From assembly GCA_027491155.1 (NCBI GenBank), contig JAIXWR010000012.1, forward strand, positions 62,001 through 126,000: 64,000 bases of DNA, written 5' to 3'. The notes under the pieces were generated by a model. The model did not search any database. It was not told the origin of the DNA and saw nothing but the letters and a program-made list of their open reading frames with translations. The stretch is from Verrucomicrobiaceae bacterium (lineage in GTDB: Bacteria > Verrucomicrobiota > Verrucomicrobiia > Verrucomicrobiales > Akkermansiaceae). The translations under genes and the position numbers were made by a program. Below are positions 1-64,000 of the stretch, one piece after another; within the stretch, counting starts at the first letter, position 1; the number at the start of each line of letters is the position of its first letter.

Positions 1-585
1 GAAGGGGATATGCACACCGGCACCGCCCGCGACCTGGAGCTCGTCCCACATCTTCAAGCCGGAGACGATCAGGTTCGCCGCGCCGTCGCCTTCACCCTGG
101 AAGACGTCGTGGTTCCCGGTCGGGAATTCGAAGGTCAGCGTGCCGCTCACCGCCGTGGCGCTCGCCGGATCGTAGATGAAGGCATACTTGAGGCCGCCCG
201 CGATGTTCGCGAAGCCGGACTGGTCGGACCACAGCGGCTGGGTGTCGGGATTGATGTCCACGTAGCCGTCCTTGGTCGCCACGATCGACAGCCGCTCGTT
301 CAGCGCGATCTCGAACTGCAGCGCGTACACCTGCACGTCGCCGCCCATCGGCAGCGGGCCCGCGGTGGAGTTCACGAAGTCCGGCAGGCGATGATACATC
401 ACGATCGGGTGGATGTTGGTCGAGGGGAGCGCGAGATCGAACAAGGTCGGGTTGCTGATCGGGCGGCGGGCGTTCTCGAAGCCGGTGGTGGACACGGAAG
501 GCGCCGCGGCGGGTTCGGTGACGATCGTGCCGGCCATCGCGGTGCCAAGCAGGGCGGACAGGGAGACAAGGGTTGCTGCTTTCAT
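1..585 (-). CDS. Secreted protein of unknown function, 3' end cut by window edge
   Basis: The reverse strand is open for 195 codons from an ATG at 585 to the window edge, so the C-terminus is missing. The N-terminus (MKAATLVSLSALLGTAMAG) is a clear signal peptide, giving a periplasmic or outer-membrane location. The mature part contains patterns such as YALQFEIALNERLSIVATKDGYVDI and a repeated-strand look that resembles outer-membrane beta-barrel or channel-like proteins of Verrucomicrobia, but I recognise no named family. GC-rich third codon positions support coding. The upstream 220 bases hold a REP-like inverted pair. A function is not assigned. Confidence 0.75.
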   Translation of the reverse strand, partial: MKAATLVSLSALLGTAMAGTIVTEPAAAPSVSTTGFENARRPISNPTLFDLALPSTNIHPIVMYHRLPDFVNSTAGPLPMGGDVQVYALQFEIALNERLSIVATKDGYVDINPDTQPLWSDQSGFANIAGGLKYAFIYDPASATAVSGTLTFEFPTGNHDVFQGEGDGAANLIVSGLKMWDELQVAGGAGVHIPF

Positions 586-680
586 GGTTCGTTTGGTTGG
601 AACGCCCGCAGCCTCCCCGAAATCCCCGGAGCGATCTAACCGCCCTCCCCGCGACTCTGCGCATATTTTGCTTTCCCCAC

Positions 681-800
681 CCCGGGACCGCCGGTCTGCG
701 ACCGGCCCTACGGTCCCCGAACACCCGCCCCGTCTCCCGGCCCGCATCGCCGGATCGCAAGCACCCCGTCCCTCGGCCGGTCGCAGACCGGCGCTCCCGG
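681..800. repeat. Inverted pair of GGAG-head REP-like elements
   Basis: A 17-base palindrome, GCCGGTCTGCGACCGGC, lies at 690-706 and its reverse complement at 776-792. On the minus strand the second copy is preceded by CCCGGGAGC, giving a GGAG head followed by a palindrome, the usual architecture of a REP element. The two copies face each other, as in BIMEs. A third copy lies at 5771-5787. The pair sits between the stop of the YdjM-like gene and the start of the gene at 585, so it may also act as a transcriptional boundary. Confidence 0.75.
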
Positions 801-806
801 GAGACC

Positions 807-1910
807 TCACCGCTGCTCCGGCAGATACTCCTGCAAGGCCAGGAAGGCGCCGATCAACCTCGGGTTCGCTTCCCACGCGTGGGTCTCCCCGCTGATGCGG
901 CGGCCCATCCGCCGCATCGTCTCCCCCGCGCCCCGCGCCTGCGGACCGTGCTGCCGCAGCCGGTCCTTCTTGCCGGCGGGATCGTAGGTCCAGACGAACG
1001 ACGGCCGCAGCGCGACGCCGCGATCGTCCCAGTTCCGCACCTCGCCAAAACGCAAGTCCGCCAGCCACAACCCGTCCGCCGATTCCCGCGCGATCCACCA
1101 GCCTTTCGAGAACCACTGCACCGTCTTCACCTCGCTCGCCTCGGCATGCTTCGCCGCGATCTCCTCGCCTTTCGCCACCACCGTCCAGCGCACCGGCAGC
1201 TCCGGTTTGTCGAAGACCGAACGGTAGCCGATCCAGATCTCGCCCGGCCGGTCGACCAGCACCCGCCAGAACAGGATGTTGAACGGCGTCGGTGCCTCCA
1301 TCCGCCGCTCCCACGATATCCCGCGGCGGACCAGATCGGCCTCCACCGCCTTGCTGACCGAGTGCTTCGCCCAGAAGCTGAGCAGCACGTAGCACGAGCT
1401 GATCCCCAGGCACCACGCCGCCGACCGCACGCCCTTGCCCTTCTTCCAGTCCTTCGGCTTCACGAAGAGGCCGATGACCACCGCGACCAGCAGCGGCAGG
1501 GTGAAGACGGGATCGATGATGAAGAGATTGTCAAAGGACAGCCGTGGGCCGGGAAAGGGATCGAACACGCCGGTGCCGTACACCGTGAAGACATCGATCA
1601 GCACGTGGGTGCTCCACGCGAGGAAGACGAACATCGCCGCCCGCTGCGGCGTCACCTTGTCCTTCTTCCAGCGCTTCGCCAGCGGCTTGGCCAGCAGCCA
1701 GGTCAGCAGGGCGATCAGCAGCAGCGAATGCGAGAAGCCCCGGTGCATCCGCAGGTCCCACGCGGTCGGCAGCAGCCAGGTGAAGATCACGTCGAGGTCC
1801 GGCAGCGTGCCGAACAGCGCGCCCCACGCGATCGCCCGCCGGCCGAGCTGGCGGCCGAGCACCAGTTCGCCGGTCACCGCGCCGAGCGCCGCCTGGGTGA
1901 GCGAATCCAC
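807..1910 (-). CDS. Membrane metal-dependent hydrolase, YdjM/DUF457 family
   Basis: The 367-residue product starts at a GTG ([11 protein letters not shown], the usual MDSLTQ start of this family) and has several membrane segments in its first 200 residues. [10 protein letters not shown] carries the histidines conserved in YdjM-type LexA-binding or metal-dependent hydrolases, and a PDLDVIF motif precedes it. The C-terminal half is soluble and lies outside the standard domain. The longer open frame up to 2126 is rejected because it runs into the upstream region of the divergent aminotransferase. The biochemical role of this family is poorly known, so only the family call is firm. Confidence 0.85.
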
Positions 1911-2046
1911 GGCCGGAGAAACCGCCGGGACCGCCGGAATGCCAAGCGGGAATTTCCCGGATGGAGATTTTCCGCGCCGGGCCGGCCGCCGTCTGATAGA
2001 AACGAGCGGCCGGTTGTCCCGACGACCGGAGCCCGCCCCCGATCCG
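1911..2046. promoter_or_regulatory. Divergent intergenic region, YdjM-like gene / aminotransferase
   Basis: This 136-base gap separates the minus-strand hydrolase start (1910) from the plus-strand aminotransferase start (2047), so promoters for both genes should lie here. I see no clear -35/-10 pair or operator and no strong Shine-Dalgarno sequence in front of either start. Confidence 0.4.
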
Positions 2047-3153
2047 ATGAACCTCATGCACATCCCCGAACGCATCCTGATGGGCCCCGGCCCGAGCACG
2101 GTCCCGTCCCGCATCCTGCGCGCCATGGCCGCGCCGACCCTGGGCCACCTCGACCCGCGCTACATCGAGATCATGGACTCGACCTGCGTGAAGCTGCGCA
2201 AGGTCTTCGAAACCGCGAACGCGCTGACCTTCCCCGTCTCCGGCACCGGGATGGCCGGGATGGAATGCGTGGTGACGAACCTGCTGGAACCCTGCGACGA
2301 GGCGATCGTCGGCGTCAACGGCGTCTTCGGCACCCGCATGGTCGACGTGATGGAGCGGGCCGGCGTCCGCGTCCACCGCCTGGAGGTGCCGTGGGGCGAA
2401 ACCTTTCCGCTCGAAATGCTGGCCGAAGCGGTCGAGCGCCATCCGCAGGCGAAGGTGCTGGGCATCGTGCACGCCGAGACCTCCACCGGCGCGCACCAGC
2501 CGCTGGAAGGCCTCGCGGAGATCCTGCACGAGGCCGGCATGCTGCTGGTCGTCGATGCCGTCACCTCGCTCGGCGGGCACCCGCTCAAGGTCGACGAGTG
2601 GGGCATCGACGCCGTCTATTCCGGCACCCAGAAATGCCTCTCCTGCCCGCCGGGGCTCTCGCCCGTTTCCTTCTCGCCGCGGGCGGTGGAAGCGGCGGAA
2701 AAGCGCAGGACCAAGGTGCAGAGCTGGTACTTCGACATCTCGATGCTCAAGGACTACTACCGCGGCAGCGGCCAGCGGGCCTATCACCACACCGCGCCGG
2801 TCAACATGATCTACGCGCTTCACGAGGCGCTGACGATCGTGCTGGAAGAGGGCCTCGAAGCCCGGCACGCGCGGCATGCGAAACTGCACCGCCGCCTGCG
2901 GGCCGGGCTGGAGTCGATGGGGATCGGCTATGTCCCGCGGCACTCGCTGCACACCTTGAACTGCATCCACATCCCCGAAGGCGCCGACGATGCCGCCGTG
3001 CGGGCGAAGCTGCTGGAGGACTACAGCATCGAGATCGGCGCCGGCCTCGGCCCCTTCGCCGGCAAGGCCTGGCGGATCGGGTTGATGGGGCATTCGGCGA
3101 GCCAGGCGAATGTCGACCTGCTGCTCGCGGCGCTGGTGGATTGCTTGGAGTAG
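2047..3153 (+). CDS. Class V aminotransferase, alanine-glyoxylate/serine-pyruvate type
   Basis: A 368-residue PLP enzyme of the AGXT family, which moves the amino group of alanine or serine to glyoxylate or pyruvate. Visible signatures are the N-terminal [10 protein letters not shown] (substrate loop), [16 protein letters not shown] near residues 65-80 (cofactor binding), [10 protein letters not shown] at 168-177 with the PLP-binding Asp, and [13 protein letters not shown] with Lys196 as Schiff-base lysine. Length matches the family (about 360-390). The ATG at 2047 is chosen because the family begins with the GPGP motif a few residues in. The gene is monocistronic, followed by a REP pair. Substrate preference cannot be read from sequence alone. 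Confidence 0.93.
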
Positions 3154-3174
3154 CCGTCGCGCAGCGCGGCGCTA

Positions 3175-3288
3175 AAGTAGCGCAACGTTGCACGTTGTGA
3201 TCAGGGGCGGGTCGCCACTCCGGGGTGATTCGCAGCCGCCATCCGCGGTCCGCCGCACCCCATCGCAACTTGCAAAGTTGCGCTACTT
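3175..3288. repeat. REP pair / MITE-like element with 12-bp perfect terminal inverted repeats
   Basis: AAGTAGCGCAAC at 3175-3186 is matched by its exact reverse complement at 3277-3288, and the similarity continues inward for about 26 bases (23 of 26 by eye). Each end has a GTAG head followed by a small palindrome; the right end contains CGCAACTTGCAAAGTTGCG (3264-3282). This is the layout of two REPs facing each other. A shorter, more decayed relative lies at 55638-55713. The element abuts the left inverted repeat flanking the RAYT gene. Confidence 0.8.
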
Positions 3289-3289
3289 C

Positions 3290-3381
3290 GGTCCCAACGG
3301 GACCACTCATAAAAGCCCGGCACGAAGTGCCGGGTGGGTCCGCCGCGAAGCGAGGCGGTGTCCCACCGGGACACCTCATGC
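3290..3381. repeat. Left ~92-bp inverted repeat flanking the RAYT gene
   Basis: This block contains hairpins GGTCCCAACGGGACC (3290-3304), a CCCGGCAC/GTGCCGGG stem, a CCGCC/GGCGG stem and GTGTCCC/GGGACAC. Its reverse complement recurs at 3876-3963 in the same order with small differences, so the transposase gene sits between two inverted copies. This is the expected arrangement of REP elements around a RAYT gene. Confidence 0.85.
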
Positions 3382-3395
3382 GGGGAACGTGTCTC

Positions 3396-3848
3396 TCAAT
3401 CCCAAACGTACCGTTCATCCGGCGTGGTCCCATATCGGGCCAACAGGGCGCGGTATTCATCCTGGAATGTCTCCTTCCGATGACGCACCTCTTGCCGGTC
3501 GATGTATCGCAAGAGGGCATTCAACTGCGACTGCCCCACGGAGAACGACCCGTAACCCGCCTGCCATTCGAAATGCCGTGGTCCGCCGGGTTGTTCCTTC
3601 AGCCAGATGGAACTGGTCTGCTTCACCTTCTTGACGAAATCCGCGATGGCGACCGTGCGGCCCAAGTCGATGGCGAGATGCACGTGATCGGCAACGCCGC
3701 CGACCCGGAAGACTTCGCAATCGATGTCCCGTCCGACCGCAGCGAGGTAGCCGAACAGTGGCGGTCGAATCGACGTGGAAAGGGAGGGTTCGCGGTTCTT
3801 GGTTGAGAAGACGACATGGACGAGGATGCGCGAGAGGGATTGGGGCAT
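3396..3848 (-). CDS. REP-associated tyrosine transposase (RAYT), IS200/IS605 TnpA-like
   Basis: The 150-residue product is a Y1 transposase of the HUH nuclease fold, which cuts and rejoins single-stranded DNA at REP hairpins. The metal-binding HUH motif is HVH (His55, His57) in VADHVHLAIDL, and the nucleophile is likely Tyr99 in WQAGYGSFSVGQSQ, the RAYT version of the motif. The C-terminal RYIDRQEVRHRKETFQDEY helix is typical. The start at 3848 (MPQSLSRILVHVVF) is the family N-terminus; the frame extends upstream only through repeat DNA. All key residues are present, so the enzyme may be active. It lies between inverted repeats at 3290-3381 and 3876-3963. Confidence 0.92.
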   Translation of the reverse strand: MPQSLSRILVHVVFSTKNREPSLSTSIRPPLFGYLAAVGRDIDCEVFRVGGVADHVHLAIDLGRTVAIADFVKKVKQTSSIWLKEQPGGPRHFEWQAGYGSFSVGQSQLNALLRYIDRQEVRHRKETFQDEYRALLARYGTTPDERYVWD

Positions 3849-3875
3849 GTCGTATGATAACTCATCGCGCAATCC

Positions 3876-3963
3876 GCATGAGGTGTCCCGTTGGGACACG
3901 AATCTGCTTCCCCCCAAACCCGGCACTCCGTGCCGGGCTTTTATAAGCGGTCCCCTTGGGACC
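3876..3963. repeat. Right ~88-bp inverted repeat flanking the RAYT gene
   Basis: Read on the minus strand this block repeats the left copy at 3290-3381: a GGTCCC/GGGACC hairpin at its outer end, the CCCGGCAC/GTGCCGGG stem, then GTGTCCC/GGGACAC. The middle segment (AAGCAGATTC-like) differs from the left copy, which has a CCGCC stem there. It lies upstream of the RAYT start and may carry its promoter. Confidence 0.85.
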
Positions 3964-4074
3964 AAGAGCTATTGCTTAACGCGGTTTGAGGAAGGGAGAC
4001 CTCTATCGCGCCCAATCCGGATTCACGAGAAGTTTGGCTTGCCCCAATCACTTTGCAACACAAAGCTAATAGCG

Positions 4075-4671
4075 ATGAAAGCAGCCCGAATCCTACCAAT
4101 GATCCTCCTGATCGCCCCCGCCCTGGCCGGCCTGGAACCCGGGGACGGGATCCAGCTCACCTTGCGCGGGGTGGACGCGGCCGAGCAGCAGAACGTGAAC
4201 GGCACTTACCGGGTCGGCGAGAGCGGCCACGTGCGCCTGCCCTTGCTGGACAAGACCGTGATGGCCCGCGGCCTCACGCCGGAGCAGTTCGCCCGCGCGG
4301 CGGAGGCGGCTTACCAGGCGGCGGGGATTTACACCAAGCCGGCGATCGAGGTGGAGCCGCTCCCTGCCGCGAGAAACGGGCAGCCCTCGGTCGTCAGCGT
4401 CGGCGGACAGGTCCAGCGGGCCGGCGAATCGGCCTTCCGCAAGGACATGACCGTGATCCAGGCCATCGATGCCGCCGGCGGTCGCAATCCCTTCGGCGGG
4501 CGCAACCTCCTCCTGATCCGCGGCGGCAAGCAATACTGCCTCGATTTCCTCAACCTGAAGCACAAGAACATCCGGCTCCTGCCCGACGACTCGCTGCAGG
4601 TGGAGCAGAAGGGAGTCATCGACCGCTGGAAGGGCAACGAGGAAACCGTGAAGGCTTTGCTCGATCCGTAA
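4075..4671 (+). CDS. Short polysaccharide export protein (Wza-like, Poly_export/SLBB)
   Basis: The 198-residue protein begins with a signal peptide (MKAARILPMILLIAPALAG) and LEPGDGIQLTLRG, the opening of a Poly_export domain. GTYRVGESGHVRLPLLDKTVMARGLTPEQF is the conserved strand-helix part of that domain, and VVSVGGQVQRAGESAFRKDMTVIQAIDAAGG is an SLBB (beta-grasp) repeat. Wza-type proteins form the outer-membrane pore for exopolysaccharide export; this protein is about half the usual length and has no lipobox cysteine or C-terminal amphipathic helix. No glycosyltransferase or Wzc partner is adjacent, so it may be an accessory periplasmic version. Confidence 0.85.
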   Translation: MKAARILPMILLIAPALAGLEPGDGIQLTLRGVDAAEQQNVNGTYRVGESGHVRLPLLDKTVMARGLTPEQFARAAEAAYQAAGIYTKPAIEVEPLPAARNGQPSVVSVGGQVQRAGESAFRKDMTVIQAIDAAGGRNPFGGRNLLLIRGGKQYCLDFLNLKHKNIRLLPDDSLQVEQKGVIDRWKGNEETVKALLDP

Positions 4672-4674
4672 GCG

Positions 4675-4779
4675 TAGCGGGACGACTTCGTCGTTCCGTC
4701 AGGGGCTTGGTGAGGGAGAGGAGAACCCTTGGAACTTCCGGCGGGCCGCTCCCAGCCGGAAGGGCGCAGCCCTTCCGCT
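4675..4779. repeat. GTAG-head REP pair with three hairpins
   Basis: The element starts with GTAGCGGGACGAC and ends with the inverted GTAGCGGAAGGGC (plus strand GCCCTTCCGCTAC). Each end is GTAGCGG plus a palindrome (ACGAC/GTCGT on the left, AAGGGC/GCCCTT at 4760-4774 on the right), and a CTTCCGGC/GCCGGAAG hairpin lies at 4735-4762. The loops differ while the stems are kept, which suggests selection on structure. It follows the polysaccharide export gene directly and could also terminate its transcript. Confidence 0.65.
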
Positions 4780-4790
4780 ACCCCCCTAAC

Positions 4791-4827
4791 AAAACGGCCC
4801 GCACGGAAAGGGATCCGCGCGGGCCGT
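4791..4827 (-). terminator. Intrinsic terminator of the FKBP gene
   Basis: A perfect 9-bp stem, ACGGCCCGC at 4794-4802 and GCGGGCCGT at 4819-4827, is followed on the minus strand by TTTTGTT. It lies 16 bases past the stop codon of the minus-strand FKBP gene. Confidence 0.85.
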
Positions 4828-4843
4828 GAGAAAGATCAGCCGT

Positions 4844-5707
4844 TCACTGGCCTTCCGGCATCGGGAAGGGCAGGCCGCCACCGGCCGGGGCCGGCGGGGC
4901 GTCCTTGATCTCGACCAGCTTGAGTTCGAAGATCAGCACGCTGTTCGGCGCGATCTCGGCGCTGCGGCGCTGCTCGCCGTAAGCCATCGCGCTCGGGATG
5001 AAGAGCTTCCACTTGGCACCCACCGGCATGGTGGTGAGGGCTTCCTTGAAGCCTTCGATGACCTGCATGCCCATCGCCACCGGCTCGCCTTCGGGCGAGG
5101 CGTCGAACTCGGTGCCGTCGATCAGGGTGCCCTTGTAGTTCACCATGAACTGCTTCTCCGGCTCGCCTTCCTTGGGAGCGACGTATTTCTGGTCGCCGCC
5201 CTTTTCGAGCACCTCGTACTGCAGGCCGCTCTTGGTTGTGACCACGCCTTCGCGCTTGCCGTTCTCCTCGAGGAACTTCTTGCCGGCTTCGAGATTCTTG
5301 GCGGCACCTTCCTTCTCGCGGGTCTGGAGCATGTCGCCGAGCGCCTGCATGGCGGCCTTGAGGCTCTCTTCGGAGACTTCCGGCTTCTCGCCCTTGAAGG
5401 CGGCGAGGAAGCCCTTGAGGAAGGACTCGGTGTCGATGTCGTCGGCCTTGATGCCGAACTGGCCGTAGTTCTGGGCGAACTCGCCGCCGGTGCGGAAGCC
5501 GAGGCCGTAGGACGAGTCGGTCTTCACCTTGGCGGGATCGACCGGTGCGGCCGGCGGCGGGGCGGGCACTTCGGTCGGCGGGGTGGTGGCGGATTCAGCG
5601 GCGGGCTTGGCCGCGGGTTGCTCCGCGGCGGCTTCGTTCTGGGCGGCCGCCGGGATGAGGGTGGCGAGGCCGAGAGCCAGGACGCCGGGAGTAAGGTGGA
5701 ATTTCAT
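4844..5707 (-). CDS. Secreted FKBP-type peptidyl-prolyl cis-trans isomerase
   Basis: The 287-residue precursor has a signal peptide (MKFHLTPGVLALGLATLIPAAAQ), a Pro/Ala/Glu-rich linker to about residue 60, an FKBP-N dimerisation region (SSYGLGFRTGGEFAQNYGQFGIKADDIDTESFLKGFLAAFKGEKPEVS, as in Mip/FkpA) and a C-terminal FKBP domain with GLQYEVLEKG, VNYKGTLIDGTEFDAS, VIEGFKEALTTMPVGAKWKLFIPSAMAYGEQ and LIFELKLVEI. It should speed prolyl isomerisation during folding of exported proteins. The start at 5707 is fixed by the signal peptide; the frame extends to 5920 only through the REP region. The C-terminal tail is Pro/Gly-rich. Confidence 0.95.
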   Translation of the reverse strand: MKFHLTPGVLALGLATLIPAAAQNEAAAEQPAAKPAAESATTPPTEVPAPPPAAPVDPAKVKTDSSYGLGFRTGGEFAQNYGQFGIKADDIDTESFLKGFLAAFKGEKPEVSEESLKAAMQALGDMLQTREKEGAAKNLEAGKKFLEENGKREGVVTTKSGLQYEVLEKGGDQKYVAPKEGEPEKQFMVNYKGTLIDGTEFDASPEGEPVAMGMQVIEGFKEALTTMPVGAKWKLFIPSAMAYGEQRRSAEIAPNSVLIFELKLVEIKDAPPAPAGGGLPFPMPEGQ

Positions 5708-5760
5708 GTCGGCGCGGACGCTAGGGGGGGAATTCGCGCTTGTCGAGCGGCCCGTTTGCC

Positions 5761-5800
5761 CCCGGGGAGCGCCGGTCTGCGACCGGCAGAGCGGTCCCTC
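5761..5800. repeat. Third copy of the GGAG-head REP-like element
   Basis: GGGGAGC is followed by the palindrome GCCGGTCTGCGACCGGC at 5771-5787 and then by AGAGCGGTCCC. The same order occurs in the copies at 681-718 and, inverted, at 758-800. It lies between the divergent FKBP and GH25-like genes. Confidence 0.7.
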
Positions 5801-5892
5801 GACGCCAAAGGGTGAACACCCCGGTCCATCTGCGGGGCGGAGCGCACCCGGTCGAGGCCCCGCAGGACTGGACAGGGCACGGGGCAGCGTGA

Positions 5893-6771
5893 ATGTTCGG
5901 CCCCATGATGAAGATTCCACTGCTGCTGCTCGCTCCCCTGCTCCTCGCTTCCTGCGGCAGCGGCGGCTTCGGCGGGACCAGCGTTGCCGGTTCCCCGGCG
6001 GTGCTGAATGTCTCCGGCTGGGACCCGAAGGAGCGCCAGCGCGGCGGCGAGAGCTACTCCGAACACAACGTCTCCGCCCTGAAACGCAACGGCGCGCTCG
6101 GCCTGATCGCCCGCTCGGCCAAGGGGCCGCAGCTCGACGGGAAATTCGGCGACTTCCTCCATTCCACCGACCGCCAGGGCATGCTGCTGGGGGCTTACCA
6201 TTTCGTCACCATGGACCAGGATCCCGCCGCGCAGGCCGATGCCTTCGTCGACCGGGTCCGCGCCACCGCCCGCAGCCGCGGGATCTCGTCGCGCAAGATC
6301 CTGCTGGTCGGCGATTTCGACACCGCCTCCACCCCGGACCGGCTGGTGAAATTCATCCAGCGGGTCGAGCAGCGGACCGGGGTGACTCCGGTGACCTATC
6401 TGGAGAACAGCGCCAAGCTGCGCGCCAACCTCAGCGCGGCCAGCCCGGCGCAGAAGTCGGTGATCCGGCGCTCGCCCTACTGGATCGCCCTCTACAGCCC
6501 GGCCGGCACCGAGCGCTCGATGGGCCACGGCCACCTCACGCCCGACGGGCTGATGAAGCAGTATGGCATCTGGAACGATTGGGCGATGTGGCAATACGGC
6601 GGCGTGATCTGGGAAGGCGGACGCTCGAACGCCAGGCACTACAACACCGGGTCGTGGAAAAGCCCGCGCTACTTCGGCAACATGGCGCATCCGATGGAGC
6701 GAAATGTTTTCAAAGGCGATGTCGGCGACCTTCAAGCCTTCTGGGACCGCCACGGCTGGGCGTGGTGGTGA
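5893..6771 (+). CDS. GH25-like lysozyme-fold lipoprotein with altered active site
   Basis: The 292-residue product carries a lipoprotein signal with lipobox LLAS-Cys21. The mature part follows the glycosyl hydrolase 25 pattern: VLNVSGWDP (strand 1), LGAYHFVTMDQDPAAQADAFVDRV, LLVGDFDTAS, and WAMWQYGG near the end. GH25 lysozymes cleave the beta-1,4 bond of peptidoglycan using Asp in strand 1 and a DxE motif. Here the strand-1 Asp is Asn39 and DxE reads Asp141-Phe-Asp143, so activity may be lost or altered. The start at 5893 is preferred because a GGGG stretch lies 8 bases upstream; ATGs at 5905 and 5908 would leave the lipobox intact too. Confidence 0.8.
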   Translation: MFGPMMKIPLLLLAPLLLASCGSGGFGGTSVAGSPAVLNVSGWDPKERQRGGESYSEHNVSALKRNGALGLIARSAKGPQLDGKFGDFLHSTDRQGMLLGAYHFVTMDQDPAAQADAFVDRVRATARSRGISSRKILLVGDFDTASTPDRLVKFIQRVEQRTGVTPVTYLENSAKLRANLSAASPAQKSVIRRSPYWIALYSPAGTERSMGHGHLTPDGLMKQYGIWNDWAMWQYGGVIWEGGRSNARHYNTGSWKSPRYFGNMAHPMERNVFKGDVGDLQAFWDRHGWAWW

Positions 6772-6870
6772 GCAAGGAGCGGCGGATTGCCTCCGGCTAT
6801 CTCCGCTGCGCTGCGGTTCCGATCCGCCTGCCACGCTCCCACCGGCGGTCATAGACGCGCCGCTACATGT

Positions 6871-8454
6871 TCAAAGATGCCCCTCCTGCACCCCGGGCGC
6901 GATCATCTCGTTCGAGAGCTTGTTGTGGAACTCGAACAAGTCGGTGCGGCGGTCGGTGACGGGGGTGACGCTGCCGTTCAAGCGCGAGCGGTAGAGGTCG
7001 GAGACGTCGAGGTCGGTGACCAGCATCGTCTCGACGTTCGGGTCGGCCTCGGCCTGGATGCCGTCGCGGGCGAATTCGAAATCGCTCGGCGTGAAGACCG
7101 CTGCGCGGCCGTAGTGGATGTCCATCGCGGGCACGTCCGGCAGGTTGCCGACGACGCCGGCGGTGGCGACGTAGATCTGGTTCTCGATCGCCCGTGCCGC
7201 GGCGCAGAGGCTGACGCGGAGGTAGCCCTGGCGGTTGTCGGTGCAATACGGCACGAAGAGGATCTCCACGCCGCGGTCGGCGAGGTAGCGGGCGGCTTCG
7301 GGGAACTCGACGTCGTAGCAGATCAACACGCCGATCTTCGCCTTCGGGGTTTGCAGGACGATCAGCGAATCGCCGCCGGTGATGCCCCACCAGGTTTTCT
7401 CGGAAGGCGTGATGTGCAGCTTCGGCTGCGAGACATAGGTGCCGTCGGGCTTGAAGATCATCGAGGTGTTCTCCAGCCGCCCGTCGGGCTGGGTGACCGG
7501 ATGGGAGCCGGCGATCAGGTAAAGCCCCTGCTCGCGGGCCAGGCGGCTCATCAGCTCGATGAACTGCGGCGTGTATTCGGCCAGCTTGCGGATGCCTTCG
7601 CGTGAACCGAGCGGCTCCAGCGCGCTGAGGAGCTGCACCGTCAGGAACTCGGGGAACAGCACGAACTCCGCACCGTAATCCTCGCCCGCGGTCTCCACGA
7701 AGTAGCGGATCTGTTTCGCGAACTCGTCGAAGTCCGCCACCTTGCGCATCTGGTACTGGACGCAGGCGACGCGGACCTTGCTGCCGTGCTCGTCGCGCGA
7801 CTGGTATTCGGGATTGATCCACTCGATCAACGCCGCGTGGTCACGCGAGCGGTGGTCGTGCAGGTAGTTCGGCATGATGCCGCGCACGGCGAAGCCCTGC
7901 TTGAGCTGGAAGCCGAGCACGGGGTCGGGGATCTTGCCGTCCTGCACCTGCCACACGTATTCCTCCGGCGTCAGGCGGGCGGCGTGCTCGTCGTAGTGCC
8001 AGAGCCGGGCCCCGGCGAGGATGCGGCGGAGATTGAGGCGGCGGCAGAGCTCGCGGCGGGCGTTGTAGAGCGCGGCGCCGATGCCGAGCTTGCGGGCGTC
8101 GGGATCGACATACACGTCCGCGCCGTAGAGCGTGTCGCCCTGGGGATCGTGGTTGTAGAAAAACCCGTCGTCGGTGATGCCGTCGTAGGTGTGCTTGCGC
8201 AGCGGATTGCGGCCGAGGGTGACGATCAGCGACGAGGCGACGCCGAGGATCCTGCCGTCGCGTTCCGCGAGGAGCTGGCCTTCGGGAAAAACATGGATGT
8301 GCGAGCGGAGGTGCTTCTCGTTCCAAGGCCCGCCGGCATCACCCGGCTGCGGGAAGCAGCGGCGGTGGAGCGAAAGGATGGCGGGAATGTCGTCGACCGT
8401 GGGATTGCGGACGGTGACGGGACCCGGCGGGGTGGCTTGGTCGGTGGATGGCAC
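6871..8454 (-). CDS. GNAT acetyltransferase fused to carbon-nitrogen hydrolase
   Basis: The 527-residue protein joins two enzymes. Residues about 15-200 are a GNAT N-acetyltransferase (VRNPTVDDIPAILSLHRRCFP, GADVYVDPDARKLGIGAALYNARRELC). Residues about 225-510 are a nitrilase-superfamily amidase with the Glu-Lys-Cys triad visible as Glu269 (LFPEFLT), Lys345 (QPKLHIT) and Cys379 (LICYDVEFPE). Such fusions are known in several phyla and are thought to act on an amide or acylated amine, but the substrate is unknown. No in-frame ATG exists near the start; the GTG at 8454 is chosen because it leaves about 14 residues before the GNAT domain. The leader before it is heptad-repetitive. Confidence 0.9.
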   Translation of the reverse strand: MPSTDQATPPGPVTVRNPTVDDIPAILSLHRRCFPQPGDAGGPWNEKHLRSHIHVFPEGQLLAERDGRILGVASSLIVTLGRNPLRKHTYDGITDDGFFYNHDPQGDTLYGADVYVDPDARKLGIGAALYNARRELCRRLNLRRILAGARLWHYDEHAARLTPEEYVWQVQDGKIPDPVLGFQLKQGFAVRGIMPNYLHDHRSRDHAALIEWINPEYQSRDEHGSKVRVACVQYQMRKVADFDEFAKQIRYFVETAGEDYGAEFVLFPEFLTVQLLSALEPLGSREGIRKLAEYTPQFIELMSRLAREQGLYLIAGSHPVTQPDGRLENTSMIFKPDGTYVSQPKLHITPSEKTWWGITGGDSLIVLQTPKAKIGVLICYDVEFPEAARYLADRGVEILFVPYCTDNRQGYLRVSLCAAARAIENQIYVATAGVVGNLPDVPAMDIHYGRAAVFTPSDFEFARDGIQAEADPNVETMLVTDLDVSDLYRSRLNGSVTPVTDRRTDLFEFHNKLSNEMIAPGVQEGHL

Positions 8455-8747
8455 GGGAGGAAGAGAACCCAGAAACCCGAGGCCAGAAACCTCAAAAACG
8501 CGGAGCTTGCATCTCCAGAAACTCACGGCCGGCACGGGGGTAAACCCAAGAAACCCCGTGCCGGCCGCGTTTCAGAACGGTCGCTACAAGCAGAAGGTAA
8601 AACCCAAGAAACCCAAAGCTCGCCACGACCTATGTGGGTATCAATACAGCCGCGGGCGTGCCAAGTTTCAGGGCAAGTTTCGAAAAAATCGTCACTTCGA
8701 GCCGGCCCGGCGGCCGGACATGAATGCCGTGCATCCTTCCGCCGCGT
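8455..8747. repeat. Repeat-rich leader between antiporter and GNAT-nitrilase genes
   Basis: On the minus strand the last 40 bases before the GTG at 8454 read as pyrimidine-rich heptads (TTGAGGT, TTCTGGC, CTCGGGT, TTCTGGG, TTCTCTT, CCTCCC). Further upstream lies a strong hairpin, GGCCGGCACGGGG at 8527-8539 paired with its complement at 8554-8566, and a second heptad-like stretch around 8598-8618 (AACCCAAG/AAACCCAAAG). No Shine-Dalgarno sequence precedes the GTG. I see no gene in this interval. Confidence 0.6.
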
Positions 8748-10487
8748 TCACTTGCCGTCCACGATTGCGAGCACCTCCTCGCGCGACAGGTCGGCCCGCT
8801 GGTAGGCTCCCATCGCGTTCTCGATCATCGCGATGGCGCTCTCCCGCTCGTCCTGGATCACCTGCACCTCGTGGGCGCGGAGCAGCTCGACCTCCGCCTG
8901 GAATTTCGCACGGGCGAACACCAGGATGCCGCGGTTTTTTTCCCGGACCACCGGCAGCGCGGCCAGGGTCACGGCGACGGCCGGAAACGTGAACGCGATG
9001 AAGCGGGCGCGCTCGATCCCGGCGAGATCGAGGGCCTCCGGGTGGGCGGCATCGGCGAAAAGCACCGGCTGTCCGCGGGACTTGAGTTCGCGCACCGTGT
9101 CGGCATTGAGCTCGAGCACCAGGGTCGGCACGTCGCACTTGAGCAGCGCCTCGTTGAGCGCCTTCCCGACGGGCCCGTAGCCGCAGATGATCGCGTGGTC
9201 GCTGATCTTGCGGACGGCTTCGCCCGTTGCCAGCCCGGCCGGCGCGCGCTTGGATCCGGGGGCCACGCCCTTGCCTTCCAGCCAGCGGCCGAGCGGTCCC
9301 GCCCCGCGCATCAGCGAGGGCACCAGAGCCATCGTGACGGCGGTGCAGGCGAGCAGGAGTTGCTCGACGGCGGGGTCGAAGGGCCGGAAGCCGCCGGCAT
9401 TCTTCAACAGCACGAGCGAGAATTCCCCCGTGCTGGCGAGGCTGGCGGTGGCCAGCAAAGCCGGTCTCAGCGGGATCTTCAGCAGCCGCGTCACGCCGAA
9501 CACGATGGAGCCCTTGACCGCCAGGATCACCACGGTGCCGATCAATACGAACAGCCATTCGTCGAGCAGGGCGCGGACATCGATCATCAGGCCGACCGAG
9601 ACGAAGAAGATGGTGAGGAAGAGGTCCTTGAAGGGCAGGATGTCGGAGAGGATGCGGTGGGAGTAGATCGACTCGCTGAGCACCAGTCCGGCGGCGAAGG
9701 CGCCGAGCGCGAGGCTGAGCTGCAGGGCCTCGCCGGCCAGCGCGACGGCGGCACAGGTGCCGATGATGGTCAGGGTGAACAGCTCGCGGCTGCGGGTGCG
9801 TGCGACGGCGTGGAGCAGCAGGGTGTTGCCATAGCGGCCGAGCAGGATCGCAGCCCCGAGGAAGAGCGTGCCCTTCGTGAGCGCCCAGGCGATCTGGCCG
9901 AGGGTCGACCCCTCGTTCTTCCCGTAGAGGGCCGGCAGCAGGAGGATGAAGAGGATCACCAGGATGTCCTGGAACAAGGCCACGCCGAAAGCCACACGCG
10001 CCCCGGGATTGTTCGGCTGGCCGAGGTCCTGGAACGACTTCATCGCCACGGCGGTGGAACTGAGCGCCACGGCGATTGAAAGCACGATGGCGTCCGCCCA
10101 CGGGATGCCGAAAAATCGGGCGCACGCGGTGGCGATGCTGGCCGTCAGCGCGACCTGCACCCCGCCGCCGATCAGCGCGAAGCGCCAGAGGTGGCGCAGT
10201 TCGCCGAGGGAGAACTCGAGACCGAGGGTGAACATCAGCAGGATGACGCCGAGTTCTCCGAGATTGCCGATCATCGGGTCTTCCGGGCTCACGCCGACCA
10301 GCACCAGCACGCCGCTGTTGGCGATCAGGATGCCGCAGAGAAAGTAGCCGACCAGCAGGCTCTGGCGGAGCTTCACCAGCGCCAGCGAGACGAAGACCGC
10401 CAGCACGAGGACGAGCGCCAGCATCCCGAAGAACGGGGTGACGGTGGAGCCTCCGGCGGCGAGGGGCAGTGCGTCGATCCAAGACAT
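8748..10487 (-). CDS. KefB-type monovalent cation:proton antiporter (CPA2) with TrkA-N domain
   Basis: The 579-residue protein has about 12 membrane segments forming a Na/H exchanger domain (residues about 15-390; GELGVILLMFTLGLEFSLGELRHLW, VALSSTAVAMKSFQDLG, GAFAAGLVLSES) and a cytosolic RCK/TrkA-N domain starting at SDHAIICGYGPVGKALNEALL, whose GxGxxG binds NAD(H). It should exchange K+ or Na+ for protons under control of the redox or nucleotide ligand. The start at 10487 (MSWIDALPLAAGG) avoids 41 residues encoded in repeat DNA. The gene is preceded by a 156-bp inverted REP pair separating it from clpC. Confidence 0.93.
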   Translation of the reverse strand: MSWIDALPLAAGGSTVTPFFGMLALVLVLAVFVSLALVKLRQSLLVGYFLCGILIANSGVLVLVGVSPEDPMIGNLGELGVILLMFTLGLEFSLGELRHLWRFALIGGGVQVALTASIATACARFFGIPWADAIVLSIAVALSSTAVAMKSFQDLGQPNNPGARVAFGVALFQDILVILFILLLPALYGKNEGSTLGQIAWALTKGTLFLGAAILLGRYGNTLLLHAVARTRSRELFTLTIIGTCAAVALAGEALQLSLALGAFAAGLVLSESIYSHRILSDILPFKDLFLTIFFVSVGLMIDVRALLDEWLFVLIGTVVILAVKGSIVFGVTRLLKIPLRPALLATASLASTGEFSLVLLKNAGGFRPFDPAVEQLLLACTAVTMALVPSLMRGAGPLGRWLEGKGVAPGSKRAPAGLATGEAVRKISDHAIICGYGPVGKALNEALLKCDVPTLVLELNADTVRELKSRGQPVLFADAAHPEALDLAGIERARFIAFTFPAVAVTLAALPVVREKNRGILVFARAKFQAEVELLRAHEVQVIQDERESAIAMIENAMGAYQRADLSREEVLAIVDGK

Positions 10488-10567
10488 CGTGGTCGCACGG
10501 AGCATTCCCGATGCACGACCGGGAGGGAAGTTCTTCGCGAAAGAAGTTCGGCGGCAGGCGTGCTTCC

Positions 10568-10723
10568 GGAGTGTCGCCTTGCAGGCGACATGAGGGTGGA
10601 CGGGCGGCATTCATGCCGCCCGGAGCCTTTCCGCCCCCAATCCGCGCCCTTCCAAAGTCGACACGAAAACGGGCGGCTGGATGCCGCCCGTCCGTCGTCA
10701 TGTCGCTTGCAAAGCGACACTCC
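10568..10723. repeat. Two inverted GGAG-head REP elements between kef-like gene and clpC
   Basis: The left arm (10568-10622) reads GGAG, a TGTCGCC/GGCGACA hairpin, a spacer, and a GGGCGGC/GCCGCCC hairpin. The right arm (10670-10723) is the same on the opposite strand with about 85% identity by eye: GGAG, TGTCGCTT/AAGCGACA, then CGGGCGGC/GCCGCCCG. The 47-base centre is unique. Stem substitutions are compensated between arms. The pair follows the clpC stop codon by 3 bases, so it may also end clpC transcription. Confidence 0.8.
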
Positions 10724-10725
10724 GC

Positions 10726-13251
10726 TCAAACCCCCGCCCCGTCCGGCTCGGCCTTGGCTCCGGTCGGGTGGAATTCGAGGGCTTCCTTGCCTTCCGGGCA
10801 GACAACCTTGGCGGTATCGCCGGGCTTCACGTCGCCGCGGAGCAGCGCTTCGGCCAGCGGGTCTTCGAGGTAGCGCTCGACCGCACGGCGCATCGGCCGC
10901 GCGCCGTAGGCGGGGTCGAAGCCCTTCTTCACCAGCAGGTCGCGGGCGCTGGTTTCGAGTTGGAGCGTGATCTCTTTCTCGCGCAGGCGCTTGAGCAGCT
11001 TGTCGATCTCGAGGTCCACGATCCGGTCGAGGTCCTTCTTCTCCAGCATGTGGAAGACCACCAGGTCGTCGAGGCGGTTGAGGAACTCCGGTTTGAAGAA
11101 GCGCTTCGATTCCTCGAGGATCTTGTCCTTCATGCCCTCGAAGTCGGACTCGTCCTGCGACATCGCCCCGAAACCGAGCGAGGTCTGGCGCTTGATGGTC
11201 GAGGCGCCGACGTTGGAGGTCAGGATGATGATCGTGTTGCGGAAGTCGATCTTGCGGCCCAGCGAATCGGTGACCATGCCCTCTTCCAGGATCTGCAGGA
11301 GCAGGTTCATCACGTCCGGATGGGCCTTCTCGATCTCGTCGAACAGCACCACGGAATACGGCCGGCGGCGGACCGCTTCGGAAAGCTGGCCGCCTTCCTC
11401 GTAGCCGACGTAGCCCGGAGGCGATCCGATCAGGCGGCTGGAGGTGAACTTCTCCATGTACTCCGACATGTCGATCTGGATCAGGGCCTCGGCGTCGCCG
11501 AACATGAACTCGGCGAGGTTGCGGGCGAGGTAGGTTTTGCCCACCCCGGTCGGCCCGAGGAAGAGGAACGAACCGATCGGCCGGCGCGGGTCCTTGAGGT
11601 CGGCACGCGAGCGGCGCAGGGCCTTGGAGATCGCCTTGACGGCTTCATCCTGGCCGATGACGCGGCCTTCGAGCTCGCTCTCCATCTTGAGCAGCTTCTC
11701 GGCCTCCTTCTCCTCCATGCGGCGGAGCGGGACGCCGGTCCACTTGGAGACGACGGCCATGATGTCCTCGTCGCCGACCTCGACCACGGTCTCCTCGGAA
11801 CGGGCGCGCCAGTTCTTGAGCGTCTCGTCGAGCGACTTCTTGATCTGCTTCTCCTTGTCGCGGAGGGAGGCGGCCTTCTCGAAATCCTGCTCGCCGATCG
11901 CACCGATCTTCTCGCGGTTCACCTCCTCGATGTCCGCTTCGAGCTGCTTGATCTCCGGCGGGCGGGTCATCGTGCCGATGCGGGCGCGGGCGCCGGCTTC
12001 GTCGAGCACGTCGATCGCCTTGTCGGGAAGATAACGGCCGGTGAGGTAGCGGGAGGTCAGCTTGACCGAAGCCTCGACCGCCTCGGGCGTGAACTTCGCC
12101 TTGTGGTGGGACTCGTACTTCTCCTGCAAGCCGCGCATGATCTTGATCGCGTCCTCGACCGAGGGTTCCTCGACCTTGACCTGCTGGAAGCGGCGCTCGA
12201 GCGCGGCGTCCTTCTCGATGTACTTGCGGTACTCGTTGAGGGTCGTCGCCCCGACCACCTGCAGCTCGGCGCGGGAAAGCGCGGGCTTGATGATGTTGGA
12301 CGCGTCCATCGCGCCTTCGGCCGAGCCGGCGCCGACGATGGTGTGGAGCTCGTCGATGAACAGGATGACGTTCTTCACCTTGCGGATCTCGTCCATCACC
12401 GCCTTGATGCGTTCCTCGAACTGGCCGCGGTATTTCGTCCCGGCGACCATCAGCGCGAGGTCGAGGGTGATCACCTTCTTGTCGCGGAGGATTTCCGGCA
12501 CGTTGCCCGAAGCGATCTCCTGGGCCAGGCCTTCCACGATGGCGGTCTTGCCGACACCGGCTTCGCCGATCAGCACCGGGTTGTTCTTGGTGCGGCGGCA
12601 GAGGATCTGGATCACGCGCTCGATCTCCGACTCGCGGCCGATGACCGGGTCGAGGTCGTTCTCGCGGGCCAGCTTCGTCAGGTCGCGGCCGAAGGCGCGC
12701 AGGGCCGGCGTCTTGGTCTTGCCTTCGGCTTCCGGCTCCTCGTTCTCGTTGCCTTCGTCCTCGAAGCCTTCCTCGTCGTCGTCCGCATCGTCGTCGTCAT
12801 CGTCGTCCGGGGTGAAATTCGGATCGATCTCGGCGAGGATCTCGTTGCGGGTGCGCTGGATGTCGACATCCATCCGGCGCAGCACGCGGGCGGCGACGCC
12901 CTCGCCCTCGCGCAGCAGGCCGAGCAGGATGTGCTCGGTGCCGACGTAGCTATGGTTGAGCGCCTTGGCCTCCTTGTTGGCGAGGGCCAGCACCTTCTTC
13001 ACGCGGGGCGTGTAGGGGATGCTGCCGGAAATCTTCTGGCCGGTGCCGGAGCCGACTTCCTTTTCGACCTCCATGCGGACGCTTTCCAGGTCGAGACCCA
13101 TCCGCTCCAGCACGTTGACCGCCACGCCCTGGCCCAGCTTGATCAGGCCGAGCAGCAGGTGCTCGGTGCCCACGTAGCTGTGGTTGAAGCGGTCGGCCTC
13201 CTTCCGGGCGAGGGCAAGCACCTGTTGGGCTCTGGGTGTGAAGTTGTTCAT
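10726..13251 (-). CDS. clpC: AAA+ unfoldase ClpC
   Basis: An 841-residue Hsp100 unfoldase that recognises substrates and feeds them to ClpP. It has two Clp-N repeats (residues 5-140, each with NHSYVGTEH), nucleotide-binding domain 1 with Walker A GEAGVGKT at 229-236, a middle UVR-type coiled coil ([21 protein letters not shown]), and nucleotide-binding domain 2 with GPTGVGKT and [11 protein letters not shown]. The LGF tripeptide in [10 protein letters not shown] fits the ClpP-docking loop. Unusual is a very acidic linker at 149-177 (a run of Asp followed by Glu/Asn) between the N-domain and domain 1. The start codon overlaps the mcsB stop by 4 bases, so it is translationally coupled in mcsA-mcsB-clpC. 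Confidence 0.97.
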
Positions 13252-14369
13252 AGGATCTCGGGGTTTTGATCGGGTGAATCGTTCTTTTTCCTTGTTGAAC
13301 CCATATCAGGGGCTTGGAGGCTTTGCAACCGGCCGCGGACGATTTCGGCGCGGATCGAATCGCGCTCCTCCGGCGAGAGCTTCCGGCCGCTGTGTAGCTG
13401 GAGGTGTGCCGGTTGGATGTCCATCAGCAGGGCATCGCAAGATTTCACGGTGTCCGCCGGCAGGAAGCCGAGGTCGCCGCCCAAGCGGAGCAGGGAAAGA
13501 TGGTTGAGCGCCTCCTTGGAATCGATGATCCAGGCGTGCTTCAGCACCCCGTAGGCGCGGCCGATCTTGTCGGCGACCATCGCCGGATCGTCCTCCAGCA
13601 GCTTGTCGCGGGCATTCCGCTCGTGGGTGGCGACCTGGGAAATCACGCGCTCCAGCCGGCGCAGGATGGTCTCCTCGCTTTCACCGAGGGTCGACTGGTT
13701 GGAAATCTGGAACAGGTTGCCGAGCGACTCGGTGCCCTCCCCGTAGAGCCCGCGGACCGCGAGGCCGATCTTGTTGACCGCCTGAAGCACCTGGCCGATC
13801 TGGTCGCCGAGCACCAGCGCCGGCAGATGGAGCATCGCCGAAGCGCGGAGACCGGTGCCGAGGTTGGTCGGGCAGGTCGTGAGGTAGCCGAGCTCGTGGT
13901 CGAAGGCGAGGTCGAGCGACTTTTCCAACTCCTCGTCCACCGTGGCCAGCGCGTCGAAGGCGGAGCGCAGCGCGAGTCCCGGGCGGATCGACTGCATCCG
14001 GAGGTGGTCCTCCTCGTTCAACATCAGGGCGATCGACTGCCGGCGCTCGATCACCGCCGCGCTGCCCTCGCCGCGGGCGGCGTGCTCGCGGCTGATCAGG
14101 TGGCGCTCGACCAGCACCTGCTTCTGCACGGAGCTCAGGTCGTCGAGTTCCTGGGAAAACGCGTCCTTCATGCAGGGCAGCGCCTCGACCGCCGGCCGCA
14201 TCACTTCCAGCGCGTGACGGCGCTCTTCCTTCTTCGCCCAGCCGGGGAAGGACTCGCCCCGCAGGTTGCGGGCGAGCCGGATCCGCGAGGTCAGCACGAT
14301 GGCGTTGTCGGCCCCCTCGCCGGTCATCCAGTCGGCGGGGTTTTTGACGAGAGTGGTGAAGCGCATCAT
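13248..14369 (-). CDS. mcsB: Protein-arginine kinase McsB
   Basis: A 373-residue guanidino-phosphotransferase that phosphorylates arginines on damaged proteins, marking them for ClpC-ClpP. VLTSRIRLARNLRG (26-38) binds nucleotide, LMLNEEDHLRMQ is the substrate loop, and LTTCPTNLGTGLRAS carries the catalytic Cys and phosphate-binding Arg region. Length matches Bacillus McsB (about 360) plus a short charged tail. ATGATG at the start leaves two possibilities; AAGGA about 11 bases upstream of the first ATG supports 14369. It overlaps clpC by 4 bases and follows mcsA by 6, so all three form one operon. No ctsR repressor gene is present next to it. Confidence 0.96.
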   Translation of the reverse strand: MMRFTTLVKNPADWMTGEGADNAIVLTSRIRLARNLRGESFPGWAKKEERRHALEVMRPAVEALPCMKDAFSQELDDLSSVQKQVLVERHLISREHAARGEGSAAVIERRQSIALMLNEEDHLRMQSIRPGLALRSAFDALATVDEELEKSLDLAFDHELGYLTTCPTNLGTGLRASAMLHLPALVLGDQIGQVLQAVNKIGLAVRGLYGEGTESLGNLFQISNQSTLGESEETILRRLERVISQVATHERNARDKLLEDDPAMVADKIGRAYGVLKHAWIIDSKEALNHLSLLRLGGDLGFLPADTVKSCDALLMDIQPAHLQLHSGRKLSPEERDSIRAEIVRGRLQSLQAPDMGSTRKKNDSPDQNPEIL

Positions 14370-14375
14370 GACAGG

Positions 14376-14885
14376 TCAGTCCTTCGTCGGGGTGGCGCGG
14401 AGTTCGATGCGGCGGATTTCATCGCGCAGGCCGGCGGCTTCCTCGTAGTTCTCGGAGTTCACCGCCAGGTCCAGCTTGCCGCGGAGTTCCTCGAGCCGCT
14501 GCGTGCGGGCGTGGAGTTCCATCAATCCGGCCGGCACCTTGCCGCAGTGGCGGGTGCCCTTGTGCATGCCGCGCAGCATCTGGCCGACCTCGTCGTGGAA
14601 GGTCGTGTAGCATTCCGCGCAGCCGAAGCGGCGGATCCGGCGGAGGTCGTCGAGCGTGAATCCGCAGCCCGCGCAGCGGCGGCCGGCACCGGTCTGGAAG
14701 GGAGCCGGCACGGAGACCTTGCCGGCGGATTTCCCCAGCAGCATTTCCGCCAGCGCGAAGCCGGTCGGGTCGGTCACGCCCTTCTCCTTGGCGCAGTCGT
14801 CGCAAAGGGCGATTTTCTTGATTTGCCCGCCCACCAACTGGGTGAGGTGCACCTTTGCTTTCTTGCCGCAGATGTCGCAGTCCAT
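14376..14885 (-). CDS. mcsA: McsA, zinc-binding activator of McsB
   Basis: The 169-residue protein has an N-terminal zinc finger (CDICGKKAKVHLTQ...CDDCAKEKG), a second one (CAGCGFTLDDLRRIRRFGCAECYTTF) and a C-terminal UVR motif (LRGKLDLAVNSENYEEAAGLRDEIRRIE). In Firmicutes McsA activates the McsB kinase and adapts it to ClpC; the same role is inferred here from the conserved order mcsA-mcsB-clpC. Length is close to the usual 180. It is probably the first gene of the operon, 67 bases downstream of the aminotransferase gene on the same strand. Confidence 0.95.
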   Translation of the reverse strand: MDCDICGKKAKVHLTQLVGGQIKKIALCDDCAKEKGVTDPTGFALAEMLLGKSAGKVSVPAPFQTGAGRRCAGCGFTLDDLRRIRRFGCAECYTTFHDEVGQMLRGMHKGTRHCGKVPAGLMELHARTQRLEELRGKLDLAVNSENYEEAAGLRDEIRRIELRATPTKD

Positions 14886-14952
14886 TGACGAACCAAGCTA
14901 AGAGCGCCCGGCCGGAATGCGAAAGGAAATCTCCCGGCCGGAGCGTGTTTTC

Positions 14953-15822
14953 TCAATCGATCGGCGTGCCGGTGGTCGAAGCCAGCTCCTTGAAGGCGGC
15001 GATGAAGCGCCGGGTCAACGGTCCCGGCGTGCCGTCGCCGATGACGCGGCGGTCGAGCGAGACCACCGGAATCACCTCCGCCGCCGTGCCGGTGAGGAAA
15101 AACTCGTCGGCGATGAAGAGGTCGTAGCGGGTGAGCGAGCGCTCCACCTTCGGGATCCCGAGCTGGTCGGCCAGCTCGAGGATGACGCGGCGGGTGATCC
15201 CGTCCAGGGCGCCGTCGTTGACCTGCGGCGTGTGGAGCACGCCGTCGCGCAGGATGAAGACGTTGTCGCCGGTGCACTCGGCCACGTAGCCCTGCTCGTT
15301 GAGCATCACGGCTTCCAGCGCGCCGGCCTGGATCGCCTCGACCTTGGCCATGACGTTGTTCAGGTAGTTCAGCGACTTCACCTGCGGCATCAGCGCGGCC
15401 GGTGCCGGGCGGCGGGTCGCGCAGGTGATCACCGACAGGCCCTTCTCGTAATGCTCCTCCGGGTAGAGGCTGATCGTGGAAGCGATGATGAACATGCTGG
15501 CCCGCTTGCAAAGGTAGGGGCTAAGCCCCAGCGATCCCGTGCCGCGGGTGACCACCAGCCGGATGTAGCCGTCGTCCAGACCGTTGGCGGCCACGGTTTC
15601 CACCACGAACTTGCAGACCTCTTCCTGCGTCCAGGGGATCTCCAGCACGATCGCGCGGGCGGAGTCGAAGAGCCGGCGGATGTGCTCCTCCAGGCGGAAG
15701 ACCCGCCGGTTGTAGAAGCGGATGCCTTCGAACACGCCGTCGCCGTAAAGCACGCCGTGATCGAACACGGAGATTTTCGCCGCGGATTCCTCCACCAATT
15801 CGCCGTCGAGCCAGATTTTCAT
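14953..15822 (-). CDS. ilvE: Branched-chain amino acid aminotransferase (class IV)
   Basis: A 289-residue fold-type IV PLP enzyme that makes leucine, isoleucine and valine from their 2-oxo acids. Signatures are FDHGVLYGDGVFEGIRFYN (19-38), GYIRLVVTRGTGSLGLSP, QVKSLNYLNNVMAK with the PLP Lys149, EAVMLNEQGYVAECTGDNVFIL and the C-terminal DEFFLTGTAAEVIPVVSLDRR. EGIR and the VKSLNYLNN form fit short BCATs of the archaeal/thermophile type. A D-amino-acid or aminodeoxychorismate lyase role cannot be fully excluded but is less likely. The gene is transcribed in the same direction as mcsA-mcsB-clpC, 67 bases upstream. Confidence 0.9.
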   Translation of the reverse strand: MKIWLDGELVEESAAKISVFDHGVLYGDGVFEGIRFYNRRVFRLEEHIRRLFDSARAIVLEIPWTQEEVCKFVVETVAANGLDDGYIRLVVTRGTGSLGLSPYLCKRASMFIIASTISLYPEEHYEKGLSVITCATRRPAPAALMPQVKSLNYLNNVMAKVEAIQAGALEAVMLNEQGYVAECTGDNVFILRDGVLHTPQVNDGALDGITRRVILELADQLGIPKVERSLTRYDLFIADEFFLTGTAAEVIPVVSLDRRVIGDGTPGPLTRRFIAAFKELASTTGTPID

Positions 15823-15895
15823 CGCAAAAGTCGGGGTAGCCTAGAGCCCGCGGGCAAGCTGGCAAGCCCCTCGTTCGGCGAATCCAAGCCCCCGT

Positions 15896-16480
15896 TCAGG
15901 GCGTCCCTTCGGCGTCCGGCTCTTCGCCCGCGGCCGGCTTCACATCGGTGAGCGATTCCCAATCCACCGCGCCGTGGTCGATGCGCTGCAGCTCGCTGGC
16001 ATAGACCGCGTCGTCGTTCTTCGGATCCATCTCGGCCGCCAGCTCGGTGAAAATCCGGGCCATCAGCGAATTCTCCACACCGCCCTGCTGCTTCAGCAAC
16101 TGGCCGCGGGTGTAGAGCAGGCTGGCGAGCACGCCGGGACGGTAGTCGTCCTCCGCCGCTTCGGGCAGCACCCCGCGGGAAAGTTGGAAACTCAGGACCA
16201 GCGCCTTCCGGTTGCGCGGCGAAAGGTGGAGCGCCAGCGCGACCAGCCGGCGCGCTTCCGCCAGCGATGCCACGCTCGCCTTCGCCGCCGCCACCCGGTT
16301 CGCGGCGTAGCCCGCCAGGTTGTCGGCATACTCCTCGCGCTCGCGGTCCAGCATGCCGAGGGCTTCGGTAAACAGTCCCGCCCCGGTCTTCGGCGGATTC
16401 CACTCGAACTTCGCCGCCTCATCCGCCGCAAACACGGGGAGGCACAGGCTGAGGACGATGGCTTGCCAGCGGCGGATCAC
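15896..16480 (-). CDS. Secreted TPR-like protein of unknown function
   Basis: The 194-residue precursor starts at a GTG (VIRRWQAIVLSLCLPVFA, signal peptide). The mature part is helical, with LAEARRLVALALHLSPRNRKALVLSFQLSRG and VENSLMARIFTELAAEMDPKNDDAVYASELQR resembling tetratricopeptide helices, so it may be a periplasmic scaffold. It ends in an acidic Glu/Pro tail. The frame stays open far upstream through the cyclo-ligase and apaG genes, but composition and the signal peptide set the start. It is divergent from the cyclo-ligase gene with only about 36 bases between starts. No specific function is assigned. Confidence 0.7.
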   Translation of the reverse strand: MIRRWQAIVLSLCLPVFAADEAAKFEWNPPKTGAGLFTEALGMLDREREEYADNLAGYAANRVAAAKASVASLAEARRLVALALHLSPRNRKALVLSFQLSRGVLPEAAEDDYRPGVLASLLYTRGQLLKQQGGVENSLMARIFTELAAEMDPKNDDAVYASELQRIDHGAVDWESLTDVKPAAGEEPDAEGTP

Positions 16481-16516
16481 GGCGGCTAGGTTCCCGTCCC
16501 CGCCCGGCCATTGCAA

Positions 16517-17077
16517 GTGACAAGTCCCCGCGATCCGAAAGCCGATCTCCGCCGCGACCTCCGCCGGTCGAGGCCGGACATGGATTCCCAGCTCGCCCAG
16601 TCCGCGGACATCCGCCGCCACCTGCGCGAATGGCTGGCAGCCCGGCCCGCGCGAACCATCGCCGCCTTCGCCTCCCTGCCCGGCGAACCGATGCTGCTGG
16701 AATTGCTCGCCGACTTTCCCGACCGCCGCTGGGTCCTGCCGCGGGTCGATGGCGACACGATGCAATTCCATCTCGCCGATCCCGCCCGCCTTGCCGCCGG
16801 CAGCTTCGGGATCCTCGAGCCCCCGGTGGATTCGCCCGTCTGCCCGACCGGAGAAATCGACCTCTTCCTCTGCCCCGGCATGGCCTTCACGACCTCCGGC
16901 ATCCGCCTCGGCCGCGGCAAGGGCTACTACGACCGGGCGCTGGAGGCCGCGAATGCCGGATCGACCAAGGTCGGCGTTTGTTTCCGCGGGCAAATCCTGC
17001 CCGCTCTCCCTTCCGATCCGCACGACATCCCGGTGCGATTCCTCGCGACGCCGGACGGGATCCTCGACTGCGCCTAA
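16517..17077 (+). CDS. 5-formyltetrahydrofolate cyclo-ligase
   Basis: A 186-residue member of the family that converts 5-formyl-THF to 5,10-methenyl-THF with ATP, recycling the storage folate. The conserved SPRDPKADLRRDLRR start, ASLPGEPMLLELL, GILEPP, IDLFLCPGMAFTTSGIRLGRGKGYYDRAL (the LGxGxGYYDR active-site loop) and VRFLATPDGILDC are all visible. Length matches the family. Start choice is uncertain: GTG at 16517 or TTG at 16511, neither with a strong ribosome binding site. Its stop overlaps the stop of apaG on the other strand by 4 bases. Confidence 0.92.
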   Translation: MTSPRDPKADLRRDLRRSRPDMDSQLAQSADIRRHLREWLAARPARTIAAFASLPGEPMLLELLADFPDRRWVLPRVDGDTMQFHLADPARLAAGSFGILEPPVDSPVCPTGEIDLFLCPGMAFTTSGIRLGRGKGYYDRALEAANAGSTKVGVCFRGQILPALPSDPHDIPVRFLATPDGILDCA

Positions 17078-17460
17078 GCCCAGCCCGGCACCGTCAGCTT
17101 GAACTCCGGGATCGGCGCGAAGACCCAGTCGCCGCCGCCGGTTTCCCCGAAAAACGCGCCCTCCGCCACGGCATCCCCGCGGGTCACGTGGTAGCTGTTG
17201 TAGGAAAAACTCTCGCCCGGCGCGATCACCGGCGTCTGGCCCACCACGCCGTCGCCTTCCACCACCGTCACCTCTCCGTCGCCTTCCCGCACGATCCATT
17301 TCCGGCCGCGGATCGTCACCTTCTCCGGCGAGTCGTTCTTGATCGAAATGAAGTACACGAAGGGATGCGGACGCTCGTCGGGAGCATCCAGGCTGGGCAT
17401 GTAGATCACGTCGTCCACCCGGACGCTCAGCCCGTCGAGTTTCCGCAACATCGGCGTCAT
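17074..17460 (-). CDS. apaG: ApaG-domain protein
   Basis: The 128-residue product is a complete ApaG (DUF525) domain, a fibronectin-like beta sandwich. VYFISIKNDSPEKVTIRGRKWIVREGDGEVTVVEGDGVVGQTPVIAPGESFSYNSYHV and the closing FAPIPEFKLTVPGW are the family core. ApaG is linked to cobalt resistance and Ap4A metabolism in enterobacteria, but its biochemical role is not settled. The ATG at 17460 is taken because upstream sequence in frame has no ApaG similarity. It converges on the cyclo-ligase gene with a 4-base overlap. Confidence 0.93.
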   Translation of the reverse strand: MTPMLRKLDGLSVRVDDVIYMPSLDAPDERPHPFVYFISIKNDSPEKVTIRGRKWIVREGDGEVTVVEGDGVVGQTPVIAPGESFSYNSYHVTRGDAVAEGAFFGETGGGDWVFAPIPEFKLTVPGWA

Positions 17461-17528
17461 GTCCCGCGACTCTGGCCCCGCCCTCCGCCCGATGCCAAGT
17501 GCCGAGAGGAGAAATTTCCCGCCGGCCC

Positions 17529-18971
17529 TCACGGCACCGCGCCAAGCCCCGGGCCGTTCAATTGCGCCGTCGCCAGCTTGCCGTTCCGGGTGTCGAACAG
17601 CCCCGGAAAACGGCCCGTCCACGCGGCATTCGCCGCCGGCACATACTGGCGGGCGTTCGACTCGATGGTGGAAAGCCCCGGCACGTGCGAGGCGATCCCC
17701 GCCGAGTGGACCAGCGACGCCCCCGGACAGGTCAGGTCCTGCACGCACAGGAACATCCCGTATTTCTTCCCCGCCGCCGCCATCAGCAAGGCGTGCGACT
17801 GGCCCTTGCAGGCCTTGAGGCAGGCCCCGGTGTAGCCCATGTCGCGCGCCAGCAGCAGGTTCTCCAGGTCGGTCAGCGACTCGTCGATCACCACCGGCCG
17901 CAATTTCGCCGCGGCGTGCATCTTGTTCTCCAGATTCGCCTTCAGGTCGCGCCGCGTCGGCTGCTCCAGGTAGAGGATGCTCTCGAAGCCCTTCGGCGAC
18001 CGCTCCTTCACCTTCGCCAGATACTCCAGCACGTAATCCACGTCGGCGCAGGCCTCGTTGAAATCGCTGCAGTATTTCCAGTCCACGTCCGGCGACGTCT
18101 CACGCGCCACCCGGTCGATCGCCACGGTCCGCTCGATGTCCCATTCGAGGTTCTCGCCCTGGAGCTTGATCTTGATCCGCTGCAAGCCGTCGCGCCGGAT
18201 CCACTCGCCCAGCGTTTCCGGCAGGCCGTCGCCCGTCCGCTCCTTGAGCTCGGACTCCGCCACCGCGTCCAGCCCGCCCACCGAATGGAACAGCCAGACC
18301 CAGTCGCGCGGCTCCGCATCCAGATAGCCCTGCAGCGACTCGCCCTTGAAGTCGTTGTTCAAGTAGCGCGACAGGTCGTGGCCGATCAATTCCGGCGTGT
18401 TGGTGCGGAAACAGTTCGCGCCGAGCGATTTCCCGAAGGCGTCGTGCAGCGCCGCGTCGAAGGCGCTGGCGGTGACCTGGGTGCACAGCTTCGGGATCGG
18501 CGTCGCCAGCTTCAGCGCCACCGAAAGCTCGGCGGCCGCCTTGAGATACTCCGGCTCGAGCTGGTGGTTCATCTCGATCGGATGCGCCGTCTCGGTGAAG
18601 CCGCGGGTGATCGCCGCAATCTTTCCCGCCAGTTCCTTCATCGCCCGCAAGGTCTCGTCGTAAGGAATCACCTTGGACGGGAACGACCACACGTTGCCCA
18701 GCGGCATCGACCCGAAGCCCTTGCTCACCTTGCCGGAGGGCGACACCACCTCCACCGTCACGTTCAGCAGCGTCACCCGGTCCACCGCCGTGCCGCCGAA
18801 CTTGTAGGGCATGCGGTATTTGAACTCCTCGAACGCGAAATCGAGGCTGCCGATGCGGACCCCCGCCGGCTTGCGGACGATCACCCCCGGCACCTCGCCC
18901 GCGGCGATCCCGCCGGAAAGCAGGGCGGAGCTTTTCAAAAACGCGCGGCGGGAAAGGGCGGGACTCGTCAT
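17529..18971 (-). CDS. Tat-exported enolase-superfamily (MR/MLE) protein
   Basis: The 480-residue precursor begins [25 protein letters not shown], a twin-arginine signal, so it is probably exported folded to the periplasm. The rest follows the mandelate racemase/muconate lactonizing pattern: [10 protein letters not shown] (KxK), [10 protein letters not shown] (metal Asp), LYLEQPT (metal Glu), VVIDESLTD (metal Asp/Glu) and [16 protein letters not shown] (lysine on strand 6). These proteins use Mg2+ to stabilise an enolate; the substrate is probably a sugar acid or dipeptide but cannot be read here. Export of this superfamily by Tat is unusual outside Planctomycetes and Verrucomicrobia. The upstream gap to tyrS is 93 bases. 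Confidence 0.88.
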
Positions 18972-19064
18972 GGTCGTGACGGGTGCACTAGCATCCGCCG
19001 GCCCCGGCGTCAGCTTCTCTCTTCTGCCTTGCCTCTTTCCCCCGTCCGGCTTCCGCTTCCCGCC

Positions 19065-20258
19065 GTGACCCCGGAAGAACAACTCCAGATCCTCACCGCC
19101 GGCACCGCCAAGGTGCTGTCGGAAAAGGAACTCCTCGAAAAACTCCGCGACTCGGCCAAGACCGCCCGGCCTCTGCGGATCAAGCTCGGCGTCGATCCCA
19201 CCGCGCCCGACATCCACCTCGGTCACACCGTCGCGCTGGAGAAACTCCGCCAGTTCCAGCTCCTCGGCCACCAGGCGGTGCTGCTGATCGGCGATTTCAC
19301 CGCGACCATCGGCGATCCCTCCGGCCGCTCCGTCACCCGCCCGCCGCTGACCCGCGACGAGGTCCTCCACAACGCCTCCACCTACACCGAGCAGGCCTTC
19401 AAGATCCTCGACCGCGAAAAGACCGAGATCGTCTACAACGGCGACTGGTTCCGCAAGATGAGCTACGAGGACATCCTCCGCCTCAACGCCCGCGTCACCC
19501 TCCAGCAGATGCTCCAGCGCGAGGACTTCCGCACCCGCATCGAGGCCGGCCAGGAAATCCGCCTCCACGAACTCCAGTACCCCGTCATGCAGGGCTGGGA
19601 CTCCGTCGAAATCCGCGCCGACGTCGAGATCGGCGGCACCGACCAGCTCTTCAACATCCTCGTCGGCCGCGACCTCCAGAAGGAGGAAGGCCAGCCGCAG
19701 CAGGTCGTCATGGTGGTCCCGCTGCTCGAAGGCCTCGACGGCGTGAAGAAGATGTCCAAGTCCTACGGCAACTACGTCGGCGTCAGCGACGCCCCGCAGG
19801 ACATGTTCGGCAAGCTGATGAGCGTCTCCGACACCCTGATGGCGCGCTACTACCAGCTCCTGCTGGGCGAGTCGCTCGACCCCGCCGCGCACCCGATGGA
19901 CGCCAAGAAGTCGCTCGCGGAAAAGATCACCGCCCGCTACCACGGCCCGGAAGCCGGCACCGCCGCGCGTGCCGACTGGGACACCCGCTTCTCCAAGAAG
20001 GACCTCGCCGCCGCCGACCTGCCCGAACTGCCGGTCTCCGGCCTCCCTGCCGAACTCAACGTCCTGACCCTCACCGCCCACGGCTTCACCGCCGCCTTCG
20101 GCCTTGAGAAATCCAACGGCGAATTGCGCAAGCAGTTCATCGTCCCCGGCTCCGTCCAACTCAACGGCGAAAAGCTCACCGACGCCAACGCCCCCGTCAC
20201 CGTCGCCGCCGGCGATGTCCTCAAGCTCTCCAAAAAGCACGCCGTCCGTTTCGTCTGA
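19065..20258 (+). CDS. tyrS: Tyrosyl-tRNA synthetase
   Basis: A 397-residue class I synthetase charging tRNA-Tyr. The HIGH signature is HLGHT at 51-55 after [14 protein letters not shown] is present in [14 protein letters not shown], and the C-terminal S4-like RNA-binding domain (about 330-397; [22 protein letters not shown]) is intact. The form with TAPDIHLGH and [15 protein letters not shown] is the TyrZ-like second type. The start is a GTG at 19065; no Shine-Dalgarno sequence precedes it, and the leader is strongly pyrimidine-rich in roughly 7-base steps. The stop is followed by the heptamer repeat region before the glutaredoxin gene. Confidence 0.96.
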
Positions 20259-20264
20259 AGAATG

Positions 20265-20445
<181 letters not shown>

Positions 20446-20453
20446 TTCCCCCA

Positions 20454-20702
20454 ATGCCCGCCCTTCCCATCCTCTACATCAAGCCCGGCTGCCCCTGGTG
20501 CGACGAGGTCGTCGACTACCTCGCCCGCAAGAAGATCGCCGTGAAGATCCAGGTCGTCACCGGCAACCGCGAGGCGATGCAGGAAATGATCGACCTCTCC
20601 GGCCAATCGAAAGCCCCGACGATGGATTGGCACGGCGAAGTCCTCGCCGACTTCGGGGTCGATGAGCTGGTCCCCTTCCTCAAGGAGCGGAACGTCCTTT
20701 GA
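20454..20702 (+). CDS. Glutaredoxin
   Basis: The 82-residue protein is a complete thioredoxin-fold glutaredoxin with dithiol motif Cys13-Pro-Trp-Cys16 (IKPGCPWCDEVVDYL), the cis-Pro segment SKAPTMDWHG in place of the usual TVP, and a final helix. It reduces disulfides or glutathionylated proteins with glutathione or another thiol. The start follows 8 bases after the heptamer array with no Shine-Dalgarno sequence. Asp-Trp after APTM is atypical, where most family members carry PxxF/VG. Confidence 0.88.
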   Translation: MPALPILYIKPGCPWCDEVVDYLARKKIAVKIQVVTGNREAMQEMIDLSGQSKAPTMDWHGEVLADFGVDELVPFLKERNVL

Positions 20703-21045
20703 GCGACTAGCACCCGCGCGGGCAATACCGGATGGCAATCCGCGGGCCCCGGGTTCAATCCGGCTCCCGAGGTTCCGCCGGGCTGCTACCGCCCGGTTTG
20801 CAGCGCCGGCTTCGCCAAAGGTTCAATGCTCCGATCATCCATTCCGGGGAGTAGACGGGCAAGTTGCTCGCCTCGTCCCAATCCGCCTTCCTGCCAAGCT
20901 CATACTCCTTGGCGGCCGCACGGGCAGAGTCCCGATCTCTCTGGTGCCCGAGGCCTCGGGTCCCTCAGTGTGACCCACGAGGCGGGCGTCATACCTACTG
21001 ACCCCGGAGGACGACCCCTGAGTGAGTGAGTTGAGTGCGGAGAGC
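20703..21045. other. Intergenic region without a recognised gene
   Basis: I find no gene with support in these 343 bases. The first part is GC-rich with small inverted motifs (CCGGA...TCCGG type, GTTCAATCC at about 20751-20759), but it does not fold into a tRNA by eye: the T-stem pairs fail. A minus-strand stretch around 20810-20940 could be a decayed coding piece, without family match. The region borders the AT-richer orphan gene at 21046, so it may be the edge of a transferred segment. Confidence 0.35.
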
Positions 21046-21477
21046 CTAAAAGATAGTTTTCGGCAAATACTCTTCATACGTAATATAGCGGAAATCTTTG
21101 CTGAAAGTGAATCGAGACGGACCGGTTCTTTCTAGATCGCGATCAAGGCTCCTATATATTGTAACAATATATACATCGTGATGATTATCGTAATTTTCGC
21201 GATATTCGACTATCGCGCAATTCTCAAGGGAAGAGAAGTAGCCACGCAAAATATTTTCCCCGCTTAGACCAGGGGCGGAAACTAAATCTGGACGGAGGCT
21301 CGCGACCTCTTGTTGGAGTCGGTTCTGTACGGCATGCTCAATCGCATCGAACGAAGCGAACTCCAACGTTTTCCCAAGGGCGTTACACACAAAGAACAGT
21401 CTGGCCAAAAGCAGGAGCGCAGTTGCGCCAACCACGGCATGAACGCTTGCCTGGCGTATTGTCGGTCGTTTTGGCAT
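21046..21477 (-). CDS. Orphan membrane-anchored protein in an AT-richer patch
   Basis: The 143-residue product has one N-terminal hydrophobic segment (about residues 13-33, VHAVVGATALLLLARLFFVCNA) and a soluble charged remainder (LQQEVASLRPDLV, EYRENYDNHHDVYIVTIYRSL, FTFSKDFRYITYEEYLPKTIF). No family is recognised. AAGGAG about 5 bases upstream of the ATG is one of the few strong Shine-Dalgarno sites in the window. Codon use is AT-richer than all neighbours, which points to recent transfer. Topology suggests a type II membrane protein or an uncleaved signal anchor. Confidence 0.65.
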   Translation of the reverse strand: MPKRPTIRQASVHAVVGATALLLLARLFFVCNALGKTLEFASFDAIEHAVQNRLQQEVASLRPDLVSAPGLSGENILRGYFSSLENCAIVEYRENYDNHHDVYIVTIYRSLDRDLERTGPSRFTFSKDFRYITYEEYLPKTIF

Positions 21478-21686
21478 TCTCCTTCCTCACCAAACGAATA
21501 GGCCATCCACAGCGGGAGCGGAAGTGCGAATTCACGCAGCGACTTGCTTCAAATCCACGAAGATGATGGGCGAACCGCTCCCCGCGACGGAGGAAGCTGC
21601 ACGCCACCCGCTTTTCCCGGTTTACTCCGGCCCTTGCCCGCTTCATTTCCCGTGTCGCCTTTGCCGCGAACGCGGAACCGCCCTTC

Positions 21687-22559
21687 TTGAAACTCTACCT
21701 CCAGCTCCACCTCCTGATCTTCCTGCTGGCGACCACGGCGGTGCTGGGGAAGCTCATCACGCTCGGCCCGGCAGGGCTGGTGTTCTGGCGGACGGGGATC
21801 GCGTCGCTCGCCGCGGCGGCCTGGGTGGCCGCGGTGCGGAAGCAATCGGTCTGGCCCGGCCGACGCCGAGCGGCCGGGTTCTTCGGCATCGGCATGATCA
21901 TCGGCGCCCACTGGCTGTGCTTCTTCGGGGCGATCCATCTGGCCAACATCTCGATCTGCCTCGCCGGCATGGCCACCATTTCCCTGTTCACCGCTTTCAC
22001 CGAGCCGCTGCTGGAAAGACGTCGCGTCCGGCCCTTCGAGGTGCTGCTCGGCCTGCTGGTCGTCGCCGGGATCGTGCTGGTCGCCGGGATCGAGCGCGGC
22101 CACCTGTTAGGCCTCGCCGTCGCCCTGCTCGGCGCCTTGCTCGCCGCCGTCTTCCCGGTGCTCAACCGCCGCCTGGTCAACACCGGCGGCGATCCGATGA
22201 TGATGGTCGCCTGGGAAATGGCCGGCGCTTGCAGCGTGGCGTTCGCGCTCCACCCCCTGCTCGACGGCGGCATCCCGCTGCTGGCCTGGCAAGGGCTCGA
22301 CTGGCTCTGGCTGCTGCTGCTCGCGCTGGTCTGCACCGTCTTCGCCCACGCCTTCCACATCCACCTGCTGCGCCGGCTGAGCGCCTACACCGCGAACCTG
22401 GCGATGAACTTCGAACCGGTTTACGGCATCCTGGCCGCAGCCCTCTTTTTCAGCGAGCACCAGGAGCTCCACCCGCTGTTCTATGCCGGCCTCGCGACCA
22501 TCCTGCTCGCGAACCTGCTGCATCCGCTCTGCCTGCGGAAGCTCGGCAAGCCCGCGTGA
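21687..22559 (+). CDS. EamA/DMT-family transporter
   Basis: The 290-residue protein has ten predicted membrane segments in two EamA halves (about 5-130 and 145-285), typical of drug/metabolite exporters. The second half carries AYTANLAMNFEPVYGILAAALFFSEHQELHPLFYAGLATILLANLL, the conserved EPV motif of EamA. The start is a TTG at 21687 (LKLYLQLHLLIFLL); no upstream ATG is in frame, and the membrane pattern starts here. Substrate is not predictable. It converges on the FecR-like gene, 9 bases from its stop. Confidence 0.85.
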   Translation: MKLYLQLHLLIFLLATTAVLGKLITLGPAGLVFWRTGIASLAAAAWVAAVRKQSVWPGRRRAAGFFGIGMIIGAHWLCFFGAIHLANISICLAGMATISLFTAFTEPLLERRRVRPFEVLLGLLVVAGIVLVAGIERGHLLGLAVALLGALLAAVFPVLNRRLVNTGGDPMMMVAWEMAGACSVAFALHPLLDGGIPLLAWQGLDWLWLLLLALVCTVFAHAFHIHLLRRLSAYTANLAMNFEPVYGILAAALFFSEHQELHPLFYAGLATILLANLLHPLCLRKLGKPA

Positions 22560-22568
22560 CCGGCCGCT

Positions 22569-23933
22569 CTAACGGACACCGCCCCCCTCCACCGCGCGCA
22601 CCGTCAGCCGCGACAGCCCGAGGCTCGCCCCGTCGGAGGCGCCGATCCGCACCTGGTCGAAAGTCAGTCCCGGCAGGATCTTCGAACGCACCACCGGCTC
22701 GCCGCCGGGCTCCGGCCCTTCGTGGATTTCCACCGCCCCGTCGCGCCGGTCGTAGCGCAGGGTCATCGTCCGCGCGCCGGTCACCGGAGTTCCGGGAATC
22801 ACCGGATAGAGGCTCCGTTTGACATCGAGCGACCAGGTCTTCTCCGGGCCGTAGCTGTCGCCGAAGAAGCAGACCTCGTAGCCGTCCTGGTAGAGGCTGA
22901 AGCCCGCCCAGCCGTCCGAGTGGAAATCCGGCGTCGCCACCGTTTCCAGGGTCGCCAGCAGCACGGGGCGGGCGGACGAGAGGCTTCCCGCCGGCAGCGA
23001 GAAGTAGGCCTCGAAGCCGCTCCCTTCGAGATGGGTTCCCTTCAGCTCCGGCATGCCGCGCTCGAGCCGCCAGTAACTTGCCCCGTTGTCCGGACGGCGG
23101 CCGGCGAAGGCACCGTCGGAATCGAAGCGGTCGTCGAGCAGCACGCGCGATCCGGGTTGGAACGATTCGAAATGGGCCTCGCTCGCAGCCATGCGCTGGA
23201 TGCTTCCGCCGGCGGCAACCGACAGCGCCTCGTTCTCCGCCAGCCGCTCCACCGCGCCTCCGGGCCCCGCGCTGACCTCGACGCCGCCGCTGAAGGCATG
23301 CACCTCGGCGGACACCCCGGGGCGATGCACCACGCCGAAATCCGCCGCCCCGCCGGTGGCCTGGAGCAGCGCGGTCGTCACGGTGAACCCAGCCTCGCCC
23401 CCGAGGTTCCGGACCCGCACCCGGCCGCTTTCGAGATGCAGGCTGCGGTCCGCGCCCGCGACCAGCACGGCCGGCGCCCCGATCAAGGCCACGGCCTCGC
23501 CCGGCCCTTTGAGGCGGACCCAGCCCCTATCGACCGCCAGGCGCGACCCGGGCACCAGGCTCGACCCGTTGCCGGCGGCGGGCCGGCCGTCCACCGTGGC
23601 GATCGCGTCCGTCGAAAGCTCGCACGACGCCGCGGCGCGCGGCGCATCGTGACGTCCGAATTTCCAGCCCAGCACGGCGGCCAGGACCAGCAGCGCGGCG
23701 GCGACCAGCAGGACCGCCTTGCGGGAGCCCGCCGGCGCCCCGGGAACCACGTCGCCCATCATCCGCCGGCCTTCGAACTCCTCGCACAGCGAATGGTGGA
23801 GCAGGGCCTGCTCCCGGTAATGCTCCAGCAAGGCCGGCTCCTCGCGCAGGCGGTCCTGCAAACGCCGGAACCCGGCTTCGTCCAGTTCCCCCTCGAAGGC
23901 CGCCGCGACCAGCTGTTGGTCCTGGAGATTCAT
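22569..23933 (-). CDS. FecR-like anti-sigma / membrane regulator with C-terminal sandwich domain
   Basis: The 454-residue protein has a cytosolic N-terminal helical part (LVAAAFEGELDEAGFRRLQDRLREEPALLEHYREQALLHHSLC) typical of Planctomycete/Verrucomicrobia anti-sigma proteins, one membrane segment at about 73-91, a FecR-like periplasmic region (about 115-260; VRNLGGEAGFTVTTALLQATGGAADFGV) and a C-terminal concanavalin-like domain (WAGFSLYQDGYEVCFFG, MTLRYDRRDGAVEIHEG). Its start overlaps the sigma factor stop by 4 bases, so the pair is translationally coupled. It probably binds the ECF sigma factor and senses a periplasmic or surface ligand. Confidence 0.85.
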   Translation of the reverse strand: MNLQDQQLVAAAFEGELDEAGFRRLQDRLREEPALLEHYREQALLHHSLCEEFEGRRMMGDVVPGAPAGSRKAVLLVAAALLVLAAVLGWKFGRHDAPRAAASCELSTDAIATVDGRPAAGNGSSLVPGSRLAVDRGWVRLKGPGEAVALIGAPAVLVAGADRSLHLESGRVRVRNLGGEAGFTVTTALLQATGGAADFGVVHRPGVSAEVHAFSGGVEVSAGPGGAVERLAENEALSVAAGGSIQRMAASEAHFESFQPGSRVLLDDRFDSDGAFAGRRPDNGASYWRLERGMPELKGTHLEGSGFEAYFSLPAGSLSSARPVLLATLETVATPDFHSDGWAGFSLYQDGYEVCFFGDSYGPEKTWSLDVKRSLYPVIPGTPVTGARTMTLRYDRRDGAVEIHEGPEPGGEPVVRSKILPGLTFDQVRIGASDGASLGLSRLTVRAVEGGGVR

Positions 23934-24484
23934 GGATAGTGGATGCCCTGCTCCTGGAAGCGCCGCTCGATGCACTTGCGCAGGTTGGAGCGGAGGTTAA
24001 AGAGCGTCGCCTTGAGCGTCCCGGGGCTGCGGTTGATGGCCTTCGCGTAATCGCTCAGCGGGGCCCCGCTGGCGTAGCGGTGCTGGAGGAGGTCGCGGTC
24101 CTTGGGCCGCAGCTTCGAAAGGCAGAGATGCAGCGCCTGGTGACGGCATTCCAGCTCCTCCGGATCGGCTTCCAGGGCGGGGGAAATCCGCTCCACCAGG
24201 TCGTCGTCGAACACCAGCCAGCCCTTCGACGCAAGCCGGCGGCGGTGGTTCATCAGGTGGTAGCGAATCACCTGGAACGACCACGCCTTGAAGCTGGTCC
24301 CCGCCTCGAACTGGGCCCGCTTTTGCCAGAGGATGAGATTCACCTCCTGCAACAGGTCGCGCGCGCCGGAAGATCCCGGCATCAGGGCACGGATGAACGC
24401 GAGCATGGCCGTCTGGTGGCCGGTCAGCTCGCTCACGAAGGCTTCGGAGACCTCGTCCTGACCCGGGTTTGGGGTCTGTTCCAT
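23930..24484 (-). CDS. ECF-type RNA polymerase sigma factor
   Basis: A 184-residue sigma-70 family protein of the Rhodopirellula/Verrucomicrobium type. Region 2 is LTGHQTAMLAFIRALMPGSSGARDLLQEVNLILWQKRAQFEAGTSFKAWSFQVIRYHLMNHRRR; region 4 is LSKLRPKDRDLLQHRYASGAPLSDYAKAINRSPGTLKATLFNLRSNLRKCIERR. Region 3 is absent as usual for ECF factors. An upstream in-frame ATG at 24502 adds MFFISV; the ATG at 24484 is favoured, but the choice is not decided by a ribosome binding site. The FecR-like regulator follows with a 4-base overlap. Confidence 0.93.
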   Translation of the reverse strand: MEQTPNPGQDEVSEAFVSELTGHQTAMLAFIRALMPGSSGARDLLQEVNLILWQKRAQFEAGTSFKAWSFQVIRYHLMNHRRRLASKGWLVFDDDLVERISPALEADPEELECRHQALHLCLSKLRPKDRDLLQHRYASGAPLSDYAKAINRSPGTLKATLFNLRSNLRKCIERRFQEQGIHYP

Positions 24485-24595
24485 GACGCTAATGAAGAAC
24501 ATGTCGCCGCCGCGGGAAAGGTTTAGATGGCGGCCGGCCGCGGCTGACGCGCTTTCCCGCTGGGAATCGGACTTTCCCGGCGTAAAGTCCGCCCC

Positions 24596-24865
24596 ATGCC
24601 CAGCAAGAAGGAACTGCTCGACCTCCACTTCATGGACGCCCGCTGCAAGCTGATCGACCTCGCGGCTTTCCTCGACCGCATCGAGCGCCACCCCGGCGAG
24701 GCCGATTTCCGCTTCGACGGGCTGAAAAAGGCGCTGCCCATCCTGCTTTCGGACCAACCCGGCCGCGCCAGGGCCGTCCTCGAATCCCTCTCCGACCACT
24801 CCACCGAACCCGCCGAAAAGGCCACCTTCCAAGGTGCCTTCGGTGCCCCCGGCTTCCAGTCTTGA
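24596..24865 (+). CDS. Small conserved protein upstream of EboB-like hydrolase
   Basis: The 89-residue product is hydrophilic and helical (KKELLDLHFMDARCKLIDLAAFLDRIERHPGEADFRFDGLKKALPILL). I do not recognise a named family. It precedes the TatD/EboB-like gene by 28 bases on the same strand, suggesting an operon. It is not long enough to be EboA. The shape, one conserved Cys (DARCK) and the RFDGLKKAL segment could suit a small adaptor, but no function is claimed. Confidence 0.7.
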   Translation: MPSKKELLDLHFMDARCKLIDLAAFLDRIERHPGEADFRFDGLKKALPILLSDQPGRARAVLESLSDHSTEPAEKATFQGAFGAPGFQS

Positions 24866-24893
24866 GTCCCGCGTCTTCCCGTTTTCCGTCTCC

Positions 24894-25697
24894 ATGAAAT
24901 ACATCGAGCCCCACGCCCACATGGTCAGCCGCACGACGGACGACTATGAAAAGCTCGCCCTCGCCGGTTGCGCCGCGCTTTGCGAACCCGCCTTCTGGGC
25001 CGGCTTCGACCGCTCCTCGCCGGCCGGCTTTTACGACTACTACCGCCAGCTCACCGAATACGAACCGAAGCGCGCCGCGAGATATGGCATCCCGCATTTC
25101 TGCTGGCTGTGCATCAACCCGAAGGAGGCCGAGGACGCCGGCTTCGCCCGCGAGGTCATGGCGATCATCCCCGAATTCCTCGACAAGCCGACCGTGCTCG
25201 GCATCGGCGAGATCGGCCTGAACAAGAACACGAGAAGCGAGCTCGCGATCTTCGAGGAACACGTGCAGATGGCGCTCGACCGCGACCTGCCGATCCTCAT
25301 CCACACCCCGCACTTGGAAGACAAGCTCAAGGGCACCCGCCTGATCCTCGATTCGCTGGCGAACTTCTCCAAGCTCGACCGCGGCAAGGTGATCATCGAC
25401 CACGTCGAGGAACATACGGTGAATCTCGTCCAAGAGCAGGGCTACTGGGCCGGCATGACACTTTACCCGGAAAGCAAGTGCACCCCGAACCGGGCGATCG
25501 ACATGCTGGAGACCTGTGACGCCAGCCGCCTTTGGTTGAATTCCGCCTGCGACTGGGGCGTTTCCGATCCCCTCGCCGTCGTGAAATGCGGCTTCGAGAT
25601 GAAGCGCCGCAAACACACGGCGGCGGAGATCGACACGATCCTCTACGAAAACCCGAAGCGCTTCCTCAGCCAGTCGAAGAACTTCGTGCTTCCGTGA
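24894..25697 (+). CDS. eboB: TatD-family metal-dependent hydrolase, EboB-like
   Basis: The 267-residue protein starts MKYIEPHAHMVSRTTDDYEKLALAGCAALCEPAFWAGF, which matches the EboB branch of TatD hydrolases closely. Metal ligands are the HAH pair (His7, His9), the Glu of GEIGLN, His of LIHTPH, His of IIDHVEEHT and Asp of ACDWGVSDP. EboB proteins belong to the eboABCDEF cluster linked to biofilm-edge phenotypes and export of prenylated or scytonemin-type compounds. No other ebo gene is in the window, so this is an isolated member. The ATG at 24894 fits the family. Its last 50 bases, including the stop, are repeated 550 bp downstream after the HicBA genes. Confidence 0.85.
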   Translation: MKYIEPHAHMVSRTTDDYEKLALAGCAALCEPAFWAGFDRSSPAGFYDYYRQLTEYEPKRAARYGIPHFCWLCINPKEAEDAGFAREVMAIIPEFLDKPTVLGIGEIGLNKNTRSELAIFEEHVQMALDRDLPILIHTPHLEDKLKGTRLILDSLANFSKLDRGKVIIDHVEEHTVNLVQEQGYWAGMTLYPESKCTPNRAIDMLETCDASRLWLNSACDWGVSDPLAVVKCGFEMKRRKHTAAEIDTILYENPKRFLSQSKNFVLP

Positions 25698-25701
25698 GGC
25701 G
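25650..25701. repeat. Direct repeat, copy 1 (3' end of eboB-like gene)
   Basis: This 52-base stretch encodes the C-terminal ENPKRFLSQSKNFVLP and the stop codon. It recurs at 26200-26251, exactly 550 bases downstream, with one difference (T at 25691, G at 26241). The two copies enclose the HicBA genes. Confidence 0.93.
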
Positions 25702-25747
25702 TGTCACGAAGGATTGCCGATCCGGCCGCAGAATGTAGATTTCGCGC

Positions 25748-25948
25748 ATGAAGCTGAACGCGATCATCCACGAGGCCGAGGAAGGCGGTTATTGGGCGGA
25801 AGTCCCCGCCCTTCCCGGCTGCGTCACCCAGGGCGAAACTCTCGAGGAGCTTGAACAGAACCTCCACGAGGCGATCGAGGCCTGGTTGCTTGCCGCCGAT
25901 CCCGCAGACCCCGGACCCAGTGGTCGGTTGCTGGAAGTGGCCGTATGA
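25748..25948 (+). CDS. hicB: HicB antitoxin, short form
   Basis: The 66-residue product is a HicB/UPF0150 domain: MKLNAIIHEAEEGGYWAEVPALPGCVTQGETLEELEQNLHEAIEAWL. This partially degraded RNase H-like fold blocks HicA. It ends shortly after the domain, so the C-terminal DNA-binding helix-turn-helix or ribbon-helix-helix found in many HicBs is missing; regulation must be by another means. It is encoded before the toxin and overlaps hicA by 4 bases, which favours coupled, antitoxin-first synthesis. The module lies between 52-base direct repeats. Confidence 0.92.
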   Translation: MKLNAIIHEAEEGGYWAEVPALPGCVTQGETLEELEQNLHEAIEAWLLAADPADPGPSGRLLEVAV

Positions 25949-26151
25949 AAGCGGTCAGCGGCAAACGCCTGGCAAAGCTCGCGGAGCAAAAGGGTTGGAA
26001 ACTCGCCCGGGTCAACGGCAGCCATCACGTCTATACCAAAGACGACCGGATTGAACGGGTCGTGATCCCGATTCATGGCAACACTACACTGAAGATCGGC
26101 CTTCAGCGTGCTTTGATGAAGATCATTCCGGTTGCGGAAGACGAACTCTGA
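25945..26151 (+). CDS. hicA: HicA toxin, mRNA interferase
   Basis: The 68-residue protein is a double-stranded RNA-binding-like HicA toxin that cleaves mRNA and slows translation when free of HicB. KLAEQKGWKLARVNGSHHVYTKDDRIERVVIPIHGNTTLKIGLQRALMK contains the GSHH motif with the catalytic His (His27 by alignment to the family, followed by His28) and the conserved HxN loop. Length matches HicA. It shares a 4-base overlap with hicB. All key residues are present, so the toxin should be functional. Confidence 0.93.
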   Translation: MKAVSGKRLAKLAEQKGWKLARVNGSHHVYTKDDRIERVVIPIHGNTTLKIGLQRALMKIIPVAEDEL

Positions 26152-26199
26152 CCGTTCCGGCATCAACCATGCCCCGTCGGAAAGGGAAGCGCGCCGGGG

Positions 26200-26251
26200 A
26201 ACCCGAAGCGCTTCCTCAGCCAGTCGAAGAACTTCGTGCTGCCGTGAGGCG
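26200..26251. repeat. Direct repeat, copy 2 (duplicated 3' end of eboB)
   Basis: This is the second copy of the eboB 3' end, with stop codon, 51 of 52 bases identical to 25650-25701. It lies 49 bases past the hicA stop and 133 bases before the next gene. Here it is not joined to an open eboB gene, so it is a remnant rather than a coding end. Confidence 0.93.
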
Positions 26252-26384
26252 GGGCACCTTCCGCGGGTGGAAATCGGCCGCGAATTCCCAATCGCGGAAT
26301 TCGGGACAAGGGTTATCGGGAACACGCGCCGGGCAACGGATCGCCCGCGCAACTCCCAACCAACCTCCATCCCAAGCAACCAAG

Positions 26385-26945
26385 ATGAAAATGAAACTCC
26401 TCGGAGCCCTCCTGTTCGCAAGCTTCGCCTTCGCGGGGGCGAATGCGGAAACCAAGGCGACCATCACCAAGGCTGAAGTCAACGCCGCGCAGCAGGCCTG
26501 GTGCGACGCGCTGGTTGCCATCGGAAAGGCCCACACCGACGGCGGCGACGCCAAGGCCCTCGCTTCGAAGGTCCTCGACGAGGCCTACAACTACGCCGAA
26601 GCCCCGGTGTTCTTCAAGCCGACCCTCGCCTACGGCAAGAACACCTTCCGCCCGACCAAGGAAGGCGCTCTCGCCTACTTCGTCGGCGGCGATCCGAAGT
26701 TCCCGGAAGACAAGGGCTTCGCCCTGAAGCCCTGGGTCAAGGCGCGCTACGACAACCTCGGCGACGGCGATGAAGGCATTCAGATCCACGGCAACATCGC
26801 CATCACGATGGGCAACGTCTGGGTGACCGACAAGGACGGCAACGAAACGATGGTCGACAAGACCTTCGTCTTCAAGAAGGGCGACGACGGCAAGCTGAAG
26901 CTGATCGTCCACAAGTCCGCCCTGCCCTACAGCCCGGCCAAGTAA
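26385..26945 (+). CDS. Secreted small protein, SnoaL/NTF2-like by shape
   Basis: The 186-residue precursor has a signal peptide (MKMKLLGALLFASFAFAGANA). The mature part starts with a helix (TITKAEVNAAQQAWCDALVAIGKAHTDGGDAKALASKVLDEAYNYAEAPVFFKPTLA) followed by strands (FVGGDPKFPEDKGFALKPWVKARYDNLGDGDEGIQIHGNIAITMGNVWVTDKDGNETMVDKTFVFKKGDDGKLKLIVHKSALPY), the order seen in NTF2-like scaffolds. Homologues in Verrucomicrobia are sometimes labelled phosphoribosyl-AMP cyclohydrolase, but I see no HisI motif. It is monocistronic with its own terminator. A binding or enzymatic role is not assigned. Confidence 0.75.
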   Translation: MKMKLLGALLFASFAFAGANAETKATITKAEVNAAQQAWCDALVAIGKAHTDGGDAKALASKVLDEAYNYAEAPVFFKPTLAYGKNTFRPTKEGALAYFVGGDPKFPEDKGFALKPWVKARYDNLGDGDEGIQIHGNIAITMGNVWVTDKDGNETMVDKTFVFKKGDDGKLKLIVHKSALPYSPAK

Positions 26946-26967
26946 AGGTCACGGTCACGCTTCCAAC

Positions 26968-27003
26968 AGCCCCTGCCGGCACGATGCCGGCGGGGGTTTT
27001 TTC
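26968..27003 (+). terminator. Intrinsic terminator
   Basis: CCCCTGCCGGC at 26970-26980 pairs with GCCGGCGGGGG at 26986-26996 around a 5-base loop, followed by TTTTTT. It lies 25 bases past the stop of the secreted protein gene. Confidence 0.9.
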
Positions 27004-27021
27004 GTGCCGCGGAGGCGCGGA

Positions 27022-28350
27022 TCAACCGGTGGAGGATTCGCCGATCTCGACCTTCGGCAGCGGCATGGCCAGCACCTTGTCGACCCGGCTGCCGTCCATG
27101 TCCATGATCTCGAAGCGCCAGCCCGATTCCTCGATCTGGTCGCCTTCCGCCGGCACCCGTTCGAGCACGTGGGAGAACCAGCCGGCCAGCGTTTGGAACT
27201 CGTCGCCCGCGCCCTCCGGCCGGATGAAGCCGGGCAGCACGTCGTCCACCTTCTCGATTTCGAACAGGCCGTCGATCAGCCAGCTGCCGTCCTTGCGCTG
27301 CTTCACCGGCATCGTCAGCCGTTCTTCCTTCGAGGGCACGTCTCCGACGATCGCCTCCATCAGGTCGATCAGCGTGACCATCCCGGTGACCCCGCCGAAC
27401 TCGTCGACCACGAAGGCCACGTGATGGCCGGTGCGGCGGAACTCCTCCAACAGGGCGTTCGCCTTCTGCAACTCCGGAACCAGCAGCGGCGGTTGCATGA
27501 TGTTCTGGAACCGGATCTCCACCCCGGCCGCGAGCTGGGCGTAGCAGTCCTTCACCGAAATCACGCCGACCAGGTTGTCGCGCTGGCCCTGATAGACCGG
27601 ATAGAATCCGTGGGAACTCTTCACGATGCGCGGCCAGGCGGAGGCGTGCGACTCGTCGCGCTCGATCCACACCATCTTCGGGCGCGGAATCATGATGTCG
27701 TAAACCAACAGCTTGTCGAAGCCGAGGACCCCTTCCATCATGCGGGACTCGGCGCGCTCGATGCCACCGGCGACCATGCCCTCGCGGATCAGCACGGTGA
27801 ACTCGTCGCGCGAAAGCTTCTCCTCGCCGCTGTCCCTCACCCCGCAGAGGCGCAGCAGCGCCGAGGTCGACCAGGCAAGCAGCGAGACGAAGGGAGTGGC
27901 GATCGCCGACAGCCACGACATCGGCCCCGACATCGCGCTGGCGATGCCTTCCGGGAACTGCATCGCCAGCCTCTTCGGCGCGAGCTCGCCGATGACCAGC
28001 GAGCCGTAGGTCAGCGAACCGATCACCACCACGAAGGCGATGCTGCCGGCGAAAGGCCCGACCACCGGCAGCGGGGCCAGCACCGCGGCCAGCTTGGCGG
28101 AGAGGCTGGCACCACCGAAGGCACCGGCGAAGATGCCGACCAAGGTGATGCCGATCTGGACGGTCGACAGGAAGCGGTTCGGCGAGTCGGCCAGCTTCAG
28201 CGCCCGGGCCGCGCCCTTGCTACCGGCATCGGCGCGGGACTGAAGGACGGCGCGGCGGGAGGAGACGATCGCGATCTCGGTCATCGCGAACAGGCCGTTG
28301 CACAGCAGCAGGAAGAAGATGAGAGCGATTTCGAACAGCGTGGAAGCCAT
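27022..28350 (-). CDS. CNNM-type (hemolysin/CorC) membrane protein with CBS pair
   Basis: The 442-residue protein has a DUF21/CNNM transmembrane domain (about 1-190; LFEIALIFFLLLCNGLFAMTEIAIVSSRRAVLQSRADAGSKGAARALKL, GSLTYGSLVIGELAPKRLA), a CBS domain pair (about 205-330; DIMIPRPKMVWIERDES, GFYPVYQGQRDNLVGVISVKD) and a CorC_HlyC C-terminal domain (about 345-430; WLIDGLFEIEKVDDVLPGF). Such proteins move or sense Mg2+/Co2+ and related cations; the name hemolysin is historical. Length fits the family. It lies downstream of the ammonium transporter gene on the same strand with a 63-base gap. Confidence 0.92.
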   Translation of the reverse strand: MASTLFEIALIFFLLLCNGLFAMTEIAIVSSRRAVLQSRADAGSKGAARALKLADSPNRFLSTVQIGITLVGIFAGAFGGASLSAKLAAVLAPLPVVGPFAGSIAFVVVIGSLTYGSLVIGELAPKRLAMQFPEGIASAMSGPMSWLSAIATPFVSLLAWSTSALLRLCGVRDSGEEKLSRDEFTVLIREGMVAGGIERAESRMMEGVLGFDKLLVYDIMIPRPKMVWIERDESHASAWPRIVKSSHGFYPVYQGQRDNLVGVISVKDCYAQLAAGVEIRFQNIMQPPLLVPELQKANALLEEFRRTGHHVAFVVDEFGGVTGMVTLIDLMEAIVGDVPSKEERLTMPVKQRKDGSWLIDGLFEIEKVDDVLPGFIRPEGAGDEFQTLAGWFSHVLERVPAEGDQIEESGWRFEIMDMDGSRVDKVLAMPLPKVEIGESSTG

Positions 28351-28413
28351 GGGACGCCCGACAATGCCCGTTTTGCGCGGGATTTCATCTTCTTTTCTTC
28401 AGCGGCACGCCGC

Positions 28414-29703
28414 TCAGACGTGATAGGCCTTCTCGCCGTGGGAAGACGTGTCGAGACCGCTTTCCTCTTCTTCCGCGCTGACGCGCAAGCCACCGATGGC
28501 CTTGAGCCCTTTGGCGATGACATAGGTCGCCACCGCCGACCAGACGACCGTGACGCCGACCGCCTTGAGCTGGAGCACCAGCTGCGGCCCGGTCTCGAAC
28601 TTCCCGAAGCCACCGAAGCTCGCCGTGCCGAACACAGCCAGCAATACGGTGCCGATGATCCCGCCGAGTCCGTGGACCGCGAACACGTCGAGGCTGTCGT
28701 CGATCTTCAGCTTCTCCTTCACCACCCCGCAGGCGAAGTAGCAGACCACGCCGGAAATCAGGCCGAGCAGGATGGCCCCGGCCGGACCGACCACGCCGGA
28801 CGCCGGAGTCACCGTGGCGAGGCCGGCGATGGTGCCGGTCGCCGCGCCGACGATGCCGGTCTTGCCGGTCTTGATCCGCTCGACCAGCGACCAGGTCAGC
28901 GTCGCGGTCGCCGCGGCGAGGTGGGTCACCAGCAGCGTCATCCCCGCCGCACCGTTCGCGGCGAGCTGGCTGCCGGCATTGAAACCGAACCAGCCGACCC
29001 ACAGCAGCCCGGTGCCGGTCACGACCATCCACGGGCTGTGCGGCGGTTGCAGGTGACCGGGAAAACCGCGGCGCTTGCCGAGCACCGCCGCCAGCACCAG
29101 CGCGCTGGTCCCGGCGGTGGCGTGAACCACGATACCGCCGGCCAGATCGACCACGCCCGCCTTGAACATCCAGCCGGAAGCCGCCCAAACCCAGTGGGTC
29201 ACCGGCGCATAGACCAGCGCCAGCCACAGTGCGGAAAAGATCAGCACCGCGCTGAAGCGGATCCGCTCGACGAAGGCCCCGACCACCAGCCCCGGGGTGA
29301 TGATGGCGAAGGTCATCTGAAACATCGCGAACAACGGCTCGGGAATCGTGCCGGTCACGCTGGCCGGGGTCACGCCCTTGAGAAAAGCGGCGCTGAGGTC
29401 GCCCAGCCAGGCGCCCTCGCCCTTGAAAGCCAGGCTGTAGAGGCCCGCCGTCCAAAGGATCGAGGCCAGCGCGGCGATCATCAGGCAGTGCATCAGCACG
29501 CTCAGCAGGTTCTTCGCCCGGACCAACCCGCCGTAGAAAAGCGCCAGCGCCGGCAGCGTCATCAAAAGCACCAGCGCGGTCGCGGTCAGGATCCAGGCGG
29601 TGTCGCCGGAATCGGTCGCCGGCGGCGCGTCCTGGCCAAAGGCGGTCCCGAGAGCGAGAAGTGCTGCGAATCCGGTGGCAATCTTTCGATGAATTCCGTT
29701 CAT
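28414..29703 (-). CDS. amtB: Ammonium transporter
   Basis: A 429-residue Amt protein with signal peptide (MNGIHRKIATGFAALLALGTAFG) and 11 membrane segments that conduct ammonium. Signatures are ALALFYGGLVRAKNLLSVLMHCLM, MFQMTFAIITPGLVVGAFVERIRFS, YAPVTHWVW, DLAGGIVVHATAGTSALVLA and DVFAVHGLGGIIGTVLLAVFG; the two pore histidines are visible in VVHATAG and AVHGLGG. The C-terminal tail is short and acidic. No glnK gene lies next to it in the window, which is unusual because amtB is often paired with glnK. Confidence 0.96.
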   Translation of the reverse strand: MNGIHRKIATGFAALLALGTAFGQDAPPATDSGDTAWILTATALVLLMTLPALALFYGGLVRAKNLLSVLMHCLMIAALASILWTAGLYSLAFKGEGAWLGDLSAAFLKGVTPASVTGTIPEPLFAMFQMTFAIITPGLVVGAFVERIRFSAVLIFSALWLALVYAPVTHWVWAASGWMFKAGVVDLAGGIVVHATAGTSALVLAAVLGKRRGFPGHLQPPHSPWMVVTGTGLLWVGWFGFNAGSQLAANGAAGMTLLVTHLAAATATLTWSLVERIKTGKTGIVGAATGTIAGLATVTPASGVVGPAGAILLGLISGVVCYFACGVVKEKLKIDDSLDVFAVHGLGGIIGTVLLAVFGTASFGGFGKFETGPQLVLQLKAVGVTVVWSAVATYVIAKGLKAIGGLRVSAEEEESGLDTSSHGEKAYHV

Positions 29704-29766
29704 GCTTGCCGCGAGTCTTGAAACCCGTCGCGCCCTGTCCAGTCCCGGCTGTGTCCGGTTCCCGTC

Positions 29767-30693
29767 ATGCGGCTCGCCTTTTTCCCGCCGTCCCGGCAAC
29801 CTGACGCCGTGGACGCGGAGGCCGATGGATTCATGCTGTTCCTGGCGACCGAGCGCGGGCTGTCGGCCGCCTACCAGCTGTCGGTCCGCCAGACGCTCGA
29901 CGCCCTCGCCGCCCACCTGCGGCGGAAAGGCCTGCCGCTCGCCGACGTCGGCACCGACGAGCTGTCGGACTTCCTGATGGAGCGCAAAAAGAGCGGACTG
30001 GCCGCCTCCTCGCTGCGCATCGCCACCGTCCACCTCAAGGTCTTCTTCCGCTGGCTGGCCTCCCGCGGCAAGCTGCCGATGGACCCCGCGGAGCCCCTCC
30101 TTTCCCCTCGCCCGGAGCAAACGCTGCCGGAAACCCTGCACGGCTCGGAGGTGAAGCGGTTGCTGGATTCGATCGACCCCGCCCAGCCGCTCGGCCGCCG
30201 CGACCTCGCAATGCTGGAGTTGTTCTACGCCTCCGGCCTGCGGCTGTCGGAGCTGTGCTCGGTCCGGCTGGAAGGACTGGACCTCGACGAAGGCTTCATC
30301 CGGGTGACCGGCAAGGGCAACAAAACCCGCATCGTCCCGGTCGGCGGCCGCGCGCGGGAGGCGGTGACGGACTACCTTCGAAACGAACGCCCCACCCTCG
30401 TCACCCGTCGAACCTCCTCCGAAATCTTCCTCAGCATCCGCGGCACCAGGCTTTCGCCGGACCGCGTCCGCCAGATCGTCAAGGAGCGCGCCGCCCTCGC
30501 GGGGATCGAGCAGAACGTCTATCCGCACCTGCTGCGCCATTCGTTCGCGACCCACTTGTTAGAAGGCGGGGCGGACCTGCGGGTGATCCAGGAACTCCTC
30601 GGCCACGCCGACATCGCGACCACCCAGATCTACACCCACGTCGACGGCGCGCGCTTGAAAGCGATTCACAAGAAGTTCCACCCGCGGGGGTGA
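29767..30693 (+). CDS. xerD: XerD-like tyrosine recombinase
   Basis: The 308-residue protein has the N-terminal SAM-like core-binding domain (residues about 18-105) and a C-terminal catalytic domain with the full set of residues: Arg159 ([10 protein letters not shown]), Lys183 (TGKGNKTR), His254 and Arg257 ([12 protein letters not shown]), His280 ([11 protein letters not shown]) and Tyr289 (IYTHV). XerC/D-type enzymes resolve chromosome dimers at dif. Length is right for XerD. No dif-like site or second recombinase is seen here, so the paralogue (XerC or XerD) is not proven. It is divergent from amtB with 63 bases between starts. Confidence 0.93.
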
Positions 30694-30858
30694 AGGCATG
30701 GTCGATTGGTTGGATCCCGAGCCGCACTCTGCCCACCAGAATCCATGAGGACCCCATGGACGACCCACAGACCGCTCTCGACCTCGCCCCAACCGGCCGC
30801 GTGCAGGAAGCGCCGCCACCCATCATTTCCCATGATCTCGCGGTAGCCGCCTGGGGTG

Positions 30859-30876
30859 CCTCGTACATGTACGAGG
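30859..30876. promoter_or_regulatory. 18-base perfect palindrome, CCTCGTACATGTACGAGG
   Basis: This perfect palindrome lies 166 bases past the xerD stop and 46 bases before the exoprotein start, in a stretch of 228 bases without a gene. It could be an operator or a short hairpin. It is not followed by a T-run, so a terminator is less likely. No copy was found elsewhere in the window. Confidence 0.5.
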
Positions 30877-30921
30877 TCTGAAGGATCGCCTGAATGTCCC
30901 AAGAAGCCGACATTCCGCCCT

Positions 30922-33900
30922 ATGCCCAGTTCCCCGGCTCCTCGCGCATTTCACTCCCGCATCCTCCCGGTATCGATCGCCACCGCCTGCTGGCTCGGCT
31001 CCGCGGCGTTCGCGATCGACTACACGGTCACCACCAACACGGACAACGGACCCTTCCTCACCGGCAGCGGCAGCGGCACCTCCGGCGACCTGCGCTACTG
31101 CATCGCTCAGGCGAACCTGAATCCGGGATCCAACATCCTTTTCGCGACCGGCTCCAATCCGACCCGCCAGATGCCGCCGATCACCGCCGGCATGACCATC
31201 TATCATCCGCAGTGGATCAATGTGACCGGGTCCGGTGACCAGCGGATTTTCTTCATCGATGCCCCCGGTGCCACCGTCACCCTGCGGAACCTGGAACTGC
31301 AGAACGGGCGGGCCAAGGGCGGGGACGGGGGACCCGGTGCCGGCGGCGGCGCAGGACTCGGCGGCACCGTCTTCGTCAACAACGGCCATCTCGTGGTGGA
31401 CAATGTGATCTTCGCCAACACCCGGGCGATCGGCGGGAACGGCGGGAACGCTTCCGAAGGAGCTCCGGGCGGCGGCGGCGGACTCGGTGGCAATGGCGGA
31501 GGAAACGTGGGCGGCGGCGGCGGCTTCCTTGGCAATGGCGGCAATGGCGGAAACGGGATCAGCGGGCAGCTCGGCCTCGCCGGCGGGGGCGGCGGCGGGA
31601 TTGCCGGCAACGGCGCCAACGGAGTGACATCCAACACCTTCGGCGGTGGCGGCGGCGGCGGCACCACCAGCGCGACGAACTACCTCGGCGCCGGCGGCGG
31701 CGGAAACGGCGGCAGCAACCGAGGCAATTTCGGCTCCGGAATCAACGGTTCCGACGGAGTCAACGGCGGTCTCTTCGGCGGGGGCGGGGGCAGCGGAAAA
31801 ATCGCCGGCATCGGCGTCGGCGGGGCCGGCGGCAAATACGGCGGTGGCGGCGGCGGTTGCGACAACATTTCCTCCGGCGGTGGCCAGGGCGGCGAGTTCG
31901 GCGGTGGCGGAGCCGGCGGCTTCAATGGCAGCGGCGGCCATGGCGGCTTTGGTGGCGGCGGCGGCGCGGTGCTCAGCGAGGGCCAAGGCGGAAACGCCGG
32001 ATTCGGCGGCGGCGGGGGAAGCCAGAGCCGAAATGGCGGTCATGGCGGCTCGGCCTTTGGCGGCGCGATCTTCGTCCGGGGCATCATCGGCGCCAGCCTG
32101 GAGGTCCGGAATTCCTCACTGCCCGCCGCCAGCATCACCGCGGGCAGCGGCGGCACGGGATTTATCTCCGGCAGCGCCGGGCTCAGCGCCGGCAGCTCGC
32201 TTTACCTTCTGGGAGGTACGATTCGCTTCAACGCCCAAACAGACCAGACCGTCGGCGGTTCCATCGCCACCCCGGCCGGCAATGGCGTCGATCTCATCAA
32301 GGACGGCAACGGCACCCTCACCCTCGCCGCCGCGAACACCTACGCGGGCGGCACCACCGTGAACTACGGCACCCTGCGCCTCGCCCCCGGCGCCAATCTC
32401 GGCTCCACCGCCAACTACCTCGCCACCTGGCTCAGCGGCACCTGCGACCTCAACGGCACCAGCCAGACCGTTAACCAGCTCTTCGGCACCAATGGCGGCA
32501 GCATCATCAACAATGCGCCCGGCACCACCTCCCTGTTGACCTTTGGAAATGGCAATGCCAGCGCCGAGTTCGAAGGCTTCCTCCGCGATGGCGCAGGCAA
32601 GCTGGCGCTCCGCAAGGTCGGCACCGGCACCCAGGTCCTCTACCATGCGAATACCCACACCGGGCCGACCGAAGTCTACGGCGGCACCCTGGTGCTCGAC
32701 ACCTCTTTCAGCAACGGCCCGCTGATCCCCGCCGCCTCGCCACTCCTGATCGCAAATGCGACCGTCCGCCTCCGCGGGTCCGCCTACAATGCCCTCGGCC
32801 AAGGACCGGTGAACCTCTACCAGGGAGGGACCCTCAGCGCCGAGTCCACTTCCCAGAACGCTCACACCCTTGGCCTGCTGAACCTCGAGGGCGGCACCCT
32901 CACCGGCGTCAACCCCGACCCCCAGTTCGGCAATTTCATCCTCGGAAACACCGTCTCCGCCTCGGGAAACAGCACCTCCACCATCAGCGCGCCCGTCGTC
33001 CAGATCCGCGGCCAGCGGACCTTCGATGTCGCGAATGGAAGCGCTCCCACCGACCTCACCATTTCCTCCCTCCTCACCGACCACGCCGCCACCCCCGGCG
33101 GACTGATTAAGACCGGCAACGGCACCCTCGCCCTCACCGGACCCGGCACTTACAGCGGCGGCACTACGATCAATGCCGGCACCCTCGTCGCCGCCCGCGG
33201 CGGCTACACCGGCCCCTTCGCCGCCGGCAGCACCGTCACCGTCAACAACGGCGGCACCCTCCTCTGCGCCGGCGGCGACAGCCTCGGCTACTTCGACGGC
33301 AACGCGAAAGTCGTCATCAACACCGGCGGTACCGTCACCACCGACGGCCAGACCGGCACCTTCACCTGGCTCAACGACCTCACTCTCGCCGGTGGCACCC
33401 TCACCTCCCCCTCCTCCGGCGGGGTCTTCCTCCTCGCGGGGCCCGTCAAGACCCTCGCATCCGGCACCACCGCCACCATCAGCTCACAAGGCATTGCCAT
33501 CTATGGCGGCTACTCGGCCCCCACTTCTTTCCACGTCGCTTCCGGCACCACATCCGGCGGCATCGACCTCCACGTCTCCTCCCCCATCGGCGGCGGTGGT
33601 GGCGAGCCCCTCATCAAGTCCGGCAGCGGCACCATGCTCATCTCCCGTGCCAGTTCCTACCAAGGAGGCACTCGCCTCGAAGGTGGCACCCTCGCCTTCT
33701 CCCATCCCGATGCCCTGGGCATCGGAAACATCACCTTCACCCTCGGGACCCTCCGCTTCGTCGGCATCACTCCCGACATCTCCTCCCGGATCAATCCCAC
33801 CACCGCCAGCGGATTCGCCATCCGCATCGATACGAATGGCCAGAACCTCACCTTCGCCAGCCCCCTCGGTGGTCTCGGGGCACTTGCCAAGTCCGGAGCG

Positions 33901-36021
33901 GGAAAGCTCACCCTCTCCGGCATTTCCACCTACTCAGGCGGCACAAATGTCACTGCCGGCACTCTCGCTGTGACCGCCACCGGCAGACTAGGCTCCGGGC
34001 CCATCAACATCGCCAGCGGAGCCACCCTCGACCTCACCGCCTTCGGCCCCGCCGGCTACCCGCTACCCGCCGCCAGCCCGATCACCAACAATGGCACCAT
34101 CCTTGGCACCTATTACATCGTCGGCACCCCTCCGGACATCAGCTTGGAGCAGCCCGCCGGCACTCCCCTTGTCAGCGGCGGCAGCACAGGATTCTCCACG
34201 CTTCCCGTCGGCTCCGCCGAGGTGAAAACCTTCACGATCCGCAACACCGCCACCGGGTCACTCCAACTCACCGGAGTCAACGTGGCAGGGACCCATCCGG
34301 GCGACTTCACCGTCAGCACTTCCGCCATGACCCCCTTCCTCAGCGCCACCGCAGGAAACACGGCCACCACCTTCACCGTCACCTTCTCGCCGCTCGGACA
34401 CGGCCCCCGGTCCGCCGTCCTCCGCGTCCTCAGCTCGGACCCGGACGAAGGAGTCATCGAGATCAACCTCACCGCTACCGGCCGCATCCTGCCGGAACTC
34501 TCGCTCGAACTTGCCGACGGATCCCAGGTCTCGGATCGCCTCGTCGCCGGCTGGGGCGCCAATGAATTCGGCCAGAGAAGCGCTCCGCCGGGCCTCGTCG
34601 GCGCCACCGCCATCTCCGCCGGCCAGTTCCACAGCCTGGCCATCCGGGTGGACCGCAGCGTCGCCGCCTGGGGTAACAACAGCGACTCCCGGGCCACCGT
34701 CCCGGCAGGACTGGGCCGCGTCAACGCCATCGCCGCCGGGGCCCACCACTCCATGGCGCTGCGCCAGGACGGCAGCGTCGCCGCCTGGGGAAACAACCAG
34801 CAAGGACAATGCAACGTCCCACCCGGCCTCGGCGGGGTCATCGCCATCGCCGCCGGGGAAATGAACAGCGTCGCCCTGAAGAGCGATGGCAGCGTGGTCG
34901 CCTGGGGTTGGAATGACCGCGGCCAATCCAACGTCCCCGTCGGCCTTGCCGGCGTCACCGCCATTTCCGCCGGCACCGAGCACGTCCTCGCCCTGAAGGC
35001 AGACGGCAGCGTGACCGCCTGGGGAGCGAGCACCTACGGTCAAGCCACTATCCCCCCCGGCATCGCCGGAGTCAGGGCCGTGGCCGCCGGCACCTTCCAC
35101 TCGGCCGTCCTGCTCGCGGATGGCAGCGTCCGCGCATGGGGAATGAATTTCTCCGGCCAGTGCGATGTCCCCGCCGGCCTCGGCGACGTCGTCGCCATCG
35201 CAGCGGGCGAGACATCCACCTTGGCCCTCAAGAGCGATGGCTCCCTCGTCGCCTGGGGCCTTAACTCCAGTGGCCAGATCACCATCCCAAATCTCGCCAA
35301 AGGTTTCACCGCCGTGGCCACTGGCCGGACCCACACCCTCGCGCTGCACCAGACCGCGCACACCTTCGGCTCCGCGGATGTCAGCCGCAGCGTCACCAGG
35401 ACCTTCATCGTCCGTAATCTTGGCGTCGAGCCGCTCGTCGTCAGCGGCGCTAGCATCGTCGGCGATCACGCGGGGGATTTCACCCTCGGCAGCTTCCCCC
35501 TGCCCGCCACCCTCGGCGGTTCCGGCCAGGCCAGCCTCAGCCTCACCTTCACCCCCGGCGCCAGCGGCTCCCGCCTCGCCAAACTCCGCCTCCTCAGCAA
35601 CGACGCCGACGAAGGTTATCTCGAAATCCCGCTCACCGGCACCGGCGTCGCCAACGCCCTGGCAAGCTGGCGGCGGGATCTCTTCGGCTCCACCGCGAAC
35701 AGCGGCGCGGGAGCCGACGACTCCGATCCCGACCGCGACGGCCTGGTCAATCTCGTCGAATTCGCCTTCGGCCTCCACCCGCTTCAGCCGGGCGGCTCCG
35801 GGCTGCCCACCCCGCTGATCGGTGGCGGCAGCATCACCTATCAATTCAACCCGCCCGTCAGCGCCACCGGCGTCACCTATGGCGTCGAGTGGAGCCCCAC
35901 CCTCGCCCCCGGCTCCTGGACCGCCATCCCCGATACCGGCGTCTCGCCGCAGCGGCGCTTCACCATCCCAACTGCCGGCCGGACGAAAATGTTCACCCGC
36001 TTGGTCGTCACCGCGCCCTAG
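30922..36021 (+). CDS. Giant exoprotein: Gly-rich, autotransporter strand repeats, RCC1 repeats, ASH domains
   Basis: The 1,699-residue protein begins with a signal-like segment (VSIATACWLGSAAFA). After DYTVTTNTDNG it has a Gly/Asn-rich, GGxGG stretch at about 130-413, then at least four autotransporter-associated beta-strand repeats (about 470-1030; YAGGTTVNYGTLRL, YSGGTTINAGTLVA, YQGGTRLEGGTLAF, YSGGTNVTAGTLAV), an ASH/choice-of-anchor D domain (about 1087-1187), seven RCC1-like repeats (about 1207-1475; AWGNNQQGQCNVP type), a second choice-of-anchor domain (about 1483-1577) and a C-terminal DxDxDG region (about 1602-1609; DPDRDGLVNLVEFAFGLHP). No beta-barrel is present, so secretion would need another route. 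RCC1 and ASH combined in one exoprotein are rare. Start chosen at the ATG at 30922. Confidence 0.85.
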   Translation: MPSSPAPRAFHSRILPVSIATACWLGSAAFAIDYTVTTNTDNGPFLTGSGSGTSGDLRYCIAQANLNPGSNILFATGSNPTRQMPPITAGMTIYHPQWINVTGSGDQRIFFIDAPGATVTLRNLELQNGRAKGGDGGPGAGGGAGLGGTVFVNNGHLVVDNVIFANTRAIGGNGGNASEGAPGGGGGLGGNGGGNVGGGGGFLGNGGNGGNGISGQLGLAGGGGGGIAGNGANGVTSNTFGGGGGGGTTSATNYLGAGGGGNGGSNRGNFGSGINGSDGVNGGLFGGGGGSGKIAGIGVGGAGGKYGGGGGGCDNISSGGGQGGEFGGGGAGGFNGSGGHGGFGGGGGAVLSEGQGGNAGFGGGGGSQSRNGGHGGSAFGGAIFVRGIIGASLEVRNSSLPAASITAGSGGTGFISGSAGLSAGSSLYLLGGTIRFNAQTDQTVGGSIATPAGNGVDLIKDGNGTLTLAAANTYAGGTTVNYGTLRLAPGANLGSTANYLATWLSGTCDLNGTSQTVNQLFGTNGGSIINNAPGTTSLLTFGNGNASAEFEGFLRDGAGKLALRKVGTGTQVLYHANTHTGPTEVYGGTLVLDTSFSNGPLIPAASPLLIANATVRLRGSAYNALGQGPVNLYQGGTLSAESTSQNAHTLGLLNLEGGTLTGVNPDPQFGNFILGNTVSASGNSTSTISAPVVQIRGQRTFDVANGSAPTDLTISSLLTDHAATPGGLIKTGNGTLALTGPGTYSGGTTINAGTLVAARGGYTGPFAAGSTVTVNNGGTLLCAGGDSLGYFDGNAKVVINTGGTVTTDGQTGTFTWLNDLTLAGGTLTSPSSGGVFLLAGPVKTLASGTTATISSQGIAIYGGYSAPTSFHVASGTTSGGIDLHVSSPIGGGGGEPLIKSGSGTMLISRASSYQGGTRLEGGTLAFSHPDALGIGNITFTLGTLRFVGITPDISSRINPTTASGFAIRIDTNGQNLTFASPLGGLGALAKSGAGKLTLSGISTYSGGTNVTAGTLAVTATGRLGSGPINIASGATLDLTAFGPAGYPLPAASPITNNGTILGTYYIVGTPPDISLEQPAGTPLVSGGSTGFSTLPVGSAEVKTFTIRNTATGSLQLTGVNVAGTHPGDFTVSTSAMTPFLSATAGNTATTFTVTFSPLGHGPRSAVLRVLSSDPDEGVIEINLTATGRILPELSLELADGSQVSDRLVAGWGANEFGQRSAPPGLVGATAISAGQFHSLAIRVDRSVAAWGNNSDSRATVPAGLGRVNAIAAGAHHSMALRQDGSVAAWGNNQQGQCNVPPGLGGVIAIAAGEMNSVALKSDGSVVAWGWNDRGQSNVPVGLAGVTAISAGTEHVLALKADGSVTAWGASTYGQATIPPGIAGVRAVAAGTFHSAVLLADGSVRAWGMNFSGQCDVPAGLGDVVAIAAGETSTLALKSDGSLVAWGLNSSGQITIPNLAKGFTAVATGRTHTLALHQTAHTFGSADVSRSVTRTFIVRNLGVEPLVVSGASIVGDHAGDFTLGSFPLPATLGGSGQASLSLTFTPGASGSRLAKLRLLSNDADEGYLEIPLTGTGVANALASWRRDLFGSTANSGAGADDSDPDRDGLVNLVEFAFGLHPLQPGGSGLPTPLIGGGSITYQFNPPVSATGVTYGVEWSPTLAPGSWTAIPDTGVSPQRRFTIPTAGRTKMFTRLVVTAP

Positions 36022-36130
36022 GTCCACGCTTCCTCGCAACCCCACTGGCAGAAGTGTGCCGGCCAGTCGGGTTCTGAGATCCTCGACGAAAAGCACCGCC
36101 GGGAATCCAAGATCGAGGGTTGACGAATCT

Positions 36131-37609
36131 CTAGGTCTCAAGCCGCGCGATGAAGGCCTCGGCGCGGGCACGGTGGGCTTCCTGTTTGGCGGCGGGCATC
36201 TTCTCCCAGTTGCGGGCCATCATGGAGAGCCGCGGATTGCCGCCAAAGAAGTCGAGGTGGTCGCCGATGAAGCTCCAGAACAGGCCGTCCCAAAGGTCGC
36301 ACCAGTCACCCTTGGGGTAGTACGACATCTTTCGTAGGTAGTTCGACCCGCTGATGTAGGGCTTGGTGGTGAAGGTGCCGCCGTCGGCAAACTGCGACAT
36401 GCCGTAGACGTTCGGCACCATGACCCAGTCGTAGGCGTCGACGAAGAGTTCCATGAACCAGCGGTAGACCTCGTCGGGGTCGATGCGGCAGAGGACCATG
36501 AAGTTCCCCAGCACCATCAGCCGCTCGATGTGGTGGCAGTAGCCGTGGTCGAGCACGCGGCGGATGGCGTCGTCCACCGGCGGGATGCCGGTCGTGCCGT
36601 CGTAAAAGGCGCGCGGCATCTTTCTCGTATGGTTCCAGTAGTTCCGCGTCCGGATCGCGCCGCCGCGGTGGCGGTAGATGCCGGCCATGAACTCGCGCCA
36701 GCCGATGATCTGCCGAACGAAGCCTTCGAGCGAATTCATGGGCACCGTGCCGGCGCGGGCCAGGGCGCGGTCGACGATCTCCTGAGGGTCGAGCAGCCCG
36801 ATGTTCAGCGCGGGCGTGAGCACCGAATGGAAGAGCACGCGGTGGTTCCGCGAGAGGGCGTCCTCGTAGGCGCCGAAGTCGTGGAAGCGCTGGTCGAGGA
36901 AGCGGTCGAGCCATTCCAAGGCATCGGCGCGGGTGACCGGATAGTGGAAGCCTTCCGCGCGGCCGGGATTCTTCGGGAAGCGGCGACCGACGTAGGCCAG
37001 TGCCTCGCGGACGTGCTCGTTCGGCGCCACCCGCGGCTCGGGCGGTGCCAGTTGGTCCTCGGGGAAGCGCTGGCGGTTCTCCTCGTCGAAGGACCACTTG
37101 CCGCCCACGGGCGAGCCGTCGCTTTCCAGCAGGATGCCCATCCGCTGGCGCTGCGCCTTGTAGAAATCGGCCATGAAAGGCCGCTTGCGCACGGGGCCCG
37201 TGAACTTCTCCAACAGCTCCGGCGGGCTGAGGAAATTCGGCGAGGGATGGACGACGAGGTCGATCCCGCGCTTCTCCGCGAAGCGGCGCAGGCGGCGTGA
37301 AAGGACATCGTCGCAGGGATCGGCGAGCTCGATCCGGCTGACTCCGGCGGCAAGCCCGCGTTCTAACAGTTCGATCGAACCGACACCCGCTTCCGGCGCT
37401 TCGAGGTGGCGGACGCCTTTCCGCCCCGCCGCCCAGGCCTTCATCGAAGCGCGATGCAGGACCAACCGCTGCTGGTGCACGGCGAGCGGCCAGCGCGGGT
37501 CGCCGCCGAAGTAGAGCGGGTCCTCGATCAGCAGCAGCGCTTGTCCCTCGCGCTCCGCCGGGTGGCGTTCGAAGAGCTGGTGGGGATAGACGAGGGTGAC
37601 GGCGCTCAT
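36131..37609 (-). CDS. Cryptochrome/photolyase-related protein without the Cys-rich Fe-S loop
   Basis: The 492-residue protein belongs to the PhrB-like (FeS-BCP/DPRP) photolyase branch: VTLVYPHQLFERHP at the N-terminus, FGAYEDALSRNHRVLFHSVLTPALNIGLLDP, FVRQIIGWREFMAGIYRHRG, HHIERLMVLGNFMVL and VPNVYGMSQFADGGTFTTKPYISGSNYLRKMSYY. In Fe-S members the next part is a Cys-rich loop before the final helices; here it is a short KGDWCDLWDGLFWSF with one Cys, so the [4Fe-4S] site is probably lost. It overlaps the flavin reductase gene by 4 bases, forming an SDR-flavin reductase-photolyase operon that could supply reduced FMN/FAD. Confidence 0.88.
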   Translation of the reverse strand: MSAVTLVYPHQLFERHPAEREGQALLLIEDPLYFGGDPRWPLAVHQQRLVLHRASMKAWAAGRKGVRHLEAPEAGVGSIELLERGLAAGVSRIELADPCDDVLSRRLRRFAEKRGIDLVVHPSPNFLSPPELLEKFTGPVRKRPFMADFYKAQRQRMGILLESDGSPVGGKWSFDEENRQRFPEDQLAPPEPRVAPNEHVREALAYVGRRFPKNPGRAEGFHYPVTRADALEWLDRFLDQRFHDFGAYEDALSRNHRVLFHSVLTPALNIGLLDPQEIVDRALARAGTVPMNSLEGFVRQIIGWREFMAGIYRHRGGAIRTRNYWNHTRKMPRAFYDGTTGIPPVDDAIRRVLDHGYCHHIERLMVLGNFMVLCRIDPDEVYRWFMELFVDAYDWVMVPNVYGMSQFADGGTFTTKPYISGSNYLRKMSYYPKGDWCDLWDGLFWSFIGDHLDFFGGNPRLSMMARNWEKMPAAKQEAHRARAEAFIARLET

Positions 37610-38223
37610 GCGTTGGCCTTGGCGTACGGCAGTCGCACCAGCGGGGTGATGCCGAAGTAGGTGTCCAGCGCGGTCGAGGCCACGACGTCGAGCCCTTCGA
37701 GGTGGATCGAACCGTCGGCATGCAGCCGGCTTTCCTCGACCTGCACCATCGTCACACGGCCGACGATCAGCTTGGTGCCGTTCGACGCGATGTCGATGAG
37801 CTCCGCCAGTTCGAGGCCGATGCGGAAGCGCGACTCGGCGACGAAGGGCGCGGCGAAGTCCGGCTCGCGGTGTTCGGTCAGGCCGGTGGCGGCGAATTCC
37901 GACACGTCCGCCGGGTAGCGGGCGGAACACTGGTGGGCGGCCGCGACGATGCCGGGGTGCAGGTGATTGAGCGTCCAGCAGCCGCTTTCGAGGATGTTCG
38001 CGAGGGTGTGGCGCTCGACCACGTCGGGCCGGGTGATCATGCCGAGCAAGGCGGGGTTCGAGCCGAGGTGGACCACGCTGGAAAAGGGCGCGAGGTTGGC
38101 GAGGCCCGCGGCGTTGCGGGTGCCGACCAGGCAGACCGGTTTGACGCCGGGCAGCGAGGTGGCGAACTGGACGCGCGCAAGCTTGTCCATGGCTTCGATG
38201 TCGTGGGCTCGGATCGTTTTCAT
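37606..38223 (-). CDS. Flavin reductase-like FMN-binding split-barrel protein
   Basis: The 205-residue protein has the split-barrel flavin reductase fold: PVCLVGTRNAAGLANLAPFSSVVHLGSNPALLGMITRPDVVERHTLANILESGCWTLNHLH and IVGRVTMVQVEESRL. These enzymes bind FMN and use NAD(P)H or act as oxidoreductase partners. It shares a 4-base ATGA overlap with the downstream photolyase and the upstream SDR gene, so it is translationally coupled to both. That context suggests it delivers reduced flavin or modifies the chromophore pathway. Confidence 0.88.
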   Translation of the reverse strand: MKTIRAHDIEAMDKLARVQFATSLPGVKPVCLVGTRNAAGLANLAPFSSVVHLGSNPALLGMITRPDVVERHTLANILESGCWTLNHLHPGIVAAAHQCSARYPADVSEFAATGLTEHREPDFAAPFVAESRFRIGLELAELIDIASNGTKLIVGRVTMVQVEESRLHADGSIHLEGLDVVASTALDTYFGITPLVRLPYAKANA

Positions 38224-38924
38224 GCGAAGAGACGGAGCGAGGACAGGCCGCCGTCGGGGCGCAGGATCTGGCCGGACATCGACTTCGAGGCATCGGACAG
38301 CAGGAAGGCGACCAGCGCGGCGACCTCTTCCGCGCTGCCGACGCGCTGCAGCGGGTGGCGCTTGGCGGCGGCCTCGCGTTTCGCCTCGCTGTTGAGCAGC
38401 GGCGCGGCGAGCGGGGTGTCGGTCAGCGAGGGGGCGATCACATTGACGCGGATCCCCGGCGCGAACTCAGCGGCGAGCGACTTCGCGAGGCCCTCGACCG
38501 CGCCTTTCGCGGCGGCGATCGAGGCGTGGAAGGGCATCCCCTGGGCGACCGCGACGGTGGAAAAGAGCACGATCGACGCGCTGCCCGATTTCTTCAGCGC
38601 CGGCAGCGCGGCCTGAATCGCGGCGACCGCGCCGAGGCAGTTGACGTGCAGGTCGTTGAGGAAGTCGTCCGCCGTCAGCCGGTGGAAGGGCTTCAGGGAG
38701 ATGGAGCCGGGGAAATAGACCAGGCCGTCGAGCGCTTCGGGCAGGCCCGCCGGATCGAGCTCGGGGGCGAGGGCATCGAAGGGCAGGACCGGCACACCCA
38801 AGTGGGCGAGCGGCGCGGGGTTGCGGCAGGCGGCGGTCAGGCGATCGCCGGCGGCGAGCAGGGACCGGGCGGTGGCCAGTCCGATGCCCGACGAGCCGCC
38901 GATAAGGAGGTGATGCTTCGACAT
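38220..38924 (-). CDS. Short-chain dehydrogenase/reductase
   Basis: The 234-residue protein is a classical SDR: LLIGGSSGIGLATARSLLAAGD (Rossmann, GxxxGxG), DGLVYFPGS, VNCLGAVAAIQAALPALKKSGSASIVLFSTVA with the catalytic Ser, and ASIAAAKGAVEGLAKSLAAEFAPGIRVNVIAPSLTDTPL. The position of the usual YxxxK holds His-Ala-Ser-Ile-Ala-Ala-Ala-Lys, so the catalytic Tyr is not in its normal place, although Lys is conserved. It probably uses NAD(P)H, but that replacement makes catalysis uncertain. It is the first gene of the operon with the flavin reductase and photolyase. Confidence 0.85.
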   Translation of the reverse strand: MSKHHLLIGGSSGIGLATARSLLAAGDRLTAACRNPAPLAHLGVPVLPFDALAPELDPAGLPEALDGLVYFPGSISLKPFHRLTADDFLNDLHVNCLGAVAAIQAALPALKKSGSASIVLFSTVAVAQGMPFHASIAAAKGAVEGLAKSLAAEFAPGIRVNVIAPSLTDTPLAAPLLNSEAKREAAAKRHPLQRVGSAEEVAALVAFLLSDASKSMSGQILRPDGGLSSLRLFA

Positions 38925-38970
38925 GGCCGACCATGGGCCGGGCCGGCATCCTGTCGAGGGGTGCGGACAC

Positions 38971-38998
38971 AAAAAAGCCGCCGGGGTGACCGGCGGCT
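38971..38998 (-). terminator. Intrinsic terminator of the Cys-rich repeat gene
   Basis: AGCCGCCGG at 38976-38984 pairs with CCGGCGGCT at 38990-38998 around a 5-base loop; on the minus strand it is followed by TTTTTT. It lies 30 bases beyond the stop codon of the minus-strand repeat gene. Confidence 0.88.
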
Positions 38999-39028
38999 TG
39001 GAAATTTCGGAACGGAGTCCGGGAAGAA

Positions 39029-39553
39029 TCAGGCGAGGGTGCCTTCCTTCTTCTCTTCCTCGTCGTGCTCCTTGTCCTTCTTGCACTTGCCGCAATGAGC
39101 GAGGGCGGGATCTTCCTTCTTGTCCTTGTCGCACTCGCCATCCTTGCACTTGCCGGCGAGGGTGCCTTCCTTCTTCTCCTCCTCGTCGTGCTCCTTGTCC
39201 TTCTTGCACTTGCCGCAATGGGCGAGGGCCGGATCTTCCTTCTTGTCCTTGTCGCACTCGCCGTCCTTGCACTTGCCGGCAAGAGCGGGGTCTTCCTTCT
39301 TATCCTTGTCGCACTCGCCATCCTTGCACTTGCCGGCCAGGGCGGGATCTTCCTTCTTGTCCTTGTCGCACTCGCCGTCCTTGCACTTGCCGGCCAGGGC
39401 GGGGTCTTCATCCTTGTCGCACTCGCCGTCCTTGCACTTGCCGACGAGGGTCGTTTCTTCCTTCTTATCCTTGTCGCAATCCTTGCACTTGCCGGCGAAA
39501 GCAAGCGGGGTGCAGAGAAGGGCGGCAATGAACGAGCTGATTACCAGTTTCAT
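39029..39553 (-). CDS. Secreted Cys-rich lysine/acidic repeat protein
   Basis: The 174-residue precursor has a signal peptide (MKLVISSFIAALLCTPLAFA) and a mature part built from two kinds of repeat. GKCKDGECDKDKKEDPALA appears about five times (one shorter, one GKCKDCDKDKKEETTLV form), and HCGKCKKDKEHDEEEKKEGTLA twice. There are 16 Cys in CxxxxC or CxxC pairs and many Lys, Asp and Glu. Two adjacent 123-bp (41-residue) blocks at 39033-39155 and 39156-39278 are near identical, mostly synonymous. A metal-binding or thiol-buffering role is likely by composition. It resembles the EGKCG-repeat style of HvfA-type copper peptides, but no HvfB/HvfC partner lies nearby. The start is at 39553. Confidence 0.75.
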   Translation of the reverse strand: MKLVISSFIAALLCTPLAFAGKCKDCDKDKKEETTLVGKCKDGECDKDEDPALAGKCKDGECDKDKKEDPALAGKCKDGECDKDKKEDPALAGKCKDGECDKDKKEDPALAHCGKCKKDKEHDEEEKKEGTLAGKCKDGECDKDKKEDPALAHCGKCKKDKEHDEEEKKEGTLA

Positions 39554-39758
39554 GGATCGTGTTGGTTTGGGGTCGCTTGGTTGCGGTGATGAATGGCTTA
39601 GCCTTGTTTGAGAACCCGGCAAGGGGGAATTTGTTCCGGGAATCTTCCAGAATTTTTATTCTGCGGTGCCGCTTTCGATGATCGACCGAAAAAGGTCACC
39701 AAAAGCCATTTTAGGATCAATTAACCAGCCCGGAATACCTTCCACACGCACTCCACCC

Positions 39759-39995
39759 TCAGGAGAGATCGCCGGCGGTCACGGAAGTCTGCTCCCGGGA
39801 TCCGAGCGCGAGGGCCTGCTTGCGGACACTCTCCGGTGCCGGATCGAAGCGGTAGCTGTGGCAATTCGGGCAAAGCACCACGGCGATGCCGACGATGGAA
39901 TCGCAGCCTTCGCACACCTTGTAGCCGGCGGGATTGGCCGCGATCCGCGCGGCCTTGGCCTCGCGGGAATCGGATTCGTTGGAAGGCGCGGACAT
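39759..39995 (-). CDS. Small zinc ribbon protein
   Basis: The 78-residue protein has two CxxC knuckles (Cys28-Cys31 and Cys42-Cys45; YKVCEGCDSIVGIAVVLCPNCHSYRF) typical of zinc ribbons. The rest is hydrophilic with charged ends. It probably binds nucleic acid or acts as a structural zinc-binding module. It is downstream of rpsT on the same strand with a 75-base gap containing a hairpin. No family name is assigned. Confidence 0.75.
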   Translation of the reverse strand: MSAPSNESDSREAKAARIAANPAGYKVCEGCDSIVGIAVVLCPNCHSYRFDPAPESVRKQALALGSREQTSVTAGDLS

Positions 39996-40010
39996 GGCGT
40001 GGTCTGGAAA

Positions 40011-40042
40011 AGCGGAAGCGGCACCGGAAACCGGGGCCGCTC
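40011..40042 (-). terminator. Probable rpsT terminator hairpin
   Basis: AGCGGC at 40017-40022 and CCGG at 40024-40027 pair with CCGG at 40031-40034 and GCCGCT near 40036-40041. On the minus strand the stem is followed by CCGCTTTTCC, a poor T-run. It lies about 30 bases past the rpsT stop and may only partly end transcription before the zinc ribbon gene. Confidence 0.55.
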
Positions 40043-40070
40043 CAGAAATCAGAGACCGTCCGGATGCGGC

Positions 40071-40334
40071 TCAGGCAATGGATGCCAGCGCCTTGGCGGC
40101 CTTGCTCTTGAGGTTGGAGGCCTTGTTCTTGTGAATCAGGCCCTTCTTCGCGGCCTTGTCAACGGCCGAGGAGAACTCGGCGAGCGACTGCCCGGCAGCC
40201 GGCTTGTCGGCGGCAGCGACCGCGGCGAGGGTCTTCTTGCGAAGCGTCTTGATGGTCATCTTGCGGGCGCGGTTGCGCTCGGTGCGAACCTTGGTCTGGC
40301 GGACGCGCTTGAGGGCGGACTTGTGATTGGCCAT
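40071..40334 (-). CDS. rpsT: 30S ribosomal protein S20
   Basis: The 87-residue protein is a full S20: MANHKSALKRVRQTKVRTERNRARKMTIKTLRKKTLAAVAA and GLIHKNKASNLKSKAAKAL. It binds 16S rRNA near helices 9, 11 and 44 and is needed for 30S assembly. Length and basic composition match. The ATG at 40334 is preferred because a further in-frame start at 40385 would add a region outside the family. It is an independent transcription unit, with no ribosomal neighbours. Confidence 0.96.
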   Translation of the reverse strand: MANHKSALKRVRQTKVRTERNRARKMTIKTLRKKTLAAVAAADKPAAGQSLAEFSSAVDKAAKKGLIHKNKASNLKSKAAKALASIA

Positions 40335-40431
40335 ATGGAAAAAGGTGGGACGGTTGGGGCGACCAAAGTCGCGCGGGGGCGGCAAAGTAGGGAAACGAGG
40401 TGCCCTGTCAAGCTTGTCTCTCGGGAGGTCG

Positions 40432-41058
40432 TTACCTTTTTGCCACGCCGATCAGAGGATCGCCTGAATTCCGGCGGGCGTATTCCTGGCCGACCCAGGT
40501 ATCCATCAGCGAGCCGCGGATGATCTTCACCTCCGCCCCCTCGCCCACCCGGTTGTAGAGGTCCACAACGTCTTTCATCCCCATCCGGATGCACCCGTAG
40601 GAAGCGGGAGTGCCGAGCTTCCACTCCTCCGGGGTACCGTGGATGTAGACGCAGCGGCCGAAAGTGTTCCGGTTGTGGGATTCCTTGCCGTTCAGCCAAA
40701 GGATCCTGCTCACGATCGGATCGCGGCCCGGGGCGTTCGGCTTGAGGATCTCCCCGGTCGGCCGGCGGCTTTTGAAAACCATGCCGGTCGGGGCACCGTC
40801 GCCGATCTTGCGCGCCACTTCGAGGCGCCCCAGCGGCGTGTGGTTGCTGCCCGCACGCGAGCCGATCCCGAACTTCGAGGTGGAAACGACGTAGGCCTTC
40901 ACGGGCTTTCCGTCGTGGACGAGTAGCATCCGCTGGTCGCTGACGCTGACATACATTTGGTTCCGGGTGTCTTTCCCGGTGCCGCAACTGCTCAGGCCGA
41001 GCAATGCGGGCAACGCCGTCGCGGCGAACGCGGCGGCCTTCAGGATTCGCCTGATCAT
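40432..41058 (-). CDS. L,D-transpeptidase, YkuD lipoprotein
   Basis: The 208-residue lipoprotein has a lipobox LSSC (Cys25) and a YkuD domain at about 35-190: VSVSDQRMLLVHDGKPVKAYVVSTSKFGIG, then NHTPLGRLEVARKIG, and the catalytic His140 and Cys156 in YIHGTPEEWKLGTPASYGCIRMG. These enzymes form 3-3 crosslinks or attach Braun-type lipoproteins to peptidoglycan. The complete catalytic motif supports activity. It lies 8 bases downstream of the glycosyltransferase gene on the same strand, so both are probably co-transcribed. Confidence 0.93.
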   Translation of the reverse strand: MIRRILKAAAFAATALPALLGLSSCGTGKDTRNQMYVSVSDQRMLLVHDGKPVKAYVVSTSKFGIGSRAGSNHTPLGRLEVARKIGDGAPTGMVFKSRRPTGEILKPNAPGRDPIVSRILWLNGKESHNRNTFGRCVYIHGTPEEWKLGTPASYGCIRMGMKDVVDLYNRVGEGAEVKIIRGSLMDTWVGQEYARRNSGDPLIGVAKR

Positions 41059-41066
41059 GGGTGCTT

Positions 41067-42575
41067 CTAGGATTCCTTGGTGGTGTCGGCAGTGGAGTCC
41101 AAGGCAACGCGTCCGGAGGGCAGCAAGCGAGCCAACGACGAGAAGGACGTATAGAAGAATCCGACCGGGAAGGGAAGCAGAAGAATTGCGGAGGAAATCC
41201 GGCCTTCGCCGGCCGCCTCGACCACCACGAAGAGGAAGAAGATGCCGAACAGCAGTTCCACCACCGGCGTGAGGGTCTTCATCGCCTTGTAACTGCTCCG
41301 CTTCCAATCGGCCTTGGGCTTCTGGTCGATCCCGTATTTCGGGGTCCGGACGAAGCCGGACTGGTGGTTGAAGATCGCCTCGATGACCGCCTTGGCGTTG
41401 TTGATCGACATGCCGATGCCGAGGGCGAGCAGCAGCGGGAGGTAGGGAAGCTCCTTCCACCAGGACCCGGGGCGGAGCGCCTTCTGGGCGGTGACGTAGA
41501 AGACCACGACCGAAACCGAGGCGAAGAAGAAGATCGGGATGTTGATGATGTAGGTCGTCCACGCACCGAAGTCCGGGGCGGCCTTCTGGTTCGGGTAGAT
41601 CAGGAAACAGAGGCAGATCAGCGCCAGGTAGGCGAAGTTGGACGTGAGGTGCGCAGTCGCCTCCATCTTGATGTAGAGCGGCACCTTGGCCTTCCAGATC
41701 GCGGGCAGGACCTTCTTGCAGACCTGGATCGATCCCTTGGTCCAGCGGTGCTGCTGGCTCTTGAAGCCGTCCATGTCGACCGGCAGCTCGGCCGGGGTCT
41801 CCACGTCGTTGAGGAAGATGAAACGCCAGCCCTTCAACTGGGCGCGGTAGCTGAGGTCCATGTCCTCGGTCAGCGTGTCGTGCTCCCAGCCGCCGGCGTC
41901 GGCGATGCACGACTTCCGCCAGATCCCGGCGGTTCCGTTGAAGGTGAAGAAGCGGCCGCTGCGGTTCCGCGCGGTCTGTTCGAGCTCGAGGTGCCCGTCG
42001 AGGAACATCGCCTGGATCCGGGTCAGGACGTTGAAGGTCCGGTTCAGGTGCCCCCAGCGGGTCTGGATCATCCCGATCCGCTCGTCCGTGAAGTAGTGGA
42101 TGGTCTTCTGCAGGACGTCCGGATGGGGCACGAAATCCGCGTCGAGGATGAAAAGATACTCGCCCTTCGCGAAGGCCGTCCCGTGCTCCAGGGCGCCCGC
42201 CTTGTAGCCGGTGCGGTCGGTGCGGTGGATCATCTCGGCATCGAAGCCCCGCTCGCGCAGCCGCTCGACCCCCTGCCGGCAGATCTCGGTGGTTTCGTCG
42301 GTGGAATCGTCGAGCACCTGGATCTGCAGCTTGTCCTGCGGGTAATCGAGCCGTGAAACCGACTCCAGAAGCCGGTCGACCACGTGCATCTCGTTGAAAA
42401 CCGGGAGCTGGATGGTCACCAGCGGCAGATCCTGGAACGTTTCCTTCGGCTCAGGGCGCTTCCGGGCGTGGCGCAGGTAGAGGTAAACGATGCACAGCCG
42501 GTGGAATCCGTAGCCGGCGAGGCCGACTAGGACGAGGGTGTAGGAAACGTACCAGAGCGGGGAAGTGAGGTCCAT
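41067..42575 (-). CDS. Membrane glycosyltransferase family 2 (cellulose synthase-like)
   Basis: The 502-residue protein has an N-terminal membrane segment ([28 protein letters not shown]), a GT2 catalytic domain (about 45-310) and four or more C-terminal membrane segments. Catalytic motifs are LPVFNE, LDDSTDE, ILDADF (DxD), [10 protein letters not shown] and QQHRWTKG (QxxRW), so it is a processive polysaccharide or lipid-linked sugar transferase. It resembles the CslA/mannan-type and BcsA-like enzymes rather than DPM-type. No PilZ domain is present. It is upstream of the L,D-transpeptidase on the same strand; a role in surface polysaccharide synthesis is inferred. Confidence 0.92.
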
Positions 42576-42773
42576 GGAGCTCGATGGGAAAAGGAATGGA
42601 GCCGGAAAATCGAATGGTGGCGGGGCCGGCAAAGGGCGGGAAAAGATGGATTCCGGGCGGCCGGAGGCCAACACGCCTGCCCGGCCAAGTCAAGCCGGGA
42701 TATCGCCGCGGGAACTGCGGCCAAGTCGCTTTGCCGGTTGCGGGGAATACCATCCGGTGGCAGCATTTCTTCC

Positions 42774-43610
42774 GTGAAGCTCACCCGCCTTTCTTTCCTG
42801 TCCGCCTTGGGCGCCTTGGCCTGCACCCTCCCGGTTTGCGCCCAGGAGGGCGGCAAGCCGGAGATCCCGGCCGACCTTCTCGATGACCCGCATGTCCGGG
42901 AGGAGCTTGCAATCAACGAGTTCACGGCGCCGTCGATCGCCAAGATCTTCGAGTCGCTGGAGGCGCTCGCCCCGCTTCCGATGCTGAAGTTCCAGCGGGA
43001 AGCACCCCAGAAAATGCCGCTCAACCGCGCCGACCTCGCGGTGGAGCTGGGATTCCTGATTGCCGACGGCTTTCTCGTGGTCCAGGCGGGCGAACTCGGC
43101 AAGGTGGAGTCGCTGGCGGCGGAGCTGACCCGCTACGGCAAGGCCCTCGGTGCCGGCGAACGGGTGAACCGCCACGCCGCCAGCCTGCTGGAAAGCGCCC
43201 GCAAGCAGAACGTGGCCCAGTTGAAAGCGGAACTCACTGCCACTCAAAAGGATGTCGAGCTCGAACTGGTGACCTTGCGCGATGCCGATCTGGCACACTT
43301 GATTTCGCTCGGCGGCTGGATCCGGGCGCTCCAGGTCTCGACCGCGGCCGTGGAAACCCAGTTCAGCGACGAGCGGGCCAAGCACATCATGCGCGAGGAC
43401 ATCGCCGACTACTATTCGGCGATCGTCAGCGGCTTGGAGCCGCGGGTGGCCGACCGGCCCAACTTTGTGGCCATGAGGGACATCCTTTCGGGGCTGCGCA
43501 CCGAAATGATCCCCGGCGACGATCCGGTGACCCGCGAGACTGTGGCCGGCATCAGCAAGCAGGCGGGCAAGCTGGCGGAACTGGCCCTCCAGCGGGAGGA
43601 AGGACAATGA
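42774..43610 (+). CDS. Secreted protein of unknown function
   Basis: The 278-residue precursor starts at a GTG (VKLTRLSFLSALGALACTLPVCAQ, signal peptide). The mature part is helical with charged repeats (LTRYGKALGAGERVNRHAASLLESARKQNVAQLKAELTATQKDVELELVTLRDADLAHLISLGGWIRAL). No family is recognised. The gene overlaps the next one by 4 bases, so it forms an operon with the dehydrogenase-like and YgfZ genes. The 198 bases upstream hold no recognised gene and probably the promoter. Confidence 0.7.
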   Translation: MKLTRLSFLSALGALACTLPVCAQEGGKPEIPADLLDDPHVREELAINEFTAPSIAKIFESLEALAPLPMLKFQREAPQKMPLNRADLAVELGFLIADGFLVVQAGELGKVESLAAELTRYGKALGAGERVNRHAASLLESARKQNVAQLKAELTATQKDVELELVTLRDADLAHLISLGGWIRALQVSTAAVETQFSDERAKHIMREDIADYYSAIVSGLEPRVADRPNFVAMRDILSGLRTEMIPGDDPVTRETVAGISKQAGKLAELALQREEGQ

Positions 43611-44455
43611 GCTCATGGAACATCGCGGTCCTCGGGCTCGGGATCATCGGTTCGCGCGCCCTCGGACTGCTTTCCGCGGCGGGAATCGGCCGCGTTTGCG
43701 GATGGAACCGCACGCCCAAAGGCCTTGCCGGCGAGGAGCCGGATCTCGCCAACGCCTGCGGGGAAGCGGATCTCATCCTGCTCTACCTCAAGGATGCCCC
43801 CGCGGTCCGGTCGATCGCCGCGCGGATCTTCGAACTGCCGGCGCGGGACAGGATCCTCATCAATCACTCGACCGTGGATCTGGAAACCACCCGCTGGTTG
43901 GAGCGGGAATGCGCCGCGCGCGGCATCGGATTCGTCGACGCCCCCTTCACCGGAAGCCGCGAGGCCGCCGCCGGCGGAACCCTGGTGTACTACGCGGGCG
44001 GTCCGGAGGAGCTGGTCGATCGGATCGAACCCGTGCTCCTGCTCACCGCGAAATCCGTGCTCCGCTCCGGCCCCGCCGGGACGGCCACGGTGCTGAAACT
44101 CGTCACCAACCTGGTTTCCGCGTGTACGGTGCAGGCCTTGGCGGAATCCCTCGCGACCGCGACCCGCCACGGGATCCATCCCGACCAGCTGGTCGACGCG
44201 ATTTCCCGCAACGCCTGCGGGTCCCCGCTGGCGGCCATGAAATTGCCGGGGATGGCCCGCGGCGACTTCGACACCCACTTTTCCCTCTCCAACATGCTCA
44301 AGGACAGCCGCTACGCGCTGGAGCTGGCCGACGCCGCCGGGCTTGAAACCCCGGCCATCGCCGCGGTGTCCCGCAGGATGTCGGAACTCTGCGAAGCCGG
44401 ATTCGCCGACCGGGATTACTCGGCGCTCGCGGCCCCCTACCGGATCGAACCATGA
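43607..44455 (+). CDS. NAD(P)-dependent dehydrogenase, 3-hydroxyisobutyrate dehydrogenase type
   Basis: The 282-residue protein has a Rossmann NAD-binding domain (MSSWNIAVLGLGIIGSRALGLL, GxGxxG) and the family motifs LLYLKDAPAVR, INHSTVDLETTRW, DAPFTGSREAAAGGTLVYYAGG (substrate-binding) and KLVTNLVSACTVQALAES (with the catalytic Lys). It probably oxidises a 3-hydroxy acid to the semialdehyde or reduces glyoxylate-type acids. Length fits (about 290). It is translationally coupled to the gene before it and to ygfZ after it, which is unusual because ygfZ is normally near other Fe-S or folate genes. Confidence 0.93.
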   Translation: MSSWNIAVLGLGIIGSRALGLLSAAGIGRVCGWNRTPKGLAGEEPDLANACGEADLILLYLKDAPAVRSIAARIFELPARDRILINHSTVDLETTRWLERECAARGIGFVDAPFTGSREAAAGGTLVYYAGGPEELVDRIEPVLLLTAKSVLRSGPAGTATVLKLVTNLVSACTVQALAESLATATRHGIHPDQLVDAISRNACGSPLAAMKLPGMARGDFDTHFSLSNMLKDSRYALELADAAGLETPAIAAVSRRMSELCEAGFADRDYSALAAPYRIEP

Positions 44456-45297
44456 CGGCACACCCCCGCTGCCTCCCTCCTGCAAAGCGTTGCCTCCTTT
44501 CATTCCGGGGGCCCGACGCCGAGCGCTACCTCAACGGCCAGCTCACCCAGGACGTGCGGGACCCCGGCGAACGGGCGCTGCCCTCCTGTATCACGGATGC
44601 CAAGGGCCGCCTGCAGGCCTTCGTCCACGTTTTCCGGGGACCCGACCAAGCCCTCTGGGTCGAGGCTCCGGCCGAACAGGAGGAGGAACTGGAGCAGCGC
44701 CTGACCCGCTACCTGATCGCGGACGACGTCGAGGTCGAAAGGGTTTCCAGCCATTGGGAACTGGTCCATGCGATCGAAGGCTGGGACTCCCCGCTTCCAC
44801 CCGGCGTGTTCCTTCGGGAATCCAACCGGATCCAAGACCACGGGGCCGACCTTTGGCTGCCTGCTGGGACCGTGGTCGAAATCGACGCCGTGAGCGATGC
44901 CGAGGCGGAAACCCGACGGATCACCGCCCGGATCCCGGGCTGGGGACGGGAATTGACCGCAGGGATGCTCCCTCCGGAAGCCGGGCTCGACCGCAACGCG
45001 ATCTCCTACCACAAGGGCTGCTACATCGGTCAGGAAGTGCTTTCCCGGATCAAGACCGCGGGGCGCCTGAACCGCAGGCTCGCCGCCCTGCGGGTCGATC
45101 CCGGCTGCGTCGCCGGCGACCGGCTCGGGGAAATCGGCGCACCGCGCGAAGCCGGCATGCTCACCAGCGTCGCCCCCTGGCCGGACGAAGCGGGCACCCA
45201 TGCCGCGCTCGGCTACCTCGACAAGTCGGCTTTCGACGCCGCCGAACTGCCGGTCGCGGCACGCGGCGGCCTTGCCCGGATCCTCGGGTTCGTCTGA
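44452..45297 (+). CDS. ygfZ: Folate-binding Fe-S cluster repair protein YgfZ
   Basis: The 281-residue protein is a GcvT-fold folate-binding YgfZ. The hallmark is KGCYIGQEVLSRIKTAGRLNRRLA at about residues 190-210, with the essential Cys; PDAERYLNGQLTQDV is the usual N-terminal motif. YgfZ supports synthesis or repair of Fe-S clusters with tetrahydrofolate. It lacks the aminomethyltransferase active site of GcvT, as expected. It overlaps the dehydrogenase gene by 4 bases and is the last gene of the operon, ending 57 bases before the convergent bamA stop. Confidence 0.93.
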   Translation: MTAHPRCLPPAKRCLLSFRGPDAERYLNGQLTQDVRDPGERALPSCITDAKGRLQAFVHVFRGPDQALWVEAPAEQEEELEQRLTRYLIADDVEVERVSSHWELVHAIEGWDSPLPPGVFLRESNRIQDHGADLWLPAGTVVEIDAVSDAEAETRRITARIPGWGRELTAGMLPPEAGLDRNAISYHKGCYIGQEVLSRIKTAGRLNRRLAALRVDPGCVAGDRLGEIGAPREAGMLTSVAPWPDEAGTHAALGYLDKSAFDAAELPVAARGGLARILGFV

Positions 45298-45306
45298 ACG
45301 GCCCGG

Positions 45307-45337
45307 CAACAAAAAGGGCCGCGGTTGCCCGCGGCCC
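45307..45337 (-). terminator. Intrinsic terminator of bamA
   Basis: GGGCCGCGG at 45316-45324 pairs with CCGCGGCCC at 45329-45337 around a 4-base loop; on the minus strand TTTTTGTTG follows. It lies 17 bases past the bamA stop codon. The hairpin also lies between convergent ygfZ and bamA, so it might serve both strands weakly. Confidence 0.9.
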
Positions 45338-45354
45338 CTCCGGAAACCGGCACC

Positions 45355-47730
45355 TCAATACTGGTAGTTGAGGTAGAAGTTGAACTGACCGCCCTTGTCG
45401 GCGATCGGATCCGGGCTGTCGATCGGGAAGGCGTAGTCGAGCGCGATCGGCACCGGGCTGATCGGCAGCTTCAGGCGGACGCCCACGCCGAAGTCGTGGT
45501 AGAGGTCGCTCGGGCTCGGATCCCAGGAGCCGTCGTTGACGAAGCCCATGTCGTAGAACACCGCCGCGCGGACGTTGTCGATCACCGGCACCGTGTATTC
45601 CGCGGAGAGGAAGCCGAGGGACTGGCCGCCGATGACTTCGCCCGTGACCGGATCGCGCGGGCCGACGTCGCGGAACTCGAAGCCGCGCAGGGTCCGGCCG
45701 CCGCCGAGGAAGAGGCGGTCGAAGATCGGGACGTCGCCGCTGGTCGCATCGACGAAGGCCAGCTCGCCGTTGAGCGAAAGGATCGAATCCCAGGCGAGGT
45801 TCCAGTATTTCTGGCCCTGCAGGGTCAGGCCGATCGTATCGACATCGCCGCCGAGGGCGGTGCCTGCCACGCTGAAGCCGATGTCGATTTTCTCGCCGCT
45901 GCGGGTCTCGATCACCGCGTCGCGGCTGTCGTAAACGTAGTTCAAGGCAAGGGCGCTGCGGATGTAATCGCCGTCTTCCGGGAGCAGCAGCGAGGGCGGG
46001 CCGCCGGCCAAAACCGAAGCGTTCGAAAGGGTGGCCACCGAGGATTCGAGCTCGATGTCCACCTGCTCAAGACGGTATTCCAGCTTGATCGAGGACTTTT
46101 CGCCGAGCGGCTTGCGGATGTAGATCGCGCCGCCGCCGTTGGTCTGCTCGTAGAAGTCCGAATAGTACTGCGAGTCGCGGTAGAACAGCTCGACGCCGAG
46201 GGCCAGCTGGCGGTCCATGAACCAGGGCTCGACCAGCGAGATGCTGAAGTCCGTGCGCTCGCTGCCGAGGCGGAGGTTGGCACCGAAGCGCTGGCCAGCT
46301 CCGGTGAAGGCCCAGGGGTTCATGATGTCGAAGTTCGTCTGCTCCAGATTGACGAAGCCGACGATGCTATCGATCGAGCTGAAGCCGATGCCCGCGCTGA
46401 TCGAACCGGTGCGGCGCTCTTCCACCAGCACGTTGATGTCGCGGTAACCGCCGCTGCCGGCGTCGGCATCCACCTGCACGTTGTTGAAGTACTGCAGGCC
46501 TTCCAGACGGGACTTGGCGGTTTCCAGCTCCACCGAGTTAAAGTAGTCGCCCGGCTTGAGCGGCATTTCGCGGCGGATCACCTTGTCCTGGGTCTTGGTG
46601 TTACCCCCGATGTTCACGCGGCCGACCCGGTAACGGGAGCCTTCGGTGATGCGGTAGACGATGTTGACCTGGTTCGGGCCGGCGTCGCGGATGTCCGGGA
46701 CCACGGTCGCATCGGCATAGCCGCGCGAGCCGTAGTAGCTGCGGATCATCTTGATGTCGTCGCGCATCTTCTTCGAGGAGTATCCGTCGCCGCCGTTCAG
46801 GGTCAGCGCCGGGTAGAGTTCCTCGGGCTTGAACACCGTCATGCGGCCGAAACCGACACCGGCAACCGTGTACTTCTCGCCCTCGTTGATCGGGATCACC
46901 AGGTCCACCCGGCCGTCGCCGACCGGGTCGCGGCGGGCACCGGGGCTGCTGGCGCGGAGATAGCCGCGGGTGCGGTAGTAATCGAGCACCGCTTCCACGT
47001 CGGAGTCGAGCTGGTCGACCTCGAAGCGGCCGGATTTGCTGAGCCAAGAGAACCAGCCCTTTTCCTTCACCTTCATCTGCTTCCGCAGGGTGCGGCTGTC
47101 ATAAACCGTGTTCCCTTCGAAGCGGATCTCGCGGATCTCGTTCTTGCCGCCTTCCTCGATGATGAAGATCAGGTCGAGTCCCTGTCCGGTCTCGCTCGGC
47201 TGGGTGCGGTGGCTGATGGAAACGTCCGGATAGCCGTAGCCGCGGTAGTAGGTCTCGAGGTTGCGCCGCGCGGAAAGAATCGCCTCGTCGCTGAGCGCGC
47301 CCCCGACCTTGAGCTTGGTTTCCGCCGCCAGCTTCTTGTCGGTGAAGATGGTATTTCCGACAAAACCGACCGCCACCACGGTGCCGCGGGTGGTGACCTC
47401 GTAAATCACCTTGATCGATTCCCCCGAAGGCTCCGCAAGGACGCGGACGTCATCGACCAGGCCGGACTCATAGAGCGACTTGATGTCGTTATCGACCTTC
47501 TCGCTGCGATAGGCCTCGCCCGAGCGGGTGGAAATGAAGCTGCGCAAACGCGCCTCGTCCACGGAAGCAGCACCCGCGAAGCGGAGCTCCACCTGCGACA
47601 CGTTCTTCCCCTCGATGTCTTGCGCCTTCACCGACGTCGCGGCGAGACCGAGGAAAAGAAGCGCCGCCAGAACCACCCGGCGTGCCAGCAAGGACGCGCC
47701 CCTATTATTTAAGAAGGATGAAATATCCAT
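45355..47730 (-). CDS. bamA: Outer-membrane protein assembly factor BamA
   Basis: The 791-residue precursor has a signal peptide (VVLAALLFLGLAATSVKAQD), five POTRA repeats (about 40-400; YEVTTRGTVVAVGFVGNTIFTDKKL, DLIFIIEEGGKNEIREIRFEGNTVYDSRTLRK, VNIVYRITEGSRYRVGRVNIGGNTKTQDKVIRREM) and a 16-strand barrel with the L6 motif region (LFLGGGRTLRGFEFRDVGPRD; RGF). The C-terminal residue is aromatic (YLNYQY). BamA folds and inserts outer-membrane proteins. The gene proves a diderm envelope. Length is close to the E. coli protein (810). The start codon is the ATG at 47730; a shorter start is possible. Confidence 0.97.
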   Translation of the reverse strand: MDISSFLNNRGASLLARRVVLAALLFLGLAATSVKAQDIEGKNVSQVELRFAGAASVDEARLRSFISTRSGEAYRSEKVDNDIKSLYESGLVDDVRVLAEPSGESIKVIYEVTTRGTVVAVGFVGNTIFTDKKLAAETKLKVGGALSDEAILSARRNLETYYRGYGYPDVSISHRTQPSETGQGLDLIFIIEEGGKNEIREIRFEGNTVYDSRTLRKQMKVKEKGWFSWLSKSGRFEVDQLDSDVEAVLDYYRTRGYLRASSPGARRDPVGDGRVDLVIPINEGEKYTVAGVGFGRMTVFKPEELYPALTLNGGDGYSSKKMRDDIKMIRSYYGSRGYADATVVPDIRDAGPNQVNIVYRITEGSRYRVGRVNIGGNTKTQDKVIRREMPLKPGDYFNSVELETAKSRLEGLQYFNNVQVDADAGSGGYRDINVLVEERRTGSISAGIGFSSIDSIVGFVNLEQTNFDIMNPWAFTGAGQRFGANLRLGSERTDFSISLVEPWFMDRQLALGVELFYRDSQYYSDFYEQTNGGGAIYIRKPLGEKSSIKLEYRLEQVDIELESSVATLSNASVLAGGPPSLLLPEDGDYIRSALALNYVYDSRDAVIETRSGEKIDIGFSVAGTALGGDVDTIGLTLQGQKYWNLAWDSILSLNGELAFVDATSGDVPIFDRLFLGGGRTLRGFEFRDVGPRDPVTGEVIGGQSLGFLSAEYTVPVIDNVRAAVFYDMGFVNDGSWDPSPSDLYHDFGVGVRLKLPISPVPIALDYAFPIDSPDPIADKGGQFNFYLNYQY

Positions 47731-47902
47731 GTGTGTCGGCTAACGGCCCGCATAGAACCGTTTCGGGGCCGGGGGCGTCAAGGACCATGTCGGATTCCGG
47801 TCGCCCGGCCGCCCGCACCTTCGCTTTGACAAGCGGCGAGCCGCCCCCTTAGTTTCCCGCCCCCGGCGCGCCCAAGGCCTTTCCCGCGCCGAACTTTCCG
47901 TC

Positions 47903-49237
47903 ATGAACATCACCGTTGAAAAGCAGCCGAACTGCATCGCCACGCTCCGCGTCGAAGTCCCCTCCGACACCGTGAACACCGTGCGGGCGACCATCGTTTC
48001 CGGCTATGCCGCGCAGGCTCGCATTCCCGGCTTCCGCCCCGGCAAGGCCCCCAGGAACGTCATCGAGAAGAAGTTCCAGGCCGCCATCATCGAGGAACTC
48101 GACGACCGGCTCGTCCGCCAGGCCTATGACGAAGCGCTCCGCCAGCAGGCGCTGAAGGTGCTGAACTTCGGGATCCCGCAGAACCTCAACCACAACCCGG
48201 ACGGCACCCTGACCTTCCACGCGGTGCTGACCCTCGCCCCGGACGTTCAGCTCCCGGACTACAAGGGCATCGCCGTCAAGGCCCCGTCCACCGAAGTCAC
48301 CGACGCCGAGGTGGAAACCCAGCTCGAAGGCCTCCGCGAGCGCTTCGCCGACTACTCCGACATCGAAGGCCGCGCCGCGGAAACCGGCGACCTCGCCGTG
48401 ATCGATTTCACCTCCACCCTCGACGGCCAGCCGCTCGAACAGGCGCTCGGCAAATCCGCCGGCTACCTCGCGGGGCGCGAGGGCTTCTGGCTGAAGCTCG
48501 ACGAAGCCAGCTTCCTGCCCGGCTTCGCCGCCGAGATCGCCGGCCTCAACGTCGGCGACAGCAAGGACATCGCGCTCACCATCCCCGAGGACTTCCCGCT
48601 CTCCGACCTGCGGAACCGCGAGGTCGTCTTCCACGTCACGCTCAAGGGCCTCAAGCAGGCCGTCCTGCCGGAGCTGAACGACGAATTCGCCGGCAAGGTC
48701 ACCGGAGGCAAGACGCTCGAGGAACTCAAGGCCCTCGCCAAGCGCCAGCTCGAAACCGAGAAGCGCCGCCGCATCGACGACTACAAGGTCAACCAGATCG
48801 TCGAGCACTTCAACTCGCTGGTCGATTTCGAGCTGCCCGAGGACCTGCTCCGCCACGAAACCCAGGGCCAGGCCGACGCCCTCGTCGAGCGCGGCATGAA
48901 GTCCGGCATGACCCAGGAGGAAATCGAGGCCCAGCAGGGCGAGATCATCGCCACCGCCGGCGACCAGGCCCGCATCAACCTGAAGACCAACTTCATCCTC
49001 CAGGAGATCGCCCGCGCCGAAGGCATCTCCGTCAGCGACAACGAACTGGTCAACCACCTCGCGATGATCGCCCAGTCGCGGAAGCAGAACCCGAAGAAGT
49101 TCATCAAGGAACTCCAGCGCGGCGGCCGCCTGCCCGGCATCCGCAACTCGATGCTGGTCGGCAAGGCCATTGACTTCGTGCTGGAGCACGCCACCGTCGA
49201 GGAAATCGCAGAAGAACCGACCACCACCGATGAGTGA
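47903..49237 (+). CDS. tig: Trigger factor
   Basis: The 444-residue chaperone has an N-terminal ribosome-binding domain ([17 protein letters not shown] in place of GFRxGKxP), a FKBP-like isomerase domain (about 160-240; [27 protein letters not shown]) and a long C-terminal helical chaperone domain (about 250-430). It binds nascent chains at the tunnel exit. Length matches E. coli Tig (432). It overlaps the clpP start by 8 bases, so tig and clpP form one transcript; the tig-clpP-clpX order is common in bacteria. Confidence 0.97.
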
Positions 49238-49922
49238 TTTCCCGACCTCGATCCGCGCCGGCGGAGCCCCGAAAAACAGCTACTACGTTCCCGTCGTCAT
49301 CGAACAGGACGGCCGCGGCGAGCGCTCCTTCGACATCTACTCGCGGCTCCTCAAGGACCGCATCATCTTCATCGGCACGCCGATCGACGACTTCGTCGCC
49401 AACTCGGTGATCGCCCAGCTCCTGTTCCTGCAGATGCAGGACCCGAAGAAGGACATCCACATCTACATCAACAGCCCCGGCGGCTCCGTCACTGCCGGCC
49501 TGGCGATGTACGACACGATGCAGTTCATGACCTGCGACGTGAACACCTACTGCATCGGCATTGCCGCCTCCATGGGCTCGGTCCTGCTCACCGCGGGCAC
49601 CAAGGGCAAGCGCTTCTGCCTGCCGAACTCGCACGTGATGATCCACCAGGTCTCCGGCGGCGCCCAGGGCACCGCGTCGGACGTCGAGCGGACCATCGGC
49701 TTCATGTTCAACCTGAAGAAGCGGCTCAACGGCATCCTCGCCAAGCACACCGGCAAGACCGTCGAGCAGGTCGAGCACGACTCCGACCGCGACAACTACA
49801 TGACCGCCGAGGAGTCGGTGGCCTACGGCCTGGTGGACAAGGTCCTCGAGAGCCGCAAGCAGCTCCCGGACGCCGTCGCCGCGTTGACTGACGCGAATGA
49901 CGGAAAAAAGGACGACGCCTGA
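49230..49922 (+). CDS. clpP: ATP-dependent Clp protease proteolytic subunit
   Basis: The 230-residue protein has the Clp catalytic triad: Ser114 ([10 protein letters not shown]), His139 (NSHVMIHQ) and Asp188 region ([22 protein letters not shown]). It forms a two-ring tetradecamer for ClpX or ClpC. The start at 49230 overlaps tig by 8 bases. The N-terminal [43 protein letters not shown] is the family opening. The C-terminus has a Lys/Asp-rich tail. Both ClpX and ClpC in this window are potential partners. Confidence 0.97.
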
Positions 49923-49940
49923 GTGGATTTCCGCTAAGTT

Positions 49941-49978
49941 GAGGCGTCGGGCTGTCTGGCCAGACGCCTGCTTTTTTT
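49941..49978 (+). terminator. Intrinsic terminator between clpP and clpX (possible attenuator)
   Basis: AGGCGTC at 49942-49948 pairs with GACGCCT at 49963-49969, followed by GC and seven T (49972-49978). It sits 20 bases after clpP and 14 bases before the clpX ATG at 49993, so clpX expression may depend on readthrough or on a promoter overlapping the T-run. Confidence 0.8.
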
Positions 49979-49992
49979 ACACCCGGCATCCC

Positions 49993-51270
<1,278 letters not shown>

Positions 51271-51297
51271 GAGCAGAGCTTACCTACGCATCCGAGA

Positions 51298-51325
51298 CTC
51301 CTCCCGACTTGGGAGGAGCTTTTTC
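51298..51325 (+). terminator. Intrinsic terminator after clpX
   Basis: CTCCTCCC at 51298-51305 pairs with GGGAGGAG at 51311-51318 around a 5-base loop, followed by CTTTTTC. It ends the tig-clpP-clpX transcript 28 bases after the clpX stop. Confidence 0.92.
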
Positions 51326-51392
51326 TGGGACTCAAGTCTGCCAGGAATTCCCTTCCAAAATCGACTGATCCCCGCCGCACTCGGAAATTATC

Positions 51393-51427
51393 CTTGAAAA
51401 TTGAACATTAAATGTTTAATTTTCAAG
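51393..51427 (+). promoter_or_regulatory. 35-base AT-rich palindrome abutting the DUF4143 ATPase start
   Basis: Arms of 17 bases (CTTGAAAATTGAACATT at 51393-51409 and its reverse complement with one mismatch at 51411-51427) flank a single A. The right arm ends one base before the ATG at 51429. It is much more AT-rich than its surroundings. It can act as an operator dimer site or as a stable hairpin over the start codon, and no Shine-Dalgarno sequence precedes the gene. This would strongly limit translation or transcription of the ATPase. Confidence 0.85.
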
Positions 51428-51428
51428 T

Positions 51429-52577
51429 ATGATCCAACGTTCCGCACTCCTCGATCAGGTTCGAACTGCCTTGAAGCGGAGCCGCGTGGTCGCACTGCTC
51501 GGCCCGCGCCAATCGGGCAAAACCACGCTGGCCCGGCAATTGGCGAACGAACAGGGCGGAACCCTGTTCGACCTTGAGAACCCCACCGACCTGGCCCGGC
51601 TTTCCGCACCCCAACTGGCTCTGGAAGGACTTAGCGGCCTAGTGGTGCTCGACGAAATCCAGCTTCGACCCGACCTCTTGCCCCTGCTCCGGGTTCTTGC
51701 GGACCGCGTCCCGCTGCCAGCGAAATTCCTCATTCTAGGCAGCGCCAGCCCGGACCTGATCCGCGGCTCGTCGGAAAGCCTCGCCGGGCGAGTGGAGTTC
51801 GTCGATGTGGGCGGCTTCGACTTGGGGGAGACGGGTACCGGAAATCAGCAAAGCCTTTGGCTCCGCGGCGGCTTTCCCCTCTCCTGGCTGGCCTCCAACG
51901 ACACCGACAGCCTCGCGTGGCGGCAAGGATTCATCCGCACCTTCCTCGAACGCGACATCGGGGCGTTCGGCATCGGAACGCCACCGGAGGCCTTGCGCCG
52001 CCTCTGGCAAATGCTGGCGCACTATCACGGCGGTGTCTGGAACGCGTCGGAATTCGGACGGGCCCTGGGAATCGCCTCGCCCAGCGCGAAGCGCCATCTC
52101 GACATCCTCGCCGGCACTTTCATGGCGCGCTTGCTGCCGCCCTGGTTCGAGAACCTCGGCAAACGGCTCGTCCGGCAGCCCAAGGTCTATATCCGCGACT
52201 CCGGAATCCTCCACGCCCTGCTCGGTCTCGCGACCTTGGACGAAGTCCGCGGGCATCCAAAATGCGGCGCGTCCTGGGAGGGTTTCTGCATCGAACAAAT
52301 CCTCTCGGTCGCCGGCGGGCGCGATGCCTATTTCTGGGCAACCCACGCCGGAGCCGAACTCGACCTGCTGGTCGTCCGCGGCTCAAGGCGCATCGGCTTC
52401 GAGTTCAAATACGGCGATGCGCCGCGAACCTCCAAGTCGATGCACGTGGCGCTGGAGGATCTCCGGCTCGACGAACTTCACGTTGTGTACCCCGGCAACA
52501 CCACCTATCCGCTCGCGGACCGGCTGTTCGCGTCGTCCTTGCCCGATGCCATCGCGACGGCAGGTCGATTCGCATGA
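51429..52577 (+). CDS. ATP-binding protein, AAA_14 / DUF4143
   Basis: The 382-residue protein has an N-terminal AAA_14 domain with Walker A GPRQSGKT (about residues 25-32) and Walker B VVLDEIQ, then DUF4143 (about 190-340) with YFWATHAGAELDLLVV and IGFEFKYG, which resembles a PD-(D/E)xK nuclease-like end. Such proteins are widespread with unknown function. The start follows one base after a 35-base palindrome. The gene composition is normal for the genome, but the regulatory site is AT-rich, so it may have come in with its own control. Confidence 0.88.
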   Translation: MIQRSALLDQVRTALKRSRVVALLGPRQSGKTTLARQLANEQGGTLFDLENPTDLARLSAPQLALEGLSGLVVLDEIQLRPDLLPLLRVLADRVPLPAKFLILGSASPDLIRGSSESLAGRVEFVDVGGFDLGETGTGNQQSLWLRGGFPLSWLASNDTDSLAWRQGFIRTFLERDIGAFGIGTPPEALRRLWQMLAHYHGGVWNASEFGRALGIASPSAKRHLDILAGTFMARLLPPWFENLGKRLVRQPKVYIRDSGILHALLGLATLDEVRGHPKCGASWEGFCIEQILSVAGGRDAYFWATHAGAELDLLVVRGSRRIGFEFKYGDAPRTSKSMHVALEDLRLDELHVVYPGNTTYPLADRLFASSLPDAIATAGRFA

Positions 52578-52625
52578 AGCAAGTTCCCGATTCCAAAGCC
52601 CCGGACACCCCGCTAGCCTCGCGCC

Positions 52626-53828
52626 ATGCGCGCCTTCCTGCTGGCCCTGATTCCCTGCCTTAGCTTCGCCGAACCGGCCGTCCCGCCCGATCCCGACGAG
52701 GCCGCCTACCCGGCGATCGAGCGCTTCGTGAAAGTCCTCGAACAGGTCCGCCAGCGCCACCCCGACGCCGACAAGGTCGCCTACGACCGCCTCGTCAACC
52801 ACGCGCTTGAAGGCATGCTTTCCAGCCTCGATCCCTTCTCCAGCTTCATCCACCCGGAAATGGCCCGCGCGCTGGAGGCGGACCCGAAGCTCGACCCCTA
52901 CCTGCCCTCGCTCGGCCTGACCCTCGGCGTGCGCGACGACGGCCTCTTCCTCTCCAACGTCGCCCCCGCCTCGCCCGCCTCCCGCGCCGGGCTGCTCCCC
53001 GGTTCGGCCCTCCTCAGCGTCGATGGCAATCCGCCGCCGCCTCTCGCGGAGCTGCTTTCCTCCCTGCGCAAGGCTCCCGGCCAAAAGACGAAGCTCAAGG
53101 TCAAGTCCCTCACCGAACCCAAACCGCTGGAGATCGAACTGGTCCACGTCGCCGTCGAGGAACGCGCCGTCACCGAGGCCCGCCTGTTAGAAGACAACAC
53201 CACCGGCTACATCCGCCTCGCCTCCTTCATGGGAACCTGCGCCCGCGAAATGGAAGCCGCGCTCGATGAACTCGAGGACAAGGGCATGAAGAAGCTCATC
53301 CTCGACCTCCGCGGCAACCCCGGCGGCGACCTCCAGCAAACCGTCGAAATCCTCGGCTTTTTCGTGCCACCCGGCACCGCCGTCGTGACCACCCAGGGCC
53401 GCGGCGGCGAGGTGCAAGGCGAGCCCTTGAAAACCGCCGAACGCCAGCGCCGGAAACGCGAATACCCGATCCACGTGTTGATCGACCGGATGTCCGCCTC
53501 CGCCTCCGAACTCACCGCCGGTGCCCTGCAGGACCTCAAGCGCGCGGTCATTGTCGGCGAGACCAGCTACGGCAAAGGCTCCGTCCAGAACATCATCCCG
53601 ATGGGCGGCGGCACCGCCCTGCGCCTCACCATTGCCACCTACCACACGCCCTCCGGCAAGACCCCGCACCGGGTCGGCGTCACCCCCGACGTGAAAGTCG
53701 ATTTCACCGATGCCGACCGCGAAAAGCTCGCCCTCTCCTACCGCCGCGCCGCTCTAACCGCCGAGGAAGCCAAGCAGCTCGAAGGCTGGACCGACCCCGT
53801 CCTGGAAGCGGCCCGAAGTGCCAAGTGA
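52626..53828 (+). CDS. C-terminal processing peptidase, S41 family
   Basis: The 400-residue precursor has a signal peptide (MRAFLLALIPCLSFA), a PDZ domain (about 92-170; LGLTLGVRDDGLFLSNVAPASPASRAGLLPGSALLSVDG) and an S41 catalytic domain with the Ser in MSASASEL (289-296) and Lys317 (ETSYGKGSVQN). Carboxyl-terminal proteases cut proteins in the periplasm. The CDS ends inside a repeat: the last codons GCC AAG TGA are the start of the AAGTGCC/AAGTGAG heptamer array before tsaD. It is transcribed in the same direction as tsaD with 78 bases between. Confidence 0.93.
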   Translation: MRAFLLALIPCLSFAEPAVPPDPDEAAYPAIERFVKVLEQVRQRHPDADKVAYDRLVNHALEGMLSSLDPFSSFIHPEMARALEADPKLDPYLPSLGLTLGVRDDGLFLSNVAPASPASRAGLLPGSALLSVDGNPPPPLAELLSSLRKAPGQKTKLKVKSLTEPKPLEIELVHVAVEERAVTEARLLEDNTTGYIRLASFMGTCAREMEAALDELEDKGMKKLILDLRGNPGGDLQQTVEILGFFVPPGTAVVTTQGRGGEVQGEPLKTAERQRRKREYPIHVLIDRMSASASELTAGALQDLKRAVIVGETSYGKGSVQNIIPMGGGTALRLTIATYHTPSGKTPHRVGVTPDVKVDFTDADREKLALSYRRAALTAEEAKQLEGWTDPVLEAARSAK

Positions 53829-53906
53829 GAAGTTCCAAGTGCCAAAGGAACCCTGCTTCTTCTGCCTTTCTTGGAACTTCGAACTTCTCACTTGGAACTT
53901 CACTCC
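53816..53906. repeat. Inverted AAGTGCC/TTGGAAC heptamer arrays between S41 and tsaD
   Basis: From 53816 the units AAGTGCC, AAGTGAG, AAGTTCC, AAGTGCC run in 7-base steps, overlapping the S41 stop codon. After a 20-base spacer the inverted units TTGGAAC, TTCGAAC, TTCTCAC, TTGGAAC follow at 53871-53898 and end in TTCACTCC at 53906, right before the tsaD ATG. The two arms can form a long hairpin. The same unit set occurs at 63047-63081. Confidence 0.9.
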
Positions 53907-54935
53907 ATGCTCCTGTTAGCCATCGAATCCTCCTGCGACGAAACCGCGGTTGCCGTGATGTCAGGCGAACCCGGCCGACCCGCGCGCATCCTCGCCTCGG
54001 AGATCTCCTCGCAGATCGAGCTCCATCGGGTTTATGGCGGCGTGGTCCCGGAGATCGCCTCGCGCAACCACTCGCTCCATCTCCGCCCGCTGGTCGAGCA
54101 GGCGTTGAAGCACGCCGGCGTCGCCATCCACGAGATCGATGCCTTTGCCGCCACTTCCGGCCCCGGCCTCGCCTCGTCGCTGCTGATCGGTGCCACCGCG
54201 GCGAAAGCGATGGCCGCCGCGACCGGCAAGCCCTTCCTCGCCGTCAACCACCTCGAAGGCCACTTGCTCTCGCCCTTCGTCGATCGAGGCGTCGTCCCGG
54301 AGCACCTCGCACTCATCGTTTCCGGCGGCCACACCCTCCTGTTAGACGTCGCCGGCCCCGGCCGCTATCGCAAGCTCGGCAGCACCCGCGACGACGCGGC
54401 AGGCGAGGCCTTCGACAAGGTCGCGAAAATGCTCGGCCTTCCTTACCCCGGCGGCCCCGAGATCGAAAAGGCGGCGCTCGGCGGGAACCCGGAGGCCTTC
54501 GCCTTTCCACGCTCGATGATGAAGGAGCCGGGCTTCGACTTCTCCTTCTCCGGCCTCAAGACCGCCGTCCTCTACACCCTCTCCGAACGCAACCCCGAAA
54601 CCGGCACCCCGTTGCCCGGCGAACTCCCCGACCTCTGCGCCTCGTTCCAGCAAGCGGTCATCGACGTGCTCGTCACCAAGACCCTCCGCGCCGCCCGCCA
54701 CGCCGGCCGCCGGACCATCGCGCTGTCCGGCGGCGTCAGCCTGAACAAAGCCCTGCGCGCCGCCTTCGAAGCCGCCTGCCAACGCGAAGGCCTGACCCTC
54801 GCCACCGCCACCCCCGGCCTCTGCACCGACAACGCCGCGATGATCGCCTTCGCCGCCCTGCTGCGCGCCTTCGAAGGCCAATCCTCCCCGCTCGACGGCG
54901 ACATCGATCCCAATTTGCCGCTGGTTTCCGCCTGA
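53907..54935 (+). CDS. tsaD: tRNA N6-adenosine threonylcarbamoyltransferase
   Basis: The 342-residue ASKHA-fold enzyme transfers threonylcarbamoyl to A37 of tRNAs reading ANN codons, with TsaB, TsaC and TsaE. Metal ligands are His115 and His119 (NHLEGH), the N-terminal motif is LLLAIESSCDETAVAV, and the later motif is SGGVSLNKALR with the Asp in CTDNAAMIAFA. The ATG at 53907 is used because earlier in-frame codons are repeat-derived. Its leader contains no Shine-Dalgarno sequence, only inverted heptamers. Confidence 0.97.
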   Translation: MLLLAIESSCDETAVAVMSGEPGRPARILASEISSQIELHRVYGGVVPEIASRNHSLHLRPLVEQALKHAGVAIHEIDAFAATSGPGLASSLLIGATAAKAMAAATGKPFLAVNHLEGHLLSPFVDRGVVPEHLALIVSGGHTLLLDVAGPGRYRKLGSTRDDAAGEAFDKVAKMLGLPYPGGPEIEKAALGGNPEAFAFPRSMMKEPGFDFSFSGLKTAVLYTLSERNPETGTPLPGELPDLCASFQQAVIDVLVTKTLRAARHAGRRTIALSGGVSLNKALRAAFEAACQREGLTLATATPGLCTDNAAMIAFAALLRAFEGQSSPLDGDIDPNLPLVSA

Positions 54936-54988
54936 AGTCGGACATTGCCAGTGACCCGGACTGTCGCCCACAGTGTCGCTGACCGGTC

Positions 54989-55624
54989 ATGCGCTACAGC
55001 ACCATCATCTTCGACTTCGACGGCACCCTCGCCGACACGCTGGAGGAAAGCCGCCGCATCTACAACCTCCTCGCCCCCGATTACTCGCTGCGCGAGGTCG
55101 AAGCGGAGGAGCTTCCGAAACTCCGCCACTTCTCGCTGCTCGAGCTGCTCGACCACCTCGACATCCCGAAGCGCCGCGTCCCGTCCTTGCTCTCCCGCGG
55201 CACCGCCCTGATGCGCGGCAACATCACCCGCCTCTCGCCCATCCCCGGCATCGCCGAGATCCTGCCCGAGATGCGCTCGCGGGCCCGCTCCTTCGGCGTG
55301 TTGACCTCGAATTCCGAGCCGAACGTCGACCTCTTCCTGCGCACCCACGGCCTGCGCCAGCACTTCGATTTCATCTCTTCCACCTCCAAGCTCACCGGCA
55401 AGGCCAAGCACCTCCGCGCCATCCGCAAGACCTTCTCGCTGCGCACCGGCGAGATGCTCTACGTCGGCGACGAGATCCGCGACATCAAGGCCGCCAAGAA
55501 AGCCGAGGTCCCGATGGCCGCCGTGACCTGGGGCTTCAATTCGCCGGAATCGCTGCACGCCCAAAGCCCGGAACACGTGGTCACCTCGCCCCACGAGCTG
55601 CTCCAGCTGGTCCCGCACCCCTGA
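54989..55624 (+). CDS. HAD-superfamily hydrolase, phosphoglycolate phosphatase-like
   Basis: The 211-residue protein is a HAD phosphatase with motif I FDFDGTLADT, a small helical cap (about 20-85), motif II VLTSNSEP, motif III Lys in KGKAK region and motif IV MLYVGDEIRDIKAAKKA. It acts on small phosphorylated metabolites; substrate is not clear from sequence. It follows tsaD by 53 bases on the same strand and may be co-transcribed. A REP-like pair lies downstream. Confidence 0.92.
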   Translation: MRYSTIIFDFDGTLADTLEESRRIYNLLAPDYSLREVEAEELPKLRHFSLLELLDHLDIPKRRVPSLLSRGTALMRGNITRLSPIPGIAEILPEMRSRARSFGVLTSNSEPNVDLFLRTHGLRQHFDFISSTSKLTGKAKHLRAIRKTFSLRTGEMLYVGDEIRDIKAAKKAEVPMAAVTWGFNSPESLHAQSPEHVVTSPHELLQLVPHP

Positions 55625-55637
55625 CGCCCGCCGGGCG

Positions 55638-55713
55638 AAGTGGCGCAACTTTGCAAGTTGCGCGCAGGGTGCGGTTCGCCGCCCCCGGTCACGACTTTCA
55701 AGATTGAGCCACC
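55638..55713. repeat. REP pair, degenerate relative of the 3175-3288 element
   Basis: AAGTGGCGCAACTTTGCAAG starts the element; CGCAACTTTGCAAGTTGCG at 55644-55662 is the exact reverse complement of the palindrome at 3264-3282. The right end (near GAGCCACC) is a degenerate inverted version. The central GGTGCGGTTCGCCGCCC part matches the 3175-3288 element too, on the opposite strand. It lies between the HAD gene and the OmpA-like gene. Confidence 0.7.
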
Positions 55714-55794
55714 TCCACCGGATCATCGCCACGCGTCGCCCGGCCCCCTGATTTCCGGATTCGACAAACCGCCGCCGATTGCCAACCTCCGCCC

Positions 55795-56961
55795 ATGAAC
55801 GAGGAACCCGCCGCCCCCGAGACCGACAAACCCCACGCCGAGAACCACGACGCGCCCGAGTCCGCGAAGTCCTCGGTCAACCTCCCGACCTCGGTCCTCG
55901 CGCTCGGTTTCATCGCCATCGCCCTGGTCGGCGTGCTCATCGCCACCGCGATCCGATCCCGTCCGTCCGATTCACCGGCGGCCACCGCGGAAACCGAAGA
56001 CCCCGCCCTTCGCGAGGCCAAGGCCAAGCTCCAGATGCTCCAGAGCAGCCTCAACCAGGACCGCGCCAAGCTCGGCCTTTCCCCGCTCTACGGCGACACC
56101 ACCCAGTCCGCCGAAGCCGTCGCCGCCCGCATCACCGAAGACGCCGCGACCCTCGTCGCCATGGCGAAAGGCGTGAAAGACCTCATCGCCACCAAGGACG
56201 CCGAACTCGCCCAGCGGACCCAGGAACTGACCGATGCCTTGAAACTCCAGGGCGTCCTCCGCGACCAGCTCGCCAAGTCGGAGGAGCGCCTCAGCCGCGC
56301 GCTGATCGAAGGCTCCGACGCCTCCACCCTGCGCAGCCAGCTCGAAGCCGCGAACAAGCGCATCCTGGCCTTGAGCGATGAGGTCCGCCGCCTCAGCGAG
56401 GGCCCCGCCGACCTGCAAGCCCGCTTGCAGGAAGTCACCGCCGAGCGCGACGCCCTCGCCGCCCGCGTCGCCGAACTCGAATCCCAGCTCTCCCGCGCCT
56501 CCCTCTTCGCCGGCACCGAGGCCGAACTGTTCCGCGAGGCCGTCCAGCTCTTCCGCAGCCTGCGCGAACTCGAAAACAAGTCCGACTCCGAGATCGCCAC
56601 CGCCTACAGCCAGTTCGGCGCCAAGCTCGGTGCCAACGTGCTCGACAAGATCGACTTCCCCACCGGCTCGTCCGATGTCCCGCCGGAAGACGTGGCCCGG
56701 ATCAACACCTTCGCCGGCGATGCCCCGGACAATGCCCTGCTGCTGGTGGTCGGCTACGCCTCGGAAACCGGCAACGTGGACAACAACCGCACGCTCTCCT
56801 CCGACCGCGCCACCGCCGTCGCCCGCTTGCTCGACGAAACCAAAAGGCCCGGCCAGCGCGTGCAAGCCGTCTACCTCGGCCAGACCGACCGTTTCGGCTC
56901 GAGGATTCCCGAACGCAACCAGATTTCCGAAGTCTGGCAGATCGTGCCGAAGACGAACTGA
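55795..56961 (+). CDS. OmpA-like membrane protein with coiled coil
   Basis: The 388-residue protein has a charged N-terminus, one membrane segment (about 31-54; LPTSVLALGFIAIALVGVLIATAI), a coiled coil (about 70-260; AKAKLQMLQSSLNQDRAKLG, AARITEDAATLVAMAKGVKDLIATKD, RLSRALIEGSDASTLRSQLEAANKRILALSDEVRRL) and a C-terminal OmpA-like domain (about 275-388; VLDKIDFPTGSSDVPPEDVARINTFAGDAPDNALLLVVGYASETGNVDNNRTLSSDRATAVARLL). It probably binds peptidoglycan from the inner membrane. The gene converges on the A2M gene with 13 bases between stops. Confidence 0.88.
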   Translation: MNEEPAAPETDKPHAENHDAPESAKSSVNLPTSVLALGFIAIALVGVLIATAIRSRPSDSPAATAETEDPALREAKAKLQMLQSSLNQDRAKLGLSPLYGDTTQSAEAVAARITEDAATLVAMAKGVKDLIATKDAELAQRTQELTDALKLQGVLRDQLAKSEERLSRALIEGSDASTLRSQLEAANKRILALSDEVRRLSEGPADLQARLQEVTAERDALAARVAELESQLSRASLFAGTEAELFREAVQLFRSLRELENKSDSEIATAYSQFGAKLGANVLDKIDFPTGSSDVPPEDVARINTFAGDAPDNALLLVVGYASETGNVDNNRTLSSDRATAVARLLDETKRPGQRVQAVYLGQTDRFGSRIPERNQISEVWQIVPKTN

Positions 56962-56974
56962 GCGACACCGACGG

Positions 56975-59900
56975 TCACTCCACCGTGACCTCCACGCTGC
57001 CGCTGTGCGCGCCGAATTCCGGCGCATACATGCAGCGGATCTCCGCGATGCCCGTCTGGTATCTCCCGGCGTGCTGGACCCGCACACTGGTCTCGAAGAC
57101 GTGCGTCCCCGGCGGCAGGCGGTCGATGAAGAAGTGACTCGCCGTGTCGCGGGTCACCTCGTAGTAGCCGAAGCCGTCCTGCCAGCGGTAGCCGCTCAGC
57201 ACGTTCACAGGCTCGGTCCCGCTGCCGCGCAGATCCTTGAGGTGGACGTATTCCATCGCGCGGTCGTTCTTCAAAATCACCCGCGTCACCAGCTCGTCGC
57301 CGACCTTAACCGGTCCCTCCACCGGTACCAGCACCGGCCCCTTGTCGGTGTTCTTCCGCAGAAACAGCGACTTCTCCAGCACGAGCTGCTTGCCGCCGTG
57401 CGACGTCACCTTCGCCATGTCCTCCAGATACTGCCAATGCACGCTCGCCCAGCTCACCCCGGCGTCGGTCTTGGTCAGCGCGATCTTCCCGAGTTCCGGC
57501 TTCACCGCTTCCTGGAAGAAGCGGCTCTCGTAGAAGCCCGTCCCCGCCTCGACCCCTTCAGGCTTGACCGTCTGCCCGCCCAGCGAGACTTGCAGCAGCG
57601 CGTCGGAGCCTAACAGATTCTTCCCGCCCCTCAGCAGCGCCTGCACCGCGTCTGCCGTCGCCTTGGTGGTCTTCCAGTCGCCGACCTGCTTCTGCTTGAT
57701 CAGCCACACCTGGCAATCGTCGACTGCCTTCGCATCGGCGTCGATCTCGCGGAAGGCCTCGATCATCATCGCCTGGGTCTCGACCGGCGCCTGCCACCAC
57801 CACCAACCCTCGCCCTCGCTGTCTTTCCAATACATCCCCTGCTCCTCGTCGATCACCGCGTGCTCCTTCAGCGAGCGCGTCACCAACGACGGCGTTTCCT
57901 TGTCGCCCAGCCGGTGCAGCGCCAGCGCCACATGAGCCCGCGACATCCGGCTACCGAGCGTCGTCCAATGCCTTCTCGCCTGCCCCGTGAAGTAGTCGAA
58001 GGCCACCTTGTCCTCCGCCTTCAACGCCCGGTCCTTTAGGAAGAAAGTCCGGGTGTAAAGGTGGTGCGCGATCCGCGGGTCGAGGTTCTCCTTGTCGAGC
58101 AGCTTGAGCCTAACAAGTTCGCGGTATCGCTCCGTCAGGTCCGCATCGAGCGCGCCCAACGCCTTCAGCGCCGGCGTGACATCCGTTTCAACGCCCAAGG
58201 CCCGCAACCGGGCGAAGCCGGTCGTGATGTAGAGCGAGATATACTCGTCGCCACGCCCGCCGGGGAACCACGGCCACAAGCCGTCCGGTCCCTGCATCGC
58301 CGCCAGCTTCGCCAGCGCCTTCTCCAACTCGCGCTCCATGTGGTTGTCGTCGAACAGCAGGCCGACCCGCCGCCGGGCCTCGGACTCGTTCGTCGCCTCG
58401 CGCAGCCACGGCGTCTCCTCCAACATCATCCCCTTGAGGTCCGCGTTCTTGGTCAGCGGGCTATCGAGCGCCTTGCCGCCGGCCGCTTTCCACTGGTCGA
58501 AGATCCGCCGCATCTTCGGATCGGAGCCCGCGATGTTCCGGGCCAGCGCGTTGGCGTAGTAGCGGTTGAAAGTCTGCTCCGAACACTCGTGCGGGAACTC
58601 CATCAGATAGGGCAGCGCCATCACCGCATACCACGCCGGCTGCGACACCACCTGCACGTGCAGGAAGCGGTTCTCCAGCGTCTCCGAGCCTCCGCTCTGC
58701 GACAGCTTCGTGAAGTCGAACTCCTTTGTCCCCGCGTTTCGGATCGGCAGCGACATCGACTCCGTCACCAGGATCCGCCGCGGGATCACCGGCAGCCAGC
58801 CTTCCTCGCCGTCGCTCAGCGTCCCGCTCGATGCCACGGCCTTGTATTTCAGAAATCCCGCACCGTCCGGCACCGCGATCTTCCACTTGAGGGTCCGGCT
58901 TTCCTTCGCCGGCACCGTGAAGGCCTGCTCCGCTGCCGCGATCCCCATCGCGGCCGTCTTGTCGGCCTCGGTCGCCGCGTCCGACAGCGTCAGCCGCGCC
59001 GTGCCCGACTGCTCCTTGTCGGAAGTGTTGGTAACATTCACCGTGAACCACAGCTCGTCGCCCTCGCGCAGGAAGCGTGGCGGATTCGGCTGCACCATCA
59101 GGTCCTTCGCCGTCACCGTCTCGCCTTCTAACAAGCCGGACCGCAACTCCTTGTCGTGGGCCATTCCAAGGAAGCGCCACTTGGTCAGCGCCTCCGGCAT
59201 CGTGAAGGTCATCCGCACCGTACCGTCCTCGCCGCTGGTCAGGTCCGGGAAAAAGAAGGCCGTCTCTTGCAAGTTCGCCCGCGTGGCAACCTGCGACACG
59301 TCCACCGGGGCCGGGGCCGCTCCACCGCCCTGCCCGCGCGGAACGTCCCCAAGCGCCTCGGCTTCCATCAGCGACCCCGCGCTCTTCTCCATTGGAGCCG
59401 CCGCCGCCATCGGCGCGGCAACGGCGTCCAAGCTGGCATTCCCCGCCGTCCGGTTGAATCTCATCTCGGCTCTCCCGAAAACCGCACCCCCGCCACCGCC
59501 ATCGCCCCAGCCTCTGCCGCCGAACAACATCAGCTCGTCGATGAATCGCCGGAACGGCTCATGAAGGTAAAACCCGCCATTCTGCGAAAACACCGCGCGC
59601 TGCTCCATGCCCCGCAACCCGCTGCTGAACTGCCACGGCCGAAGATGCATCCACTCCCGCCTCAGGAGGCCCGCCAAACTCTGGAACGAATGCGGCGCGA
59701 AGGCATCGAGCGACGCATCATACAAGGTCGCCACCATCTCCGCCGCCGCCGCTTCCCCGCCCGCGCCTTCGATCACCGCGGTCCAGGTCTCCTTCGCGCC
59801 CGGCTCCAGCTTCGACACCAGGTGCTCCCAGCGCAACTTGAGTTCCTTGTTCGTCCACGGCACCTCCACCTCCCGCTGGAAATAGTGCAGCCGGTTCATC

Positions 59901-62900
59901 GTCACCTGGAACACCACCACCGAGATCCCGCCGCGATGCTTTTCCTCGACCGGCAGCCGGAACACCTGCTGCGTCCGCCCTTCCGCCGACCACTCGCGCT
60001 TGATCAGCTCGCCGTTGACCCGCCACTCGATGCAGGCGCGCGCCTTGTCATGCCCGCTGCCCCAAAGAAACATCGCCTCCTTGCCCGGCTCCACCGACCA
60101 TGCCGGCGAGCTGGTGAAGAACGGCATCATCGTCGGAAAATCCGCCGCCTCCGGGGCCAGCACCTGGATCCCGCGGATCGCCTTCACCGTCTTGCCGTTC
60201 GCGTCCTTCGTCTCGAAGATCAAGCGGTAGGCCCCCGCTTCCAGCACCTGCTTCAACGCCGCCTTGCCCTTGTCATCGGTCTCCACCGGCAGCTCCGCCA
60301 CCAGTTCGCCCGGCTCCCACTTGTCGGGATCGGTCGCCGGCATTGCCGGATCCTCCTCCCGCACCCGCCAATATCCGCTGCCATCCGGCCGCGGGCACTT
60401 CTCCGGCTCCTTCAACCGGTGAATCTTCAGCGCGCCCTTCGCCGGGCGGCCTTCGTCGTCGTGCGACATCGTGCTGACCCGCAGCTCGCTCTCCTTGCCC
60501 GCCTCCAGCCACTCGTCCGCCGCCAGCTCCGCCTTCAGCGCGGTGTAGGCCACCGACACCGTCCGGGTCGCCGAGCGCGTCTCGCCGGTGCCGTCGGTGA
60601 GATCCGCCGTCACCAGGAAATCGAACACCGGCTCCACGTCCTCGCCCACCGAAAGATCGGGCTTTGCCATGAAGCGGATCATCACCGAGCCATCCGCTGC
60701 TGTCTCCGCCACGCCGTGCGCGATCTCCTCCGACTCCCCGCCCAGCGGCGGCGCCCACCAGCACCAGCGCATCCACAAGGGCAGCCGCGTCATCCGCGTC
60801 ACCCGCCACGCCACCTTCGCTCCATCGACCGGTGCGCCGGTGTACGATTCCCCTCGTACTTTCACCGCGACTTCCTTCCCCAGCACCGCCGGCTCCTTCG
60901 GCGTATCGACCTCCGCGAAGAATTTCGGCCGCTTGTATTCCTCCACCCGGATCATCGCGCCGCCGCCCCCCTCGACCATCAAGCGGCAGATTCCCAGCAC
61001 CGCTCCCTCCGGCGCGGTGAAGGTCCCGGAGAACGATCCCCGCTCGTTGCTCTTCAGCGTCACCTTTCCCGCCTCCTTGCCGTTCGGATCGCGAAGCACC
61101 ACGGTGGTCGCTTTGTTGGCGATCGTCTCGTACTTGCCCGTGTCTGGATTCGTGCGGCACCAGATCCCCTTGAAATGCACGGTCTGCCCCGGGCGGTAGA
61201 TCGCGCGGTCGGTGAACATCACGACGCTCGCCCGATCTTCGACGCCTCCGCTTCCCCGGCCACCGGTCCAGCCCCGCGACACCGCCCTCTCAAGCCCGCG
61301 GCTCGCCATCAGCAGGTAGTTGCGGCCATCGCCGTGGTCCGCGATCTCAAAGCGCCCGCTGCCATCGGTCTTCGCTTTTCTCTGGATCGTCCCCGGCACC
61401 ACGCGCTTCGTGAACCACGCGTTAACCTCGATATCTGCCAGAGGCGTGCCCGTCACCGCATCGACCACGAAACCCTCGATCCCGCCGTCCTTCCAAGGCC
61501 GCGAGGTCATCGCCAGCCCCGTGACATGCACTCCCGTCACCGCCAGCGCGTTGTCCTCCTTCGCGAAGTCCTCCCGTCCGCTTGCCACCAGCAGGTAATA
61601 GCCCGCCGCCACGTCCAGCGGCGCCGCCAGTCGCACGTTCCGCATCTGAAAGTCCCCCGCGTCCACCAACTCGGCATCCCACGCCTTCGCCGGCTCGCCA
61701 TCCGGCATTTGCGGCACCGGATCCGCATCGATGAGCGTCGCACCCGGCTGATAGGCCACGGAATACAGCCGGAACCACACCCGCTTCAAATTCTTGTGCG
61801 ACACCCGGATTTCCTCACCCGCCGGGGTCCACTGCGACTCGGTCCCCAGCGTCAGCTCGCGCCGCTCCAACGCCTCCACACGGATCGCGCAAAGCTTGCC
61901 AAAAGGATGCTCCGGAAAGGCCAGCACTCCCGCCTTCAGAATCGTATGCGCTTCCTTCGTCTCTTTCCGGCCCTCCAGCATTCCCGCCAGATCCACCCTT
62001 GCCCACGAGCTCAGCGGACTCGCCGCGTTCTTATCAATGAACCCACTCAAGGCCCGCTCCAGCCGCCGATCCCGACCCTCGACATCCGCCGCCTCCGCCG
62101 CCCAGCGTAGCCGCTCCAGATCGGCCGAAAGAAACGCCGTGGGATCCGCATCCGCCCGGTGGAACTCCAGCAGCGCCCGGTAAATCGCCAGCGCCCGCGC
62201 TTTCGGTGAAGCCGCGTCCTTCACCTCCGGCTTCCACGCCAGGAACTCCTCCGCCGTCCCGAACACCGGCGAATCCGCCGCGATCCGGAAATCGTCCACC
62301 GGCCGCGAGACCGCGACTTCCTCCGACCCGTAAAACTCCAGCGCCGTGTTCGCCACGAAGTCATACATCGTCGGCCGCAGCTCGTCACCGAGCTGCCCCG
62401 CCTTCAGCAGCTCCGCGAAATCCGCGACCGGCACTTTCTTCAGCGCCTCCGCGTCCGCCAGGGACTTCTGCAGCCGCGCATCGATCTCCGACAAAATCCT
62501 CGCCAGGTCCCAGGTCTCCATGTCGTCCCCCGCCGGCACCCCGGTCGAGCTGCGCTGCATGAAGCGCCATTGGTTCATCTGGTAGTAGCCGTGCATCCAC
62601 TTCGCCGCCAGCGCCCGCAGCACCGGCCGCGCGCCCTCCGGCACCGCATCGATCGCCGCCTCCAGCTTCTGGATCGGCACGGCCTCCCCCTCGATCTGCG
62701 CCTCCATCGCGATCCTCGACGCCAGCGCCCGCGTTCCCTCCGCCCAGGACCCGTCCGCGAACGCTGCCTTCTCGATCGCCGAAAGAAGCTCCATCACCGT
62801 CTTCGGTTGGTCCTTCTGCCGCGCCTCGTCCACTTTTTTCCATTCCGCATCCCGCGGTCCCGCCATCGCCGCCCCCAGGCAAACAAGCCCCGTCACCACC

Positions 62901-62929
62901 ACCCGGACAAGAGATCGAAACGCGTTCAT
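56975..62929 (-). CDS. Alpha-2-macroglobulin family protein
   Basis: The 1,984-residue precursor has a signal peptide (MNAFRSLVRVVVTGLVCLGAAMA) and the bacterial A2M plan: a long N-terminal helical/beta part, MG domains (DRAIYRPGQTVHFKGIW), a bait-like region, A2M domain (FFFPDLTSGEDGTVRMTFTMPEALTKWRFLGMAHDKE) and the thioester domain with Cys1449-Ser-Glu-Gln1452 (MEFPHECSEQTFNRYY). The CxEQ motif fits a thioester able to trap proteases covalently; the form is longer than the E. coli protein (about 1,650). No lipobox is seen, so it may be soluble in the periplasm. pbpC, often beside bacterial A2M genes, is not in the window. Confidence 0.92.
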   Translation of the reverse strand: MNAFRSLVRVVVTGLVCLGAAMAGPRDAEWKKVDEARQKDQPKTVMELLSAIEKAAFADGSWAEGTRALASRIAMEAQIEGEAVPIQKLEAAIDAVPEGARPVLRALAAKWMHGYYQMNQWRFMQRSSTGVPAGDDMETWDLARILSEIDARLQKSLADAEALKKVPVADFAELLKAGQLGDELRPTMYDFVANTALEFYGSEEVAVSRPVDDFRIAADSPVFGTAEEFLAWKPEVKDAASPKARALAIYRALLEFHRADADPTAFLSADLERLRWAAEAADVEGRDRRLERALSGFIDKNAASPLSSWARVDLAGMLEGRKETKEAHTILKAGVLAFPEHPFGKLCAIRVEALERRELTLGTESQWTPAGEEIRVSHKNLKRVWFRLYSVAYQPGATLIDADPVPQMPDGEPAKAWDAELVDAGDFQMRNVRLAAPLDVAAGYYLLVASGREDFAKEDNALAVTGVHVTGLAMTSRPWKDGGIEGFVVDAVTGTPLADIEVNAWFTKRVVPGTIQRKAKTDGSGRFEIADHGDGRNYLLMASRGLERAVSRGWTGGRGSGGVEDRASVVMFTDRAIYRPGQTVHFKGIWCRTNPDTGKYETIANKATTVVLRDPNGKEAGKVTLKSNERGSFSGTFTAPEGAVLGICRLMVEGGGGAMIRVEEYKRPKFFAEVDTPKEPAVLGKEVAVKVRGESYTGAPVDGAKVAWRVTRMTRLPLWMRWCWWAPPLGGESEEIAHGVAETAADGSVMIRFMAKPDLSVGEDVEPVFDFLVTADLTDGTGETRSATRTVSVAYTALKAELAADEWLEAGKESELRVSTMSHDDEGRPAKGALKIHRLKEPEKCPRPDGSGYWRVREEDPAMPATDPDKWEPGELVAELPVETDDKGKAALKQVLEAGAYRLIFETKDANGKTVKAIRGIQVLAPEAADFPTMMPFFTSSPAWSVEPGKEAMFLWGSGHDKARACIEWRVNGELIKREWSAEGRTQQVFRLPVEEKHRGGISVVVFQVTMNRLHYFQREVEVPWTNKELKLRWEHLVSKLEPGAKETWTAVIEGAGGEAAAAEMVATLYDASLDAFAPHSFQSLAGLLRREWMHLRPWQFSSGLRGMEQRAVFSQNGGFYLHEPFRRFIDELMLFGGRGWGDGGGGGAVFGRAEMRFNRTAGNASLDAVAAPMAAAAPMEKSAGSLMEAEALGDVPRGQGGGAAPAPVDVSQVATRANLQETAFFFPDLTSGEDGTVRMTFTMPEALTKWRFLGMAHDKELRSGLLEGETVTAKDLMVQPNPPRFLREGDELWFTVNVTNTSDKEQSGTARLTLSDAATEADKTAAMGIAAAEQAFTVPAKESRTLKWKIAVPDGAGFLKYKAVASSGTLSDGEEGWLPVIPRRILVTESMSLPIRNAGTKEFDFTKLSQSGGSETLENRFLHVQVVSQPAWYAVMALPYLMEFPHECSEQTFNRYYANALARNIAGSDPKMRRIFDQWKAAGGKALDSPLTKNADLKGMMLEETPWLREATNESEARRRVGLLFDDNHMERELEKALAKLAAMQGPDGLWPWFPGGRGDEYISLYITTGFARLRALGVETDVTPALKALGALDADLTERYRELVRLKLLDKENLDPRIAHHLYTRTFFLKDRALKAEDKVAFDYFTGQARRHWTTLGSRMSRAHVALALHRLGDKETPSLVTRSLKEHAVIDEEQGMYWKDSEGEGWWWWQAPVETQAMMIEAFREIDADAKAVDDCQVWLIKQKQVGDWKTTKATADAVQALLRGGKNLLGSDALLQVSLGGQTVKPEGVEAGTGFYESRFFQEAVKPELGKIALTKTDAGVSWASVHWQYLEDMAKVTSHGGKQLVLEKSLFLRKNTDKGPVLVPVEGPVKVGDELVTRVILKNDRAMEYVHLKDLRGSGTEPVNVLSGYRWQDGFGYYEVTRDTASHFFIDRLPPGTHVFETSVRVQHAGRYQTGIAEIRCMYAPEFGAHSGSVEVTVE

Positions 62930-63081
62930 GGTCGTAAATTCGGATTCACCCCCCGCCGCAAAAACGGGAGGCTCCCACCCTGACACACGAAACCCGGAAT
63001 CCTTAGACAGAAATCGAAACCCTTCCGCCTTTCGTTCTTCTTCCTTTTGGCACTTGGAACTTCTTACTTGGCACTTCCCCC
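62930..63081. promoter_or_regulatory. Divergent region A2M / YjbR with heptamer array at the YjbR start
   Basis: On the plus strand units TTGGCAC, TTGGAAC, TTCTTAC, TTGGCAC and TTCCCCC run from 63047 to 63081 in exact 7-base steps and end directly before the ATG at 63082. The remaining 117 bases towards the A2M start show no clear promoter. The unit set is the same as in front of tsaD. Confidence 0.85.
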
Positions 63082-63441
63082 ATGGACCTCCCCGACGCCA
63101 TCGCCCGTTTCCTCGCCAAGCCCGGCGCGGAAGAAACCACCCCCTTCGGCCCAGACGTCCTCGTCTACAAGGTCGCCGGCAAGATGTTCGCCCTCGCCGT
63201 GCCCGACGACTTCCCTTCACGCATCAACCTGAAGTGCGATCCCGACCGCTCCGAACTTCTCCGCGCCGAGCACCCCGCCATCACGCCCGGCTACCACATG
63301 AGCAAGCGCCACTGGAACACGGTCGTGCTCGACGGCTCCGTCCCTTCCGCTCTCATCCGCGAACTCATCGACCACTCCTACAACCTCGTCGTCGCCGGAT
63401 TGACGAAAGCGGAGCGCGCAAAGCTCGACTCGTCCCGCTGA
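63082..63441 (+). CDS. MmcQ/YjbR family protein
   Basis: The 119-residue protein is a complete YjbR domain: ETTPFGPDVLVYKVAGKMFALAVPDDFPSRINLKCDPDRSELLRAEHPAITPGYHMSKRHWNTVVLDGSVPSALIRELIDHSYNLVVAGLTKAER. The fold is DNA-binding-like (CyaY-like) but the function is unknown. The motif INLKCDP and the GYHMSKRHWNTV segment are diagnostic. The ATG directly follows the heptamer array with no Shine-Dalgarno sequence. Length is that of the family. Confidence 0.93.
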   Translation: MDLPDAIARFLAKPGAEETTPFGPDVLVYKVAGKMFALAVPDDFPSRINLKCDPDRSELLRAEHPAITPGYHMSKRHWNTVVLDGSVPSALIRELIDHSYNLVVAGLTKAERAKLDSSR

Positions 63442-63479
63442 CAATCCCGGCCGACCCGCCGCGTAGCCTCCGCCCAACC

Positions 63480-64000
63480 GTGACCGCCCTTCTCCGACTC
63501 CTCGCATCGCTCGCCCTCGCCGCCCCCATTCACGCCCTGCCGCCCGGCGTCCCCGCCGAGCCCTTCTCGCAGGTAAAAGAATATGGATCCATGAACTGGG
63601 CGAACGGCCTGATCGCCCCGGACCTCCGCATCCAGACCTCCCGCTACCTGCTCCACTACAACCCTCGTACTTTCGGCCCGACCTCGCTGACCCCGCTGGC
63701 GGATCCCCCGACCGAAGCCGAAGCCCTCACCGCCCACATTCCGCCCGGCCCGCCGCTCGCCTTTGCCTGCACCGTCGGCGGCAACGGCACCACCGGCCCG
63801 GTCACCGCCGCCAGCGAGGACCTCCGCACCTGCCAACTCGTTGAAAGCGGCAAGTTCTTCCAACGACGCTGGCAAAGCGCCGCCCTGCCCGCCGGCATCC
63901 CCTTCGACCCCGCACGCACCGGCCTCGAAACCGCCGCCTGGCCCGACCGCATCTCCTTCGTTCTCCGCCTCACCCCGACCGCCGTCGTGAAAGAAGGCAC
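63480..64000 (+). CDS. Secreted protein, 3' end cut by window edge
   Basis: A GTG at 63480 opens a frame with no stop to the window end (173 codons). The N-terminus VTALLRLLASLALAAPIHA is a signal peptide. The rest (LPPGVPAEPFSQVKEYGSMNWANGLIAPDLRIQTSRYLLHYNPRTFGPTSLTPLADPP, ending in FVLRLTPTAVVKEG) has no recognised domain. GC-rich third positions support coding. It follows the YjbR gene by 38 bases on the same strand. The full protein cannot be judged from this part. Confidence 0.65.
   Translation, partial: MTALLRLLASLALAAPIHALPPGVPAEPFSQVKEYGSMNWANGLIAPDLRIQTSRYLLHYNPRTFGPTSLTPLADPPTEAEALTAHIPPGPPLAFACTVGGNGTTGPVTAASEDLRTCQLVESGKFFQRRWQSAALPAGIPFDPARTGLETAAWPDRISFVLRLTPTAVVKEG

Follow-up and report, generated by a model that had tools for sequence, protein, structure and literature searches.

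It has long been asked how small chromosomal toxin-antitoxin pairs move when no mobile element can be seen, and the locus described here brings this question to one junction: in a 64-kb window (the whole stretch of DNA that was analysed, from the genome called G000 below), a predicted hicBA pair stands between two copies of the 3' end of the gene upstream of it. This arrangement is confirmed. The two copies form a direct repeat with 55 of 58 positions identical and a spacing of 550, and across the narrower stretch 25650-25701 the identity is 51/52, which agrees with the original prediction of a gene-end repeat recurring after hicA at exactly 550 bases with one mismatch. The duplicated part had been counted as 16 codons and the stop; it actually consists of the final 15 sense codons plus stop (48 nt), with ~10 nt past the stop. 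The upstream gene does keep an intact end and the second copy is an orphan, as had been stated, but the name eboB given to that gene is not confirmed, its protein matching the TatD model and none of the EboB models run; its TIGR00010 match falls under the cut-off, and we call the gene TatD-like. The identity of the HicBA pair is borne out by Pfam matches for both members, which overlap by 4 nt, and on domain content, a HicA domain with an adjacent HicB-type partner, the pair would count as a HicBA type II toxin-antitoxin module. The features are collected in Table 1.

Table 1. Features of the junction and of the window, and the HicA survey loci bracketed by direct repeats
Feature	Position	Strand	Basis or remark
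TatD-like hydrolase gene, intact, 3' end is the target	24894..25697	+	PF01026 (TatD_DNase) 3e-8
Copy 1 of the target duplication: end of TatD-like gene and ~10 nt	25650..25707	+	55/58 to copy 2
492-nt insert: leader, hicB, hicA, spacer	25708..26199	+	between the copies; hicB and hicA unmatched at the G010 site
hicB, predicted antitoxin, short form, 66 aa	25748..25948	+	UPF0150 (PF21748) 7.7e-12; HicB_lk_antitox (PF15919) 3.5e-8
hicA, predicted toxin, 68 aa	25945..26151	+	HicA_toxin (PF07927) 7.8e-15
Spacer between hicA and copy 2, 48 nt	26152..26199	+	identity to G006 at chance level
Copy 2, orphan 3' end of TatD-like gene	26200..26257	+	55/58 to copy 1; 48/52 to G006 copy 2
Carbonic-anhydrase-like gene, right of the insert	26385..26945	+	NF047901 2.3e-57, score under the model cut-off
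CNNM/CBS-like gene	27022..28350	-	named by eye; convergent neighbour of TatD-like gene in several genus members
XerC/XerD-like tyrosine recombinase	29767-30693		3.5 kb from copy 2; stretch also in G010 and G004
Simple TCAACTC repeat	20333-20443		
Tandem array	39032-39503		
L271: GMP synthase, 3' end duplicated			by eye; GMP synthase C-terminal domain
L246: alpha/beta hydrolase, 3' end duplicated			by eye
L234: P-type ATPase, 31 nt, ends just short of stop			by eye
L265: amidase-like protein, last 23 nt including stop			by eye
L288: solute-binding protein, 3' part			by eye
L251: sulfatase, 5' end			by eye
L292, L294: toxin-antitoxin arrays			by eye
L252: attC-like			by eye
L233, L237, L255, L274, L277, L284: intergenic or palindromic repeats			by eye
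L245: paralogue pair			by eye
L249, L256, L303: class unclear			by eye

A direct-repeat scan of the whole window (spacings 60-20,000, the best match kept per spacing) gave 11 rows scoring at least 30, 10 of them outside the hicBA repeat; seven of these come from the tandem array at 39.0-39.5 kb and three from the simple repeat at 20.3 kb, and the repeat flanking hicBA is the only long non-tandem direct repeat that the scan found. The insert holds hicB and hicA only, with no recombinase or integrase gene inside it, in line with the earlier statement that no integrase is present, and none of the 25 inverted pairs listed spans the insert ends as long terminal inverted repeats would.

Regarding the same junction in relatives, the TatD-like gene is present in 36 of the 38 genomes searched, the genome of the window included. 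A close HicA (E <= 2.1e-23) was found in 3 of 18 genus genomes, our own counted, namely G000, G006 and G004, in all three of them behind the TatD-like gene; G001 and G010 give weak HicA matches only (E 5.6e-4 and 9.6e-4), on other contigs. Among 80 named TatD-like loci, from which our own genome was left out and 5 of which have less than 600 bases after the gene, hicBA follows the gene in two, those matching G004 and G006, and a second gene-end copy was seen in the G006 record only (1/80). Elsewhere in the genus the CNNM-like gene, which in the window lies at 27.0-28.4 kb, comes within 40 bp after the TatD-like gene (G003, G007, G009) or ~1.5 kb after it (G008, G011, G015), and in the remaining members other genes adjoin. 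Since the TatD-like gene has such varied neighbours across the genus, and since a close HicA is confined to three genomes, always behind this gene, and hicBA to two of the 80 loci, hicBA is taken as a newcomer at the junction, that is, as a derived insertion.

Three relatives bear directly on how it came there. In G006, a second species, hicBA lies between two copies as well, again at a spacing of 550, and because the assembly of another species has the same structure, an assembly artefact is unlikely as the source of the repeat. The sister genome G010 has the empty site that had been proposed as a check: a single copy and no hicBA, with no hicB or hicA match at the junction and synteny on both sides (it matches the window across 22.6-25.7, 26.36-30.7 and 36.1-42.2 kb, with gaps), the carbonic-anhydrase-like gene lying immediately 3' of the TatD-like gene. 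The third species, G004, carries hicBA, and copy 2 is absent there save a short left-edge stub (AAACCC). The presence of hicBA at this place without the duplication is what the original prediction had named as speaking against insertion, though the stub, together with a stretch that G006 has and G004 lacks, can be explained by secondary loss of copy 2. As hicBA is already present in G004, which of the four genomes probably branches off deepest, the single-copy site of G010 may be a secondary loss and not the ancestral state. A 12-genome tree of the TatD-like gene leaves 6 of its 9 inner forks open and does not fix the order of gain and loss; TyrRS, wanted for a four-genome tree, was not found in G010. 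In G004 the hicA gene is apparently frameshifted (C8, L004 2553-2758) with hicB intact, and the copies in G000 and G006 are intact.

One pattern in the comparison of G000 with G006 is harder to accommodate. The identity is 751/804 in the TatD-like gene, 184/201 in hicB and 173/207 in hicA; in the spacer before copy 2 it drops to 17/48 ungapped or 25/46 gapped (mean of shuffles 25.5), and in copy 2 it is back up to 48/52. With a chance-level spacer beside so similar a copy, the copies would have been homogenised by recombination, or be under constraint, or the right junction would have been re-made, and the pattern is not what would be expected from a single old insertion whose copy 2 is neutral. 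Homogenisation and re-making would each mean that the repeats recombine in nature.

The junction is a defence hotspot. In G006, ~14.8 kb with a type I restriction locus directly follows copy 2, holding genes for HsdR, HsdS, an HsdM-like frame (named by eye), a KilA-N protein, a DUF3800 protein, a PtuB/HNH-like protein, a PHP-ATPase and a YgjP-like protein, and after this island comes the carbonic-anhydrase-like gene that comes after copy 2 in the window. G004 has the same restriction locus in the same place, its left part behind hicBA and its right part, which is 95% identical to G006 over 1627 bases, on another contig beside the CNNM-like gene. A faint candidate for a third gene-end copy, at 71910 where the G006 island ends on its right side, has a local score of 33 against a mean of 19.3 and a maximum of 27 in 200 shuffles, but it is suggestive only, since gene-end matches equal to it or better occur elsewhere in the island. 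The carbonic-anhydrase-like gene of G006 (C2:72149-72715) contains two in-frame stops.

Whether such bracketing is peculiar to this locus was surveyed across the phylum. From among the matches listed in a Pfam search of 387 genomes, 80 HicA regions were taken in roughly E-value order, with matches near contig starts dropped by eye and with some genomes giving 2-3 regions; 78 of them were testable, with flanks up to 8 kb per side and the requirement that a repeat bracket hicA within 880 bases on each side. At a score of at least 20, a direct repeat brackets 19 of the 78 HicA loci, and among 581 control positions taken from those contigs it brackets 6 (Fisher p = 3e-14), an excess of ~24-fold, where the controls, being arbitrary positions plus one housekeeping family, under-represent accessory, gap-rich DNA because the positions are arbitrary. 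At the stricter score of at least 30 the counts are 12/78 and 4/581 (p = 4e-9). Under the same test, 0 of 30 cold-shock (CSD) genes and 4 of 26 ParE/RelE toxins are bracketed, from sets of 30 loci each with 1.5-kb flanks, 26 of the ParE loci being testable. An earlier look at HicA with 1.5-kb flanks had left out 6 edge loci. In the window's own order none of 20 HicA rows (18 distinct loci) reaches score 20, the maximum being 17 with 700-nt flanks; two of these loci (in G037 and G123) also occur in the phylum survey.

The original prediction had proposed a search for the same direct repeats around other HicBA pairs, and duplicated gene ends were indeed found, by eye, at 6 of the 78 loci, their sequences unrelated to one another. 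These six come from six different families of the phylum, with duplicated lengths from 23 to ~150 nt, and the remaining 13 of the 19 bracketed loci are not gene-end cases in the classification by eye (Table 1). Some of the intergenic or palindromic cases could be target duplications too; among these six loci only L233 has more than two repeat copies. A stricter automatic gene-end test gave 3/75 against 1/483 (p = 0.008), weaker than the repeat test, and it missed three of the six cases found by hand. A comparable duplication was met with another toxin: at L320 (G319) and L312 (G297), which belong to two species of a single genus, a ParE/RelE-type toxin gene is followed by a second copy of the upstream gene's final 56-59 nt.

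Several survey loci showed arrangements of other kinds. L292 (G575, 6564-8525) is a regular toxin-antitoxin array in which a RelBE-like pair (named by eye) and a HicBA-like pair are separated by a ~72-nt repeat that is present three times, with spacings of 947 and 943; at L294 (G417, 3220-5430), a ~160-nt leader-like repeat occurs three times between HicB/HicA-type modules. At L252 (G635, 3338-3943) hicBA lies between two copies, spaced 553 apart, of a 53-nt repeat with GCGTTAG at its end, which we take to resemble an integron attC site. At L155 (G266) an 18/19-nt direct repeat (score 16) encloses a match to hicA that contains two TGA codons.

Taken together, insertion with long target duplication, here with a toxin-antitoxin cargo, is the best reading of the locus, and we hold it to be probable, though well short of certain. 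By this reading hicBA would have come in as an insertion of ~0.5 kb directly behind the TatD-like gene and would have duplicated a target T of ~58 bp, turning A-T-B into A-T-hicBA-T-B; because T holds the last codons and the stop, the left copy would keep the gene intact and the right copy would be a dead orphan. The duplication may arise at the insertion itself, either through a long staggered break that is repaired or through a single crossover with a hicBA circle carrying a short piece of the target. Insertions elsewhere within genes would presumably be purged, leaving those at gene ends, which would survive since a duplication past the stop codon leaves the gene whole; the sulfatase case (L251) is a mirror image of this at a 5' end. 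Repeats of such length should allow the insert to pop out, and the clean removal of hicBA by recombination between the copies, which had been predicted, is plausible. Cells that pop the module out would then lose the antitoxin and suffer, while ordinary insertions between repeats would vanish, so that repeats would persist around toxin-antitoxin and restriction modules because the loss of these is costly.

In favour of this reading there are the single-copy relative G010, even if its state may be a secondary loss, the direct duplication of tens of bp at both ends, an insert with neither a recombinase gene nor long terminal inverted repeats, the restriction locus at the same junction in G006 and G004, and the survey's excess of repeats and duplicated gene ends around HicA, with the ParE cases beside them. 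Insertion at a gene 3' end with regeneration of the site, as first proposed, is partly supported, by the single-copy site of G010, by the duplicated gene ends around other HicBA pairs and by the same structure in G006, and is weakened by G004, which lacks copy 2, and by the possible loss in G010. On the point that the duplication was made in the insertion event itself, what was found is that G004 has no copy 2 and that the spacers of G000 and G006 do not align above chance. These two observations count against the reading as a whole, as do the 0/20 rows in the window's order, the weaker outcome of the automatic gene-end test, the arbitrary choice of control positions and the 13 of 19 bracketed loci that are not gene-end cases.

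A wider proposal can be attached to it, which we put forward tentatively, as possible rather than probable: chromosomal toxin-antitoxin modules would be minimal recombinase-free mobile units, commonly inserting with long target duplications, and addiction would preserve such insertions, of toxin-antitoxin and restriction modules alike. As the repeats would make every insertion prone to popping out, the insertions still visible would be those whose cargo harms the cell when lost, and addiction, if the proposal is true, is what preserves this insertion class. The pattern in several distant relatives hints at how such modules travel where no transposase or integrase is to be seen. The locus also links toxin-antitoxin modules with the route that has been proposed for restriction-modification genes, both kinds of cargo being stacked at the one junction. 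The footprint, the single-copy relative and the excess of repeats make the question testable, and for each case one would expect an ancestral site, a pop-out product and a cost to the cell of popping the module out.

Among the other explanations, the one that survives best reads the locus as an element, either defective or cis-mobilisable, whose targets are gene 3' ends and whose attL and attR are the two copies, with a tyrosine recombinase acting in trans and with hicBA and the restriction locus as successive accretions at one site. It is suited by a site that lies at the 3' end of a gene and restores that gene, and by the stacking of two cargoes at a single G006 site, along with the faint third copy at 71910; in addition, the survey case L271 lies at guaA, a classic integrase target. 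We nevertheless regard it as unlikely. The insert is free of integrase genes, none turned up among the scanned proteins of the G006 island, and neither a tyrosine nor a serine integrase was seen near the six gene-end cases in the 22 ORFs scanned of 41 listed (at least 140 aa), where an IS21-type transposase and its ATPase near L271 are the sole mobile-element genes. The XerC/XerD-like gene near the junction looks like a housekeeping one, in DNA shared with G010 and G004. Moreover, the duplication lengths vary and no core motif is common to the independent target ends, among which no shared stretch scores above 10, and the G006 island has other gene-end matches as good as the third copy or better. 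The absence of a common motif makes insertion with long target duplication a better fit than one site-specific element.

It is also conceivable that hicBA was already in place and that a local event made the repeat, the 58-nt gene end being copied after hicA by slippage, or the gene and hicBA being duplicated in tandem and then partly deleted. G004, with hicBA but without copy 2, would be explained in this way, and so would the differing spacers of G000 and G006. We think this distinctly unlikely, for G004 retains the stub at the left edge of the copy and lacks a stretch found in G006, no hicB-like sequence was seen by eye behind copy 2, with a single hicB match at the locus, and independent local duplications would not place gene-end copies around HicBA in six other families. 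That copy 2 is itself functional, retained, say, to give the hicBA transcript a regulatory element or a folded 3' end, is very improbable: its conservation at 48/52 beside a chance-level spacer and a stem predicted between spacer and copy 2 would suit it, but the folding does not stand out (z from -0.1 to -1.1 in four stretches) and does not support an RNA-structure reading of the repeat, the copy is absent from G004, and the copies at other loci are unrelated in sequence.

Returning to insertion with long target duplication, its relation to known systems can be set out as follows. Integrative elements, including CIMEs and IMEs, target gene 3' ends, regenerate the gene, have direct repeats at both ends and accrete in tandem, and the hicBA locus is like them in all these respects. 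It is unlike them in that the cargo is very small, no integrase was found in the insert or the neighbouring DNA scanned, and no att core is common to the loci; the likeness in logic that had been suggested thus stands for the gene 3' end and is weakened for a site-specific element. The dif modules of Acinetobacter are similar small toxin-antitoxin units bounded by repeated sites, but dif modules use 28-bp Xer sites and the hicBA locus has nothing dif-like, the best match to the E. coli dif having 12 mismatches in 28 on either strand within 25550-26400. Integron cassettes likewise can carry small toxin-antitoxin cargo between repeats of roughly similar length, with an attC core of GTTRRRY. The hicBA repeat differs in being coding sequence of a conserved gene with no attC core, neither GTTRRRY nor RYYYAAC occurring within 25601-26300, although the survey locus L252 looks attC-like by eye.

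The closest likeness is to restriction-modification systems, for which insertion with long target duplication (Nobusato et al. 2000) is described in the parts of PMC3874152, PMC3031569, PMC1643837 and PMC4978471 drawn on here, two of these descriptions concerning Helicobacter. According to PMC3874152, restriction systems of this sort can in some cases move with no link to any known mobile element. The same review describes type I systems as apparently less mobile than type II, which counts against our reading. The hicBA locus shares with them the long direct target duplication around the insert and a cargo that is an addictive module. It is unlike the described cases in its ~0.5-kb toxin-antitoxin cargo, its occurrence in Verrucomicrobia, its position at a gene 3' end, and the restriction locus stacked behind the toxin-antitoxin pair in sister species. 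Among the titles and abstract openings of open-licence papers, we found no report of toxin-antitoxin modules inserted with long target duplications. The insertion type itself is already known for restriction-modification systems, and the new points here are that the cargo is a toxin-antitoxin pair, that its footprint is a duplicated gene end which recurs in other families, and that the junction is shared with a restriction locus.
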